64,000 nt of DNA from Flavobacterium sp. (GTDB taxonomy: Bacteria; Bacteroidota; Bacteroidia; Flavobacteriales; Flavobacteriaceae), in assembly GCA_018401995.1 (NCBI GenBank), contig JAGYJR010000005.1:1-64000 (forward strand), given 5' to 3'. Below the pieces are notes generated by a model. That model saw only the letters and a list, made by a program, of their open reading frames with translations. It was not told the DNA's origin and did no database searches. Below are positions 1 through 64,000 of this stretch, piece after piece. The position numbers and the translations under genes are program-made. The stretch's first letter is position 1. Each line of letters begins with the position of its first letter.

Positions 1-1253
1 CGGTAATTTTTAAAAGAAAACCAAACCAATATTCCAGCGAAAACGATGAAAACTAAACTGTAAATCATCCATTCGTTCCATTGAATCCACTGAAAATTCC
101 AATTCAAGAAAAACGTAATAACAATGGGAAAAAGTAAGAAGAAAAACGAATTTACTGCCAATTTTCGCCAATTGGGTTTGTACTTCTTACCTTTTTCTGG
201 AAGATTTTGGTATAATAGGGCCAAAATTTTATCGCGTTCAGCAACAGAACAACCAGGAATTTCAATTTGATCTTTCGCTTTTAATTCTTGCTCACCGCTC
301 GATGCTTGATATACTTTTACTGAAGTTACGTCCAATTTCTTTTGGAAAAAATTCTGACTAACGGTAACTTTTTGAACTTTATTTGGATTCAATAATATGT
401 TTTTTGTTGCCAATAATCCATAGTGCAATGAAATGGAATTTCGACTTTTTTGGATCGTAAAATTGAAATATTTAATTACCGTTCGAACCAAATTTACTAC
501 CAAAATCAATGTAAAAAAGATACCAAAAACCAAAACAATTGAGGTTATAATTGGCAAAGAATCTAAATAACTAGTAACTTGATTTTCATCTAAAACTGCA
601 TCGCCAGTAATTTTTGATACATTTTCAAGAATTGTGGAGAAAAAAACCAAAATTAAAGCAAAACTCCTCACATAATTAGATGTAACTCCAATTTTCAATA
701 AACTCAAAATTCCGATAGTAATGAATGTTTGTTTTTCTTCAGTTTCCGAAATTTCCCCTGAAGTGGTTTCATTAGAAGTTTTTGAAAGTACTATCAATCT
801 TTCTTTTAATGCCAATGCCAATTCGTGCGAAATAGCACTAATGGAAGCTTCTTTTTTGTCGCTTCCCGCAGTATCAATTTCCAATTTATGCACATTTACC
901 AATTTCTGAATCAAACTCTGATTGATATTCACTTGTTGGATTTTATGCAATTGAATCGTGATTCGGGTTTTGTTGAAAACGCCCTTTTGAATGACAAATT
1001 CTTCGGTTTCTTCATCAATATGAAAGGTAAAATAATGGTATTGCAGGTAAGAAAATAAAGCCAAAAGCAACAAAATTAAAGCTGTTCCACCAAACAAAAC
1101 GAATTTATTCATAGTTTCAATTCGTACCAACCAAACTAAGGCTAATGGCCAAAACGCACGAACCGTTTTTTGGACAGTGTTGACAAATAAAACTACGACT
1201 CCAATGAGTGATTGTCGCTGCGGTTTAGAAAAATTGGAAGAATTAGACTTCAT
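1..1253 (-). CDS. bPH2-domain (YdbT-like) membrane protein, C-terminus runs off the window
   Basis: Minus-strand frame from ATG at 1253 reads open to position 1 (MKSNSSNFSKPQRQSLIGVVVLFVNTVQKTVRAFWPLALVWL...); overlaps the stop of the YdbS-like gene; absent from the ORF track because it is open-ended. Confidence 0.85.
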   Translation of the reverse strand, partial: MKSNSSNFSKPQRQSLIGVVVLFVNTVQKTVRAFWPLALVWLVRIETMNKFVLFGGTALILLLLALFSYLQYHYFTFHIDEETEEFVIQKGVFNKTRITIQLHKIQQVNINQSLIQKLVNVHKLEIDTAGSDKKEASISAISHELALALKERLIVLSKTSNETTSGEISETEEKQTFITIGILSLLKIGVTSNYVRSFALILVFFSTILENVSKITGDAVLDENQVTSYLDSLPIITSIVLVFGIFFTLILVVNLVRTVIKYFNFTIQKSRNSISLHYGLLATKNILLNPNKVQKVTVSQNFFQKKLDVTSVKVYQASSGEQELKAKDQIEIPGCSVAERDKILALLYQNLPEKGKKYKPNWRKLAVNSFFFLLFPIVITFFLNWNFQWIQWNEWMIYSLVFIVFAGILVWFSFKNY

Positions 1254-1830
1254 CTGTTTCGGTTTGAACGTTGTTTTCTTCAACAATAGATTCTTTGATT
1301 TCTGTTGGAATTGGATTAATTTTTTTGGCAATTAATTCTTTTATTTTTTGCGCATCAGCTAATAACAATCCTGGAATTTGCAAATCAGAAGTACTGCCGC
1401 CAGCGGTAAACAACTCAATTGTAGCCAAACCTAATTTTCTAGATATAAATCCTTGATGAAGAGCTACATGCTGGACTCTATTGAAAGGAATAATTGTAGT
1501 AGATTCTACAATTATTCCTGATTTATAAATGGCATCGTGCATACGAAAAGCATACCCTTTTTTACGAAATCCCAATCGGGCAAAAAACAAAATGATTGCA
1601 ATTACGACCAATGGAAAACCAATTACCACAACAGCAGTCATAGCAGTAAATTCTTCAATAAACATACTGTAAGCAACAGAAATTCCTGTAAAAACTAAAA
1701 CCGTAAATACGAGAATATTAAAAGCAATTACTTTGAAATACTTCTTTTGTAAAGGTTGCAAGGACACCGTTTCAAATTTTGGTAAATCTGAAATGGAAAG
1801 GGTTTCGTTCGTGAAGGGTTGTTGTTTCAT
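1243..1830 (-). CDS. PH-domain (YdbS-like) membrane protein
   Basis: ORF with two TM segments then a bPH2-like region (IIPFNRVQHVALHQGFISRKLGLATIELFTAGG); coupled to the YdbT-like gene. Confidence 0.85.
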   Translation of the reverse strand: MKQQPFTNETLSISDLPKFETVSLQPLQKKYFKVIAFNILVFTVLVFTGISVAYSMFIEEFTAMTAVVVIGFPLVVIAIILFFARLGFRKKGYAFRMHDAIYKSGIIVESTTIIPFNRVQHVALHQGFISRKLGLATIELFTAGGSTSDLQIPGLLLADAQKIKELIAKKINPIPTEIKESIVEENNVQTETDEV

Positions 1831-1832
1831 AT

Positions 1833-2465
1833 TTAAAATTTAATTCCTAATCCAAGAGTAATAAAATGAGTGTTGGCAGAATCCTCAAAATCATTAGATA
1901 TTACATTGAAATATCTATAACTTCCTTCAAGAAAAAGCAAATCAGAAACATAGTATTTTAATCCTGGATTAATTGTTAATCCGTTAAAATTAAGCTTTTT
2001 CTCTCGTACGGTAATCGCAGGATCCATAGGATCAAAAACACCTGTTGCAAATTTGAAATCATTAGAAAAGAAAGCGTAACCTAATCCAAAGAACGGTTTT
2101 AGTTTTCCATTGAAAATATCTACTTCAATACTTGCATTGGGATTCCAGATTAGGATATCGTTCTGCAAAAACAAATCTCTAGATTGCAAATAATCTACTG
2201 TTAATCCTCCAAGAATAGCTACATTTTCATTTTGATAAACAGCATAACTTCCTGAAATTCCAATGATTCCGTTAAAACCATCGCTAATAATATTGTTATT
2301 ACGAATGTTCCCAACATAATGCAACCCAACTTGAAATTTTGTTGGCTCATTAGTTTCTTCTTGAGCAAATAAAAGGCTTGTACAAGCTAAAAATAAGGCT
2401 AAAAATTTGTTTTTCATAGTGTTTAGACACCAAAAGGCAATATTTAATTCAAATTCAAAAATCAA
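1833..2465 (-). CDS. Outer-membrane beta-barrel protein; mature start probably MKNKFLALFLACTSLLFAQ
   Basis: Signal peptide and beta-barrel pattern ending in aromatic residue (HFITLGLGIKF). Confidence 0.7.
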   Translation of the reverse strand: MIFEFELNIAFWCLNTMKNKFLALFLACTSLLFAQEETNEPTKFQVGLHYVGNIRNNNIISDGFNGIIGISGSYAVYQNENVAILGGLTVDYLQSRDLFLQNDILIWNPNASIEVDIFNGKLKPFFGLGYAFFSNDFKFATGVFDPMDPAITVREKKLNFNGLTINPGLKYYVSDLLFLEGSYRYFNVISNDFEDSANTHFITLGLGIKF

Positions 2466-2640
2466 TTACAAGTTCAAAATTCAAGGGCAATTGCTTTCGC
2501 TTCGCTCAAGGGTTAGCCTACTTCGTAGGAGATTCCTAGCAAGCTCGGAAAGACAAAATCAAGAGCAAGTTCAAATTCAAATTCAAGTTCAAAATTCAAC
2601 AACAAACTATAAACAACAAACTATAAATTTGAAATCTTAA
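2455..2640. repeat. Low-complexity TTCAAATTC-type intergenic repeat tract
   Basis: Iterated (aa)attcaaattcaa / acaacaaactataaa motifs; only spurious ORF overlaps. Confidence 0.6.
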
Positions 2641-2690
2641 AATCCAATATCCGAAAATCTAACTTCTAACTTCTATTCTCTATGTTCTTT

Positions 2691-3530
2691 CTAAGGCAAA
2701 TACTTCTTCTCAAAATTCGGTTTACGTTTCTCTAAAAATGCATCTCTTCCTTCTTTAGCTTCGTCTGTCATGTAAGCTAAACGCGTGGCTTCACCGGCAA
2801 AAACTTGCTGGCCAACCATACCATCATCTGTTAAATTCATGGCGAATTTTAGCATTTTAATTGAGGTTGGTGATTTGGCTAGAATTTCTTGCGCCCATTC
2901 GTAAGCCGTGTCTTCTAGTTCCGCATGTGGAATTACAGCATTTACCATTCCCATTTCAAAAGCTTCTTGTGCGGAATAATTTCTTCCTAAAAAGAAAATT
3001 TCTCTTGCTTTCTTTTGTCCAACCATTTTAGCTAAATACGCCGAACCATAGCCGCCATCGAAACTTGTTACATCAGCATCGGTTTGTTTGAAAATGGCGT
3101 GTTCTTTACTCGCTAAAGTCAAATCACAAACCACATGTAGCGAATGTCCGCCACCAACAGCCCAACCCGGAACCACACAAATTACCGCTTTTGGCATAAA
3201 ACGAATCATGCGTTGTACTTCTAAAATGTTTAATCTGTGGTAACCATCTTCACCTACGTAACCTTGATGTCCGCGGGCTTTTTGGTCGCCACCGCTACAA
3301 AAACTCCAAATGCCGTCTTTTGAACTTGGCCCTTCAGCAGACAATAAAACAACACCAATTGACGTATCTTCTTGTGCGTCGTAAAAAGCTTGAATTAATT
3401 CTTTGGTAGTATTTGGTCTAAATGCATTTCTTACATCAGGTCGGTTAAAAGCGATTCTAGCTACTCCATTGCATTTTTTGTATGTAATATCTTCAAATTC
3501 TCTAACGGTTTTCCATTCGATTTTGCTCAT
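2691..3530 (-). CDS. menB: 1,4-dihydroxy-2-naphthoyl-CoA synthase
   Basis: Crotonase fold with MenB-typical WSFCSGGDQKARG, VVPGWAVGGGHSLHVVCDLTLAS, TDADVTSFDGGYGSAYLAKMVGQKKAREIFFLGR. Confidence 0.95.
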   Translation of the reverse strand: MSKIEWKTVREFEDITYKKCNGVARIAFNRPDVRNAFRPNTTKELIQAFYDAQEDTSIGVVLLSAEGPSSKDGIWSFCSGGDQKARGHQGYVGEDGYHRLNILEVQRMIRFMPKAVICVVPGWAVGGGHSLHVVCDLTLASKEHAIFKQTDADVTSFDGGYGSAYLAKMVGQKKAREIFFLGRNYSAQEAFEMGMVNAVIPHAELEDTAYEWAQEILAKSPTSIKMLKFAMNLTDDGMVGQQVFAGEATRLAYMTDEAKEGRDAFLEKRKPNFEKKYLP

Positions 3531-3636
3531 TTCTTAAGTATTTAATAGATGATTGTAAATTATGTTAAATATAAATTTCCGTAAAAATAATTCATTTTTT
3601 GCATTATATTGCAAGACGAATCTTAAAACTTGGTAA

Positions 3637-4083
3637 GTGAAAATTTATCCTTCTGCAAAACATAAGCTAACTATCTGGTTGTATTGGTTTTTGGTGGTTT
3701 TTATGTTGGTCATTCTTATTTTTCCAATTATGGAAGAAGGATTTACTTTGCCAATTATTTTGCTAAGTATTTTTCATTTGGTATTCATTATTTTCTTTAT
3801 CACTATTTTGTTTTCTACCAATTATACCATTCAAAACGAAGAATTACTGTGTAAATCTTCTGTTTTTCGATCGAAAATTAAAATAAAAAATATCAGAAAA
3901 ATTGAATTTCACAAAGGCATTATTGTTCCTGTGACTTGAAAATTAGGATTGAGTCATGAAGGAATTATAATTACCTACAACAAATACGATGATATTTATA
4001 TTTCGCCCGAAAATCTTGAACTTTTTATCAAAGATTTACAAGCTATCAACCCCAATATCGAAATTATCCAAGCCAAAAAATGA
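3637..4083 (+). pseudogene. PH-domain protein interrupted by an in-frame TGA at 3937-3939
   Basis: ORF 3637-3939 (GTG start) continues in the same frame after TGA as KLGLSHEGIIITYNKYDDIYISPENLELFIKDLQAINPNIEIIQAKK*, ending in an ATGA overlap with the next gene. Confidence 0.75.
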
Positions 4084-5246
4084 TAAAATTTGTCCCCACT
4101 CTGCTTCTACTACTACTTGTTGCTTTTTCTTGTCAAACCAAAGAAGAACCTAAAGAAATTGCGCACTATATTGAACCTATTCCAGTAAATCCGTATGAAG
4201 TTAAATTTGAAAAACTTCCAAAAGAATATGTAGCAGAAAAAGAGCAAAAAATTGCCCAATTTTACCAAGATGTTATTGCTAACGATGGCTTTAGTGGTGG
4301 TTTTTTGGTAGCTCAAAACGGTGAAATTATCTACGAAAATTATAACGGTTACATCAATTACAAATCCAAAGAAGAAATGACAAATGAAACTCCCATTCAT
4401 TTGGCATCTATAAGTAAAGTGATTACAGCGGCTGTAATTTTACAATTGGTAGATGAAAAACTTTTGGATTTAGACCAAAAAGTAACATCCCTATTTCCTG
4501 AATTTCCGCATGAAGCTATTACCATTCGCATGTTATTAAATCATCGCAGTGGGTTGCCGCATTATTCCTATTTTTCTGAAAATAAAAACATTTGGAACAG
4601 TAACAAAACATTGACCAATCAAATAATTCTAGATTTATTAAGTACCAAAGGAATTCCGTTAGAATATAAACCCAATACTCGATTCGCTTATTGTAATACC
4701 AATTACGCACTTTTGGCATTGGTAGTAGAAAAAATAACCCAACTCAATTTTAAAACTGCGTTAAAAAAACGCATTTTTGAGCCATTGGAAATGCATCATT
4801 CATTTGTTTTGGATTTCGAAAATCAACAAGAATTAGCTAGTTTGACTTACAAAAGTACATGGCAAAAAGTTCCTTTAGACCATTTGGATGCTATTTATGG
4901 TGACAAAAATATCTACTCTACACCAAGAGATTTATTGAAATTGGATTTAGCTATGTATTCCGATAATTTTATTTCTAAAGCTACAAAGGAAGAAGCTTTT
5001 AAAGGCTACAGTTACGAGAAAAGAGGTGTGAAAAATTACGGTTTAGGCATTCGTTTGAATGAATTTGATAATGGAGAAACTATTCATTACCACAACGGTT
5101 GGTGGCACGGTAATACTACTTCATATGTCACTTTGAAAAAAGAAAAAGTTACGATTATAACATTGGCTAACAAATACACCAAAAAAGTGTACCAAGCCAA
5201 GCGTTTAGCTTCACTTTTTGGCGATTATCCGTTTGAATTGGATTAA
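4080..5246 (+). CDS. Serine hydrolase / beta-lactamase family lipoprotein
   Basis: Lipobox (LLVAFSCQ), SxxK (SISK), YxN (YCN), C-terminal HNGWWHG motif. Confidence 0.9.
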   Translation: MIKFVPTLLLLLLVAFSCQTKEEPKEIAHYIEPIPVNPYEVKFEKLPKEYVAEKEQKIAQFYQDVIANDGFSGGFLVAQNGEIIYENYNGYINYKSKEEMTNETPIHLASISKVITAAVILQLVDEKLLDLDQKVTSLFPEFPHEAITIRMLLNHRSGLPHYSYFSENKNIWNSNKTLTNQIILDLLSTKGIPLEYKPNTRFAYCNTNYALLALVVEKITQLNFKTALKKRIFEPLEMHHSFVLDFENQQELASLTYKSTWQKVPLDHLDAIYGDKNIYSTPRDLLKLDLAMYSDNFISKATKEEAFKGYSYEKRGVKNYGLGIRLNEFDNGETIHYHNGWWHGNTTSYVTLKKEKVTIITLANKYTKKVYQAKRLASLFGDYPFELD

Positions 5247-5531
5247 TTATTCGGGGAAAAATTCAAAAGCAAAAAATCGAATTAAGAAGAACATATTAAT
5301 CAATGTTAACAAAAGTGAAATGATTAATCGTTTACTGATTTCGTTACGGTCAACAACTAATGCAGCTAAAATTAACAAAGGAAGAAATAAAGACAAAATC
5401 CAAACTGGAATCCAAATTACAGCAAATTCAATTTCGAATAAAGTAATTTTAGCACCATTGGTAAACATGGCGATTACCAATAACAAAAAAGAAAGCAGAC
5501 TTAGTGCTAAATAAATATTCTTTTTGTTCAT
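5247..5531 (-). CDS. Small membrane protein of unknown function
   Basis: Hydrophobic 94-aa ORF; opposite-strand ORF 5218-5514 looks spurious. Confidence 0.6.
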   Translation of the reverse strand: MNKKNIYLALSLLSFLLLVIAMFTNGAKITLFEIEFAVIWIPVWILSLFLPLLILAALVVDRNEISKRLIISLLLTLINMFFLIRFFAFEFFPE

Positions 5532-5534
5532 AAA

Positions 5535-6383
5535 TTATACCAAGTAAATTCCGTCATCTTTGATTTCGATTTGTTTTTGTTTGTATAGTGTTCCAATGGC
5601 TTTTTTGAAGGTTTTTTTACTCATCTTTAGAACCGTTTTGATATCTTCAGGATGTGAATTGTCATTTAGACGCAAAAAACCTTTGTTGGCTTTTAATTCG
5701 TCCAAAATAAGCTGTGCCGAAGGCTCAATAGCTTCCACACCTAATTTTCTAAGTGAAACATCTAATTTGCCATCAGGTCGCACTTGTTTGATATACCCTT
5801 TCATTCGCAAACCTGGCTTAATGTCGTCATAGACTTCATTGGCATAAGCTAAACCACGGTGTTTTTCGTTGATAATTACATTTATTCCAGCGTCAGAAAT
5901 GTGCGAAATAATTAGGTTTACTTCTTCACCATTGGCATAATTAGCTTCTTCTTTGTCTAAAAATTGTTGGGTTTTACTTGAAGCAACTAAACGCTTGGTT
6001 TTCTCATCCATGAAACAATACACCAAGTAACGTTTGCCTTCTTGCATTGGTCTTGCTTGCTCTCTAAACGGAACAAACAAATCTTTTTCCATTCCCCAAT
6101 TTAAAAAAGCACCAAACTCGTTGATATAATTCACTTTTAAATGAGCAAATTCATTCAATTTAACATAAGGTTTTAAAGTAGTAGCAACGGGTCTTTCCTC
6201 ATGATCTAAATAGACAAAAACGGTTAGGCTATCTCCTATTTGAAATTCTTTGGGTACATATTTATTGGGTAATAACACATCGTTAGTGCCATCACCTAAA
6301 AATAATCCAACTTTTGTATCTCTTAAAATTTCTAATGTATTGTATTCGCCAATTTGCATATTCGGTGTGCTTTTAAAGTGCAA
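5535..6383 (-). CDS. S1-like RNA-binding protein, CvfB family
   Basis: Tandem S1-like domains and C-terminal winged helix (DVSLRKLG..., MSKKTFKKAIGTLYKQKQIEIKDDGIYL). Confidence 0.9.
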   Translation of the reverse strand: MHFKSTPNMQIGEYNTLEILRDTKVGLFLGDGTNDVLLPNKYVPKEFQIGDSLTVFVYLDHEERPVATTLKPYVKLNEFAHLKVNYINEFGAFLNWGMEKDLFVPFREQARPMQEGKRYLVYCFMDEKTKRLVASSKTQQFLDKEEANYANGEEVNLIISHISDAGINVIINEKHRGLAYANEVYDDIKPGLRMKGYIKQVRPDGKLDVSLRKLGVEAIEPSAQLILDELKANKGFLRLNDNSHPEDIKTVLKMSKKTFKKAIGTLYKQKQIEIKDDGIYLV

Positions 6384-6392
6384 AAGTACAAT

Positions 6393-7106
6393 TTAAAAGT
6401 TGATTATTTTTAAATAGATATTGATATAGTATAGTCCCGTTAGCAAAAAGGTAATTCCTGCAACTTTTCGCATTATTTTTTCAATTTGAGTTACCATTTT
6501 AAAATAATAGCTCAATTTTTCTATACTATAAGCAATAACTAAAGCAAAAAGTATTACAGGTAATCCTGTTCCAATCGAAAATACAACAGGTAAAACTAAA
6601 CCTAAATCAGAAGCCAAAGTCATTGGAATTAACATAGCAAAAAACAAGGCGCCACTATAAGGGCAAAAAGCCATTGCAAACAAAGCTCCCATTAAAAAAG
6701 AACCTAGTAAACCTTTGGTTTTAAATTGTTCTGAAAGTTGGTTTGTTAAATTATTTGTCCTTCCAAAATTCAACTTTATCACATCGAGCATAATTAATCC
6801 AATAACAATCATAATTGGACCAATAAACTTCTCTCCATTTCCTTGAAAAAGTTTCGCCACTTGAAATTTACTTAATCCAAAATAAATTAATGCACCAATT
6901 AATGTATACGAAAAAACCCTTCCAAAAGTATAGAGCAATCCGCTTAAAACTACTTTTCTTTTGCTTGTAATATTCTTCGAAATAAATGCTGTTGCTGTAA
7001 TATTTGTTGCTAACGGACAAGGACTAACCGCTGTGAGTAATCCTAAAGCAAAAGCAGCCAAAATAGGAAAATCTTGATTCTGCGCTAATTGGTTTAAAAA
7101 ATCCAT
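6393..7106 (-). CDS. ArsG-like / CcdA-type permease (organoarsenical efflux family)
   Basis: GLLTAVSPCPLATNITA and AFCPYSGALFFAMLIP CcdA-like motifs; adjacent to ArsF-like gene. Confidence 0.75.
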   Translation of the reverse strand: MDFLNQLAQNQDFPILAAFALGLLTAVSPCPLATNITATAFISKNITSKRKVVLSGLLYTFGRVFSYTLIGALIYFGLSKFQVAKLFQGNGEKFIGPIMIVIGLIMLDVIKLNFGRTNNLTNQLSEQFKTKGLLGSFLMGALFAMAFCPYSGALFFAMLIPMTLASDLGLVLPVVFSIGTGLPVILFALVIAYSIEKLSYYFKMVTQIEKIMRKVAGITFLLTGLYYINIYLKIINF

Positions 7107-7517
7107 TTATTTAATAAATTCGTTGACTTTTTGGTTCAATTCCAATTTGAATTTTTCTTCGTCACCAGCGTTCATGAAAGCAAAATCTGTTAAATCTAAT
7201 TTAGCATTTGTTTTTGGATTGTATAAATACAAAGCCGTTCCTGTAGCTTCAAATGCTGTTGCTATTTTCTCGTTTTTTGCATCATCTACATTGACTAATT
7301 TGAATTCCAATTCTGGATGACTTTTTAATGTTTCCAATGTCAGTGCTTCAATTTTATTACAAGTCATACATCTGTTTTCCGAATGGAATTGAATTACGAC
7401 TGGAGATTCAAAAAATGTGGTTTCATTAGTAGTTGAAAGTTGGTTAGATTCGGTTGTTTCTTTTTTACACGATTGCAAAACAAACAACAAAACGGATAAA
7501 ACAAGTATATTTTTCAT
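7107..7517 (-). CDS. ArsF-like thioredoxin-fold lipoprotein
   Basis: Lipobox LQSCKK; VIQFHSENRCMTCNKIEALTLETL; likely start MKNILVLSV at 7517 rather than 7586. Confidence 0.75.
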   Translation of the reverse strand: MKNILVLSVLLFVLQSCKKETTESNQLSTTNETTFFESPVVIQFHSENRCMTCNKIEALTLETLKSHPELEFKLVNVDDAKNEKIATAFEATGTALYLYNPKTNAKLDLTDFAFMNAGDEEKFKLELNQKVNEFIK

Positions 7518-7540
7518 ATTGAAATAGTTGCTATTAATAA

Positions 7541-7828
7541 TTATTTTAAAAGGATTAAATGGCTTTCGGCAGTTGCTTTTAGCCAATGTTTTACATTAGG
7601 TTCAATGGGAGTAAAATCGCCATTTTTGAGAAGAATAGATTTTCCTTGTTCGTCTTCATAAAGCGTTTCTCCTGAAATGCAAATTAGAAAAGCAGGAACA
7701 GTTGTAATATGCTCTTTCAAAATGGCCTGAGCAGCTAATCGAATTGCAATTGCTTTGCCATCATTGGGAGTAAATAAAATTTTGGTTTCCAAGTCTTTTT
7801 CATTGGAATGTATGTCTCTAAAATTCAT
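7541..7828 (-). CDS. Small cupin-domain protein
   Basis: GETLYEDEQGKSILLKNGDFTPIEPNVKHWLKA cupin pattern. Confidence 0.8.
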   Translation of the reverse strand: MNFRDIHSNEKDLETKILFTPNDGKAIAIRLAAQAILKEHITTVPAFLICISGETLYEDEQGKSILLKNGDFTPIEPNVKHWLKATAESHLILLK

Positions 7829-7832
7829 AGTT

Positions 7833-8810
7833 TTATAATAATGCGTTAAATAAAAATCCTGATAAAATGATAAACAATGTTACCACTGTAAAAAATATAG
7901 CAATTAACTTAAATGTCATGACCTTTTTTAAAAGTGTAGCTTCAGGAATAGATAATCCTACAGTTGCCATCATGAATGCAATTGCTGTGCCTATTGGAAC
8001 TCCTTTAGCCACAAAAACCTGAATAACGGGAACAATTCCAGCGGCATTAGCATACATTGGAACAGCTAAAATAACTGCCAATGGAACCGTCCACCAAGCG
8101 CCACTACCTAAATAAGTTGCAAAAAACTGTTCTGGAACATAACCGTGCATGACTGCTCCAATACCAATTCCAATTACTACATAAAGTAATACGCCTCTAA
8201 CAATTTCCCAGGCACTTCTTGTGATTTCTGGTAACCGCTGACGAAACGTAAAATGCTCCTCTTCTACCAAATTATTTTGTAAACTTGATTGATGTAACAA
8301 TTGTTTTACCCAATCTGTTAATAAATGCTCTAATTTCATTTTACCTAACAACCAACCTCCAAAAGTTCCTAGCAAAATACCGCTAGTAACATAAATGACA
8401 GTTGCTTTTATGCCAAACATTCCCAAAAACATAGCCACAGCAACCTCATTAACCAAAGGAGATGTTATTAAAAAGGAAAAGGTTACTCCCAACGGAATTC
8501 CGCCGCGAACAAAACCAATAAACAAGGGAACAGATGAACAGGAACAAAACGGCGTAATGGCTCCAAAAACAGAGGCAAAAAAATATTCCAAACCAAATAA
8601 CTTATTCTGAGTCAAATAGTTTTTTAATTTTTCTATAGGCAAATAAGCATTAACAATTCCCATAATGAAAACAATCAAAAAGAGTAGCAATACAATTTTT
8701 AATGTATCATACACAAAAAAATTCAATGCTTTTCCTAAATGACTTGTTGCATCAATAGAAAAAATGGAATAAATTAACCAATCAGCAAAATCTTGTATCC
8801 AATCAAACAT
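7833..8810 (-). CDS. Permease of the ArsP / SO_0444 family
   Basis: ITPFCSCSSVPLFIGFVRGGIPLG motif and multiple TM helices. Confidence 0.85.
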   Translation of the reverse strand: MFDWIQDFADWLIYSIFSIDATSHLGKALNFFVYDTLKIVLLLFLIVFIMGIVNAYLPIEKLKNYLTQNKLFGLEYFFASVFGAITPFCSCSSVPLFIGFVRGGIPLGVTFSFLITSPLVNEVAVAMFLGMFGIKATVIYVTSGILLGTFGGWLLGKMKLEHLLTDWVKQLLHQSSLQNNLVEEEHFTFRQRLPEITRSAWEIVRGVLLYVVIGIGIGAVMHGYVPEQFFATYLGSGAWWTVPLAVILAVPMYANAAGIVPVIQVFVAKGVPIGTAIAFMMATVGLSIPEATLLKKVMTFKLIAIFFTVVTLFIILSGFLFNALL

Positions 8811-8825
8811 GTTACAATTTTAAAA

Positions 8826-9206
8826 TTAACAACAACTTGAAGACGAACAACAATCGGAATTAGAAGATGTATTTATTTCTCCTAAAACAGGAAATCCTTT
8901 TTCTAGCCATCTTTGCATTCCCATTTTCATGTTTACAACATTTTCATAACCATGATTGATTAAAAAACCAGATGCTCTTAAACTTCTTGCGCCACTTTTA
9001 CAAACCACAACTACTTGTTTATCTTTTGGAATTTCATTAAAACGCGCTTCAAATTCAGAAAGCGGAATATTGATGATATTTGGAACATGAAAAGCTACTT
9101 GTGCAACTTCATCTATTTCTCTTACATCAACTAATAAAGCTCCATTTGCAACATAAGCTTGAGTTGTTGTTGGGCAAATTTCTTTGACTAAATTTTGTGC
9201 TTCCAT
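8826..9206 (-). CDS. Rhodanese-like protein with Cys-rich tail
   Basis: VVVVCKSGARSLRAS active-site loop; C-terminal SDCCSSSSCC. Confidence 0.9.
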   Translation of the reverse strand: MEAQNLVKEICPTTTQAYVANGALLVDVREIDEVAQVAFHVPNIINIPLSEFEARFNEIPKDKQVVVVCKSGARSLRASGFLINHGYENVVNMKMGMQRWLEKGFPVLGEINTSSNSDCCSSSSCC

Positions 9207-9208
9207 TG

Positions 9209-9448
9209 TTACTCTTTTAATAATTGAATAATTTCGTCGGTTTGAGCAATTCTTCCTTTAATTTTGTTAACTTCATCAATCATTAAAACTGGAGTTGTCA
9301 AAATGTTATAAGCCATCATTTCTACAATATCTTCCACTTTAATTACTTCTGCCGCAACTCCACTTTGTTTTACTGCTTCCAATGCATTAGCGTAAGTAGT
9401 TTTACATTTTGGACAACCTGGACCTAATACTTTTATTACTTTATTCAT
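9209..9448 (-). CDS. Small thioredoxin-like protein (TM0996/MTH895 type)
   Basis: KVLGPGCPKCKTTYANALEAVK ... TTPVLMIDE. Confidence 0.9.
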   Translation of the reverse strand: MNKVIKVLGPGCPKCKTTYANALEAVKQSGVAAEVIKVEDIVEMMAYNILTTPVLMIDEVNKIKGRIAQTDEIIQLLKE

Positions 9449-9479
9449 AATTTTTATGCTTTAATGTTATTATTCGTAA

Positions 9480-9495
9480 TTCGTAGTTTAACGAA
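9480..9495. promoter_or_regulatory. Candidate ArsR operator, site 2
   Basis: TTCGT-AGTTTA-ACGAA inverted repeat between arsR and the thioredoxin-like gene; same arms and length as site 1. Confidence 0.5.
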
Positions 9496-9512
9496 TATTT
9501 TGGTTGTTTTTT

Positions 9513-9815
9513 TTACTTTAATAAATTTCCCAATAAATATTTTGCTAAAGCCCAATTTTCTCTATTTATACAATATTTGACTGTTGGCGGTGTTATTGTG
9601 CCTTGAATTAAACCAGCATCTTTCAATTCGTTCAAATGTTGCGAAAGCGTTGACTTAGCAATAGGTAACTCTTCCGCCATATCACCATGATAACAACAAG
9701 TTTGTGAATTTAACAATTCTAAAATGGCAATTCGCACTGGATGGCTTAATGCTTTAGCAAAACGAGCTGTGTCAATTTGAGTAGTAGTAAAATACGTTTC
9801 TTTAGTTGTTTTCAT
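9513..9815 (-). CDS. ArsR/SmtB-family transcriptional regulator
   Basis: ALSHPVRIAILELLNSQTCCYHGDMAEELPIAKSTLSQHLNELKDAGLI wHTH with Cys pair. Confidence 0.92.
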   Translation of the reverse strand: MKTTKETYFTTTQIDTARFAKALSHPVRIAILELLNSQTCCYHGDMAEELPIAKSTLSQHLNELKDAGLIQGTITPPTVKYCINRENWALAKYLLGNLLK

Positions 9816-9831
9816 TTCGTAAAATTACGAA
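9816..9831. promoter_or_regulatory. Candidate ArsR operator, site 1
   Basis: TTCGTAA-AA-TTACGAA inverted repeat immediately upstream of the arsR start codon. Confidence 0.5.
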
Positions 9832-9883
9832 CAATAATTGAAATAGCAAAGTTATTTTAACATTAACTTTGTCTGTCCAACAT

Positions 9884-11071
9884 TTATTTCTGATAAATAC
9901 TTCCTTTTCCTGATACCAAATACGCAACAATACAAGCAATTGCAGCATAAACAGCGCTATCTGTTCCAAAAAGTTCAATAGCCATAAGAAAACAAGCAAT
10001 TGGAGTTTTAGTTGCTCCTGCAAAAACAGCAACAAATCCCATTCCTGAAAGTAAACCAATGGGCAACGGAAGTACCAAAGCTAGTGCATTTCCTAAGGTA
10101 GCGCCAATGAAAAACAACGGTGTAACTTCACCACCTTTGAAACCAACGGATAAAGTCACCACGGTGAAAAGTAATTTCAATAGAAAATCATACAGAGGAA
10201 GTTCTTGATGAAAAGCACTTTCTATTATTGGAATTCCTAAACCAATGTATTTTGTTGTTCCAAAACCTAAAACAACAGCAGCAATTAAAATACCACCCAA
10301 AAAAGGTCGTAAAGGAGGAAAACTGATTGTATTGGCAACAAAAGAAGTCAAACAATGCAACGACTGTGTGAAAAGGATTGCACAAAGTCCGAATGCAATT
10401 CCTGCGATAATGCTGTAAAATAAAGTAGTTGGTGAAATTTCAGGAACCAAACTCACAACATAATGCGTATGCGGTGCATTCCAAGCTCTGGTAATATAAT
10501 CCGCAAAAAATGCCGCTACAAATGCAGGAAATATAGTGTTGTAACGAAATTTTCTAACCAAAATTACTTCCAATCCAAAAACGGCTCCGGCTAATGGTGT
10601 TCCAAAAACAGAACCAAAACCAGCCGCAATTGCTGCAATAATTAAAATCTGGCGTTCTTCATTGGTCAAACGGAAAGGTTTTGAAAATTGGTCTGCAATA
10701 GCACCAGCCATTTGTAAAGCTGTTCCTTCTCTACCCGCCGAACCTCCTAATAAATGCGTGACCATAGTTCCTAAATACACAAAAGGCGCCATTTTAAAAG
10801 GAATAATAGCTTTAGGTTCGTGAATCGTATCTAAAAGTAAATGATTTCCAGCTACTACATTTTTACCGTAATAATGATATAGCAAACCAATGAGTAAACC
10901 TCCAATGGGCAACATAGCAATTAACCACAAATGATTTTCACGGTAATTCGTTACCCAATCTAATGAAATTAGAAATCCGGCAGAAGCTGTTCCAATGCAA
11001 ACTCCAATCACAATAGTGATTACGAACCATTTGAATATGTAAAAAAATAAAGTAGAGATTTTAAATTGCAT
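9884..11071 (-). CDS. ClC-family channel, probably fluoride-specific CLC-F type
   Basis: CLC fold (GGSAGREGTALQMAGAIAD; AAGFGSVFGTPLAGAVFGLEV); GREGT variant and upstream fluoride riboswitch. Confidence 0.9.
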   Translation of the reverse strand: MQFKISTLFFYIFKWFVITIVIGVCIGTASAGFLISLDWVTNYRENHLWLIAMLPIGGLLIGLLYHYYGKNVVAGNHLLLDTIHEPKAIIPFKMAPFVYLGTMVTHLLGGSAGREGTALQMAGAIADQFSKPFRLTNEERQILIIAAIAAGFGSVFGTPLAGAVFGLEVILVRKFRYNTIFPAFVAAFFADYITRAWNAPHTHYVVSLVPEISPTTLFYSIIAGIAFGLCAILFTQSLHCLTSFVANTISFPPLRPFLGGILIAAVVLGFGTTKYIGLGIPIIESAFHQELPLYDFLLKLLFTVVTLSVGFKGGEVTPLFFIGATLGNALALVLPLPIGLLSGMGFVAVFAGATKTPIACFLMAIELFGTDSAVYAAIACIVAYLVSGKGSIYQK

Positions 11072-11076
11072 ACATA

Positions 11077-11114
11077 CCTGATTACATGATTAAATTATAT
11101 CATTTACTATCAGG
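11077..11114 (-). promoter_or_regulatory. Possible riboswitch expression-platform hairpin
   Basis: CCTGAT-AGTAA-ATGAT / ATCAT-GTA-ATCAGG complementarity overlapping the 3' end of the aptamer and ending just before the CLC start codon. Confidence 0.4.
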
Positions 11115-11164
11115 CGTCATCAGCTTCTCAAAAAGCGGTTAAGTAGGAAGAACACCATTTCCTT
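11107..11164 (-). ncRNA. Fluoride riboswitch (crcB motif)
   Basis: Minus strand reads GGAAATGGTGTTCTTCCTACTTAACCGCTTTTTGAGAAGCTGATGACGCCTGAT, matching the conserved GGNGAUGGNGUUC...ACCGC...CUGAUGACGCCUG core from memory. Confidence 0.9.
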
Positions 11165-11189
11165 GAGTAACAAAAGTAATCAATAAATT

Positions 11190-12410
11190 TTAAATTCCAA
11201 ATTCTAATTGCACGCGTGCATACCAATTATCAGCTGTATTTCCTGTGAAAAAATCCAATTGACTGTAAGTAACTTCAGCTTGAATTTTAAAGGCATGTTC
11301 CCAAAGATATTTAGTTACTCCCAAAGTAAATTGTTTGGTATCCGGAGTTAAAGCTTTAATATCACTATGTACTTTTTGCGTTGAAAATCGTCCTATAACT
11401 TCATAATTGGTTCTAAAAATATAGCTCAATTGATAATCCATTCCATCTCCAACATAAACAAAATTAGATTCTAAAATATCTTCCGGATTAAATGTTATCG
11501 GATTTTCAGCCGAACGCGACATATAAGTCGACATAAAACTCCAACCTTGGTACTTGAATAAAGCATCTAAGAAAACAGATTTCATGGTGCGTTGTTCAAA
11601 TAAATCTTGACCCAATTGCCCTTGTTCTCTCCTAGCCCAATTGTTTTGATGAAAAGCGCCCGAAAGTAACAATTTTGGTTTCTTTTCTCTTACTAAATCG
11701 CCTTCAAAATTGGTTCCATCTCTTTCAAAAGCTCCCAATGGCATTACCTCTAATTTTGCTGTTAATGCCACACCATCATCTGCTGATTTGGTCCAATTTC
11801 TTCCTTCACCGGTTGAAATTGCTGTTTTTACATTATAGGAAAAGGTATTTAAATCTTCATTTAAATAATAGGCTTGAAATCCAAAATCCCTGTCAATATT
11901 AAATCGGGCGTTGTTGATGCTTCTATCAGTTAATTGTAAGGCTCCAGAAGAATTTATACGTTGTCTGTTTCCAGGTAATTTGGTTTGTCCGAATAAGAAA
12001 TTCCAATGTTTATTTGGTCGGTAAAAAACGGCTGCATCACGAATAATATTTACATTTTCACCTTCTTCAATTTCTCCCACATCACCAGGCGCAAAGGAAA
12101 GTTGGATTACATACGAAAACATTGGATTTCCCACATAACCATCAAAACGTAACCTTAAACGACGAATTTCTCCAGAATAGGCCGCATCTTCTCCCTCATT
12201 TTCAAAATAAGTAACTCGGTTTTGCATTCGGAAGCGAATATTCAATTGGAACAAACTATCGGCTGAAGTAATACCTAAACCCTTTCCGTAACTATAATAT
12301 GGTAAAGCTGCTAATCGTAAGTCATTGGTGGTAATTGTGTCTTTTTCAACTTGAGAAAAGCAAATTGATGTAAAAAACAAGATAAAAAAAGATGTGTAAA
12401 AGGCTTTCAT
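11190..12410 (-). CDS. Phosphate-selective-porin-like outer-membrane porin
   Basis: Signal peptide; IRFRMQNRVTYFENEGEDAAYSGEIRRLRLRFDGYVGNPMFSYVIQLSFAP; C-terminal YARVQLEFGI. Confidence 0.85.
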   Translation of the reverse strand: MKAFYTSFFILFFTSICFSQVEKDTITTNDLRLAALPYYSYGKGLGITSADSLFQLNIRFRMQNRVTYFENEGEDAAYSGEIRRLRLRFDGYVGNPMFSYVIQLSFAPGDVGEIEEGENVNIIRDAAVFYRPNKHWNFLFGQTKLPGNRQRINSSGALQLTDRSINNARFNIDRDFGFQAYYLNEDLNTFSYNVKTAISTGEGRNWTKSADDGVALTAKLEVMPLGAFERDGTNFEGDLVREKKPKLLLSGAFHQNNWARREQGQLGQDLFEQRTMKSVFLDALFKYQGWSFMSTYMSRSAENPITFNPEDILESNFVYVGDGMDYQLSYIFRTNYEVIGRFSTQKVHSDIKALTPDTKQFTLGVTKYLWEHAFKIQAEVTYSQLDFFTGNTADNWYARVQLEFGI

Positions 12411-12488
12411 TTAAAAGAAATTTTGACAAAAGTAATTTTTTTACAAAATCTAAACAATCGAAATAGTACATTTGCCAAAAAATATTAG

Positions 12489-13325
12489 ATGTCAAATACA
12501 TATATCGGTTACCATTTTACTATTTCTCCTTTAGAATTAGGTTCTGAAATTTTAATTGCTGAGTTAGGCGAAACGGCTTTTGAAAGTTTTATTGAAACCG
12601 AAACAGGAATATCCGCTTATATTCAAAAGGATTTTTGGAACGAAACTATTTTGGAAGATATTCAAATTTTAACGAATCCTGAATTTCAAATTGCGTATAC
12701 TTTTGAAGAGATTGAACAAGTGAATTGGAATGAAGAATGGGAAAAAAACTTTGAACCTATTGATGTTGATGGAAAATGTCACGTTAGAGCGCCATTTCAC
12801 GAAAAAACCAATGCGGAATTCGATATTGTAATTGAACCTAAAATGAGTTTTGGAACGGGTCATCATGAAACGACTCATATGATGATTCAACATCTATTGG
12901 AAACAAATTTGGTAGGCAAAAAAACCTTAGACATGGGTTGTGGCACTGCTATTTTAGCCATTTTAGCCGAAATGAAAGGTGCAAAACCAATCGATGCTAT
13001 TGATATTGACAATTGGTGTTATTTGAATTCTATTGAAAATGCAGAACGAAACAACTGCGAACATATTTCGGTTTACGAAGGTGACGCCGATTTATTAGTT
13101 GGAAAAAAATACGATGTAATTATTGCTAATATCAATCGTAACATCTTGCTAAACGACATGCAACAATACGTAGATTGCTTAAACGAAAACGGGATTTTAT
13201 TCTTAAGCGGTTTTTACACCGAAGATATTCCAGCAATCTCAGAAAGTTGCACCAGCAAAGGATTAACTTATGAAAAGCAATTTGAACGAAATAATTGGGT
13301 AGCGTTGAAGTTTGTAAGAAAGTAG
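12489..13325 (+). CDS. prmA: Ribosomal protein L11 methyltransferase
   Basis: PKMSFGTGHHETTHMMIQHLL ... LDMGCGTAILAILAEMKGA. Confidence 0.95.
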   Translation: MSNTYIGYHFTISPLELGSEILIAELGETAFESFIETETGISAYIQKDFWNETILEDIQILTNPEFQIAYTFEEIEQVNWNEEWEKNFEPIDVDGKCHVRAPFHEKTNAEFDIVIEPKMSFGTGHHETTHMMIQHLLETNLVGKKTLDMGCGTAILAILAEMKGAKPIDAIDIDNWCYLNSIENAERNNCEHISVYEGDADLLVGKKYDVIIANINRNILLNDMQQYVDCLNENGILFLSGFYTEDIPAISESCTSKGLTYEKQFERNNWVALKFVRK

Positions 13326-13599
13326 AAGTTGTTTTTTTGTTTCAAGTTTCAAGTTTATGGTTTATGGTTTTTAGTTTGTTGTTGAATTATGTCCTATAGC
13401 TTCGGGATTAATTTTTTGGAACACAGATTGGAATAATTTTAGAAATATTTAAAATCTTATTTGAACTTTTAAACGTAAACAAAATAGAATTATAAAAAAC
13501 TTTTATGACTTTATATGTTTTAATATTTGAAATTGAATTTTGAACTTGATTTTTGAAAATTGAATTTGATTTTTTACATTTGTATCACTTTAAAACGAA

Positions 13600-13881
13600 A
13601 TGAAAATGAGTACTATAGAAAAAATACAAGAAGACGTTTTAGTTGAAGAAGCCATTGGTATTAACCATGAAATTGTGCTTCATAATGATGATGTAAATAC
13701 TTTTGATCATGTAATTGACACGCTAATTCGTGTGTGTAATCACGATGAATTACAAGCCGAACAATGTGCTATTTTAGTTCATTATAAAGGAAAATGCACC
13801 GTAAAAACAGGTTCATTAGACGAATTAAAACCTAAATGTTCCGCACTTTTAGACGCTGGTTTAAGTGCTGAAATACAATAA
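13600..13881 (+). CDS. clpS: ATP-dependent Clp protease adaptor
   Basis: VLHNDDVNTFDHVIDTLIRVCNHDELQAEQCAILVHYKGKCTVKTG. Confidence 0.95.
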   Translation: MKMSTIEKIQEDVLVEEAIGINHEIVLHNDDVNTFDHVIDTLIRVCNHDELQAEQCAILVHYKGKCTVKTGSLDELKPKCSALLDAGLSAEIQ

Positions 13882-13913
13882 AAAAATCCTGATTGAATCA
13901 GGATTTTCTTTTT
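13882..13913. terminator. Bidirectional terminator between clpS and the HMA gene
   Basis: aaaaatcctgattgaatcaggattttcttttt stem-loop between convergent genes. Confidence 0.8.
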
Positions 13914-14178
13914 AACTCATTTTTCCAATAGCGCAACTCACATAAGATTTGGCTTTGGAACCTAAAGAATTAGCTGCACCATCTTCTGGATAACCTAAAA
14001 CTTTTAATTTATCTTTTACTGTATTAAGTTGGTCATCATTGGCATACGAAAAACCAACAGCGCTTTCTTCAACATTCACAGTAATATTTTGAATACCTTC
14101 AATAGTTGATAGGTTTTTGGTTATCGTATTGGCACAACCACCACATTTTAAATTTTGTATATAAAGAGTCGTTTCCAT
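13912..14178 (-). CDS. Heavy-metal-associated (HMA) domain protein
   Basis: IQNLKCGGCANTITKNLSTIEGI, CxxC HMA motif. Confidence 0.85.
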   Translation of the reverse strand: METTLYIQNLKCGGCANTITKNLSTIEGIQNITVNVEESAVGFSYANDDQLNTVKDKLKVLGYPEDGAANSLGSKAKSYVSCAIGKMS

Positions 14179-14256
14179 AATAATAAATTTTAATTATAAA
14201 CAAATTTACAAAAACAAAAACCGATAGTACGTGATTTCCTTTACTTTAACTTATTT

Positions 14257-14670
14257 TTAATGAGGTAGTTTGTCTTTCAGCAAGCCATAAATGTATGTTC
14301 CTAATAAAGCACCAATCAAAACAACAGCAATAGCATAAGTTCCTGTTCCTAATAAAATGAAAATTGGTCCTGGACAAGCGCCAACTAGTGCCCAACCCAA
14401 GCCAAACAAACTTCCGCCAATAATATAGCGCCAAAATCCTTTTTCCTTTTCAATTATTGTAATTGGAAATCCTTTAAAATCTTTAATTTTCTTTTTCTTG
14501 ATGATTTGCAAACCAATAACTCCTGTTACTAATGCAGTTCCAATAATTCCGAACATATGAAAAGATTGAAAATGAAACATCTCATAAATACGATACCAAG
14601 AAACTGCTTCGGATTTAGTTAATACAATTCCGAAAAAAATCCCTGTTAGAAAAAATCTTGCTAGTTTCAT
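14257..14670 (-). CDS. YeeE/YedE-family half-transporter (DUF6691-like)
   Basis: GGSLFGLGWALVGACPGPIFILLGTG. Confidence 0.85.
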   Translation of the reverse strand: MKLARFFLTGIFFGIVLTKSEAVSWYRIYEMFHFQSFHMFGIIGTALVTGVIGLQIIKKKKIKDFKGFPITIIEKEKGFWRYIIGGSLFGLGWALVGACPGPIFILLGTGTYAIAVVLIGALLGTYIYGLLKDKLPH

Positions 14671-14674
14671 GTAT

Positions 14675-15238
14675 TTATAATTTTAAAATAATTGGTAATA
14701 AAAAATGCGCCATTACTAATCCGCCAATAAAAAATCCAATTACAGCAACTAATGAAGGTAATTGTAAATTACTTAATCCTGAAATCGCGTGTCCAGATGT
14801 ACAACCGCCAGCATAACGTGTTCCAAAACCAATTAACAAACCGCCAACTAATAAAATGGCAAATCCTTTTGGCGATTGTAATGTTTCTATACTAAATAAA
14901 GTATCTGGAAGCAATTTTCCATCTGGAGCATCAATCGATAAGGTTTGTAATTGAGCAACCGTATCAGGATTTAAATTTACACCTGTTCCATTGGACAAAA
15001 AATGATAGGCAAAAAATCCACCTAAAATACAACCCAAAACTATGGCTAAACTCCATTTTTGTTCGCGCCAATCCATTTTAAAGAAATCACTAAACTTACC
15101 AGCACCAGCCATTGAACACATGGTTCGTAAATTGGAAGACATTCCAAAAGATTTACCAAAGTAAGTAAGAAGTAACATGGTCATTCCAATTAAAAATCCG
15201 GAAATAGACCAATGCCAAGTACCTAAAAGATATTCCAT
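14675..15238 (-). CDS. YeeE/YedE-family transporter
   Basis: LLIGFGTRYAGGCTSGHAISGLSNLQLPSLVAVIGFFIGG; preferred start MEYLLGTWHW at 15238. Confidence 0.87.
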   Translation of the reverse strand: MEYLLGTWHWSISGFLIGMTMLLLTYFGKSFGMSSNLRTMCSMAGAGKFSDFFKMDWREQKWSLAIVLGCILGGFFAYHFLSNGTGVNLNPDTVAQLQTLSIDAPDGKLLPDTLFSIETLQSPKGFAILLVGGLLIGFGTRYAGGCTSGHAISGLSNLQLPSLVAVIGFFIGGLVMAHFLLPIILKL

Positions 15239-15336
15239 AGTCAATATTTTTTTCACAAAAATAGAAAATTGAATTGGGAATACTAAGAAATCGCAAGAAT
15301 TGTAGTAATTTTGAGATGTAATTTTATGACATACCA

Positions 15337-15852
15337 ATGAAAAAATTTGCAATAGAAATCAAATGGGGAATTATAGCGGTTGTTTTTCATCTTTTATGGA
15401 TGGTTTTCGAAAAGCAATTGGGTTATCACGATAGTAAAATTAAATGGCAAATGCTTTTTACCATGCTTATCGTTTTTCCAATGTTTGTGCTCTATTTTTT
15501 TGGCATTTGGGAAAAGAAAAAAAGGTATTACAACAATCAAATGTCATGGATGCAAGGATTTATTTCTGCCATGATAATTGCCGTTGTAGGCGTAATTTTA
15601 AGTCCGATGACACAATTTATTACTTACGAATTCATTTCTCCCAATTACTTTGAGAATATCATTGATTATACCGTTTCAAGTAATAAATTAAGTTTGGAAG
15701 CAGCACAAAGCAACTTCAACCTGAGCAGTGCTATTTGGCAAAACATTTCTGCAGGATTATCCACAGGATTGGTTATTGGCGCTTTAGCATCTTATCTTTT
15801 GAGAACCAAAAACACAGAAAAAGAAGTAGAAACTATTAAAACTGAAAACTAA
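15337..15852 (+). CDS. DUF4199-like membrane protein
   Basis: Four predicted TM helices, pattern typical of Flavobacteriia DUF4199 proteins (from memory). Confidence 0.7.
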   Translation: MKKFAIEIKWGIIAVVFHLLWMVFEKQLGYHDSKIKWQMLFTMLIVFPMFVLYFFGIWEKKKRYYNNQMSWMQGFISAMIIAVVGVILSPMTQFITYEFISPNYFENIIDYTVSSNKLSLEAAQSNFNLSSAIWQNISAGLSTGLVIGALASYLLRTKNTEKEVETIKTEN

Positions 15853-16313
15853 TGCGATATCCAGTCATTCTTTTACTATTTATATTAACTACGGCCTGCG
15901 TTAGTACGCAATCCACAATTAAAAACATTGATAATTCAGCTATAAAGCCGCCAATTAAAGACAAAGCATTTATAATTTCTGAATATGCTACTGATGGCAA
16001 ATACGGTTATGATGCGGATTATCCTATCAATATTGGGTTAATCTTAGATACTCAGGAAGAAATTTTTGTAGGATATTTTTTCAAAGGATTGGAAGGACCA
16101 AATGGCGAGAAAATTAATTATAAAAAAGTAGATAGCTGTTGTCCTTTCCCTACCAAAAACAATAGTATGGGCGCTGGAACACTTGGTATTTACGAAGTAA
16201 CTTTCGAAGGAACAACCAAAAAAATATTGCTTTATTTCAATAGTTATGAAAAAGGAAAAGTATTATGTCCGAAAGGGTTTTCTATTAAAAACAATCCAAC
16301 CAGAGAAAAATAA
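15852..16313 (+). CDS. Hypothetical lipoprotein upstream of kdsA
   Basis: Lipobox ILTTACVS; ORF overlaps stop of preceding gene. Confidence 0.75.
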   Translation: MRYPVILLLFILTTACVSTQSTIKNIDNSAIKPPIKDKAFIISEYATDGKYGYDADYPINIGLILDTQEEIFVGYFFKGLEGPNGEKINYKKVDSCCPFPTKNNSMGAGTLGIYEVTFEGTTKKILLYFNSYEKGKVLCPKGFSIKNNPTREK

Positions 16314-16337
16314 ATTTAATTATCTGTAACATAAGTG

Positions 16338-16373
16338 ACCTTCTAAACAGCCGATTAGAAGGTTTTTCTTTTT
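16338..16373 (+). terminator. Intrinsic terminator
   Basis: accttctaa-acagccga-ttagaaggtttttctttttat. Confidence 0.75.
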
Positions 16374-16399
16374 ATCTTTGCACCATAAAATTTAAAAAA

Positions 16400-17218
16400 A
16401 TGGATTTAAATCAAATTCCACAAATCAAACATACACAAAGCGGCAACTTCTTTTTACTAGCTGGACCTTGCGCTATTGAGGGCGAAGAAATGGCGATGCG
16501 AATTGCTGAAAAATTAGTTTCCGTTACCGATACATTAGAAATTCCTTTTGTTTTTAAAGGTTCATTCAAAAAGGCGAATCGTTCAAGAGTGGATAGTTTC
16601 ACTGGAATTGGCGATGAAAAAGCTTTAAAGATTTTACAAAAAGTTTCCAAAGAATTTGGAGTTCCAACAGTAACTGATATTCATACCAATGAAGATGCTG
16701 TTATGGCTGCCGAATATGTTGATGTGTTACAAATTCCAGCTTTTTTGGTTCGTCAAACTGATTTAGTAGTTGCTGCTGCCAATACAGGTAAAGTGGTTAA
16801 CTTAAAAAAAGGACAATTTATGAGTCCGGAAAGTATGAAACATGCGGTTCAAAAAGTGCTAGATAGTAACAACCAAAAAGTAATGGTAACTGACAGAGGA
16901 ACAATGTTTGGCTACCAAGACATGATTGTTGACTTTAGAGGAATTCCAACCATGCAACAATATGCCACTACCGTTTTAGATGTGACCCATTCTTTGCAAC
17001 AACCAAACCAAACCATTGGTGTAACTGGTGGTCGTCCTGACATGATTGAAACTATTGCTAAAGCAGGAATAGCGGTTGGTGTAGATGGAATTTTCATTGA
17101 AACCCATTTTGATCCAGCAAATGCTAAAAGTGATGGTGCCAATATGTTACACTTAGATTATTTCGAAAGTTTAATGAAAAAATTGGTTGCTATCAGAAAA
17201 ACCGTAAATCAATTCTAA
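16400..17218 (+). CDS. kdsA: 3-deoxy-8-phosphooctulonate synthase
   Basis: FFLLAGPCAIEGEEMAMRIAE, FKGSFKKANRSRVDSFTGIGDEKALKIL, DFRGIPTMQ. Confidence 0.96.
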   Translation: MDLNQIPQIKHTQSGNFFLLAGPCAIEGEEMAMRIAEKLVSVTDTLEIPFVFKGSFKKANRSRVDSFTGIGDEKALKILQKVSKEFGVPTVTDIHTNEDAVMAAEYVDVLQIPAFLVRQTDLVVAAANTGKVVNLKKGQFMSPESMKHAVQKVLDSNNQKVMVTDRGTMFGYQDMIVDFRGIPTMQQYATTVLDVTHSLQQPNQTIGVTGGRPDMIETIAKAGIAVGVDGIFIETHFDPANAKSDGANMLHLDYFESLMKKLVAIRKTVNQF

Positions 17219-17244
17219 TTTTTTAATTTCCCAAATCATATTTC

Positions 17245-18093
17245 ATGAAACATCCATTTATAATGGTTGTACTAACTTTTTGTGTTTTTTCACAGTACAC
17301 CTTTTCGCAAGAAATTGTAGATAATCCTGAAAAATACACGGCAAAAAACAAAGGTAAATTTTATATTTTCTGGGGCGGAAATCGTGAGTCATTTAGTAAA
17401 TCAGACATCCGCTTCAAAGGAGAAGATTATGATTTTACACTATATGACGTAGCAGCTCATGATAAACCAAAAGGGTTTCATATTGATTACTTCAATCCTA
17501 CTCGAATGACTATTCCTCAAACGAATTTTAGAATTGGATATTTTATAACAGACAAATACAATATTTCTATTGGCTTTGACCACATGAAATATGTGATGCA
17601 TAACGATAGACGTGTAGCTTATTCTGGCTATTATCCAAATGCTGGAAGTTACAATGAAAATCCAGCAGATGGTCAATTAACATTGGACGAAGATTTCTTG
17701 CTATTTGAACACACTGATGGATTAAACTATGTAAACACTGAAATTTCTCGTGTAGATGATATTACTAAATATCTTAGTAAAACAATTGATACGGATAAAT
17801 TTCAAATCAATTTGACAGAAGGAATTGGTGGCGGATTTTTATATCCAAAAACGAATACCACTTTATTGGGTAAAGAACGTTATGATGAATTTCATGTTTC
17901 TGGATTTGGTGTATCTGCCAAAGTAGGTTTGAACTTTACTTTCTTTAAATACTTCTTTATTCAAACCGAATTAAAAGGCGGTTACATTGAGATGAATGAC
18001 ATCAGAACTACAAAAGATAAAGCCGATTCAGCGGAGCAAAACTTTTGGTTTTTACAACGAATACTAGTCATAGGAGGAATATTTAGATTGTAA
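17245..18093 (+). CDS. Hypothetical secreted/outer-membrane protein
   Basis: Signal peptide; beta-strand-rich C-terminus. Confidence 0.7.
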   Translation: MKHPFIMVVLTFCVFSQYTFSQEIVDNPEKYTAKNKGKFYIFWGGNRESFSKSDIRFKGEDYDFTLYDVAAHDKPKGFHIDYFNPTRMTIPQTNFRIGYFITDKYNISIGFDHMKYVMHNDRRVAYSGYYPNAGSYNENPADGQLTLDEDFLLFEHTDGLNYVNTEISRVDDITKYLSKTIDTDKFQINLTEGIGGGFLYPKTNTTLLGKERYDEFHVSGFGVSAKVGLNFTFFKYFFIQTELKGGYIEMNDIRTTKDKADSAEQNFWFLQRILVIGGIFRL

Positions 18094-18112
18094 TTTTTTA
18101 CATAAAACTAAA

Positions 18113-18142
18113 AAACCACGAATTATTTACATTCGTGGTTTT
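18113..18142. terminator. Bidirectional terminator
   Basis: aaaccacgaat...attcgtggttt stem between convergent genes. Confidence 0.8.
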
Positions 18143-18145
18143 TCT

Positions 18146-18493
18146 TTAATATAATGATTTCGCTTCTTGAATTACATCAATTAAAACCTTGTTTTCTATT
18201 TCATCAATTGAAAAATAGCGTAAAGATTTTACCGTATTCCGTTTTTCATCAATCAATACTTCTTGATTTCTTTTTAATTGAAATCCTTTGGAAAAACCCA
18301 CATCTAAGAAACCTTTTTTAGAATTTGGTAACAAATAACAAAACGGGTTTTTCTTATAATATACAAACGGGATTCCCCATTTAAGAAGTAGTTCGTGATT
18401 TGGCAATTCTTTCTCCACAACAGCTAAAACATGTAACATCATCATTTGGTAATTTTCTTCCTGTTCTAAAATAAAAATAGCTGTTGGTTTCAT
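18146..18493 (-). CDS. DUF1801-like protein
   Basis: LLKWGIPFVYYKKNPFCYLLPNSKKGFLDVGFSKG. Confidence 0.65.
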   Translation of the reverse strand: MKPTAIFILEQEENYQMMMLHVLAVVEKELPNHELLLKWGIPFVYYKKNPFCYLLPNSKKGFLDVGFSKGFQLKRNQEVLIDEKRNTVKSLRYFSIDEIENKVLIDVIQEAKSLY

Positions 18494-18580
18494 GAAAATT
18501 TATTTACGTCAAATATAATTCAAAAAATATTTGGTCATCAAAATATTTATTATTTACTTTGCAATTCAAAGTACTTTAAA

Positions 18581-19204
18581 ATGGACAACAAAAAATATTT
18601 GCAAGACTTAAATGAAATTAAAACTATGATGAGTAAATCATCTCGTTTCATTTCATTAAGTGGATTATCAGGAATTTTAGCAGGCGTATATGCACTAGTA
18701 GGTGCTTGGCTTGCTTACAAGACTATTTACTTTGACACATCTACATTAGGGTCATATCGCAACTTAATCATTTCTGAAGAAGTTGTAATTCGATTATTGC
18801 TCATTGCGGCATCTGTTCTGGTGTTATCAATTTCAACAGGTGTTTTTTTAAGCTATAGGAAAGCAAAAAACAGTAATGAAAAAATATGGAATAGCGCTTC
18901 AAGAAGGTTAGCAATTAATTTAATGATTCCACTTGCTACTGGAGGCTTTTTCATTATTTTTTTAATTGAAAAAAACATGTTTGGGTTAATTGCACCACTA
19001 ACTTTAATATTTTACGGGTTAGCTTGTGTGAATGCAAGTAAATACACATTGGGTGATGTTCGTTATTTAGGAATTACTATGATTCTTCTAGGTCTTATTT
19101 CTACATGGTTTTTAGGCTATGGTTTGTTATTTTGGGCAATAGGGTTTGGTGGTTGTCACATATTATACGGAAGTATAATGTATTTTAAATACGAGAGAAA
19201 GTAA
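18581..19204 (+). CDS. Membrane protein of unknown function preceding an HTH regulator
   Basis: Multiple TM helices; coupled to the HTH gene and creD-like gene. Confidence 0.75.
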   Translation: MDNKKYLQDLNEIKTMMSKSSRFISLSGLSGILAGVYALVGAWLAYKTIYFDTSTLGSYRNLIISEEVVIRLLLIAASVLVLSISTGVFLSYRKAKNSNEKIWNSASRRLAINLMIPLATGGFFIIFLIEKNMFGLIAPLTLIFYGLACVNASKYTLGDVRYLGITMILLGLISTWFLGYGLLFWAIGFGGCHILYGSIMYFKYERK

Positions 19205-19238
19205 CCAACTTTTCAAACCTTAAACTTTAAACTTTTAA

Positions 19239-19535
19239 ATGCAAAATATCATTCAAAATATCAATAAAGCATTCGATCACCGAATACGTTTGGGGATAAT
19301 GGCTATATTGGTAGTCAATGAATATGCCGATTTCAATACGCTGAAAGAACTTTTAGGCGTAACTGATGGCAACCTTGCAAGTCATACCAAAGCATTAGAA
19401 ACAGAAAACTATATTAAAATTGAGAAACAATTCATAGGAAAAAAACCTAATACCAAATACAGTGCAACAAAAGAAGGAAAAAAGGCTTTTCAAGAACATA
19501 TTGAAGCCTTAGAAAAATTAATAGCTAAAACATAA
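19239..19535 (+). CDS. Winged-helix transcriptional regulator (ArsR/MarR-like)
   Basis: HRIRLGIMAILVVNEYADFNTLKELLGVTDGNLASHTKALE. Confidence 0.88.
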   Translation: MQNIIQNINKAFDHRIRLGIMAILVVNEYADFNTLKELLGVTDGNLASHTKALETENYIKIEKQFIGKKPNTKYSATKEGKKAFQEHIEALEKLIAKT

Positions 19536-19596
19536 AAAAATTTGCTCAATAACTTTGAAATTCAAAGTACTTTCAAACTAAATAAATATTTAAAAC

Positions 19597-20949
19597 ATGG
19601 AAAATCAAATGCAAACACCACCGAAAACATCATTTTTTCAATCAAACACAGCTAAACTTATCATGATAGGCATTCTATCTTTAGTATTGTTAATTCCTTT
19701 AGCTTTAGTTCAGAATTTAATTAGCGAACGTGCGGTAAGAAAACGCGACATGGTTCAAGAAGTGAATACACTTTGGGGAAGTGATATCAAGTTTTACGGA
19801 CCTATGTTGAGTATTCCCTACTATTCTACTGAAACTACACAAATTGTAAATGCCAATTCGCAAACGGTTACTCAAACGAAACGTGTGATTAAAAATGCTT
19901 ACTTCTTTCCAGAAAAATTATACAACAAATCTACAATAAAGAAAAGTAAGCCTTTAAAAAGAGGTTTATATGAAAATGTAGTATTCACTTCTTTAATGGA
20001 TTTTGAAGGAAACTTTGGTATTCCAAATTTTGAAAAATTGAATATCTCTGCAGAAAATATAATTTGGGAAAAAGCATCAATTATAGTGAATACTTCTAAC
20101 TTAAAAAGTATTAAAAGTGATTTGAATATTTCCTTAAACAATGAGAAATTCGTTTTTGAATCGAGAGGTTCTAGCCAATCTGTTTTTGGAATATTAGAAT
20201 CTAACGCATTTGACTACAATTCATTAGCTTCTGACTATAAAATTAATTTTAAATTTCAAATGAAATTCAACGGTAGCGAAAGTGTCCAATTTATTCCAGT
20301 AGGAAAAACAACAACTGTTATTTTGGATTCTGATTGGAATTCTCCAAATTTAATGGGAAGTTTTGCAGCCAATGAAGAAAATAAAACCATTACCAAAGAT
20401 GGATTCCATGCCGAATGGAAAATTTTAGACATCAACAGAAGTTTTGCACAACAATATGCCGAGAGTATCCCAAATTTAAACGAGTATTTATTTGGAGTAA
20501 AACTGATTGAAACCGTGGATCAATACCAACAAAACGAACGCGCTTCTAAATATGGATTTCTAGTAATTGGGTTAACATTCTTAATTTTCTTTTTGATTCA
20601 ATCCATTAGTAAAGTCAATATTCATATATTCCAATATACCATGATTGGATTGGCATTAATCATGTTTTACACTTTATTAATTTCGATTACAGAACATTCA
20701 AGCTTTAGTATTGCTTATTTAGTAGCGGCAAGTTCGGTTATTTTAATGCTTTTACTCTACTCGGTTTCCGTATTGAAAAACAAAAAGTTTCCAATTTTTA
20801 TAAGTGCTGCCTTAACATTGCTATATAGCTTCATTTTCGTGATTATTCAATTGGAAGATTTCGCATTATTGGTTGGAAGCATTGGACTATTCTTGATTTT
20901 AGGAGCTGTGATGTACTTCTCAAGAAAAATCGATTGGAATACTAATTAG
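19597..20949 (+). CDS. creD: CreD-family inner-membrane protein
   Basis: LALVQNLISERAVRKRDMVQEVNTLWGSDIKFYGPMLSIPY; YGFLVIGLTFLIFFLIQSISKVNIHIFQY. Confidence 0.92.
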   Translation: MENQMQTPPKTSFFQSNTAKLIMIGILSLVLLIPLALVQNLISERAVRKRDMVQEVNTLWGSDIKFYGPMLSIPYYSTETTQIVNANSQTVTQTKRVIKNAYFFPEKLYNKSTIKKSKPLKRGLYENVVFTSLMDFEGNFGIPNFEKLNISAENIIWEKASIIVNTSNLKSIKSDLNISLNNEKFVFESRGSSQSVFGILESNAFDYNSLASDYKINFKFQMKFNGSESVQFIPVGKTTTVILDSDWNSPNLMGSFAANEENKTITKDGFHAEWKILDINRSFAQQYAESIPNLNEYLFGVKLIETVDQYQQNERASKYGFLVIGLTFLIFFLIQSISKVNIHIFQYTMIGLALIMFYTLLISITEHSSFSIAYLVAASSVILMLLLYSVSVLKNKKFPIFISAALTLLYSFIFVIIQLEDFALLVGSIGLFLILGAVMYFSRKIDWNTN

Positions 20950-20994
20950 AAAAAATCAAAAGTAGGTTTATAATTTTCACTTAGTTTTATAAAA

Positions 20995-21026
20995 AAATCC
21001 TGATTACGTAATTGCAATCAGGATTT
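20995..21026. terminator. Bidirectional terminator
   Basis: aaatcctgatt...aatcaggattt stem between convergent genes. Confidence 0.75.
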
Positions 21027-21062
21027 TTGAATTCTCAACTATTTTATTTGTGAACCAACCAT

Positions 21063-22265
21063 TTATTTTCCATCTACATAGTCTTGCAAATAGGCAAATC
21101 TTGGTGTTAGTTTTCCGTTCTCAGTAATTTTAGCTCTTTGCAATATACCATCTTTATCTCCATTAAAGAAAGCCGGAATTACATTCTTTAAGAACATTTC
21201 GCCAAAACCTTCACTAGCGTCTTTAGGTAACTCACAAGGTAAATTATCCACCGCCATTACAGATATAGCTGCAGGATGACTACTATGAACCTCTTTGTGT
21301 TCACTTGGTAAATAACCATAAACTGGATCTGCGATAGTACTTGGTCGAATAGTACATGCTATTGGTCCGTCGATATCGCAAGAAACATCAGCCACAACCT
21401 TCAATTTACATTTAGGTGAACGCAACATTTCTTGAGTTAAGATATTGGGTGCGTTGTTCCCATAAAAATGTCCTGTTATTAATATATCTGAAACCTCAGC
21501 AAAACGCTCAAAATCAGAAGTGTAAAGTTCAGGCTGTGTATAAAATTCTTTTTTATCAAATACGCCACCATCTTTTCGTTTGTTGTAATCAGCTACATCA
21601 ATAAAAGTATAAACGGCCTCATCGTATGATTTTGTAAAATAATCATCAACCGAGACTTCTTTTAGTTTCATGCCATCCAAAATTTCTTTGGCACCATAGG
21701 CTACTTTTCCTCTTCCAGTTAAAACGATTTTAATATTAGGTAAACGATTTTTTCTTAATCGTTCTATTAATGCTTTCTGATCAGGAAGTGTTTCTGCCTT
21801 TGGAATAGTAAATAACTCGTACTTCATTCCAAAAGCTCTAATACCATTATAAGCACCAACAATTCCGGCATAACGACCAAATCCAATTAAACGAGAATTA
21901 TTTTCGTCTACAATTGTTTCGTGATCATATAATTCTATATTTTTTTCTAAAACCGCTTGTAACAACTTTCTATTATACGTTTGTTTTTTTATGGTATGTG
22001 AAAAGAAAAAGTATTTTTTATTAGGTAATAATGCCTCAATAGGTACTTCTTTAACTCCTAATAAAATATCGCAACTCGACATATCTCCAGAAACTTCAAA
22101 ACCTTTTTCTTGATAGGCTTCATCTGGAAAAACACGAACATCTGATTTTTCTATTGTAACTTCTGCTTCTGGGAATTGTTTTTGTAACTCTACAAGCTCA
22201 TCTGGAGAAAAAACAACTCTTCGATCGGGTGGATTTTTTCTTTCTTTAATTATTCCAAACTTCAT
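21063..22265 (-). CDS. Alanine dehydrogenase / saccharopine dehydrogenase-like NAD(P)-dependent enzyme
   Basis: MKFGIIKERKNPPDRRVVFSPDEL start at 22265; N-terminal AlaDH/PNT-like domain. Confidence 0.85.
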   Translation of the reverse strand: MKFGIIKERKNPPDRRVVFSPDELVELQKQFPEAEVTIEKSDVRVFPDEAYQEKGFEVSGDMSSCDILLGVKEVPIEALLPNKKYFFFSHTIKKQTYNRKLLQAVLEKNIELYDHETIVDENNSRLIGFGRYAGIVGAYNGIRAFGMKYELFTIPKAETLPDQKALIERLRKNRLPNIKIVLTGRGKVAYGAKEILDGMKLKEVSVDDYFTKSYDEAVYTFIDVADYNKRKDGGVFDKKEFYTQPELYTSDFERFAEVSDILITGHFYGNNAPNILTQEMLRSPKCKLKVVADVSCDIDGPIACTIRPSTIADPVYGYLPSEHKEVHSSHPAAISVMAVDNLPCELPKDASEGFGEMFLKNVIPAFFNGDKDGILQRAKITENGKLTPRFAYLQDYVDGK

Positions 22266-22433
22266 AAGGTAAAGGTGTGTAACTTTGTTGTGTTTTAATG
22301 TTACAAATATAACTTTTACCAACCTACTAAGCAAACATTTTTGTAATTGAAAAAAAGAGTGTACTTTTGGCTCACTTTTTGACATTATGTATAGGTCTGC
22401 ACAGTGAAAACTGCGACTGAAAACTCAAAAATT

Positions 22434-22829
22434 GGGGTCGACTGGTTTTGACAGCGAGTGGAATTGATTAGTAAGCACGTCGAGCATTGTACTTTTTGCT
22501 CGTAAATCCAAAGGTACAAACCTATAAACGGCGAAAATAATTACGCTTTAGCTGCTTAATCTGAATTATAGTAAGATTTGCCTAGTTCCGACCAGGTCGG
22601 AAAGCTAGATTCTCCTCAAAAGCCTTGGTTTATGGCGCTTGATTCAGGAGAACCGTAAATGTAAACCTAGAGAAGGTAATGCTTTGAATCCTTCTTGACA
22701 TTAATAAAGCTAAGCTAAAAGTGGTTGTTTCAGGCCTTGCTTTTAGTCGAAAATCCAAGTTGAAACTAAGCGTGTAGAAAGCTCTTCGATTGCTTGTTTG
22801 GACGAGAGTTCGATTCTCTCCGACTCCAC
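22434..22829 (+). ncRNA. ssrA: tmRNA
   Basis: 5' GGGGTCGACTGGTTTTGACAG and 3' GAGAGTTCGATTCTCTCCGACTCCA; tag frame GGC GAA AAT AAT TAC GCT TTA GCT GCT TAA (GENNYALAA*) at 22530-22559; GGGGUCG/CGACUCC acceptor pairing. Confidence 0.97.
22816..22829 (+). repeat. att-like direct repeat, left end of element (within ssrA 3' end)
   Basis: CTCTCCGACTCCAC, identical to 44111-44124. Confidence 0.9.
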
Positions 22830-22832
22830 TAA

Positions 22833-22864
22833 AAACCCTGTAAAGTACTAATTTTACAGGGTTT
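22833..22864 (+). terminator. Intrinsic terminator just inside the left end of the element
   Basis: aaaccctgtaaa-gtactaat-tttacagggttttttatttt. Confidence 0.8.
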
Positions 22865-22958
22865 TTTATTTTAAGGGGACGTTTTAGGGGACTTATATTA
22901 ATTTTATGTTTAGGTATATCTTTAAATTATTAATTAACCTTTCACTCCTAAATCTTGT

Positions 22959-23660
22959 TTATAATCTCTTCAATTTATAAAATTTAAAATTATTTGTCAA
23001 GCCATTAAGATAAAGTAATCCTCCATCTAGATTAGATTCAATACCTAGTGTAATTTTGACTACCTCATTTGAAATTAAACTACCAATCATTCCACATACT
23101 GGACTACTTATCCCCTTTGATTCACAAGAATCTGCTTGTAAAAGTGTTTTTATATCAAATAAATCCTGATATTGAAATTTATTTTTATAATGTAAAAGTG
23201 TAATATATCCTTGCCAATCTGAAACTGCTCCATGGACTAAAGGAATTTCGTAAGCAGAACAATTTTTATCTATTATTAGTCTTGAATTTAAATTATCAGT
23301 ACAGTCACAAACAATGGAATAATTTTTTATTATTTCATGAAAATTATTATTTGTCAACTCTTCATCAAAGGCACAAATAGTTAGATGTTCATTTTGGTTT
23401 TTTAATTTTGAAGTCAACACTAATGCTTTACTCTTTCCCAAATCATTTGAAGAATATAAAAACTGTCTATGTAAATTTGACTCTTCGATTATGTCAAAAT
23501 CAACAATTCCAATCTTACCAATCCCCATTGCAGCCAAATAAGTAGCAACTACAGTCCCTAGCCCTCCTGCTCCAACAACTAAAACGCTAGCTTGACTTAT
23601 TTTTTGTTGCCCTTCTTCTCCAATTTCAGGTAATTGAATTTGTTGTTTATATCTTTTCAC
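22959..23660 (-). CDS. ThiF/MoeB/HesA-type E1-like adenylyltransferase
   Basis: VLVVGAGGLGTVVATYLAAMGIGKIGIVDFDIIEESNLHRQFLY, CDCTDN, DSCESKGISSPVCGMIGS; GTG start overlaps the TAG of the upstream gene by 1 nt. Confidence 0.93.
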   Translation of the reverse strand: MKRYKQQIQLPEIGEEGQQKISQASVLVVGAGGLGTVVATYLAAMGIGKIGIVDFDIIEESNLHRQFLYSSNDLGKSKALVLTSKLKNQNEHLTICAFDEELTNNNFHEIIKNYSIVCDCTDNLNSRLIIDKNCSAYEIPLVHGAVSDWQGYITLLHYKNKFQYQDLFDIKTLLQADSCESKGISSPVCGMIGSLISNEVVKITLGIESNLDGGLLYLNGLTNNFKFYKLKRL

Positions 23661-26239
23661 TATCTATTAATTTGAGAAGTAATTGTAGTATCAGTTATTT
23701 TATCATCACTTGCTAAAAGAAAAGCCTTTGAAATAATTACTGACAAACCATTATCTCCTTCGAATGGCAAGAACAGATTTTCGCTGAAGTCTTTTTTACT
23801 TCTATCAGCAACTATACATAAATATTGGTCGTTTGGTTCCATTAAAATATTAGTACTTCCTATGTGAATTTTATAAGTTCTCAGTTTTCCTTTGACTACA
23901 ACAAACTTATCCTGTACAGATGTAACACTTGAAATTTTTAATCGTGGTATTAGTCTTTGTAAAATTTCTTTTCTGTTTTTTGCAATTTCTGATAAATCAC
24001 CAAAAGAGTACGATTGCCAATAATCTCTATAAATAGGTAATCCTCCTGAATCACTCCATGTTGGATCATTACCAACACTAGAAACTCCTACAAATAAATC
24101 AACATCACGCATTGCTTCTGAAAATGCAACTGGAGGAACATCTATTAAATCAAGTAATTCCCCAGAACTAGAATCTAAAAACCTTATTTGGTCAGTTGAA
24201 ACATAATTCCATATTCCTGTATCATTGAATTGATCTTCTGCATTTAAAGCATTTACCCAATATTCAACCCTGATATTATATTCAGGCATGTCTAATGTGG
24301 CTGTATCTTGATCCCCACCATCCCATGAACCAATTAATCTTGCTTTCCAATTTCTTCCTTTAGCCAAAGTAACATATTGATGTTGTTTAAGAATATGAGA
24401 AGCCATTCTGTTACTATAAGTCCGAGTATTAACTTCTGCATCTGTTAGCAAATAAATTTCCCTGAAAGCTTGTTTAAATGGTTGTTGAATTTCTCCTTCC
24501 ATTAAAAACTTACGCCACTCCTTAACTTCATTTGTAGTACTTGTGACAGGATGCCATAATACAACATTGTCATACTTTTCAATCTCTACATTTGAATAAT
24601 CCAGAGCAATCCATTGTTTATTGATATATATAGCTAAAACTTCATCATTTTCATTAGAAAACTTAAAGATTACTTTATTTATACAAAAAGAAAGTAATTC
24701 ATGTTTCAAATACTTTTCTTTAAAATAATCTAATTTCATCACTCTGTTGCTTCGCAACATTCTATCAAATCGTTCCTTTTGTGCAGATGTAGTTTGATCT
24801 ATTTGTTTTTGAATTGCTTTTAATTTTTTTAGCTTGACCGCAAATTTTTCTTTTACTAATTGTGGAACTGACTTTTGCTCATTTCCATCTGGCTTAAACC
24901 ATTTAATGACTGATTTACCAATACCAGTTAAAACTAAATTGGCATTATAATCATCAAAAGAGTAGATTAATTGATGGTCTTTCAATTTAAAATCATCAAC
25001 TGCTAAATCTTCAATTTCAATTGAAGATATACCTAATTTTTGAGCCGCTTCTTCAATATATTTCTCAATTAATGCCAATGTATTGTTTTGCTTAATTTTT
25101 AATCGTAATCTAGATAATTGAGCAATTCCATCTAAACCTTTAGAAGCATACAAACTATACAAACAAGCATTCCCTATTCCTGCAGCTGCAGGACCTTTTT
25201 CTGGAATTTTTTTAAAACAACGTTCCCCTAATTTACTTATGGTTTGAATTGTTCCATTATCGTAAAACCAAGATGACATCCACACAAAACCTTTTATAGC
25301 ATCAGCATTTAAACTACTCAAAAATTCTATAACATTATAAGTATATTCTCTTTTGTCATAAATTTGAGTTTGAGTAATTACAGACTCTTTCATTTCAATA
25401 ACATAAGTAAACCATTCTTGAGAAACTTTTTTAAATTTATCAGAACCTAATTCATCAATTATTTTTTTAGCTTCATTAAGATACTTCTGCGATGGCTTAC
25501 TTCCATTTGCTTTTTGTGCTAATGAAACTAAGGCAAACCAATGCTTTTTATCCTCTTCTTTTTGTTTATCTAATAAATCATTGGCATATTGTTGAAAACC
25601 GTCTATACCTAAAAAACAAGTTGGTTTAATACTACCTTCATCAGAATTACTTGCATGCATGTAAGTTTTAATTTTTTCCTCTAGCTTTATTTGATCTTTG
25701 TAATGGTAAGTGTTAGCGTCTTTTTTTATTTCTGTAATTTCATTTAAAATTTCTTTAATACTTTCAGGAATAGCATCTGATTTGAAACTCCCTTCAATTT
25801 GTCTAAATAAGCCAGATATTGGCCACCAATACATTCCTAAATAGTTTTTATCAGGATTATAACTTTTGAAAATTCTATAAATAGCTAAAATAGTCTCTTC
25901 AGAAAATTTCATTTTGCTCCTAAACATATTTTGAAGCATTTGTGAAGACATTTGATATTCATTAACACCATCTTTCTCACCTCTTCTATAAGGCATATAT
26001 GAGTTTTTGATTGCGTTTGAAAGAAAAATTGCAAACTCTCCTTTTTTCTCGTTATCCCATTTTTTTATAACATCATTATAAGTTGGAATAGCAGAAAAAG
26101 TTACTGTATAAAAGTATTGGCTATTTTTTAGTTGCTCTTGTATTGTTTGTGAAAGTATAGTTTTAAATTCGAAAATTTCTTCACTTTTCGATTCATTACT
26201 AATACCAATTGCTGATTTAATTTTATTGAATAATCCCAT
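23660..26239 (-). CDS. 859-aa protein with DUF4132 (MolR-like) C-terminal region
   Basis: WRKFLMEGEIQQPFKQAFREIYLLTDAE...YSNRMASHILKQHQYVTLAKGRNWKARLIG...MRDVDLFVGVSSVGNDPTWSDSGGLPIYRDYWQSYSFGDLSEIAKNRKEILQRLIPRLKI...LRTYKIHIGSTNILMEPNDQYLCIV; recognised from memory. Confidence 0.75.
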   Translation of the reverse strand: MGLFNKIKSAIGISNESKSEEIFEFKTILSQTIQEQLKNSQYFYTVTFSAIPTYNDVIKKWDNEKKGEFAIFLSNAIKNSYMPYRRGEKDGVNEYQMSSQMLQNMFRSKMKFSEETILAIYRIFKSYNPDKNYLGMYWWPISGLFRQIEGSFKSDAIPESIKEILNEITEIKKDANTYHYKDQIKLEEKIKTYMHASNSDEGSIKPTCFLGIDGFQQYANDLLDKQKEEDKKHWFALVSLAQKANGSKPSQKYLNEAKKIIDELGSDKFKKVSQEWFTYVIEMKESVITQTQIYDKREYTYNVIEFLSSLNADAIKGFVWMSSWFYDNGTIQTISKLGERCFKKIPEKGPAAAGIGNACLYSLYASKGLDGIAQLSRLRLKIKQNNTLALIEKYIEEAAQKLGISSIEIEDLAVDDFKLKDHQLIYSFDDYNANLVLTGIGKSVIKWFKPDGNEQKSVPQLVKEKFAVKLKKLKAIQKQIDQTTSAQKERFDRMLRSNRVMKLDYFKEKYLKHELLSFCINKVIFKFSNENDEVLAIYINKQWIALDYSNVEIEKYDNVVLWHPVTSTTNEVKEWRKFLMEGEIQQPFKQAFREIYLLTDAEVNTRTYSNRMASHILKQHQYVTLAKGRNWKARLIGSWDGGDQDTATLDMPEYNIRVEYWVNALNAEDQFNDTGIWNYVSTDQIRFLDSSSGELLDLIDVPPVAFSEAMRDVDLFVGVSSVGNDPTWSDSGGLPIYRDYWQSYSFGDLSEIAKNRKEILQRLIPRLKISSVTSVQDKFVVVKGKLRTYKIHIGSTNILMEPNDQYLCIVADRSKKDFSENLFLPFEGDNGLSVIISKAFLLASDDKITDTTITSQINR

Positions 26240-26249
26240 GTATATTATA

Positions 26250-26639
26250 TTATCCTCCTACTAAAGGTGTTAATTTTACAAAAGAAATTTTGGATGTGCT
26301 TTTAAGTACAACTTGTTGCTCTAATTCTTCTAATTGTTCATTATCAACCAAAACGAAAAATCCATTTTTTTGGAAAGCATCTAAAGCTATATAGACTTGT
26401 TTTTCAACATCTATTAATTGTTTAGGTTTTAACTTGTAACCATTTAAAGTACGTTCAGCTTCTTTTGGCTCTATCAAACCGTTAAAATATTGAGGCAAAC
26501 GTTTGTTATAGTTTTGAATTTCTATAGAAACTCGTTTAGTTATCAAATCTCTAACAGTCAAAGAATCGGATTCTAACGATATTTCAAATTGATTAGTTAT
26601 AGTTCCGTTTAAAAGCTCATCGCTAATTAAAATATTCAT
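26250..26639 (-). CDS. Beta-grasp ubiquitin-like / ThiS-MoaD-like protein with C-terminal Gly-Gly
   Basis: 129 aa ending NGFFVLVDNEQLEELEQQVVLKSTSKISFVKLTPLVGG*; next to an E1-like gene. Confidence 0.72.
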   Translation of the reverse strand: MNILISDELLNGTITNQFEISLESDSLTVRDLITKRVSIEIQNYNKRLPQYFNGLIEPKEAERTLNGYKLKPKQLIDVEKQVYIALDAFQKNGFFVLVDNEQLEELEQQVVLKSTSKISFVKLTPLVGG

Positions 26640-26650
26640 ATTGTTGTTTT

Positions 26651-29600
26651 TTAATTATACTTCTTAAAATTCTCTGCCTGTTCAAAAATTTCTTTATACA
26701 CTTCGTCCCTATCAACTGGGGGGTAATCATTTTCTGCTAAGAGAATTATGAGGTCTACCTTAAGTTCTGCTTTAATATCATCGCGCTTACTCCAATCCGT
26801 GTATTTTGCTTTGTCATCAACTATCTTTTTTACTTTTTGAGCAAGTGCAATTAACTTGTCATTTGGATAACTGAAATCATATTTAACCGCTAAAGCTTTT
26901 AAAATATCGTAAAAGGCTTTTTCTTCAAAGTCAATACCAAAATCTTTGAAGGAATCTTTTTCTTTTTTAAGCGCATAATACAAATCGATAATTTCATCAG
27001 TAAAGTCTTCTAATACTTCGCTTCGTAAAACATCGCTTTCTTTGCGTTCATTATATTTATCTACAATGGATTGTAAACGTTTTGAAAAATCAATTCCTGT
27101 GATTTTATTAATCTTTTTAACGTCATCAATGGCTTTCGCTAAAAGCTTTTGCAATAGTTTAATTTTGGTATTAGGTAATTTGATTTTATCAATTTTAGCC
27201 ATGTAATCATCCGAAAAAATATCAATTTCGGTTTGACTATCATCTCCTAATTTAAAAATTTCTTCTACACCATCACTCTCAATTGCATCTTGAAGCATTT
27301 GCTTCACACGATTATTCATTTGAGCGGTATCTGGTGCAACTCCTTTTGTTAATTTGAATACTATGGAGCGAACCGCCAAATAAAAATGGATTTCATCTCT
27401 TTGCGTTTCAGTAAATGCACCACTTCCAGAACAAATATCATATGCCGATTTTAATCGTTTTACAATGTACATAAATCGTTTTTCCAACTCTTGTGTCAGT
27501 TGTACAAATTCAGCAGCTTTATTTAGTGTTTTTAGTTGTTCTAAAGGAACTCCAGAAAAATAGCCTGAGGTATCAAACTTGTGAAATAATTTACCCAGTA
27601 AATCTAACTGGTCTTTAACCACAACAATCGATTGCTCAATATCTTCAATATTTTGACCATCTGCATTGTTGTATTGTGCCATAGCCATATTCATCTGCTT
27701 TTTAATGCCTATGTAATCTACAATTAACCCTTTTTCTTTATTCTCAAATTTTCGATTAACACGAGAAATGGTTTGAATCAAGTTATGTCTTTGAATTGGT
27801 TTATCAATATACATTGTATCTAAAAATGGCACATCAAATCCTGTTAGCCACATATCTACTACGATAGCAATTTTAAAATTAGATTTTTCATTTTTAAATT
27901 GACGGTCTAATTCTTTGCGGTCATCTTTAGTTCCTAGCGAATTATACAAGTCTTCCTCATCATCTTTTCCTCTGGTCATCACCATTTTGATGCGTTCCAT
28001 TGGTTTTATTTCTTTTTTGTCTTTATCGGATAACTCAACACCATCTGCAGCAATTTTCACTTCTCCCCATTCTGGTCGTAAGGCTAGAATGTTTTTATAC
28101 AATTCGTATGCAATTGGTCGGCTACTACAAATAAACATGGCTTTGCCACGAACTGTTGCACCTTCAGCAATTCTATTTTCGTAATGGGTAACAAAGTCTT
28201 CGGCTACGGTTTTCAAACGAGTTGGGTCGCCTATGATGGCATTCATTTGTGCCATCGCTTTTTTACTTTCTTCTATTTGATTTTCATTACTACCTTCTTC
28301 TGCACATCGATTGTAGTAGGCTTCAATTTCTTCCAATTTGTGATTGTTCAATAAGACTTTTGCAGCTCTTCCTTCATACACAATACGAACCGTAATTTCA
28401 TCTTTAACCGATTCGTTCATCGTGTAAGCATCCACAATATCTCCAAACACATCAATGGTAGCATCAATAGGTGTTCCAGTAAAACCAACATAAGTAGCAT
28501 TTGGTAACGAATCGTGTAAATATTTAGCAAAACCAAATGTTTTTTTAACACCCTGTTCTGAAACGACTACTTTTTGATCTAAATTGGTTTGACTTCTGTG
28601 TGCTTCGTCCGAAATACAAATGACATTGGTTCGGTCTGTTAGTAATCTTGTGTCTTCAGTAAACTTATGAATGGTCGTTAAGAAAACACCACCGCTATTT
28701 CTTCCTTGTAGCAATTCTCTTAAATGCGTTCTGCTTTCTACACTAATAATCGATTCGTCACCAATAAAACCTTTTGCATTGGTAAATTGACCTGATAATT
28801 GATCATCTAAATCGGTACGGTCTGTAATAATTACAATTGTCGGACTTGAAAAATGAGTACTTCTCATTAATAAGCGACTCAAATACAACATGGTGTAACT
28901 TTTTCCACAGCCTGTTGTACCAAAGTAGGTTCCTCCTTTACCATCACCCAAAGGTTTTTGATGGTTTTTTATATTTTCAAAAAGTTTAACAGCCGCATAA
29001 TATTGCGGATAACGACAAACTATTTTTTCATTCTTTTTAGAACTATCAGGTAAATAAATAAAGTTTTGAATAATATCTCGTAATCGCTTACGGTTAAACA
29101 TCCCTTGAATGAGTGTAAACATAGCATCTATACCATCCACTTCATTAGGCATGCCTTCAATTTTTCTCCAGGCGTAAAAGAATTCATAAGGCGCAAAAAA
29201 GGAACCTGATTTGGTATTCACACCATCACTAATCACACAAAAAGCGTTGTATTTGAATAACTCAGGAATATCTCTTTTGTAACGTGTGGTTAATTGCACA
29301 TACGCATCATGGATGGTTGTGTTTTCTTGTATTGCAGTTTTAAATTCAAACACCACTAATGGCAATCCGTTGATGTATAAAATCAAATCAGGAATACGCA
29401 TTTCGTATCCTTTTATGGCTAATTGATTCACAATTTTATACGTGTTGTTATCTTTTTCAGAATAGTCAATCAATTGAATGAATATATCTTTTTGATTGCG
29501 GTCTTCACGTTTTAACAAGAAACCATCACTTACCATTTTCATGAAAACTTTATTACTTTCATACAAATCAGAAGAGGGTAGACGTTCCAAATCACGAATT

Positions 29601-29836
29601 ATTGAATCTACTTCAATATCCGTAATATAATCCTTAGCGTAGTTGGATTTCAAATAGTGTCGCAAATCCGCATCTATCAACACTTTTTCAGTGGCAATAT
29701 GACCAAAAGTAGTTGGTGGTTCTTCCACACCTTGAAACTCATTTTTACGCACTTCACCACCTACAAGATGTGTCATTTGCTCTTCTTGTAATAATTGGAT
29801 AAAGGCTTGTTCTAATTGTGCTTCTGTGAATTTCAT
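26651..29836 (-). CDS. hsdR: Type I restriction enzyme R subunit
   Basis: Nuclease-domain region LVVFEFKTA, helicase motifs TTGCGKSYTMLYLSRLL, DEAHRSQ, GFTGTPI, QTISRVNR. Confidence 0.95.
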   Translation of the reverse strand: MKFTEAQLEQAFIQLLQEEQMTHLVGGEVRKNEFQGVEEPPTTFGHIATEKVLIDADLRHYLKSNYAKDYITDIEVDSIIRDLERLPSSDLYESNKVFMKMVSDGFLLKREDRNQKDIFIQLIDYSEKDNNTYKIVNQLAIKGYEMRIPDLILYINGLPLVVFEFKTAIQENTTIHDAYVQLTTRYKRDIPELFKYNAFCVISDGVNTKSGSFFAPYEFFYAWRKIEGMPNEVDGIDAMFTLIQGMFNRKRLRDIIQNFIYLPDSSKKNEKIVCRYPQYYAAVKLFENIKNHQKPLGDGKGGTYFGTTGCGKSYTMLYLSRLLMRSTHFSSPTIVIITDRTDLDDQLSGQFTNAKGFIGDESIISVESRTHLRELLQGRNSGGVFLTTIHKFTEDTRLLTDRTNVICISDEAHRSQTNLDQKVVVSEQGVKKTFGFAKYLHDSLPNATYVGFTGTPIDATIDVFGDIVDAYTMNESVKDEITVRIVYEGRAAKVLLNNHKLEEIEAYYNRCAEEGSNENQIEESKKAMAQMNAIIGDPTRLKTVAEDFVTHYENRIAEGATVRGKAMFICSSRPIAYELYKNILALRPEWGEVKIAADGVELSDKDKKEIKPMERIKMVMTRGKDDEEDLYNSLGTKDDRKELDRQFKNEKSNFKIAIVVDMWLTGFDVPFLDTMYIDKPIQRHNLIQTISRVNRKFENKEKGLIVDYIGIKKQMNMAMAQYNNADGQNIEDIEQSIVVVKDQLDLLGKLFHKFDTSGYFSGVPLEQLKTLNKAAEFVQLTQELEKRFMYIVKRLKSAYDICSGSGAFTETQRDEIHFYLAVRSIVFKLTKGVAPDTAQMNNRVKQMLQDAIESDGVEEIFKLGDDSQTEIDIFSDDYMAKIDKIKLPNTKIKLLQKLLAKAIDDVKKINKITGIDFSKRLQSIVDKYNERKESDVLRSEVLEDFTDEIIDLYYALKKEKDSFKDFGIDFEEKAFYDILKALAVKYDFSYPNDKLIALAQKVKKIVDDKAKYTDWSKRDDIKAELKVDLIILLAENDYPPVDRDEVYKEIFEQAENFKKYN

Positions 29837-29890
29837 GCTAATATTTTCTTAGACTTAGTCGTTAACTTGGTCGCTTGCTTAAACGTTAAC

Positions 29891-30886
29891 TTAGTCGTTT
29901 TTAAAATTTTCCATTATTTCTTTCATCCTTTCTAATAGGGTTGAAAAAGATTTTGAATCCCCAATAATCATATTCTCTTGCATTACTTTATAATCTTGTT
30001 CCCATTCTTTGCTTACTGCATCTGGAGGAATAATTTGTAAGCTTTTTCTATTATGATTGTAGTACGTTATTCCTCGCAATGGTGTAATTGTTTTTCTATG
30101 CTCTACAATGTATTCAAAAAGTTCTCCATCATTGTAAGCATTTGTTGCATATTCAGTATCCATTAGTCTGTCTAAATCATATAAATGTCGTGATAACCGT
30201 TCACTTCTTATGGCTTCAATTGGCTTTGAAAACTCTTCATGTAATAGCAATACTTTTTCTATAAAAGTTCTAGTAGGCACTACAACTTTTACTCTTGTTG
30301 GTTTTTGAGCAAATGGTAAATGAACGTATTCGTAATCAATAAACGAAATCACTTCTCTTTCTTCTGCAGGTTCTGTTAAAGAACGAGCACCCATTTCTAT
30401 TAAAACACGAGGTTGGATATACGGATTGTCGTTTGGAATTACAGCATTGTAATACACTACTAAGGTATTTGGATCACTAGTATCATCCACTTTATCGTTG
30501 TATTTAATAGTGTACATATCTGGAGCAATACCAAGATTTGAAAGTTGATTTATCAACTCTACTCTAAAATCATTTATGATAAACGAACCTGATGCTTCTC
30601 TTAATCTTTTAACTGCCATTTTTGAAGGTAATTCTTCAAAACCTAAAAACTTCCTATCAATTATTAAATCGACATCTTCCGAAAATCGATTGATTACATT
30701 GTAGGCTTTACTTAATGAGGTACCACCTTTAAAAATAATATTTGTAGCATATTTGGATTGAAAAATAGCTTGTAATAAGATACAAACCCACCCATCCTTT
30801 TCTACAGCATAAGCAGGCAATCCTGTTTTAACAGCAGTTTGAGTGATTATATTTTGCTTTTGCTCTGTAGTAAGGTTTACCCACAT
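29891..30886 (-). CDS. AbiEii/AbiGii-type nucleotidyltransferase toxin
   Basis: NIIFKGGTSLSKAYNVINRFSEDVDLIID. Confidence 0.9.
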   Translation of the reverse strand: MWVNLTTEQKQNIITQTAVKTGLPAYAVEKDGWVCILLQAIFQSKYATNIIFKGGTSLSKAYNVINRFSEDVDLIIDRKFLGFEELPSKMAVKRLREASGSFIINDFRVELINQLSNLGIAPDMYTIKYNDKVDDTSDPNTLVVYYNAVIPNDNPYIQPRVLIEMGARSLTEPAEEREVISFIDYEYVHLPFAQKPTRVKVVVPTRTFIEKVLLLHEEFSKPIEAIRSERLSRHLYDLDRLMDTEYATNAYNDGELFEYIVEHRKTITPLRGITYYNHNRKSLQIIPPDAVSKEWEQDYKVMQENMIIGDSKSFSTLLERMKEIMENFKND

Positions 30887-30889
30887 AGT

Positions 30890-31486
30890 TTAGTTTCTTA
30901 ATTCCTGAATTCTTTTCTGTACCCAAACTGGCGCAAACTTGAGTTGCGATTTTAATGTTTCATTATCTAATTTCAAGACAAAGTGTTTTAATTTTTGCAA
31001 GTGTAATTCCGTTACTTTGTCTTGTCCTATCTCTTTTAATGCCTGAGTGATAAGAATTAGTAAATGGTCTTTAATAGCTAAATTACGTGGAACAGTTTTC
31101 TTAAACTGTATTGTTCGATTTCCAATGGTTATAACTCTTTGTGCGCCATCTGTCAAATACACTACTTTTAAAGGAATTTGCGTTGTGATTCCTAATTGAT
31201 ACAAAGCCAATGAACCTGTTGGCGCTATGCGTGCTTTGTCTCGTTTGGCAATTTCTAAAGCAATTTCTTCTGTAGTTGGGTATAGTGTGCCTAATAATTC
31301 ATCTTTTTTGGGTACTAAATAAATACCCTGTGCCAAACGCTCTAATAAGCCTTCTTTTTCTAAACGTGACAATACCTTTCGGATGTTCTCTGAAGAACCA
31401 AATTTTACAAAATCATCTGCGAAAAAAATTTTACCCTTAGCAGATTTTTTAATCTTTAATTCTATCTGATTATGTGAGGATTGCAC
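30890..31486 (-). CDS. AbiEi-like (DUF6088-type) antitoxin/regulator
   Basis: N-terminal wHTH then YPTTEEIALEIAKRDKARIAPTGSLALYQLGITTQIPLKVVYLTDG; 3 nt upstream of the toxin gene. Confidence 0.85.
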   Translation of the reverse strand: MQSSHNQIELKIKKSAKGKIFFADDFVKFGSSENIRKVLSRLEKEGLLERLAQGIYLVPKKDELLGTLYPTTEEIALEIAKRDKARIAPTGSLALYQLGITTQIPLKVVYLTDGAQRVITIGNRTIQFKKTVPRNLAIKDHLLILITQALKEIGQDKVTELHLQKLKHFVLKLDNETLKSQLKFAPVWVQKRIQELRN

Positions 31487-31563
31487 GCTTTTTATTTTTT
31501 AATTGTGTCACAAATTTAGTAAATATTTGTGACAAAAATGTTTTTTATTGTTTGAACTATACT

Positions 31564-33105
31564 TTAGGTTTTTGTATTAAAAAGTTTTTCATCAATAAAA
31601 TCAAAAATATTTTCAAAATTTTTAATTGTCGAATCTTGTAACTTTTCCTTTGTTATTAAACCTTTATCAACCATTGAGAAAAAATCGCGTGCAAAAATTA
31701 TTTTCTTTTTTCCAATTATTTCAGATGGTTTTTTCTTACTGTTTAAACTTATTTTTGAATTTAACAAGTTTAAATCTGAAAGAGAAAACATATCTTCAAC
31801 TTCTTTAAAATCTATAATTTTAACTTTTTCATTTATTTCATTTTCATCATTAAAAAAAACATGATTTAAAAGTTCTGCCTTTGTAGCTAATGGGTTTTCA
31901 CCATTTTCCATTATTAAAACCCATTCTAAACCATATCCTATACAAAAAGAAATTAAAGGGTAAAGTTTTGATGATTTAACACCTATACCTGGTACAAATT
32001 TGTATTCATTCTTTCTATTTAAAATTTTAGCCATTGCATTATAATACCAAAAATCCGATAGTCCTTCAAGTATTATATTTTTCCTAGAGAGTATTGAAAA
32101 CTCCTTTAATGGCTCTAATCCCATTGCTTCAGAAATAGGTTGCAAAGCATCTCTCTTAAAACTTGAATCTATTTTAGAGGAGGTTAAACCTTCAACAATT
32201 GTACCTTCCTTTTCAGTATTTAAAACTAATCCAATATTGTGTAGCTTATCCAACTCAATTAATGAAGGAGAATGTGTTGAATATATAATTTGATGACCAG
32301 ACTTAGATAAATTTTTAAAAACTTGCATCATATCATTACACGCTTTAACATGTAGATTTTGTCCTGGTTCATCAAAAAGAAAAACAATGTTACTATATTT
32401 TTCTGAAGCCTTTAATTCTAACCATAGAGACAAAAACCATATCAAACCCTTACTTCTTCTCCTAGGTTGCAAATAAACTCCGTCTTTTGACTTTATATAA
32501 AATAAAACTTTTTCTTTACCTGTTTCATCATAAGTTAATTCAAAATTTATTTCTGCTTGATTTTCTCCTGCAATTTTTTGTTTCCAATCCTTCTGAAAAG
32601 TTGCAGTAATTGAATTATTATATTTTTCAATATTCCCCTTTTTTAAAACTGGAGATTTTTTTGATAATGAAACAAAATCTACACCTATAATTTCTTCAAA
32701 GTTTTGTACAGCTTTTATTCCCTTTTGTCCTGCATCGCCTTTTATTAATTCATCGATGTAAATTTCATCTGGAAGTAAATCTGCAATATTGTCAAAAAAA
32801 ACAATATTGGGACAGGATTTCCATATACTTAAGATAATTTCTGATTTTTGCTTTGTTAAATCAACAATAGGACTTAATGTTTTAACAATTGTTGATAGAG
32901 TATCTTCGTTGTTTTGAGGTAATCCAATTATAGCTGATTTAATTATGTCAAAAGCCTGATTGTTAATCTCTATATTAAATTCATTAGAATTATCATCTTC
33001 AAAATCAATAGTTTTAGTTAAAGTGAATTCTTTCAAATTTGTTAATTTCTTTTTATCAAAAAAACTAATTATAGGTACATTTTTTCTTTTTTCTTCATCA
33101 ACCAA
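31564..33105 (-). CDS. OLD-family ATPase (AAA + TOPRIM), N-terminus incomplete
   Basis: Walker B-like NIVFLFDEPGQNLH, IIYSTHSPSLIELD, TOPRIM-like KNIILEGLSDFWYYNAMAKIL; no Walker A; frame open upstream only to a TAG near 33169, no ATG. Confidence 0.8.
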   Translation of the reverse strand: MVDEEKRKNVPIISFFDKKKLTNLKEFTLTKTIDFEDDNSNEFNIEINNQAFDIIKSAIIGLPQNNEDTLSTIVKTLSPIVDLTKQKSEIILSIWKSCPNIVFFDNIADLLPDEIYIDELIKGDAGQKGIKAVQNFEEIIGVDFVSLSKKSPVLKKGNIEKYNNSITATFQKDWKQKIAGENQAEINFELTYDETGKEKVLFYIKSKDGVYLQPRRRSKGLIWFLSLWLELKASEKYSNIVFLFDEPGQNLHVKACNDMMQVFKNLSKSGHQIIYSTHSPSLIELDKLHNIGLVLNTEKEGTIVEGLTSSKIDSSFKRDALQPISEAMGLEPLKEFSILSRKNIILEGLSDFWYYNAMAKILNRKNEYKFVPGIGVKSSKLYPLISFCIGYGLEWVLIMENGENPLATKAELLNHVFFNDENEINEKVKIIDFKEVEDMFSLSDLNLLNSKISLNSKKKPSEIIGKKKIIFARDFFSMVDKGLITKEKLQDSTIKNFENIFDFIDEKLFNTKT

Positions 33106-33139
33106 ACTAATACACTCAAATTTTTCTAATGAAAATACA

Positions 33140-36100
33140 TCTTTATAATTCGATGTTATCTAAAATACGTTGACCATAAAATAAAAGTTATACGTTGTGA
33201 CTGATACTTAAAGTTTATTCCGTCATTTGTTTTAATAAGTAGTTGGCCTGTTTAACCAAAACCTATTGAATCATTAAATCTCAACTTTGCTCCATTCCAA
33301 CAAACGGCTTGTACTCTATATTTTGACAAAAAAGGTTTTAGTTTTGAAAACCCTAATTTTGCCATCTTAATTAATATAAGTTTGTTACGTCATTTTAATC
33401 TTTAAAATCTAGTTCGCGATAATCAAATATCTTGATCTACTCGGATAGATAGGAATAGTATTTTCAATGTTCTTTATTTTCTTATAAAATCTAATCACTT
33501 TGTTGCGTACCAGAGCTGATAAAAAACTTTTTCAAATATTTTAAAAATCTTCATATGTTTATTTGATAATATTTCTTCAAGTTTCTATTAATTCTGAATC
33601 TCCTGGAATCTAATTTAGTTTCTCCCATCATCATGCTTGTAAAATCAGTTCAACTAGTATATATTGGGTAGGAAGGAACTCACATTCTAAATATATTTCA
33701 TCTGAACAATTCCAGAAACCATTATATATCAATCCTAAAATTCAAGTTGATAAAATGCTTATGGTATCCTAAAAGCTCATAACAAATCGTTTAAATTCTC
33801 TATCCACTGATAATTCAACAATTTTCTTTGAATTAATTCTCTAATTCAAATCTACTTTTGGTCATCAAAAATTAATTTTTAAATATCTAACATTCACTAA
33901 GAATTTTAGATCAATGCTATAATTTTTTTCTCCCCAATGTAAAAATTAACCATCATTTATAATAGTTGTAAGTACTGAATGTCTATTTGTAATAGCTACT
34001 TTATTTTAATTCAGTTAAAATATTAGATGAAATTTCTTTTGATTAACTTTGTGTTTCTTAACTCTCAAATCTTGTCATCTATAATAATATATTTTAGATT
34101 TGCCTTTGCAATGATTTATCTAAATTTATTTCATCTAATAAAAATGATTTGTTTTTGTGAATAAAAATTCTTTCCTTTCAATTACTTACTCTTAAATTTA
34201 ACGATTATTTAATAAATCAGTATTGTTTTATGTATCTAAATTTTATTTAAATAAACTGGGACAACGTTTTAAATAAATATTTGTATAGAACTTTACAATC
34301 AGAACCAGTTTAAATGTTTTTTATACTTGTTTTCTAAGTAACTAAACAAATTGATTATGTTTTTCAAAATTTGGAATAAATTGCATTTTGATAGATTAAA
34401 AAGATATATTTGAGCACTTATCTTGCCATTTATCTTCACTATCCATTGAATTCTGTTTCAAAAATCATTAATTGAATATCTTAGAAACAACTTATTAAAT
34501 CAACTTCTACTGTGCATTCTTATCTCTATGTTGAAATTAGCACATTTTCTATATGACATGTAAAAGAAAATTCTTCAGTCATTTCTTCAATTGAAAGCAT
34601 AGTCTTTATCTTTTCTCAAGTTCAACAATATTTGGTGAATTTTAATATTAATTCTTTAATGGTTATAAGTTTATAAAAAATATTGTTTTTCTTAAATCTA
34701 AGTTTAATTTTCAAACTAATCAATTGTTACAATCAGAATTAAATATAATTATCTTTCTTACTTTTTGTCTTTTAAATTGTATCAATAAACACTATCGTGG
34801 ATTTGTAAAACATTCAAGTTCATTGCTTTCTTAATATCATAACATAAATTATATAACTAGGTCAAGAGTTGATAGCTCTTCTTTTTCTTTAATATTGCAT
34901 CAAATTCAGAATTTGTTGCAATAAACTTACCACTTTAAAACTGGCTTTTGAGTCGCATGTTCAGAATCTAATTTTTCATTATTTGAAAAAAATATCATAT
35001 CTAATTTTTCAATATCTTCATCAATTCAATTGTTTTAGTCATCTGGATTTTCATTATGGTAACATACATCGTTTCCCAATCTGAATCAAAAGTTTATTAA
35101 CTAAGTACGATGTAATGGTTGTTTTAGATAATTATTAATCTTATAGTAATAGTTCCATTTTTTCTTTCTTCAATAAACTCATCTGTTGATTTAAGAAGGA
35201 ATAAAACAATTTTTTTAAATCAATTCATTCTTTCCATAATTATTTTAAATATTAATCATTACCAGATCCATTTCTCATAACTTTAAGCCTAACAACAAAT
35301 TGTAGTCAGCTTGAAATATAATTCCATCTAGTTTTTGTGTTTCTAACTTTTTATAAATTTGGAAATTTTCAATAAAATGGGTACTATTAATAGGCACTGG
35401 ACTTACAATTCCTGTTCCTTCTTCTTTTTAACAAACAATTCATCAATATCATTTTATAAAGTAGGGTTTTGAATTTTCTTTTTATATGCATCCTAAAAAA
35501 TGATGTTTTATTTCGTCAGACCATTCTAATAAATTCTTGATAATATCAATTTTTTTTCACTAAGTTTCTATTCACCGTCATCTCAACAACAATTTTTCAA
35601 TCCCCTAGTATTTGGTTTTACTTTGATTTCTTAAAGATGCTGATTTAAGCCTCAATTTCCTATCCCAAATAATTATTAAATCTATTGAACAGGACCATGA
35701 AAAACATAGACTCACCATTTTTACATTGATAATTTCATCCAGACTGTTCTTTCTTTATACATCTGTTACTATTTGAGTCATGCAATATTTTCCATTTTAA
35801 TTTTAATTATTTATTTTAACTTTTCAAGATTGGCTTTATTTAAACTATCAAATAATATTTATCTTCTCCCTTCAATTGAAATAAGCTCAAATCATTGACA
35901 ATGTATCTGACTAAATCACATCTTACCGTCTAAAATCTTTGTTTTTCAAATTCCCAACTTCCACCCTCAGGTATTTCTTTTCTCATCTAATTCTTCGCCC
36001 TTAATCATTTTACCATTACTTTTATGAAGGCAAATTCTTTCAAAATTTCCCAGCTCGATGTGACAAAGGAAGTTCTTTAAATCAATTTCATCTTCAAACC

Positions 36101-36600
36101 AATGTTGTAAATCGTTTGCGCCGTTTCTTCCAGTTTAATAATCAATTGGTTGTTTATTACCCAATACAGTTTTTGAATGGTGTTGTATTCTCTGACAATT
36201 TCTTATTTGTTTTTCAATTGAGGTATAATAATTCATATCACATTTTCAATCAGTAAAAAATTTCTCTAACATCTTCCACAATGTAGCCAACATATCTGTC
36301 AGTCAATTCTCTTTCTAAACCACATCTTTTAAAATATTCGGGCAATAAGATTTTCATCTTTAACTCCAAAACAGTGTAATAGCTTGATGATATCATGCAT
36401 GTTCATCACTCAAATTCAATAAATCAACTGGTAGATTTTTATCTCGACCTACACTAACAGGTCACATAAGCTAATTGGTTTTCTTATCAATTTTTACGAC
36501 ATATCTGTTCAACGAAATATTAGCAACTGAGGACATCAAAACTTTTTCTCAAACTAAAATTAATTTATATTTTAAATCCCTATTTCTGATGTTAACTTCT
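33140..36600 (-). pseudogene. Frame-disrupted region including an hsdS-like remnant and other former genes
   Basis: No ORF >=60 aa in the track, but minus-strand coding fragments persist in changing frames, e.g. LYWVINNQLIIKLEETAQTIY / HWFEDEIDLKNF near 36.08-36.17 kb (HsdS-like linker). Confidence 0.6.
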
Positions 36601-36624
36601 TGTATGTAATCCTCCTAAAAACGC

Positions 36625-38193
36625 TTATAATTCGATTGGCATACCTAATTCTTTAAACACGGTTAATAAATCGTTTTTTGATTGCGTTTCTGCTTTCAAT
36701 AGTTCAGCAAAATCGGTTTGTAAACCTCTCATTTTATCTTCAAAATCAATACTTTCATCACGATTCACAAATGTGATGTACTTGCTTGGTACTAACGAAT
36801 AATCTTTCGCTACAAGTTCATCAATAGAAGCTGCATAACAAAACTCGGGTACATCTTCATATTTAGTTAAATCTGTTTGCCAATTGTGGTAAGCTTCCGT
36901 AATTTCAATGATATTGTCTTCAGAAAATTGAATAAACTTTTTTTCAAATGGAATTCCAACTTCTCTCAAATCCATGAACAATATTTCGTGCTGTCTGTCA
37001 CGGTAATTTCTAGTGGCATCAGGCAATTGTACCGTTCTCGCTTTTTTATTTTTATTTAAGATCCAAAGAGTCACACTAATGTTTGTGGTGTAAAACATAT
37101 TTTGCGGTAAAATCACAATTGCTTCTACCAATTCGTTTTCAATTAGTTTTCTTCTTATTTTGTATTCTTCTCCACCACCTGAAAGCGCTCCATTTGCCAA
37201 GATAAAACCTGCCACACCATTTTCAGAAAGTTTCGCTACCATGTTTAAAATCCAAGCGTAATTAGCATTACTGGTTGGTGGTACATCATAGCCTCTCCAT
37301 CGTGGGTCGTCGGTTAGTTCATCACTAGCACGCCAATCTTTTTGGTTAAAAGGTGGGTTCGCCATAATGAAGTCGGCTTTCAAATCGGGGTGTTGGTCTT
37401 TGCCAAAAGTATCAGCAGGCACATCTCCTAAGTTAGCGGCAATACCTCTAATAGCTAAGTTCATTTTGGCTAGTTTATACGTCGTAGCCGTATATTCTTG
37501 TCCGTAAATGGAAATCTCTTTTTTGTTTCCGTGGTGGTTTTCAATAAACTTAATACTTTGCACAAACATCCCACCAGAACCACACGCAGGGTCATAAATA
37601 ACGCCCTTGTAAGGTTCAATCATTTCAGCAATTAGGTTTACAATGCTTTTTGGGGTGTAGAATTCGCCTTTTCCTTTTCCTTCCGCTAAAGCAAACTTGC
37701 TCAAAAAATATTCATACACACGACCCACAATGTCTTGCTGTTTGTCTTTTATAGTGTCAATATTGTTGATGGTATCTAACAAAGCCGCTAGCTTGCTCAC
37801 GTCCATATTCAAACGAGAGAAGTAATTATCAGGCAAAGCGCCTTTTAAAGCGGGATTATTTTTTTCTATGGTGTGTAAAGCGGTATCAATTTTCAATGCA
37901 ATATCCGCTTGCTTAGAATTTTCAATAATAAACGACCAACGTGATTCTTCTGGCAAGTAAAAAATATTGGACATGTTGTAGAATTCCTTCATCTCAAGGA
38001 ATTTCTCTTTATTTTCGGCAATTAGCTCTTTTCTGCGCTCTTCAAACTTATCACTAGCAAATTTTAAGAAAATTAAACCTAATACTACGTGCTTATACTC
38101 AGATGATTCCACGGTACCACGCAATTTATTTGCGGAATCCCATAGTGTTTCTTCGATGCTTTTTTCTTTTTTTGCTTTTACTACTTTTGCCAT
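36625..38193 (-). CDS. hsdM: Type I R-M DNA methyltransferase M subunit
   Basis: GEFYTPKSIVNLIAEMIEPYKGVIYDPACGSGGMFVQ, ANPPFNQKDW. Confidence 0.96.
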   Translation of the reverse strand: MAKVVKAKKEKSIEETLWDSANKLRGTVESSEYKHVVLGLIFLKFASDKFEERRKELIAENKEKFLEMKEFYNMSNIFYLPEESRWSFIIENSKQADIALKIDTALHTIEKNNPALKGALPDNYFSRLNMDVSKLAALLDTINNIDTIKDKQQDIVGRVYEYFLSKFALAEGKGKGEFYTPKSIVNLIAEMIEPYKGVIYDPACGSGGMFVQSIKFIENHHGNKKEISIYGQEYTATTYKLAKMNLAIRGIAANLGDVPADTFGKDQHPDLKADFIMANPPFNQKDWRASDELTDDPRWRGYDVPPTSNANYAWILNMVAKLSENGVAGFILANGALSGGGEEYKIRRKLIENELVEAIVILPQNMFYTTNISVTLWILNKNKKARTVQLPDATRNYRDRQHEILFMDLREVGIPFEKKFIQFSEDNIIEITEAYHNWQTDLTKYEDVPEFCYAASIDELVAKDYSLVPSKYITFVNRDESIDFEDKMRGLQTDFAELLKAETQSKNDLLTVFKELGMPIEL

Positions 38194-38394
38194 GTTTATG
38201 AAGTGTACTTAAAAATATTTGAATTATTTTTTTACCTTTTTATAACTAATCATATTGTTATAAAACGTGGTACACAAACATACAAAAAGCTAATTAAAAA
38301 AAATTACGGAAAACCTCATTATGAAAATGAGTTATTAACAAAAGGTAAGAATTATTGTAAATAATCAATGTTTGAAATTCAAATTAATTAAGAA

Positions 38395-40632
38395 TTATAG
38401 CATTTTAATGTAATTACCAAAACTTGATTGTTTTAAATACTTCCCTATACAAGATTTTAAAAAACTGTCTGCAGATCGCTCTTTTATATTAAATTTTTTA
38501 GCAATTTCTATTGCTTCTTTTCTTTGAAAAGTATCAGGTAAAGCATCAAAAAAATGTTTTTTATTTTGACCTGATTTAAAATCAACATGTTCGGATTGTT
38601 TTGGTAGGTTTGCAAACATTATAACACTGTGTTGGATATAGGTTTTTACTAATGTTAAAGCTGTTTCAAAATCAACATCTAGACAATATATCTCTTTATT
38701 ATAGTCATTAGAACTATATTTTCTTATCGCTGTAAATATCATACATAATCGATACAATATCAACCCTAATCGTTTAACAATACTTTGAGCATCTTCACTA
38801 ACAAAAGTGTTTATTTTTTCTAAAAATGAGCTAAAAAAAGGATTAAATCTTTCCCATTGTTCATCCGTTAAATGTAGAATCATTTCATCTTTTTCAAAGA
38901 ATTCAACTAACTTCAAAACTTGTTTTGATTGCGTAGTAAAATACGCTGTCAAATTTACAGGATTTCCTTTTGGGGAAGGGTCTAGCCAAATTGCATCAGT
39001 TTTAAAAACATAAAATATAAATCTACTAAACAGTCCATCTTCAGCAGATGATATAATATTAAACACTTGTTTAGGTGTTCCAGACAAGGCAACAGAAAGT
39101 TGTGGATTATTTACTTCAACAAATTCTCCATCAGTTTTTCGACTTACAGATATTTTTTCGTGATGAAAAGATTTTCGCAATAAATCGGAGTATGTACCCC
39201 AATCATTCTTAAAAGCCTGCCCCATAGTATCAGCTTCTGTTTCACAAATAATACCCTTTCCTTCATTATGATCCAAATGTTGAATGATTTTTGCGTTACT
39301 TGTGTTTGCAGGTATGTATACAACTTTAAATTGGGGTGCTAATGGAAAATCTTGATTTTCGTCAAGTTTATTTTTTGCTTTTAATAATTTATAAGCCGAT
39401 AATTTTTCTTCATATTCCTTTTTTTTATCAATTGAATCAGTAATAATTTTGGTATGATATTCATCAGCTAATGCTTTTGCAAACTTTAAAGAACCCTTTC
39501 CTGAAGCTGCTGGAGCTAAAACAAATGAAAATAAATTAGGATATACTACACTGCCACTATAAAGTCCTGATACATTAGGCAAACATCCTGACAATATTGC
39601 CAAAGCACCTGTTAGAAAAGTGTCTCTTTCCCTTTTTTGAAGAAAGGCTTTACAACTTTCAAACAGAATAGGTGGCAAATTTTCATAAACAGATTGCGGG
39701 ATTACAGGTGTAGATTTTAAACAATCTTCATACTCATCATAAATATTTTCTTGCGATTCAAAATTTATTTTTTTTTCATTTTGCATATTTGCAAACTTTG
39801 CAAACTTTGCAAAGTCTGCAATTTGATTTTTATAAACGTTTTTTACAGTTGCTTTTACTTCATTTGAATTTAAATCGAAGTTATTGAGGCAAAAGTTTAA
39901 AGTGTCATTTTCGGAAATTCCGAATTTGTTTGCATTACATGAAAATAAAAAAACAAAGTTGTTTCTGTTACCTTCATGGTAATTTTCTTTTTGTTCTGTA
40001 AATTTCAAACATTCATCAAGGAGATCATCATCAGAAATTGTAGAATTATTTTTCTGTTGAACATCGTTATTATTTTTTCTACCTTCAACTCTCACATCAA
40101 AAACTTCGGCTTTCTCATTTAAATATAATTCTGAATCAGAAGACACAAAACATAATCGGGTTATGTCTTTACATTTTGCATCAAAATAATAACCAGATAA
40201 ATCTTTATAGAAGTTTGCCACTTGAATATATGCAATTGTATGCTCTTCAGCGTTTGTAGACACTTTAATGAATATTTTTAAGCCTTCTCCGCTTGGACTG
40301 ATAAAAGAGGCAAAGGTAAATTTACAATTATTAATAAGAGTTTTTAGTTTGAGTATTTCTGACTTTGGAATATTATCAAAATCCAAACAAATTATTTTAG
40401 AATAGGTTAGCAACATTTCCTTTGTTCTACTAGTTCCAAAAATTCCAGAAGCTGTAAAACCTTTAAGTTCTCTTTTAATTTCATCAGCTGCCCTATTATT
40501 GCCTTGGTGTAAAGCATAACGAATTGAATTAATTTCACTAATGTATTTTTCAGATTTAATTTCATTCAAAATATCCAAAATACTACTATCCAATATTTTT
40601 TTTCCAAAGTTCAGATAACTAGATACTATCAT
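38395..40632 (-). CDS. VirE-N (BT4734-like) / DUF3987 primase-helicase-like protein
   Basis: ICLDFDNIPKSEILKLKTLINNCKFTFASFISPSGEGLKIFIKV; PNLFSFVLAPAASGKGSLKFAKALADEY. Confidence 0.85.
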   Translation of the reverse strand: MIVSSYLNFGKKILDSSILDILNEIKSEKYISEINSIRYALHQGNNRAADEIKRELKGFTASGIFGTSRTKEMLLTYSKIICLDFDNIPKSEILKLKTLINNCKFTFASFISPSGEGLKIFIKVSTNAEEHTIAYIQVANFYKDLSGYYFDAKCKDITRLCFVSSDSELYLNEKAEVFDVRVEGRKNNNDVQQKNNSTISDDDLLDECLKFTEQKENYHEGNRNNFVFLFSCNANKFGISENDTLNFCLNNFDLNSNEVKATVKNVYKNQIADFAKFAKFANMQNEKKINFESQENIYDEYEDCLKSTPVIPQSVYENLPPILFESCKAFLQKRERDTFLTGALAILSGCLPNVSGLYSGSVVYPNLFSFVLAPAASGKGSLKFAKALADEYHTKIITDSIDKKKEYEEKLSAYKLLKAKNKLDENQDFPLAPQFKVVYIPANTSNAKIIQHLDHNEGKGIICETEADTMGQAFKNDWGTYSDLLRKSFHHEKISVSRKTDGEFVEVNNPQLSVALSGTPKQVFNIISSAEDGLFSRFIFYVFKTDAIWLDPSPKGNPVNLTAYFTTQSKQVLKLVEFFEKDEMILHLTDEQWERFNPFFSSFLEKINTFVSEDAQSIVKRLGLILYRLCMIFTAIRKYSSNDYNKEIYCLDVDFETALTLVKTYIQHSVIMFANLPKQSEHVDFKSGQNKKHFFDALPDTFQRKEAIEIAKKFNIKERSADSFLKSCIGKYLKQSSFGNYIKML

Positions 40633-41051
40633 TTTGTTTGTGGTATTAAGTATAAATAAGTTTGAGTTTCCATGTCATAATAGGCTCTTGAACCATCAGC
40701 TCTCTGAGCAATATTTTTTATAGGATGATATCGTGATGTTAGTTTTGATGTTAAATTCTTGATATCATTTTTCGTTGCAGGTTTGTTTCCTTCACTTACT
40801 AATAAACTTGAAACCATATTAACAGCTAAAGTTCCCAGTGCTGCATTTCCTACTCCTGCAAGACTAACTTGTTCAATCTTATTTTTTTCCGAATTAGTCT
40901 TCTCTACATTTGATTTATTAAGACCCAACTGAGGTTTTCTTAACATATAAGCCCTTGTTCTACAACTGTTGCAACAATACTTTTGTTTTTTTCTTCTTTT
41001 AGGTTTGTATGATTTGCTGCAATAATTACAGATATATAAATGATTTTCCAT
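40629..41051 (-). CDS. Small zinc-finger-like element protein
   Basis: CNYCSKSYKPKRRKKQKYCCNSCRTRAY. Confidence 0.7.
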   Translation of the reverse strand: MENHLYICNYCSKSYKPKRRKKQKYCCNSCRTRAYMLRKPQLGLNKSNVEKTNSEKNKIEQVSLAGVGNAALGTLAVNMVSSLLVSEGNKPATKNDIKNLTSKLTSRYHPIKNIAQRADGSRAYYDMETQTYLYLIPQTK

Positions 41052-41093
41052 ATGCGTAAATTTTAACGTTAGGTTGACGATTAATTTCTTTTT

Positions 41094-41381
41094 TTATCTC
41101 TTATATCGTAAAGATTTTACTTCTTGAAGAGATTTCTCAATACTTTCATTAGTGATTAAAACTCTTTTCCCAAATTTTTTTCCATCTAAAATACCTTTGT
41201 CAATGTAATTGCGTATGGTCAAGATACTTACACTTAATTCCTTTGAAGCTTCTTTGATTGTGTAAAACTTTTTTCTTTCTTTTTCATTTTCTTTTTTACT
41301 GTAAATATTATTAACAGCTTTTGATACAGATGAATCTATTAAAGATTCTAACATTTCTTGTGTAGTAACTACTAATTTCAT
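41094..41381 (-). CDS. Excisionase-like HTH DNA-binding protein
   Basis: FYTIKEASKELSVSILTIRNYIDKGILDGKKFGKRVLI. Confidence 0.88.
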   Translation of the reverse strand: MKLVVTTQEMLESLIDSSVSKAVNNIYSKKENEKERKKFYTIKEASKELSVSILTIRNYIDKGILDGKKFGKRVLITNESIEKSLQEVKSLRYKR

Positions 41382-41502
41382 AATGATATTTTTTATCTAA
41401 ATCCATATTTAATTTAAAGGATTTAGTGGTTCAACAGTTTCAAAATTAAATAATTACAGAATCGGTAAACATACACTAAAGCTAGAAAATATTATACAAT
41501 AA

Positions 41503-41541
41503 AAAAACGCAAACCACTTATTATCAGTAATTTGCGTTTTT
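41503..41541 (-). terminator. Intrinsic terminator-like hairpin
   Basis: aaaaacgcaaa...tttgcgttttt downstream of 41582-42718. Confidence 0.6.
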
Positions 41542-41581
41542 AAGAAAAAAAATTAATACACTTTTCCTAGAAAACTATATT

Positions 41582-42718
41582 TTAATTATTAGTTTTTATA
41601 TAAATATTCTTTTGATTAGCAAAAAACTCATCAACTTCATTAAGATTTGGATATTGACTTTTGTCATAAGTTGTTAACATATGATTCTTTAAAAAATGAT
41701 TATTTATTGGTTTTTCATTGATGTAAAATTTATTTTTTAAAAAATCATGAAAATCAGATTTGTATTTTGGTTGTAAAAAATCCTGTAAAAGATAGAATAT
41801 TCGTCCTATAAACTTTGCTTTATTTTTACTTTGTAAATTAATTATTTCATTACTATTGGATGACATACAAGAATAAAAATATGACCACCCCATCATGTTT
41901 ATTAATAAATTTTTACGCAGAAAGTTGTAAAGATTAAAAATGAATGGTTGATTATCACCAAAAAAAGTTTCATTTATTAAAGTTGGATAATTTTCAAGAT
42001 ACTTTCTGTGGTATTCATCATAATAATTTATAGTGCCTTCCTTTAGATTAATTTCTCTAATTAAACTTTTTTGTTCATCTTCCAAACTTTTAATTTTATT
42101 ATTACTTGATTCTTTTATATATCTATTTTCCAATTGTAAATCTGAAATGGATCTTTCTTTATCAATTATTAACAATTGATATAGTTTAAGAATACCATTA
42201 TCCAAGTTTTCTAGATTCCATGTGAAATTTTTCAAAAGATTAAATCTATTTAGCTCGTCAAATAGGAGTTTGGATTTTTGCTCGTAAAAATATCTTAAAA
42301 AATAATATTTGAAATCATTTTTAAAATTTTTGAATCGGTTAGAAATTACAAAAAAAGGTAAATTCAAAAAAGTAAAATATTCAATAATAAAATCAACTAC
42401 TTTTTCATCCTCATCTACATTTGAATTTAATTCATTTAATTCATTTTTTTTAAAATATGAGTAGTTTTTAAAGTAGAAATAAACTTCTGAAGTTTCGTTT
42501 AAATATATGTTTTTCTTTAAATGGATTAGCTCATTTATAATAATGTAAGAGTTGTATTCTTTAATAGCCTCTCTCTCTATTCTATCCAATGCAGTCTTAA
42601 AAATATCATTTGTGAGAATGTCCGCTTCAATTCTAGCTTTTTTAATTTCGTCAACTAAATGTTTTTTTAAATTGGATACACCTAATTCCTGTTCAAATTT
42701 ACTTAAATTCATAGTCAA
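41582..42718 (-). CDS. Hypothetical element protein (RteC-like possibility)
   Basis: 378-aa ORF adjacent to the integrase; no motif I can assign firmly. Confidence 0.6.
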   Translation of the reverse strand: MTMNLSKFEQELGVSNLKKHLVDEIKKARIEADILTNDIFKTALDRIEREAIKEYNSYIIINELIHLKKNIYLNETSEVYFYFKNYSYFKKNELNELNSNVDEDEKVVDFIIEYFTFLNLPFFVISNRFKNFKNDFKYYFLRYFYEQKSKLLFDELNRFNLLKNFTWNLENLDNGILKLYQLLIIDKERSISDLQLENRYIKESSNNKIKSLEDEQKSLIREINLKEGTINYYDEYHRKYLENYPTLINETFFGDNQPFIFNLYNFLRKNLLINMMGWSYFYSCMSSNSNEIINLQSKNKAKFIGRIFYLLQDFLQPKYKSDFHDFLKNKFYINEKPINNHFLKNHMLTTYDKSQYPNLNEVDEFFANQKNIYIKTNN

Positions 42719-43970
42719 TTATACTACTTTTAATGTAATACCCATATCAAAAACTTCATCAACTGCTTCTTTAGTTTGTTCGTCGTCTACTTGGTAATAC
42801 TGGTTCAAAGTTTTCATGTCGGTATGTCCTGTTATTTTAGCAATAAGTTTATCACTTTTACCTTGTCTTTTCATCATTGTAATAAAAGTTCTTCTTGCTG
42901 TATGTGTTGTAATTCTATTGTAAAATTCAATATCTTCTTTTATATTTTCTTTTCCTCTTGTAGTTATTTTTTGAACCACATTTTTATATTCCAACTCTTT
43001 AAAAACTTCTTTGATGTATTCATTTTGCTTTTGATTAGCAATTAAAGGTAGTTTATAATCATACTTTTTTAAAATAAATTTTGATATGGAAGTTAGAGGA
43101 ATATTTCTTGCTGGTTTATTTGTGTCTTTGTCTTCTTTAAGTAAAATTTCAAAATCAGTAACGTTACTTTTAGAAATTAATGAAAGTTCTCCAAAACGCA
43201 TACCTGTAACGCATGCAAAAACAAAAACATCCCTTACTTTTTCAAGTTTACTAGATTCAAACTCATGTTCCATTAACTTCTTTAAGTCTTCCAATGTTAG
43301 TGCTATTTGATTTGTAATAACACGTTCTACTTTTTTAAATTCCATGAACGTATTATTAAAAGTGTACTTATTTTTTAAAGCCCAAAACATAAATGTTTTA
43401 AACAATCCTAAATTTCGAGCATAGGTATTGTTAATGTGCTTTAAATCATCCATACAATAAGAAGTAAACTCTCTGTGAAAAAAATGATTGATTTTACTAA
43501 ATGTTAATTTATATTTTCTTTTAATTTCGAAATCTTGTAAAATATTTTTGATATTGTTATATCTCTTAATTGTAGCTTCAGACCATTCTTTCCCCTTTTT
43601 CTTTTCTTCAACAAAAGTATCATATGCATCAAAAAAAATATTTTTCCCCTTTACAGTTTTTTTAAAATTTTCATCAAAAACTTTCTTTAAGACAACAGAT
43701 GTTAACGTTTCATTTATTCTTTGATACAATCCATAGGTTTCAAGGTATAAATCAGAATACCTATTTAATTGTAAATTAATTGTTGAAGCATTATTAGATT
43801 TTGAAGCTCCTTTCAAAAAGGCCTCTTAAAATTAAAATCCCATTCTTCAGGTTTAATTTTTTCACCTGTTGAATACTTAAATTTTTATTTTCCTCTTTAA
43901 AGTAAACTACAAAATATATTAATGTGCTTTCTTTAGATTTTGGTTCTTTTAATTGAAATGTATAATTCAT
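42719..43970 (-). CDS. Tyrosine recombinase/integrase, N-terminus frameshifted
   Basis: Catalytic region VTGMRFGELSLI, HTARRTFITMMKRQGKSDKLIAKITGHTDMKTLNQYY; ATG at 43970 gives MNYTFQLKEPKSKESTLIYFVVYFKEENKN, joined across two apparent 1-nt deletions to KYSTGEKIKPEEWDFNFKRPF and LKGASKSNN. Confidence 0.9.
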
Positions 43971-44110
43971 ACAGGGGACGTATTAGGGACGTTTTACTTA
44001 TATTTTAACATATTTTACAATACATAAACAAATATACAAAAATCTTAAAACCCTTATAAATAGTACATTATTAGTTATTAACAACTTATTAAAATATAAT
44101 TTATACAATA

Positions 44111-44124
44111 CTCTCCGACTCCAC
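44111..44124 (+). repeat. att-like direct repeat, right end of element
   Basis: CTCTCCGACTCCAC identical to ssrA 3' end. Confidence 0.9.
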
Positions 44125-44146
44125 AAAAACAAATTCAAAAGAGTAC

Positions 44147-44180
44147 AAAAGCCTGCAAATCGTATGATTTACAGGCTTTT
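44147..44180. terminator. Terminator-like hairpin just outside the right att, probably the original ssrA terminator
   Basis: aaaagcctgcaaat-cgtatg-atttacaggctttt. Confidence 0.65.
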
Positions 44181-44201
44181 AAATTTTAAATAACTATGAT
44201 T

Positions 44202-46550
<2,349 letters not shown>

Positions 46551-46678
46551 TTATAATCCAAAATTCAACATAATTAGAATAAAAAAACAATATTTTGAAA
46601 TGATATATCTTATATAACTATAGATTTTAAATATAGTTTACAAAAAACACTATAAGAAAAACCTTTTAAGATAGAATT

Positions 46679-46939
46679 TTATAAATCAAATCTAAAAAAA
46701 GAGCGGCAAATGCCACTCTTTAAATTATTTCTTTTGGTCTTGACCTTACAAGTATTGATTCCTAAAAGCGTATAAGCCGGACAAAATTGAAAAGATGATG
46801 TGAGTACCATTGACAACCCAACAGCTAAAACAATCCACTTAACAGTTCCATCAAAAGCACCTGAAAGTCCTAAAATAAGAGCAATAACACCTAGAATGAC
46901 ACGAAGAAAACGATCTCCATTACCTACATTTTTTTTCAT
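46679..46939 (-). CDS. DUF2892/YgaP-like membrane protein
   Basis: VGNGDRFLRVILGVIALILGLSGAF...FCPAYTLLGINTCK. Confidence 0.88.
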   Translation of the reverse strand: MKKNVGNGDRFLRVILGVIALILGLSGAFDGTVKWIVLAVGLSMVLTSSFQFCPAYTLLGINTCKVKTKRNNLKSGICRSFFRFDL

Positions 46940-46957
46940 AATTTTATAGTTTATTGA

Positions 46958-47341
46958 TTAGTTCACTATTGGTTTGCCTTCAGCTATCCATTGCGTTATT
47001 CCTCCATCCAAATCGATAATGGTTGTAAAACCCATCGCTTTTAATTTAGCTGCCGCATTAGCACTACGAACACCAGATTTACAATACACCAATACAGGTT
47101 TGTTTTTATCAAGTGATGTAACTTTTTGTTCAAAATCTTCTCCTAAAATATTGGCATTTAAAGCATTCGCTATATGTTTTTCACTAAACTCTTCTGGAGT
47201 TCTGGCATCTACTAATTGAATGCCTTCTTCTGCCATTTTTTGTTCAAAAACCGATGCATTAACCACTAAAACTCCTTCCGTTTTTTGTTTTAAACATGAT
47301 GAAGCAAGCAATGTTATAAAACTCAATAAAAATACTTTCAT
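46958..47341 (-). CDS. Rhodanese-like lipoprotein
   Basis: Lipobox LLASSCLK; PVLVYCKSGVRSANAAAKL. Confidence 0.9.
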   Translation of the reverse strand: MKVFLLSFITLLASSCLKQKTEGVLVVNASVFEQKMAEEGIQLVDARTPEEFSEKHIANALNANILGEDFEQKVTSLDKNKPVLVYCKSGVRSANAAAKLKAMGFTTIIDLDGGITQWIAEGKPIVN

Positions 47342-47366
47342 ACTATTTTTTTCTAAAATTATAAAA

Positions 47367-47669
47367 TTATTTGGAATGTTGACGAATTATTGTCACTAAA
47401 TCTTTTGCACTCAAAACTCCAGATTGTCTCCAAAGCATTTTTCCTTCGTTAAACAGTAGCATCGTTGGGACACCACGAACCATAAATTCGGCAGCTAAAT
47501 CTTGGTGTTGGTCAACATTAATTTTAATAATACGTACTTCATCTTTCACTATGGATTTCACTTCTTGTAAAATTGGAGCTAACATTTTACAAGGTCCACA
47601 CCAATCGGCATAAAAATCAACTAAAGTTAACTGCTTTTCGTTTATAAGAGTAGTAAATTTTGTATTCAT
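47367..47669 (-). CDS. trxA: Thioredoxin
   Basis: VDFYADWCGPCKMLAPIL. Confidence 0.95.
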   Translation of the reverse strand: MNTKFTTLINEKQLTLVDFYADWCGPCKMLAPILQEVKSIVKDEVRIIKINVDQHQDLAAEFMVRGVPTMLLFNEGKMLWRQSGVLSAKDLVTIIRQHSK

Positions 47670-47741
47670 AATTATTTATTTTTCACAAAATTAAAAGATT
47701 CCAGTACTTGTGTCTGTAATATTTGTTACAAAACTGCCAAT

Positions 47742-47755
47742 ATGACAATTGTCAT
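47742..47755. promoter_or_regulatory. Perfect palindrome ATGACAATTGTCAT, candidate regulator site for hemN
   Basis: 14-bp palindrome ~23 bp upstream of TACATTTG (47778-47785), which fits the Bacteroidota -7 consensus TAnnTTTG. Confidence 0.5.
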
Positions 47756-47800
47756 TTTTTTTTATTTCTAATCGACATACATTTGACAAAATTTATAGTT

Positions 47801-49165
47801 ATGCAACCTTCATTAGTACAAAAATATAACGTCCCAGGTCCTAGATATACTAGCTATCCAACGGTACCTTATTGGGAAGAAGAACTATTTACGGCTAAAG
47901 ATTGGCAAAACTCCTTTTTAAAAACGTTTCAAGAAACCAACGCTTCAGAAGGTATTAGTTTATACATTCACTTACCTTTTTGTGAAAGTTTGTGTACGTT
48001 TTGTGGTTGCCATAAAAGAATTACCAAACGTCATGAAGTTGAAAATCCATATATCAAAGCAGTATTGAAAGAATGGGATTTATACTGTCAATTGTTCCCA
48101 GAAAAACCAATAATTAAAGAAATTCATTTGGGTGGCGGAACTCCCACGTTTTTTTCTCCTGAAAATCTAACTGCTCTGATTCAAGGAATTTTAGAAAAAA
48201 GTAACGTTGCTCCAAGTCATGAATTTAGCTTTGAAGGGCATCCTAATAATACTACCAAAGAACATTTACAAACTTTATATGATTTGGGTTTCCGAAGAGT
48301 AAGTTTTGGTGTTCAAGATTATTCGGAAAAAGTACAAAAAGCAATCAATCGCATGCAACCGTTTCATAATGTAGCTAAAGTGACTTTTTGGGCGAAAGAA
48401 ATTGGGTATACTTCTATTAGTCATGATTTGGTTTTTGGTTTGCCATTCCAAACGCTTGATGATGTTTTAGATACTATTGATAAAACAAATTCATTACATC
48501 CCGATCGTTTGGCTTTTTACAGTTATGCTCATGTGCCATGGATTAAAGGAAACGGACAACGCGGTTTCAATGACGAAGATGTTCCAAAAGACGATATCAA
48601 ACGTCAATTATACGAACAAGGAAAATTAAAATTAACCACTAACGGATTTCACGAAATTGGAATGGATCACTTTGCTTTAGCTAATGATTCCATGTACCAA
48701 TCGTTCCAAAAAGGAGAACTGCATCGCAACTTCATGGGATACACCACTACCAATACGCAATTGATGATTGGTTTAGGTGTTTCTTCTATAAGTGATAGTT
48801 GGACTGCTTTTGCACAAAACGAAAAAGTATTGGAAGACTATTACGACCGATTAGACAAAAACGAAATTCCAATTTATCGTGGTCATTTGTTGAATGAAGA
48901 AGATTTGATCATTCGTCGTCATATTTTAAATATTATGTGCCAATTTGAAACTTCTTGGAAAAAACCAGAAATGCAATTTCCAGAAATCGATGAAGTAATA
49001 AGTACATTAGAAGAAATGGAAAATGATGGTTTGTTAGAAATCTCAGATTACAAAATTACTGTAACTGAAAAAGGAAAACCATTTATCAGAAATATTTGTA
49101 TGGCTTTTGATTTACGTTTAAAAAGAAAAGCACCACAAACGCAATTATTTTCAATGACAATTTAA
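47801..49165 (+). CDS. hemN: Oxygen-independent coproporphyrinogen III oxidase
   Basis: Radical-SAM YIHLPFCESLCTFCGCHK; EIHLGGGTPTFF; start MQPSLVQKYNVPGPRYTSYPTVPYW. Confidence 0.95.
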   Translation: MQPSLVQKYNVPGPRYTSYPTVPYWEEELFTAKDWQNSFLKTFQETNASEGISLYIHLPFCESLCTFCGCHKRITKRHEVENPYIKAVLKEWDLYCQLFPEKPIIKEIHLGGGTPTFFSPENLTALIQGILEKSNVAPSHEFSFEGHPNNTTKEHLQTLYDLGFRRVSFGVQDYSEKVQKAINRMQPFHNVAKVTFWAKEIGYTSISHDLVFGLPFQTLDDVLDTIDKTNSLHPDRLAFYSYAHVPWIKGNGQRGFNDEDVPKDDIKRQLYEQGKLKLTTNGFHEIGMDHFALANDSMYQSFQKGELHRNFMGYTTTNTQLMIGLGVSSISDSWTAFAQNEKVLEDYYDRLDKNEIPIYRGHLLNEEDLIIRRHILNIMCQFETSWKKPEMQFPEIDEVISTLEEMENDGLLEISDYKITVTEKGKPFIRNICMAFDLRLKRKAPQTQLFSMTI

Positions 49166-49263
49166 TACTTTTCATTCATTTTGTAAATTCAAATACAGTA
49201 ACCGAAATGGTGAAAACTTTCTATTTCGTTTAAAAAGAGTACCTTTGTGGCAAATTACCCGCT

Positions 49264-50613
49264 ATGAAGACATTTGAAGATTTTGATTTACCTAAATCCT
49301 TACATAAAGCCGTTGAAGAACTTGGCTTTACAAACCCAACTCCTATTCAAGAAAAAGCTTTTCCTGTAATTTTATCAGGTAGAGACATGATGGGAATTGC
49401 GCAAACAGGAACGGGTAAAACATTCGCTTATTTGTTGCCCATTTTAAAGCAATGGAAATTTCAAAAAACAGATAGTCCAAGAGTACTAATTTTAGTTCCA
49501 ACAAGAGAATTAGTAGTTCAAGTAGTAGAAGAAGTTCAAAAACTAACCACGTACATGTCGGTACGAACTTTAGGCATTTATGGTGGAGTTAATATCAACA
49601 CACAAAGAAAAGACTTAGCTTTAGGAGTAGATATTTTAGTAGGAACACCAGGAAGAGTTATGGATTTATCATTAGACGGAGTATTACGATTTGATGTGCT
49701 TCAGAAACTAGTCATTGACGAATTTGATGAAATCTTAAATTTAGGATTCCGAGTGCAGTTGACCTCTATTTTATCCATGATTCGTAGTAAGAGACAAAAT
49801 ATTTTGTTTTCTGCAACCATGACAGAAGATGTAGATGCTTTGCTAGATGAATTTTTCGAATTCCCTGAAGAAGTTTCTTTGGCTCCAAGCGGAACTCCAT
49901 TAGAAAAAATCAAACAAGAAGTCTTTCATGTTCCCAATTTCTTAACGAAAATCAATTTGTTAAAACATCTTTTAGAAACTGATGCAACTACAGAACGTGT
50001 TTTATTATTCGTAAACAACAAACGAATTGTAGAAGTAGCTTTTGATGCTTTGGAAGAAGCTTTTCCTGGGCAATTTGGTGTAATTCATTCCAATAAAACG
50101 CAAAATTACCGTTTACAAACCATGGCAAGTTTCCAGAATGGCGACTTACGAGGCTTGATTACAACCGATGTAATGGCACGTGGTTTAGATATTTCTGATA
50201 TTACACACGTTTTCAATCTACAATTTCCTGAAGTTCCCGAGCAATACATTCACCGAATTGGAAGAACCGGTAGAGCTGATAAAGAAGGTGTGGCTATTAG
50301 TTTTGTTGCTCCTTATGAAGAAGAAAAACAACTAGCAGTTGAAGAATTAATGAACCAAGAAATTGAATTCATCCCGTTTCCTGAGCAAGTGATTATTGAA
50401 GAAAAGAAATTGGAATTTGAAAAAGATAAAAAGAGATTCAAAACCATTGGAAAAAAAATAAATGTAGAGGAAAAAGGCGCTGCTTTTCACGAGAAAAAAG
50501 ATAAAAACAAAAAAGTTAACTTGGGCGGACCTGGTAAAACCAAACCAAGAAAAACCGCACCAAGAAATCGCGCTGTAGAAGCCAAACGAGACGCTAAAAA
50601 GAAAAATCGTTAA
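49264..50613 (+). CDS. DEAD/DEAH-box RNA helicase
   Basis: AQTGTGKT, PTREL, DEFD, SAT, HRIGRTGR; basic C-terminal tail. Confidence 0.95.
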   Translation: MKTFEDFDLPKSLHKAVEELGFTNPTPIQEKAFPVILSGRDMMGIAQTGTGKTFAYLLPILKQWKFQKTDSPRVLILVPTRELVVQVVEEVQKLTTYMSVRTLGIYGGVNINTQRKDLALGVDILVGTPGRVMDLSLDGVLRFDVLQKLVIDEFDEILNLGFRVQLTSILSMIRSKRQNILFSATMTEDVDALLDEFFEFPEEVSLAPSGTPLEKIKQEVFHVPNFLTKINLLKHLLETDATTERVLLFVNNKRIVEVAFDALEEAFPGQFGVIHSNKTQNYRLQTMASFQNGDLRGLITTDVMARGLDISDITHVFNLQFPEVPEQYIHRIGRTGRADKEGVAISFVAPYEEEKQLAVEELMNQEIEFIPFPEQVIIEEKKLEFEKDKKRFKTIGKKINVEEKGAAFHEKKDKNKKVNLGGPGKTKPRKTAPRNRAVEAKRDAKKKNR

Positions 50614-50619
50614 ACAAGT

Positions 50620-51192
50620 ATGATTGCTGATTTTGTAAGAGATACAACCTTGAACAACCAAGTGTTTGAGGAAAATGCCATAAAATACAAACAATTTGAT
50701 ACATGTATTTTTATCAATTGTGATTTTTCGAAATGTAATTTTCAGAGTGTTTCTTTTATAGATTGTACTTTTATTGGTTGCAATTTTAGAGAAGCGAAAA
50801 TTAATTACGTTTCCTTACGCGATGTAGAATTCAAACAATGCGATTTTACAAGTGTGAACTTTGCCATGACCGATCAGGTTATTTATTCCTTTCATTTTAC
50901 GGATTGTACTTTAGATTACACCCAATTTTACAAACTCAAGTTAAAACAAATTCGTTTCATTGGTTGTAGTATGGTTGCAGCCGATTTCATGGAAACCGAT
51001 TTAACCGAAGCGATTTTTGATCATTGCGATCTACGAAGAGCTGTTTTTTCCAAAACCATTGCGAATAAAGCCGATTTTAGCACCAGTTTCAACTTCACCA
51101 TTGACCCAGAACAAAACAAATTGAAAAAAGCCAAATTCGCATTAGAAGGTTTGAAGGGTTTGTTAGAAAAATACGATTTGATTATTAAATAA
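50620..51192 (+). CDS. Pentapeptide-repeat protein
   Basis: Repeated A(D/N)LXX-type pentapeptides (CIFINCDFSKCNFQSVSFIDCTFIGCNF). Confidence 0.9.
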   Translation: MIADFVRDTTLNNQVFEENAIKYKQFDTCIFINCDFSKCNFQSVSFIDCTFIGCNFREAKINYVSLRDVEFKQCDFTSVNFAMTDQVIYSFHFTDCTLDYTQFYKLKLKQIRFIGCSMVAADFMETDLTEAIFDHCDLRRAVFSKTIANKADFSTSFNFTIDPEQNKLKKAKFALEGLKGLLEKYDLIIK

Positions 51193-51227
51193 TTGATTCT
51201 ATTGGCTATAATATAAAAAAATAATTT

Positions 51228-51306
51228 AGCCACAGATTAACGGATTTACACAGATTTTAATTAACCTTATTTGTATAATCCGAGCTAATCTATGAAATCC
51301 GTGGCA
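51228..51306. repeat. Intergenic inverted repeat (GCCACAGATT.../...AAATCCGTGGC)
   Basis: agccacagattaacggatttacacagatt ... aatctatgaaatccgtggc. Confidence 0.75.
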
Positions 51307-51427
51307 AAACAATAAACATCTATTTTATTGACTTAAGCTATTCTATTTTTTAGAATTTGTTAAATTTTATTTTCCTTTTTTTTCTACAACGAATTTTACT
51401 AAATTTGGACTAATTAAAAATAATCAT

Positions 51428-52009
51428 ATGCAACCTAGAAACTATTCCAAAATATTTCGTGTTTTACATTGGTCTATTGCCATTATCTTTCTATTGTTAT
51501 TGCTGACTATTTTCCTTAGAAAAACTTGGATGGAAAAAAATCATGTAGCCGAAATTATCCAAACTTATTTAACGGAAAACAATTACGAAACCCTACCACA
51601 AGATGACGCCATTGTTTTGGCTAAAAAAATCAGAAAACCAATGTGGGTTTGGCATATTTACTTCGGTTATGTTTTAGTGGGTTTGTATTGCATTCGTTTG
51701 GCTCTACCCTTTTTTGGTGAAATGAAATTTACTTCTCCATTCCAAAAAAATTTAGACACCAAAACCAAATTTCAATATTGGACTTACTTGATTTTCTATA
51801 TTTTCACTGGAGTTTCCTTAATCACAGGATTGATTATTGAGTGGGGACCAAAATCCTATAAAAAACCAATGGAAGAAATACACGAACTTTCTATTTACTA
51901 TTTATTAGCTTTTATAGTAATTCATTTCAGTGGTGTTTTAATAGCTGAATTGGGCAACCAAAAAGGAATTATTTCTAAAATTATTAGTGGAACAAAAAAT
52001 GAGAACTAA
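51428..52009 (+). CDS. Cytochrome b561-like (b/b6 domain) membrane protein
   Basis: FRVLHWSIAIIFLLLLL, four TM helices with conserved His. Confidence 0.85.
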   Translation: MQPRNYSKIFRVLHWSIAIIFLLLLLTIFLRKTWMEKNHVAEIIQTYLTENNYETLPQDDAIVLAKKIRKPMWVWHIYFGYVLVGLYCIRLALPFFGEMKFTSPFQKNLDTKTKFQYWTYLIFYIFTGVSLITGLIIEWGPKSYKKPMEEIHELSIYYLLAFIVIHFSGVLIAELGNQKGIISKIISGTKNEN

Positions 52010-52185
52010 TCAATGCTACTTGTTTTAATTGGTAGAACGTTTTAATTAGTGTATTGGATTGTTAATTCATGAAAGCATTATCTAGGTCAAAAGATAAAAA
52101 ATAGTTAATTCTTACTTAAATACACTTGTTAATTTGAGTGAAAATTCGTAACTTTAAGTATTATTAATTTAATACCCAATTAAGT

Positions 52186-52500
52186 ATGCTAATACAAATC
52201 AACACCGACAAAAACATTGAAGGTCACAGCCGCATGAATGAATTCTTTTCAGAAGAAATTAAAAAAGAATTAGCTCGTTTTGATGATAAAATAACCCGAA
52301 TAGAAGTGCATTTAGGCGACGAAAATGGCGATAAATTTGGGAAACACGACAAAAAATGCATGATTGAAGCCCGAATGGAAAAGAAAAACCCAATTGCAGT
52401 AACAGCCCATTCCGATTCACCAGAAAAAGCCTTTTACGAAGCCGTTGAAAAAATAAAGCGTTCCTTAAGCACTACTTTAGAAAAAATGCGCGAACATTAA
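52186..52500 (+). CDS. HPF/RaiA-like ribosome-associated protein
   Basis: Sigma54-modulation/S30EA-like 104-aa ORF. Confidence 0.75.
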   Translation: MLIQINTDKNIEGHSRMNEFFSEEIKKELARFDDKITRIEVHLGDENGDKFGKHDKKCMIEARMEKKNPIAVTAHSDSPEKAFYEAVEKIKRSLSTTLEKMREH

Positions 52501-52505
52501 TACTT

Positions 52506-52533
52506 AAATCCCGATGAGAATCGGGATTTTTTT
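52506..52533 (+). terminator. Intrinsic terminator
   Basis: aaatcccgatgagaatcgggattttttt. Confidence 0.85.
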
Positions 52534-52584
52534 ATAGAATTTTTTATAGTATATTTGGATTTGTAAAAAATAATACGCAACTAT

Positions 52585-52626
52585 AGTTGAGCATAGCTAT
52601 TCAAAAATAGTCAGCTTTGCTCAACT
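52585..52626. repeat. Imperfect 42-nt palindrome/hairpin
   Basis: AGTTGAGCATAGCTATTCAAAAATAGTCAGCTTTGCTCAACT. Confidence 0.75.
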
Positions 52627-52672
52627 AAATAGTAAAAAACTGAGCATATAAACAAGTTATAGACTATTATAA

Positions 52673-53197
52673 ATGACAGACACGTTAAAGAAAATATGGA
52701 ATTCTAAGAATGGAAATTTTATTTTTTTCCTACTCTGCGTGACATTAGGTGGAGTTTATTTGTATTTTGACCGACCAAGTGTTAACAATCAAAATGACTT
52801 GATTGAAATTAACGGAACTTGCAGACATATCTCACAAGAACTAGTTTACTCTAAAAAAATAAAAAAAACAGAACGAGACTCGACATATCATATATTCCTT
52901 GACGAGTATCCAAGTAAATTTCAGGTCAGCTACTCTTCCTACGACAGAAAAAATTTTTATGAAAAGACAAAGCCAGGTGATAAAATTAGACTTCATATTG
53001 CTCGACAAGACCAAAAACAACTTGACAATTCAGATAGCAAAATTCGTAGTTTTTCCTTGACCGTAAACTCGAAAACATATCTTTCGGTGGACAGTGGACT
53101 AAATGGATTTGGCAAGGGACTTTTTGAGCTTATAATGATATTTTTACCATTACTAATTATGACAATTTTGATACGAAGGACACTAAAGAAAGAATAA
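52673..53197 (+). CDS. Hypothetical membrane-anchored protein
   Basis: N- and C-terminal TM segments. Confidence 0.65.
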   Translation: MTDTLKKIWNSKNGNFIFFLLCVTLGGVYLYFDRPSVNNQNDLIEINGTCRHISQELVYSKKIKKTERDSTYHIFLDEYPSKFQVSYSSYDRKNFYEKTKPGDKIRLHIARQDQKQLDNSDSKIRSFSLTVNSKTYLSVDSGLNGFGKGLFELIMIFLPLLIMTILIRRTLKKE

Positions 53198-53199
53198 CA

Positions 53200-53340
53200 G
53201 GCTATAACAGCACCTACCCAAAAGTGGCGGTTCAGTGGTTAAATCAAGCTTTGTGCTTCTATCAAAGTTTGTGCTTGGTTGACAGTGAAGTGCTTCGAAA
53301 TCGCCACCTTCGGGTAGCTGCAAAACGTTAGCGGTCATTG
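53200..53340. repeat. Long attC-like imperfect inverted repeat
   Basis: GGCTATAACAGCacctaccc...AGTGGCGG ... CGCCACCTTCGGGTAGCTGCAAAACGTTAGCGG. Confidence 0.65.
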
Positions 53341-53477
53341 TAAGAGAACGACCTTCACAGAACAAAATACACAAGAAAACAAAACATCTCAATTTTTCAT
53401 CTTGAAAAAAAACACAATCTTTTGTGACTTTTAGACCATTCTCACTACTAATAGAATAAACGAAACAAAAACTGCTG

Positions 53478-53957
53478 ATGAGCTATGATTTTTTGGAAAC
53501 TATTAAAGAAAACGAAGGAGTTATTTTTAAGCTTGTTAGAATTTATGCAGACCAGTATGACGACCAAAAGGATTTATACCAAGAAATTATATATCAACTT
53601 TGGAAATCCTTTCATTCATTCCAAGGAAACTCAAAAATCAGTACTTGGATTTATAAAGTAGCTTTAAACACATCATTAGCACACATAAATTTAAAAAAGA
53701 AGCATTCAAAAACCATTTCATTACAAGACATCAGACTTCAATTTGAAGAAAATATTGATACTCAACTTGAAGATAAAATTATTGAAATGTATCAACATAT
53801 TAAACAATTGAATGAAATCGACAAGGCTATCGTTTTCTTGTTTCTTGAAGATAAAAGCTATGAGGAAATTGCTGATATTATGGGTTTTACAATCACAAAC
53901 ATCGGAACTAGGCTGAACAGAATAAAATCAAAACTAAAAAATCAAATTGCCAAATAA
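53478..53957 (+). CDS. ECF-type RNA polymerase sigma factor
   Basis: DQYDDQKDLYQEIIYQLWKSFHSFQGNSKISTWIYKVALNTSL; C-terminal sigma4 HTH. Confidence 0.92.
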   Translation: MSYDFLETIKENEGVIFKLVRIYADQYDDQKDLYQEIIYQLWKSFHSFQGNSKISTWIYKVALNTSLAHINLKKKHSKTISLQDIRLQFEENIDTQLEDKIIEMYQHIKQLNEIDKAIVFLFLEDKSYEEIADIMGFTITNIGTRLNRIKSKLKNQIAK

Positions 53958-54552
53958 TTATTTTATGGAATTAGAAGAAATGAAAAATGTGTGGAACAAA
54001 ATGGAAGAAGGAAAGAAAAACATTCCATTTCAAATTAGCGAACCTTCACTACTTGAATACAATAAAATAACTAACATCTTTAAGATAAGAGAAATTATTG
54101 GATTAGTGATTGCCTATACTATCGCAGGGCTTGTTCTATACAATTTTAATAATTTGGATAATTGGTATTTACGTTTATTTGGCTGTGCTTTGGTTATTTA
54201 TCTTTTGATAATGCCTATTTACACTTTATTTGTGACTTGGAAAATAAAACATATTGATTTAGTAAAATCAAATTTCAAGAATGTATTTGAGCAAATTTAT
54301 AAAGCAAAAAGCAATTTGAAGAAAGCGGAAAAAATAAGCTTCATAACAAGTCCGCTTCTTTTCTTTGCATCCATCGTAGTCCTAACAAAATTATTTACAG
54401 ACAAAAACCTCTTTACTTTAAATATTCAATTACCTGTGATTTTTCTAATAGTAGTTGCATTTTTAGGTGCAATAATTTTCAATGTTTGGGCTTTCAAAAA
54501 TAGAGATAAAGAATTCAAATCTGTTAAACAATTACTTGAAGATAAAAACTAA
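53947..54552 (+). CDS. Membrane protein, putative anti-sigma partner
   Basis: Overlaps sigma gene; N-terminal MELEEMKNVWNKMEE and four TM helices; likely start MELEEM. Confidence 0.65.
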   Translation: MPNNYFMELEEMKNVWNKMEEGKKNIPFQISEPSLLEYNKITNIFKIREIIGLVIAYTIAGLVLYNFNNLDNWYLRLFGCALVIYLLIMPIYTLFVTWKIKHIDLVKSNFKNVFEQIYKAKSNLKKAEKISFITSPLLFFASIVVLTKLFTDKNLFTLNIQLPVIFLIVVAFLGAIIFNVWAFKNRDKEFKSVKQLLEDKN

Positions 54553-54570
54553 TAATAAAAGCATAATATT

Positions 54571-54756
54571 ATGACAGAAAACAAAAAACGAAATGTCGGA
54601 AATGGAATTGGCATTGGTGCAGCACTAGGTGTTGCATTTGGAGCAGCTTACGGTAATCAATCTGGTAACTTAAAGGAAAGTATTGCATTAGGACTTGTGA
54701 TTGGCGTTGCTCTCGGAGCAATTTTCGACTTTACAATTAGAAAGAAAAAAAACTAA
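54571..54756 (+). CDS. Small glycine-rich membrane protein
   Basis: GNGIGIGAALGVAFGAAYGNQSGNLKESIALGLVIGVALGAIFDF. Confidence 0.6.
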   Translation: MTENKKRNVGNGIGIGAALGVAFGAAYGNQSGNLKESIALGLVIGVALGAIFDFTIRKKKN

Positions 54757-54975
54757 ATGAAACAACAACGAACCGCTAACAGCCGTAACTGTTGCACAAC
54801 TACTATTTTTCAAAATAAAATCTCAAAAAACATAAAATTCCGACCTCGTTTAAGCCCTTTTAAGCGAGGTTTTTTTTTAGTCCCTATACAAAATTAAAAA
54901 TTTCGAGTGCTTAAATTTGAAATTATGAAGTCTGTAAATACCCGATAGCGCGGAATTGCATTCCGTGCCCACAAT

Positions 54976-55008
54976 CAAAAAAAAATCCCAATCTTTCGAT
55001 TGGGATTG
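54976..55008 (-). terminator. Terminator of glnN
   Basis: aatcccaatcgaaagattgggatttttttt on the minus strand. Confidence 0.8.
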
Positions 55009-55017
55009 CTATTCTAA

Positions 55018-57204
55018 TTACTTCGTAAACAACAATTCACGATATTTTGTTAATGTCCACATTTCGTCGTCTACTAACAATTCTAGTTTGTCGGCGTGGT
55101 AACGAATTTGGTCAAAATACGGTTTAACTTTATCGCAATAAGCCGCAGCCATTTTTTCGGTATTAGCTAAGGCGTTTGCTTTTTTACGTTCTTGCGTCAT
55201 GGCTTCTACTTTAGAATTAATGCCTTCAATATGACCCGAAATTTCTTTGATTAAGTTAATCTGTTCGCCAGCAATTTTTTCGAAATCTTTACCAAAAATC
55301 TCTTTCAATCCTTTTACGTTTTCGATTAACACGTTTTGGTATTTAATTGCTGTTGGCACCACATGGTTTCTAGCAATATCACCCAACACACGACCTTCAA
55401 TTTGGATTTTCTTCACATATTCTTCCAATTCAATTTCATATCTTGATTCCACTTCCACGTGATTCATTACGTCCATTTCACTAAAAACGGCAACCGCTTT
55501 TTTAGAAACTTTCGCTTTCAACGCTTCTGGAGTGGTTTTATGATTGCTTAATCCGCGTTTTTTTGCTTCTACTTCCCAAGCTTCACTATAACCATCGCCT
55601 TCAAATAAAATAGCTTTGGTTTGTTTGATATATTCTCTTAATACGTTGAAAATAGCTTCGTCTTTCTTCAAATCTTTCTTTTCAATCAAAGCATCTACTT
55701 CCGCTTTAAAATCTTTCAATTGCTTAGCAACAATCGTGTTCAAAGTAGTCATAGAAACGGCACAGTTTGCAGAAGAACCAACGGCTCTAAATTCAAATTT
55801 ATTTCCTGTGAAAGCAAATGGAGATGTACGGTTTCTATCGGTATTATCCAACATCACATCTGGAAGTTTTCCAACTACGTTTAATTTTAAATCTGTTTTT
55901 TCTTCTGGCGATAATTTTCCTTTAGAAACACCTTCTAATTCCGCTAAAACTTTGGTTAATTGTTGACCAATAAATACCGAAATTATTGCTGGTGGCGCTT
56001 CATTAGCTCCTAAACGGTGGTCATTACTTGCCGAAGCAATAGAAGCACGCATCAATTCTTCATAATCATGAACCGCTTTAATCGTATTGATGAAAAACGT
56101 TAAGAATTGTAAGTTGCTCATTGGCGTTTTCCCTGGGCTCAACAAGTTCACACCTGTATCAGTTGCCAAAGACCAGTTGTTGTGTTTTCCTGAACCATTT
56201 ACACCTTTGAACGGTTTTTCATGGAACAAAACTTTGAAATCGTGACGCTCTGCTACTTTCTGCATAACATCCATCAATAACGAGTTGTGATCCACCGCTA
56301 AATTCGTTTCTTCGAAAATAGGTGCCAATTCAAATTGGTTCGGCGCCACTTCATTATGACGCGTTTTTACTGGAATTCCCAATAACATACATTCGTTTTC
56401 CAAATCGCGCATGTATTGTAACACTCGCGTTGGAATAGAACCAAAATAATGATCTTCTAATTGTTGCCCTTTGGCAGAAGTATGACCTAATAAAGTTCTT
56501 CCAGTTGCCAAAATATCAGGTCTTGAAGTAGCTAAAGCGCTATCAATCAAGAAATATTCTTGTTCCCAACCTAGAGTTGGTGTTACTTTTTTAACATTTT
56601 TATCGAAATATCTAGCTACATCAATAGCAGCAGAATCAATGGCATGCAACGCTCTCAATAATGGTGTTTTATTGTCCAATGCCTCACCAGTATACGAAAC
56701 AAAAACCGTTGGAATACATAAAGTTGTTCCAAAGATAAACGCTGGCGATGTTGGATCCCAAGCCGTATAACCTCTAGCTTCGAATGTATTACGGATGCCA
56801 CCATTTGGGAAAGAAGAAGCATCTGGTTCTTGTTGTACCAATTGACTTCCACCAAATTTTTCAACTGGATCACTTCCATCGAAAGAAGTTTCGAAGAAGG
56901 CATCGTGTTTTTCAGCAGTTGTTCCTGTTAACGGTTGAAACCAGTGTGTGTAATGGGTTACGCCTTTTGAAAGCGCCCATTCTTTCATTCCTAGCGCGAT
57001 GTATTCCGCCATTTTTCGGTCGATTTTGGTACCGTTTGCTGCATCTTTAACCGCTTTGTAAGCATCTGGAGTTAAAAATTGACGCATGGCTTTGTCTCCA
57101 AAAACATTGGTTCCAAAAATAGCTGATTTACGATCTAGTTCTTCTACTTCTACTGGTTTACGATCGGTAGCGCGTTGTAAAGCTTGAAATCGAAATGTTG
57201 ACAT
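55018..57204 (-). CDS. glnN: Glutamine synthetase type III
   Basis: GSIII pattern (ATDRKPVEVEELDRKSAIFGTNVFGDKAMRQFLTPDAYKAV; HEKPFKGVNGSGKHNNWSL); start MSTFRFQALQRATDRK at 57204. Confidence 0.94.
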   Translation of the reverse strand: MSTFRFQALQRATDRKPVEVEELDRKSAIFGTNVFGDKAMRQFLTPDAYKAVKDAANGTKIDRKMAEYIALGMKEWALSKGVTHYTHWFQPLTGTTAEKHDAFFETSFDGSDPVEKFGGSQLVQQEPDASSFPNGGIRNTFEARGYTAWDPTSPAFIFGTTLCIPTVFVSYTGEALDNKTPLLRALHAIDSAAIDVARYFDKNVKKVTPTLGWEQEYFLIDSALATSRPDILATGRTLLGHTSAKGQQLEDHYFGSIPTRVLQYMRDLENECMLLGIPVKTRHNEVAPNQFELAPIFEETNLAVDHNSLLMDVMQKVAERHDFKVLFHEKPFKGVNGSGKHNNWSLATDTGVNLLSPGKTPMSNLQFLTFFINTIKAVHDYEELMRASIASASNDHRLGANEAPPAIISVFIGQQLTKVLAELEGVSKGKLSPEEKTDLKLNVVGKLPDVMLDNTDRNRTSPFAFTGNKFEFRAVGSSANCAVSMTTLNTIVAKQLKDFKAEVDALIEKKDLKKDEAIFNVLREYIKQTKAILFEGDGYSEAWEVEAKKRGLSNHKTTPEALKAKVSKKAVAVFSEMDVMNHVEVESRYEIELEEYVKKIQIEGRVLGDIARNHVVPTAIKYQNVLIENVKGLKEIFGKDFEKIAGEQINLIKEISGHIEGINSKVEAMTQERKKANALANTEKMAAAYCDKVKPYFDQIRYHADKLELLVDDEMWTLTKYRELLFTK

Positions 57205-57325
57205 AAAGTTGTGTGTTTTGTAGTTATACCCTTGAAAAGATGTGCAAATATACAAATAATTAAATGCAATTACATTTTAACCCCTATTTTTTTAGGGGTA
57301 AATTATTTTTTATTACTTTTGCCTC

Positions 57326-57889
57326 ATGGAAAATCATTTTTTATACATGGTAATGTTAGGCTGTACGCCAAAAGGTCGCTTTACAGAACAACACGATATT
57401 TTTTTTGGCATTGGAAGTAGTTTGAAAGAATTGGTTCCTGACATGAATACTTTTTGGCCAGAAGCTAAAGGAAGAATCCATATTGACGCTTGGCAAAAAA
57501 TAACTTTTGCAGATGGTTATACCATTGAAGTGGTTTCGAAAAACGAAAAAACTACTCAAGAAGAACAAGTATTCTTTCTAAACTTAGGCGGTTACAAAGA
57601 AGGAGAATTTGAAGAATACCATTATAAAATTGTGACAGTTGCTAAAACAAAAGCCGAAGCTATTAAAAAAACCAAACAAACTACTTTTTACAAACATTGC
57701 GGTTTCAAAGGCGCCGAATCGCATATTGACGATAAATATGGTGTTGATGTAGATGACATTCACAATATTGAAGATATTCTTTCGGATAAGTTCAAATCGG
57801 AATTCACTCTAAAAATAACAAAAACCAATGCGACTTTCGAAGACGAAAAACACATTGGTTATTTAAAAATTGATAAGATAAATGTTTAA
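57326..57889 (+). CDS. DUF1543-like protein
   Basis: MVMLGCTPKGRFTEQHDIFFGIGSSLKELVPDMNTFWPEAKGRIHIDAW. Confidence 0.8.
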   Translation: MENHFLYMVMLGCTPKGRFTEQHDIFFGIGSSLKELVPDMNTFWPEAKGRIHIDAWQKITFADGYTIEVVSKNEKTTQEEQVFFLNLGGYKEGEFEEYHYKIVTVAKTKAEAIKKTKQTTFYKHCGFKGAESHIDDKYGVDVDDIHNIEDILSDKFKSEFTLKITKTNATFEDEKHIGYLKIDKINV

Positions 57890-57892
57890 AAA

Positions 57893-57915
57893 AAAGAGCT
57901 GATTTTCAGCTCTTT
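57893..57915. terminator. Bidirectional terminator
   Basis: aaagagctga-ttt-tcagctcttt. Confidence 0.75.
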
Positions 57916-57919
57916 TCTC

Positions 57920-58441
57920 TTATAAATTTATTTCTGCTACATTTTTATCATCGATACCGTAATAGTTAATTACAGCTTCATAATCTTTCGTATCTACTGG
58001 ATTAGCAGTTCTATTACCAAAGAAAGCTGGAATTACAACTACTCTAAATGTCTGGTTCAATCTAAAATCACTTGACAAACCAGGTAAATCAAATCCAAAT
58101 AAAGTTACTTCTGCATCAAAACGTGTAAAATCGTTTTGGTAACCAAAATCTAAGGTTCCATCATCAAAATAATAAGTTTCTGGCAATAATTTCCAAATAG
58201 CTCCTGCTGAAGAATTTCCAGCTTGACGATAAACTAAAACCATATCAGAACTATAAATACTATGCGGAAAATTTAACAATACAGTATATCCATTCCCTGA
58301 AGTAAAGTTCACATTATTGTATTGAAAAACTTCACTAATAGTATCGCTATCGAAAGTATCTTGAACCACAACCTCTTCACGAACACAACTTTGTAGCGTT
58401 ATCATCCCGATAAAAGCTAACAATAAAGTAATTTTCTTCAT
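57920..58441 (-). CDS. Hypothetical lipoprotein
   Basis: Lipobox MITLQSCVR. Confidence 0.75.
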   Translation of the reverse strand: MKKITLLLAFIGMITLQSCVREEVVVQDTFDSDTISEVFQYNNVNFTSGNGYTVLLNFPHSIYSSDMVLVYRQAGNSSAGAIWKLLPETYYFDDGTLDFGYQNDFTRFDAEVTLFGFDLPGLSSDFRLNQTFRVVVIPAFFGNRTANPVDTKDYEAVINYYGIDDKNVAEINL

Positions 58442-58546
58442 AATCTTTGATTTTTATATTTTTTCTAAATAACTATAACCAATTGTTGTGCCAAAAATTT
58501 AAAATCCAATTATTTAGTATCTTTGAAACTTTAAACAGATTGAAAA

Positions 58547-58687
58547 ATGGGAAGAAATAATCCTAAAAACATTAAAGCACATAACGATAAATTACACAAA
58601 GAGCAAGCCAAAGAAAAGGCTAAAAAAAATGCTCGTGCCGAAAAATTGAAAGAAATAACTAGAAAATTCAACGAAACTAAATCGTAA
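58547..58687 (+). CDS. 46-aa conserved-looking basic small protein
   Basis: MGRNNPKNIKAHNDKLHKEQAKEKAKKNARAEKLKEITRKFNETKS*; below the ORF-track cutoff, 3 nt before the next CDS. Confidence 0.6.
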   Translation: MGRNNPKNIKAHNDKLHKEQAKEKAKKNARAEKLKEITRKFNETKS

Positions 58688-58690
58688 TTT

Positions 58691-59065
58691 ATGTCGAATT
58701 GCTACTGCGGAAATTCAATTTCGTTTCAAGATTGTTGTGAACCTTATATAATAGGAACAGCAAACGCTCCAACGGCTGAAAAATTAATGCGTTCGCGTTA
58801 TAGTGCTTTTGCAACAGGCGCTGCTGATTATTTGGTAAACACTACCCATATTTCAAAACGCAGATTTCATAACAAAAAAGACATCTTAGCTTGGAGTCAA
58901 TCAAACAAATGGTTAAAATTAGAAGTTCTAGCCTCTAGTGAAACTACCGTAACTTTTAAAGCCTATTATTTAGATGAAAATTTAAAAGCACAAGTACATT
59001 ACGAACACTCGACTTTTAAATTGGAAAATGATAAATGGTTTTATGTGGATGGCATATTTGAATAA
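58691..59065 (+). CDS. YchJ-family (UPF0225, SEC-C-like) protein
   Basis: NCYCGNSISFQDCCEPYI...EKLMRSRYSAFATGAADYLVNTTH. Confidence 0.92.
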   Translation: MSNCYCGNSISFQDCCEPYIIGTANAPTAEKLMRSRYSAFATGAADYLVNTTHISKRRFHNKKDILAWSQSNKWLKLEVLASSETTVTFKAYYLDENLKAQVHYEHSTFKLENDKWFYVDGIFE

Positions 59066-59297
59066 AACGCATCTTCTTTCCATTTTAACGGATTTTGTTC
59101 AATATAATTTTGAATGTTATCAAATGATTTCGAATTGCGAATAATGTGATCATGAAATCGGGATTGCCAGGCGAAATTAGGATTGATTTTCCTGCATTCA
59201 AATGAACATCGCCCTTTGTACCATCGAACAATTTTAGAAATCGAATTACCCAACATCGGATTTTTATCACCTGAAAATCCACCGTTTTCAACGCGTA

Positions 59298-59319
59298 GAG
59301 ACGCGATTAATCGCGTCTC
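59298..59319. repeat. REP palindrome inside RAYT CDS
   Basis: GAGACGCGATTAATCGCGTCTC, perfect 22-bp palindrome. Confidence 0.9.
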
Positions 59320-59349
59320 ATTATTGTTATTTTTCACATCATTATTATC

Positions 59350-59411
59350 AGACGCGATAAATCGTGAATTATTCATTTTATCATTATTATCAGACACGAT
59401 AAATCGCGTCT
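59350..59411. repeat. Two further degenerate REP units inside RAYT CDS
   Basis: agacgcgataaatcgtg and agacacgataaatcgcgtct. Confidence 0.8.
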
Positions 59412-59836
59412 GATCGTATTCACCAACATTATTAGACGCAAGGGAATTGGAAATAATATCAATAATCAAAATCCCATGAACATGATTTGGCATGACCACA
59501 AAATTTCCCAATTCAACCATGGGAAAATGATTTGGAATTTCTAACCAAAATTGTTCTGCCAATTTTCCTATTTCGGATAATTGCATTTCTTGATTTTGAA
59601 TATGTCCAAAAAAATGGTGTCGGTTTTGGGTGCAAATGGTTATGAAATAGGCTCCATTATTTGCGTAATCCCAGGTTTTTAAACGCGCAGAGGAAATGCG
59701 GTATTTGTTTTTAAATTTATTTTGCATGGCGTTGAATATTATATCGTTATGCTAAATAATGAAATTATTATGGGAATTGGAAATTGATTTTTATTTTTTT
59801 TATTTTTTATTTTTTTTTGAATGAATTCAAAAAAAA

Positions 59837-59858
59837 GAGACGCGATAAATCGCGTCTC
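59837..59858. repeat. REP palindrome outside the RAYT gene
   Basis: GAGACGCGATAAATCGCGTCTC (followed by TACGG). Confidence 0.88.
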
Positions 59859-59881
59859 TACGGAAAATATTTTTTGAAATA

Positions 59882-62800
59882 TTACATATTTCTTCGGTAT
59901 TGTCCGCCAACCTCAAACAATGCACTTGTGATTTGTCCTAACGAACACACTTTCGTAGCATCCATTAATTTTTCGAAAATGTTTTGGTTGTTGATGGCTG
60001 CTTCTTGAATTACATTTAATTGTTCGGCTACCTTGTCGGCACTTGTTTTGTGAAGGTTATTCAACATATTAATTTGATATTATTTTTCTTCTTCCGTTGC
60101 ATCGAATTACCTGCAGCAGGAATTACTGTTGTGAACCTTTTGAACTCAAGAAGGTGTTTACTCCAATAATTGGGACCTCCTGTGTGTTTGCCTCAATACA
60201 AGGATTCTTCTGAATTTTACTTCTTTTGATACATCGTTTCCATTGCTCCAAGAACGCTGCCACGTTCTGTAATTCTATCACCCTTGTAAAACAGCTTCTT
60301 CAACTAAATCAGTTAATTCTTCAATAATGAACGAACCTTGAATTGATTTTCGTTTTTGCTAAACCCATCTTTGCCACAATCAACTGAATGGCCATTGCTC
60401 TAATGGACTGATTCTTCTGTTGGTGTTGTAATCGTTTCATCATAAGCATTGGTATGCAACGAATTACAGTTATCGTAAATTGCATATAACGCTTGTAAAG
60501 TCGTACGAATGTCATTGAAATCAATCTCTGTGTGTAATGAACGTCCAGAAGTTTGAATGTGGTATTTCAACATTTGTGCTCTTTCGTTGGCTCCGCTTAT
60601 TTTTCAAGGCTTTCTGCCCAAATCTACGAGCCACACGACCGATTACCGCATATTCTGGACTAATTCCATTTTGAGAAGAAGATAAATTCGGACCGTTGAT
60701 ATTCATTCCACGACTCAAATAATATTCCACGTAAGTGAAACCATTGCTAACGTGAAAGCTAACTGAGTAATTGGATTTGCTCCTGCTTCCGCAATGATAT
60801 CCTGAAATGGAAACTGAATAGAAATTTCGAACATTCTGTTTGATGAAATACTCCTGAACATCACCCATTAAAACGTAAAGCAAATTCCGTAGAGAAAATA
60901 CACGTATTTTGTGCTTGATCTTCTTTTAAAATATCCGTTTGAACTGTTCCACGAACTTGAGCTAAGGTTTTTACTTTGATATCTTGATAGACATCTAAAG
61001 GTAAAACTTGGTCTCCAGTTACTCCTAAAAGCATTAAACCTAAACCAAGTTTCCTTCCAAAGAACCTTGATATCTTGGACGCTCTACTCCTTTTTTCTGT
61101 AGATTTCGTTGATTTTTTTCTTCAACTTCAACTTGAAGATTATTTTCAACAATGTATTTTTCACAGTTTTGATCGATGGCAGCACCGCAAAGAATCCTAA
61201 CAACATTGAGCAGGACCATTAATCGTCATCGAAACCGAAGTTAATGGATGACTTAAATCGAAACCTGAATATAATTTCTTAGCATCATCTAAACAACAAA
61301 TTGAAACTCCAGCATTACCGATTTTTCCATAAATATCAGGACGAATATGTGGATCATTTCCGTATAATGTAACCGAAGCCGCAAAGCTGTTGATAAACGT
61401 TTTATTGGTAATCCCAAGGATACATATTAAACGTTTGTTTGTTCTTTCTGGTCCACCTTCTCCGGCAAACATTCTACTTGATCTTCTCCCTTCGTTTGAA
61501 TGGATACATCCTGATGCAAATGGGAATTCTCCTGGTACGTTTTCTTGTAAATTCCATTTTAAGATTTCACCCTAAGCTTGCATTTTGGTAATGCTACTTT
61601 GGAATTTGAGAATGTGAAAGCGATTCGGTGTGCGTTGCAATTTTAATTTCTTTATCACGAACTTAAAACTATAAACCGGATTTTTGTATTTTTGTTTAAC
61701 TTTTCGTCCCAAGTTAAAATGATTCCCAATAAGGTCAAGGTTCATTTACACGGTCGAATTCAGCTTGAAAGAAGTTTTTGATAAATTGTTCCTGGACCTC
61801 GCTCGGAGGACGATATCTAAACCAGCTTTTGTTAGAGTTGGGATTTACTCGTAACACTTCTCTCTTTAACTGTTTTAAAAATTCCATAATTTTTGAGCTA
61901 CTTATTTGAGAAAGTGCTGTTTCATCATATTTTCTATTGTTTTCTGCAATTTCAGATAAATAACGTGTTCTGTGTGGCGGAATTACGAAAATCTTTTCAC
62001 CTACATTTCACGCGTAATTTCAAAAGTTGATTTAAATCAGCTCCTGTTTTCTCTACAATTTTATCCAAGATGGATTTGTAAAGCGTATTCAGGCCCTGGG
62101 TCGTTGAATTGCGAAGGCGATAGTTCCAAAAATTGGCATCTTATCCGTATCTACATCCCAAAGATTGTGATTGCGTTGGTATTGTTTTTCACATCACGAA
62201 TCGCATCCAAAGCACCACGGTTGTCAAATTTATTTAACGCCACTAAATCAGCGAAATCTAACATATCGATTTTCTAACTGGAGTTGCTGCTCCAAATTCA
62301 GGTGTCATTACATATAACGAAACATCAGAATGATCCATAATTTCGGTATCCGATTGTCCAATTCTGAAGTTTCTAAAACAATTAAATCGTATTTAGCTGC
62401 TTTCAACACTTGAATCGCTTCTGCAACATATTTCGATAACGCTAAATTGATTGACGAGTTGCTAACGAAACGCATATAAACACGAGAATTGTTAATCGTA
62501 TTCATACGAATTCCTATCTCCCAATAATGCACCACCTGTTTTACGCGATGGATCAACCGAAATTAATCCGATTGTTTTTCAGGAAAATCAATTAAAAACG
62601 ACGCACTAATTCATCTACCAACGATGATTTTCCTGCACCACCAGTTCCCTGTGGATTCCAAAACTGGGATTTTTGACGTTTCATTCTTTGGTGAATTATC
62701 AAAACTGATTTTGCAATATCTGGAAAAATTCTCAGCTGCTGAAATCAATCTTGCAATTGCTGTTGGGTTTTTCTCTTCGATATGCGATAATTCTCCTGTA

Positions 62801-63248
62801 AGTTTATCTCCAATTGGATAATCGGAACGTTGAACCTTCAATCGTTAATCATACCTTGTAAACCTAAAGCACGACCATCGTCTGGCGAATAAATTCTTTC
62901 GATTCCGTATTCGTGCAATTCTGAGATTTCAGAAGGTAAGATAACACCTCCACCTCCACCAAATATTTTGATATGACCTGCTCCTTTTTCTTTAAGCAAA
63001 TCGTACATGTATTTGAAATATTCGTTGGTGACCGCCTGGTAGGAAGTCACTGCTATTGCATTTGCATCTTCTTGAATAGCAGTATTTACTACTTCTTCCA
63101 CACTTATCGTGACCCAAGTGAATTATTTCACCCTGCATGAATACCCTACGCATGATATTGATAGCAGCATCGTGTCCGTCGAATAATGACGCAGCCGTTA
63201 CAAATTTCTAACTTTATTTTTGGTTGGTGAAGGTTGTACTTGTTCCAT
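59882..63248 (-). pseudogene. Fused isobutyryl/methylmalonyl-CoA mutase (IcmF-like), multiply frameshifted in this sequence
   Basis: Fragments: [21 protein letters not shown]...[44 protein letters not shown] (B12 domain), [59 protein letters not shown] (MeaB-like), mutase fragments, C-terminal ATKVCSLGQITSALFEVGGQYRRNM. Confidence 0.85.
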
Positions 63249-63419
63249 TTTATTAGGTTCTTTTTAAAAGTCACGCAATTTACGAATTTAATATTTTTTT
63301 CCATTTATATTTAAAATAATTGATTTGGTGTGTGCATATTATATTTAGTAAAACAAACAAAATAGATGAAATAGTGGTATTTTTAAGTAAGGCAGTTATT
63401 TTTTAATGTGCTGAAAATG

Positions 63420-64000
63420 CAAATAAAATGGACTGGGTTTGCCTGAGGGACCAGTAGTTTGTCAGGTTGAAATTGCAACGGATTAAAAGAAGCTGAACAA
63501 TGGTATTACTAAACAAGTGACCAAACTAACGGCTACTGATGGTTTTTTTAAAAATGAAGCAGTAAAATTCTTTGCCTGATGAATTGTAAATAGTAGATAC
63601 CAAATTAAGACAAATTGGGTTATCAAGTTTAGCGGATGAAGGTTTGAAAGTATTAAACCGAGCGGCTGAAGATGCGGTAAAGAAGCAACTCCTATTTTTG
63701 TTGATGCAGTAAACAAATGACTTTCAATGATGCTAAAATATTTTAATGGGAAACAATACGGCGGCTACTTCCTATTTACAAAACACCACTTCGAATGCTT
63801 TGTATACCAAATTTAATCCAGGATTAAAAATTGTTTGCTAAAGTTGGTGCAGATAAAGATGTAGAATAACATTGTCACGAAAATACAACTCCATTCCTTG
63901 TAACCAAAGAATCCTGATTTAACGGATTATACACCAACAAAGCCATGGAAGGTGCTTTCAAATGATTGCAGTTGAAGAAGGTACATTAGAACCAATTTGG
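63420..64000 (+). pseudogene. DUF4197-family gene, multiply frameshifted in this sequence, runs off the window
   Basis: Cross-frame reading: NNGITKQVTKLTATDGFFKNEAVK...DTKLRQIGLSSLADEGLKVLNRAAEDAVK...LMGNNTAATSYLQNTTSNALYTKFNP...DYTTNKAMEGAFKMIAVEEGTLEPIW. Confidence 0.75.

Follow-up and report, generated by a model that had tools for sequence, protein, structure and literature searches.

A frame-scrambled stretch holding hsdS in a Flavobacterium type I restriction-modification locus very probably reflects uncorrected long-read sequence

The type I restriction-modification (RM) locus of the Flavobacterium genome studied here contains a scrambled minus-strand stretch (33160..36627) which, on the evidence of the assembled bases, is very probably uncorrected (unpolished) long-read sequence lying over an ordinary, intact operon. 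The window, by which we mean the whole 64-kb stretch of DNA that was analyzed, occupies positions 1 to 64,000 of contig C45, which is 124.6 kb long and belongs to a draft assembly of 2.37 Mb, 99 contigs and 82% completeness. On the minus strand, hsdM (36625..38193) is followed by the scrambled stretch, a gene for an OLD-like ATPase (31564..33105), genes for an AbiEi-type antitoxin (DUF6088; 30890..31486) and an AbiEii-type nucleotidyltransferase toxin (29891..30886), and hsdR (26651..29836); hsdM, hsdR and both AbiE genes are intact. Sequencing error is favored because indels are in excess, because frame changes drop abruptly to zero in hsdM and the ATPase gene and, above all, because other scrambled genes have intact copies in redundant contigs of this assembly.

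HsdS in shifting frames downstream of hsdM

The sequence-only reading had reported that no ORF of at least 60 aa occurs between hsdM and the OLD-like ATPase, and indeed none is present inside 33149-36624. With ORF gaps defined by a 90-aa stop-to-stop cut-off, the gap at 33160-36627 (3468 bp) is the longest among the 859 kb sampled from the genome (0.86 Mb, plus some small contigs). ORF-less gaps of at least 1 kb number 12 in 0.86 Mb of this genome, as compared to one in RM loci, most of them from the same genus, that add up to 0.22 Mb. A codon model that permits frame changes yielded strongly positive scores for hsdM and the ATPase gene and negative scores for the stretch, placing no frame change in 1.57 kb of hsdM, none in 1.54 kb of the ATPase gene and several per 300 bp in between. 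Both edges of the stretch are sharp, with the model switching inside one 300-bp step on each side.

Two HsdS-like peptides had been reported from this region in shifting frames, and both were found, VINNQLIIKLEETAQTIY and HWFEDEIDLKNF, each in a frame of its own. In frameshift-tolerant alignments over about the first 700 bp of the gene, the HsdS proteins of two relatives matched the stretch with 128 identities in 205 codons and 34 frame changes (G283) and with 139 identities in 210 codons and 29 frame changes (G180), while the whole 421-aa HsdS of a third relative (G196) could be aligned through frameshifts to the minus strand from 36638 to 35475. The alignments scored 384 (G180) and 383 (G196), whereas none of 40 shuffles exceeded 77; the signal of the second half of the gene by itself is weaker, with a score of 56 and shuffles reaching up to 50. 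The minus strand thus matches intact HsdS along its entire length, and across full-length hsdS alignments to intact relatives give 29-41 frame changes in total. Based on these alignments and the shuffle control, we assign 35475..36640 (minus strand) to a scrambled hsdS, the gene for the type I specificity subunit, which by sequence comparison is present in full length in its canonical position following hsdM. As in 12 relatives, hsdS begins before hsdM has ended. The damage sets in within the last 20 bp of hsdM, where the window reads GGTATG and five relatives read GGTTATG, and a base is gained soon after. The Pfam family Methylase_S was not matched in the raw frames, nor at the locus in a six-frame search, as is expected because the frames are broken; judged by its sequence, the locus is the scrambled remains of hsdS and is not filed as a functional member of Methylase_S.

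The kind of damage was assessed at 192 nucleotide columns that are identical in 12 intact hsdS genes and cover the N-terminal half of hsdS. At these columns, the window shows 176 matches, 12 substitutions and 4 deletions, and about 20 inserted bases lie inside the gene (39 were listed, 19 of which belong to an unaligned tail). When each intact hsdS was compared with the other eleven in a leave-one-out control, the count was 0-11 substitutions, with no more than one deletion. The substitution rate at invariant columns accordingly amounts to 6% in the window versus 0-5% in intact relatives. Counted by eye on the alignment, about 20 indel events fall within 545 bp, that is about 4 per 100 bp or one about every 25 bp. 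During neutral decay of bacterial genes, substitutions are far more numerous than indels. At the invariant columns of the N-terminal half of hsdS, no predominance of substitutions over indels near the neutral level, as a genuine pseudogene would have it, was found: indels match or outnumber the excess substitutions and the encoded sense is kept. An ordinarily decaying pseudogene would show the opposite pattern, since here substitutions stay near their natural level and indels are frequent though absent from the relatives. The proposal that small indels are dense while the amino-acid sense persists is thereby borne out.

The ATPase side and the middle of the stretch

The stretch had been described as lying between genes. 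On the ATPase side, however, the damage appears to end inside the gene, because the ATPase ORF lacks some 75-95 N-terminal aa that intact relatives, with their 606-632 aa, possess. Judged by these relatives, the position of the edge inside the ATPase gene shows the edges to be without relation to gene function. The one named relative that was found for the ATPase is from Flavobacterium limnosediminis JC2902. The C-terminal five sixths of the ATPase are intact, and the missing or scrambled N-terminal part, including the Walker A motif, should reside in the scrambled bases. An alignment that placed a scrambled OLD N-terminus (KIRV-QN-K) at 33360 was dropped, as its anchored extension scored no better than shuffles.

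Between hsdS and the ATPase gene, about 2 kb (33400..35474, minus strand) form a cargo candidate with a weak codon signal (z of about 2 on the minus strand, none on the plus strand). A comparison of the codon-model read-through of this part with 400 congeneric genomes returned nothing convincing, and frame translations of the stretch matched no family in Pfam, PADLOC or NCBIfam for the middle 2 kb. The best cargo alignment, to the C-terminal end of a 1040-aa protein with a SIR2 domain from G283, was rejected as too weak (69-75 versus two shuffles at 48). The frameshift-aware search that had been suggested for recovering hsdS and its neighbor or neighbors was therefore successful for hsdS and did not retrieve what lies between hsdS and the ATPase gene. 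Similarly, the assertion that coding fragments persist on the minus strand is correct for hsdS, while the remaining 2.3 kb bear only a weak codon signal on that strand.

Only the hsdS part of the stretch is proven to be coding. The unrecognizable state of the middle 2 kb and of the ATPase N-terminus is as expected with a high error rate and variable cargo, which is no proof; neither is demonstrably coding, and real decay of these two parts is possible.

Redundant contigs and rival explanations

The decisive evidence for sequencing error is provided by redundant contigs within the same assembly. Contigs C4 and C18 represent one 7.4-kb locus with 93.8% identity and 223 gap openings. Over C4 positions 26-5226, C4 carries long ORFs resembling RNase Z, aspartate carbamoyltransferase (pyrB), PyrR and sigma-70 (named by eye) and C18 is largely ORF-less, with sigma-70 regions 2 and 4 detected by Pfam in different frames; over C4 positions 5426-7426 the roles are reversed, C4 being broken and C18 containing an intact UvrA-like ORF (also named by eye). 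Contigs C11 and C64 represent one 3.2-kb locus with a 0.55-kb island in C11 and identical flanks. Two strains are probably mixed here, because elsewhere the same two contigs differ by substitutions alone. The differences in the overlaps form islands of dense 1-3-bp indels, with 0.9-2.9 insertions, 1.9-4.9 deletions (about twice the insertions), 2.7-7.8 indels and 1.5-9.7 substitutions per 100 bp; in two comparisons of C4 with C18, 105 of 142 and 60 of 86 deleted bases lie in homopolymers. An island in C21 splits a FecCD transporter family over two frames. A clean duplicate of the hsdM-hsdS-ATPase locus was not present in the same assembly.

Residual indels of long reads are enriched in homopolymers and cause frameshifts and false pseudogenes (PMC12007338; PMC8103633). 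The stretch and the control islands bear the same signature. On the other hand, the published residual indels are scattered and of low density, whereas here sharp islands with several indels per 100 bp occur in otherwise clean contigs.

A real pseudogene block, in which loss of selection was followed by decay of hsdS, of the cargo and of the OLD gene at its 5' end, so that hsdM and hsdR were left without a specificity subunit, would agree with the higher A+T content of the stretch relative to its flanks and with the unrecognizable middle 2 kb and ATPase N-terminus, such as old decay would give. The system might also be dispensable, as a six-frame search revealed two further intact hsdS genes in the genome (C19:12362-13426 and C32:6794-7957; L110-L113). 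Such decay is nevertheless improbable, given that indels at least equal the excess substitutions at conserved positions with the amino-acid sense preserved, that hsdM, hsdR, the AbiE genes and the rest of the ATPase gene are untouched, and that other scrambled conserved genes of the assembly are intact in a second contig. The preference for uncorrected error over slow decay, already voiced in the sequence-only reading, is supported by the indel excess, the sharp edges and the C4/C18 and C11/C64 controls.

A localized hypermutation or diversification process that aims single-base indels at hsdS and the neighboring cargo is a highly improbable explanation, even though abrupt edges and the position at a specificity gene would suit a targeted mechanism. 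Variation in hsdS arises when target-recognition domains recombine or are inverted, and no process that diversifies this gene by indels is known; no dedicated machinery was recognized nearby, and the same pattern affects unrelated genes elsewhere, including complementary parts of overlapping contigs. Hardly any credence can be given to the view that hsdM and the ATPase gene are naturally separated by non-coding or RNA-encoding DNA. This would account for the absence of ORFs, but is already refuted for the hsdS part by a similarity to HsdS far above that of shuffled sequences, and twelve relatives have hsdS at the corresponding place.

With sequencing error as the preferred explanation, the real chromosome would carry intact hsdM, hsdS, one or more cargo genes (about 2 kb), the gene for the OLD-like ATPase, AbiEi/AbiEii and hsdR, and the assembly would have been filled at 33160-36627 by raw or poorly corrected sequence from long, nanopore-like reads, in which about 4 indels per 100 bp together with some substitutions would suffice to break every frame. 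The type I system thus probably possesses an hsdS that is intact in the organism, and the absence of a specificity subunit should therefore not be inferred or annotated as biology. In the same vein, neither the completeness nor the number of pseudogenes counted for this genome is reliable, because its redundant contigs carry scrambled stretches that include conserved genes. Further ORF-less stretches of 1.3-2.7 kb (L052:7394-10125, L077:967-2927, L051:10148-11793, L062:15154-16788 and L065:12833-14186), several with a codon signal on one strand, are probably the same artefact. More generally, apparent hsdM/hsdR systems lacking hsdS and truncated defence ATPases in metagenomic draft genomes can be artefacts, and overlapping contigs inside a single assembly can reveal the problem without recourse to reads.

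A probable integrative island and variable defence cargo

The locus resides in what is probably a 21.3-kb integrative island (22813-44129) at the 3' end of the tmRNA gene (ssrA, 22434-22829), with the type I RM system, AbiE and the OLD-like ATPase as cargo. The island is bounded by a 22-nt direct repeat (22813-22834 and 44108-44129, 91% identical), the second copy of which is a near-copy of the tmRNA 3' end and is adjoined by a gene for a phage-type integrase (42719-43816). A small HTH protein (41094-41381) and a DUF3987/BT4734-like protein (38395-40632) are also encoded.

In long-read metagenomes from lakes, among all defence genes it is those of type I RM systems that most often suffer deletions within populations (PMC9426551). 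That study reports structural variants, whereas the window shows a scrambled consensus. Strain variability of this kind would be expected to hinder polishing and, given the position in a 21-kb island, may explain why it failed here: the cargo of the RM locus would be strain-variable, most cells of the sample would lack the locus or carry another version of it, and polishing reads would not have mapped for want of a match. Such errors may cluster in defence islands if these are strain-variable and resist polishing.

The RM locus of the window resembles type I RM loci of Flavobacterium relatives (for example L040 and L021) in having the same gene order at both ends, with hsdS directly after hsdM and variable cargo before hsdR. 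It differs from them in that its hsdS and part of its cargo are unreadable, and the cargo itself differs among relatives. In Flavobacterium relatives (L021, L023, L025, L028, L040 and others), the interval from hsdS to hsdR forms a cassette of varying defence-like cargo, comprising SIR2-domain, RelA/SpoT-domain, metallophosphatase-STAND and OLD-like proteins.
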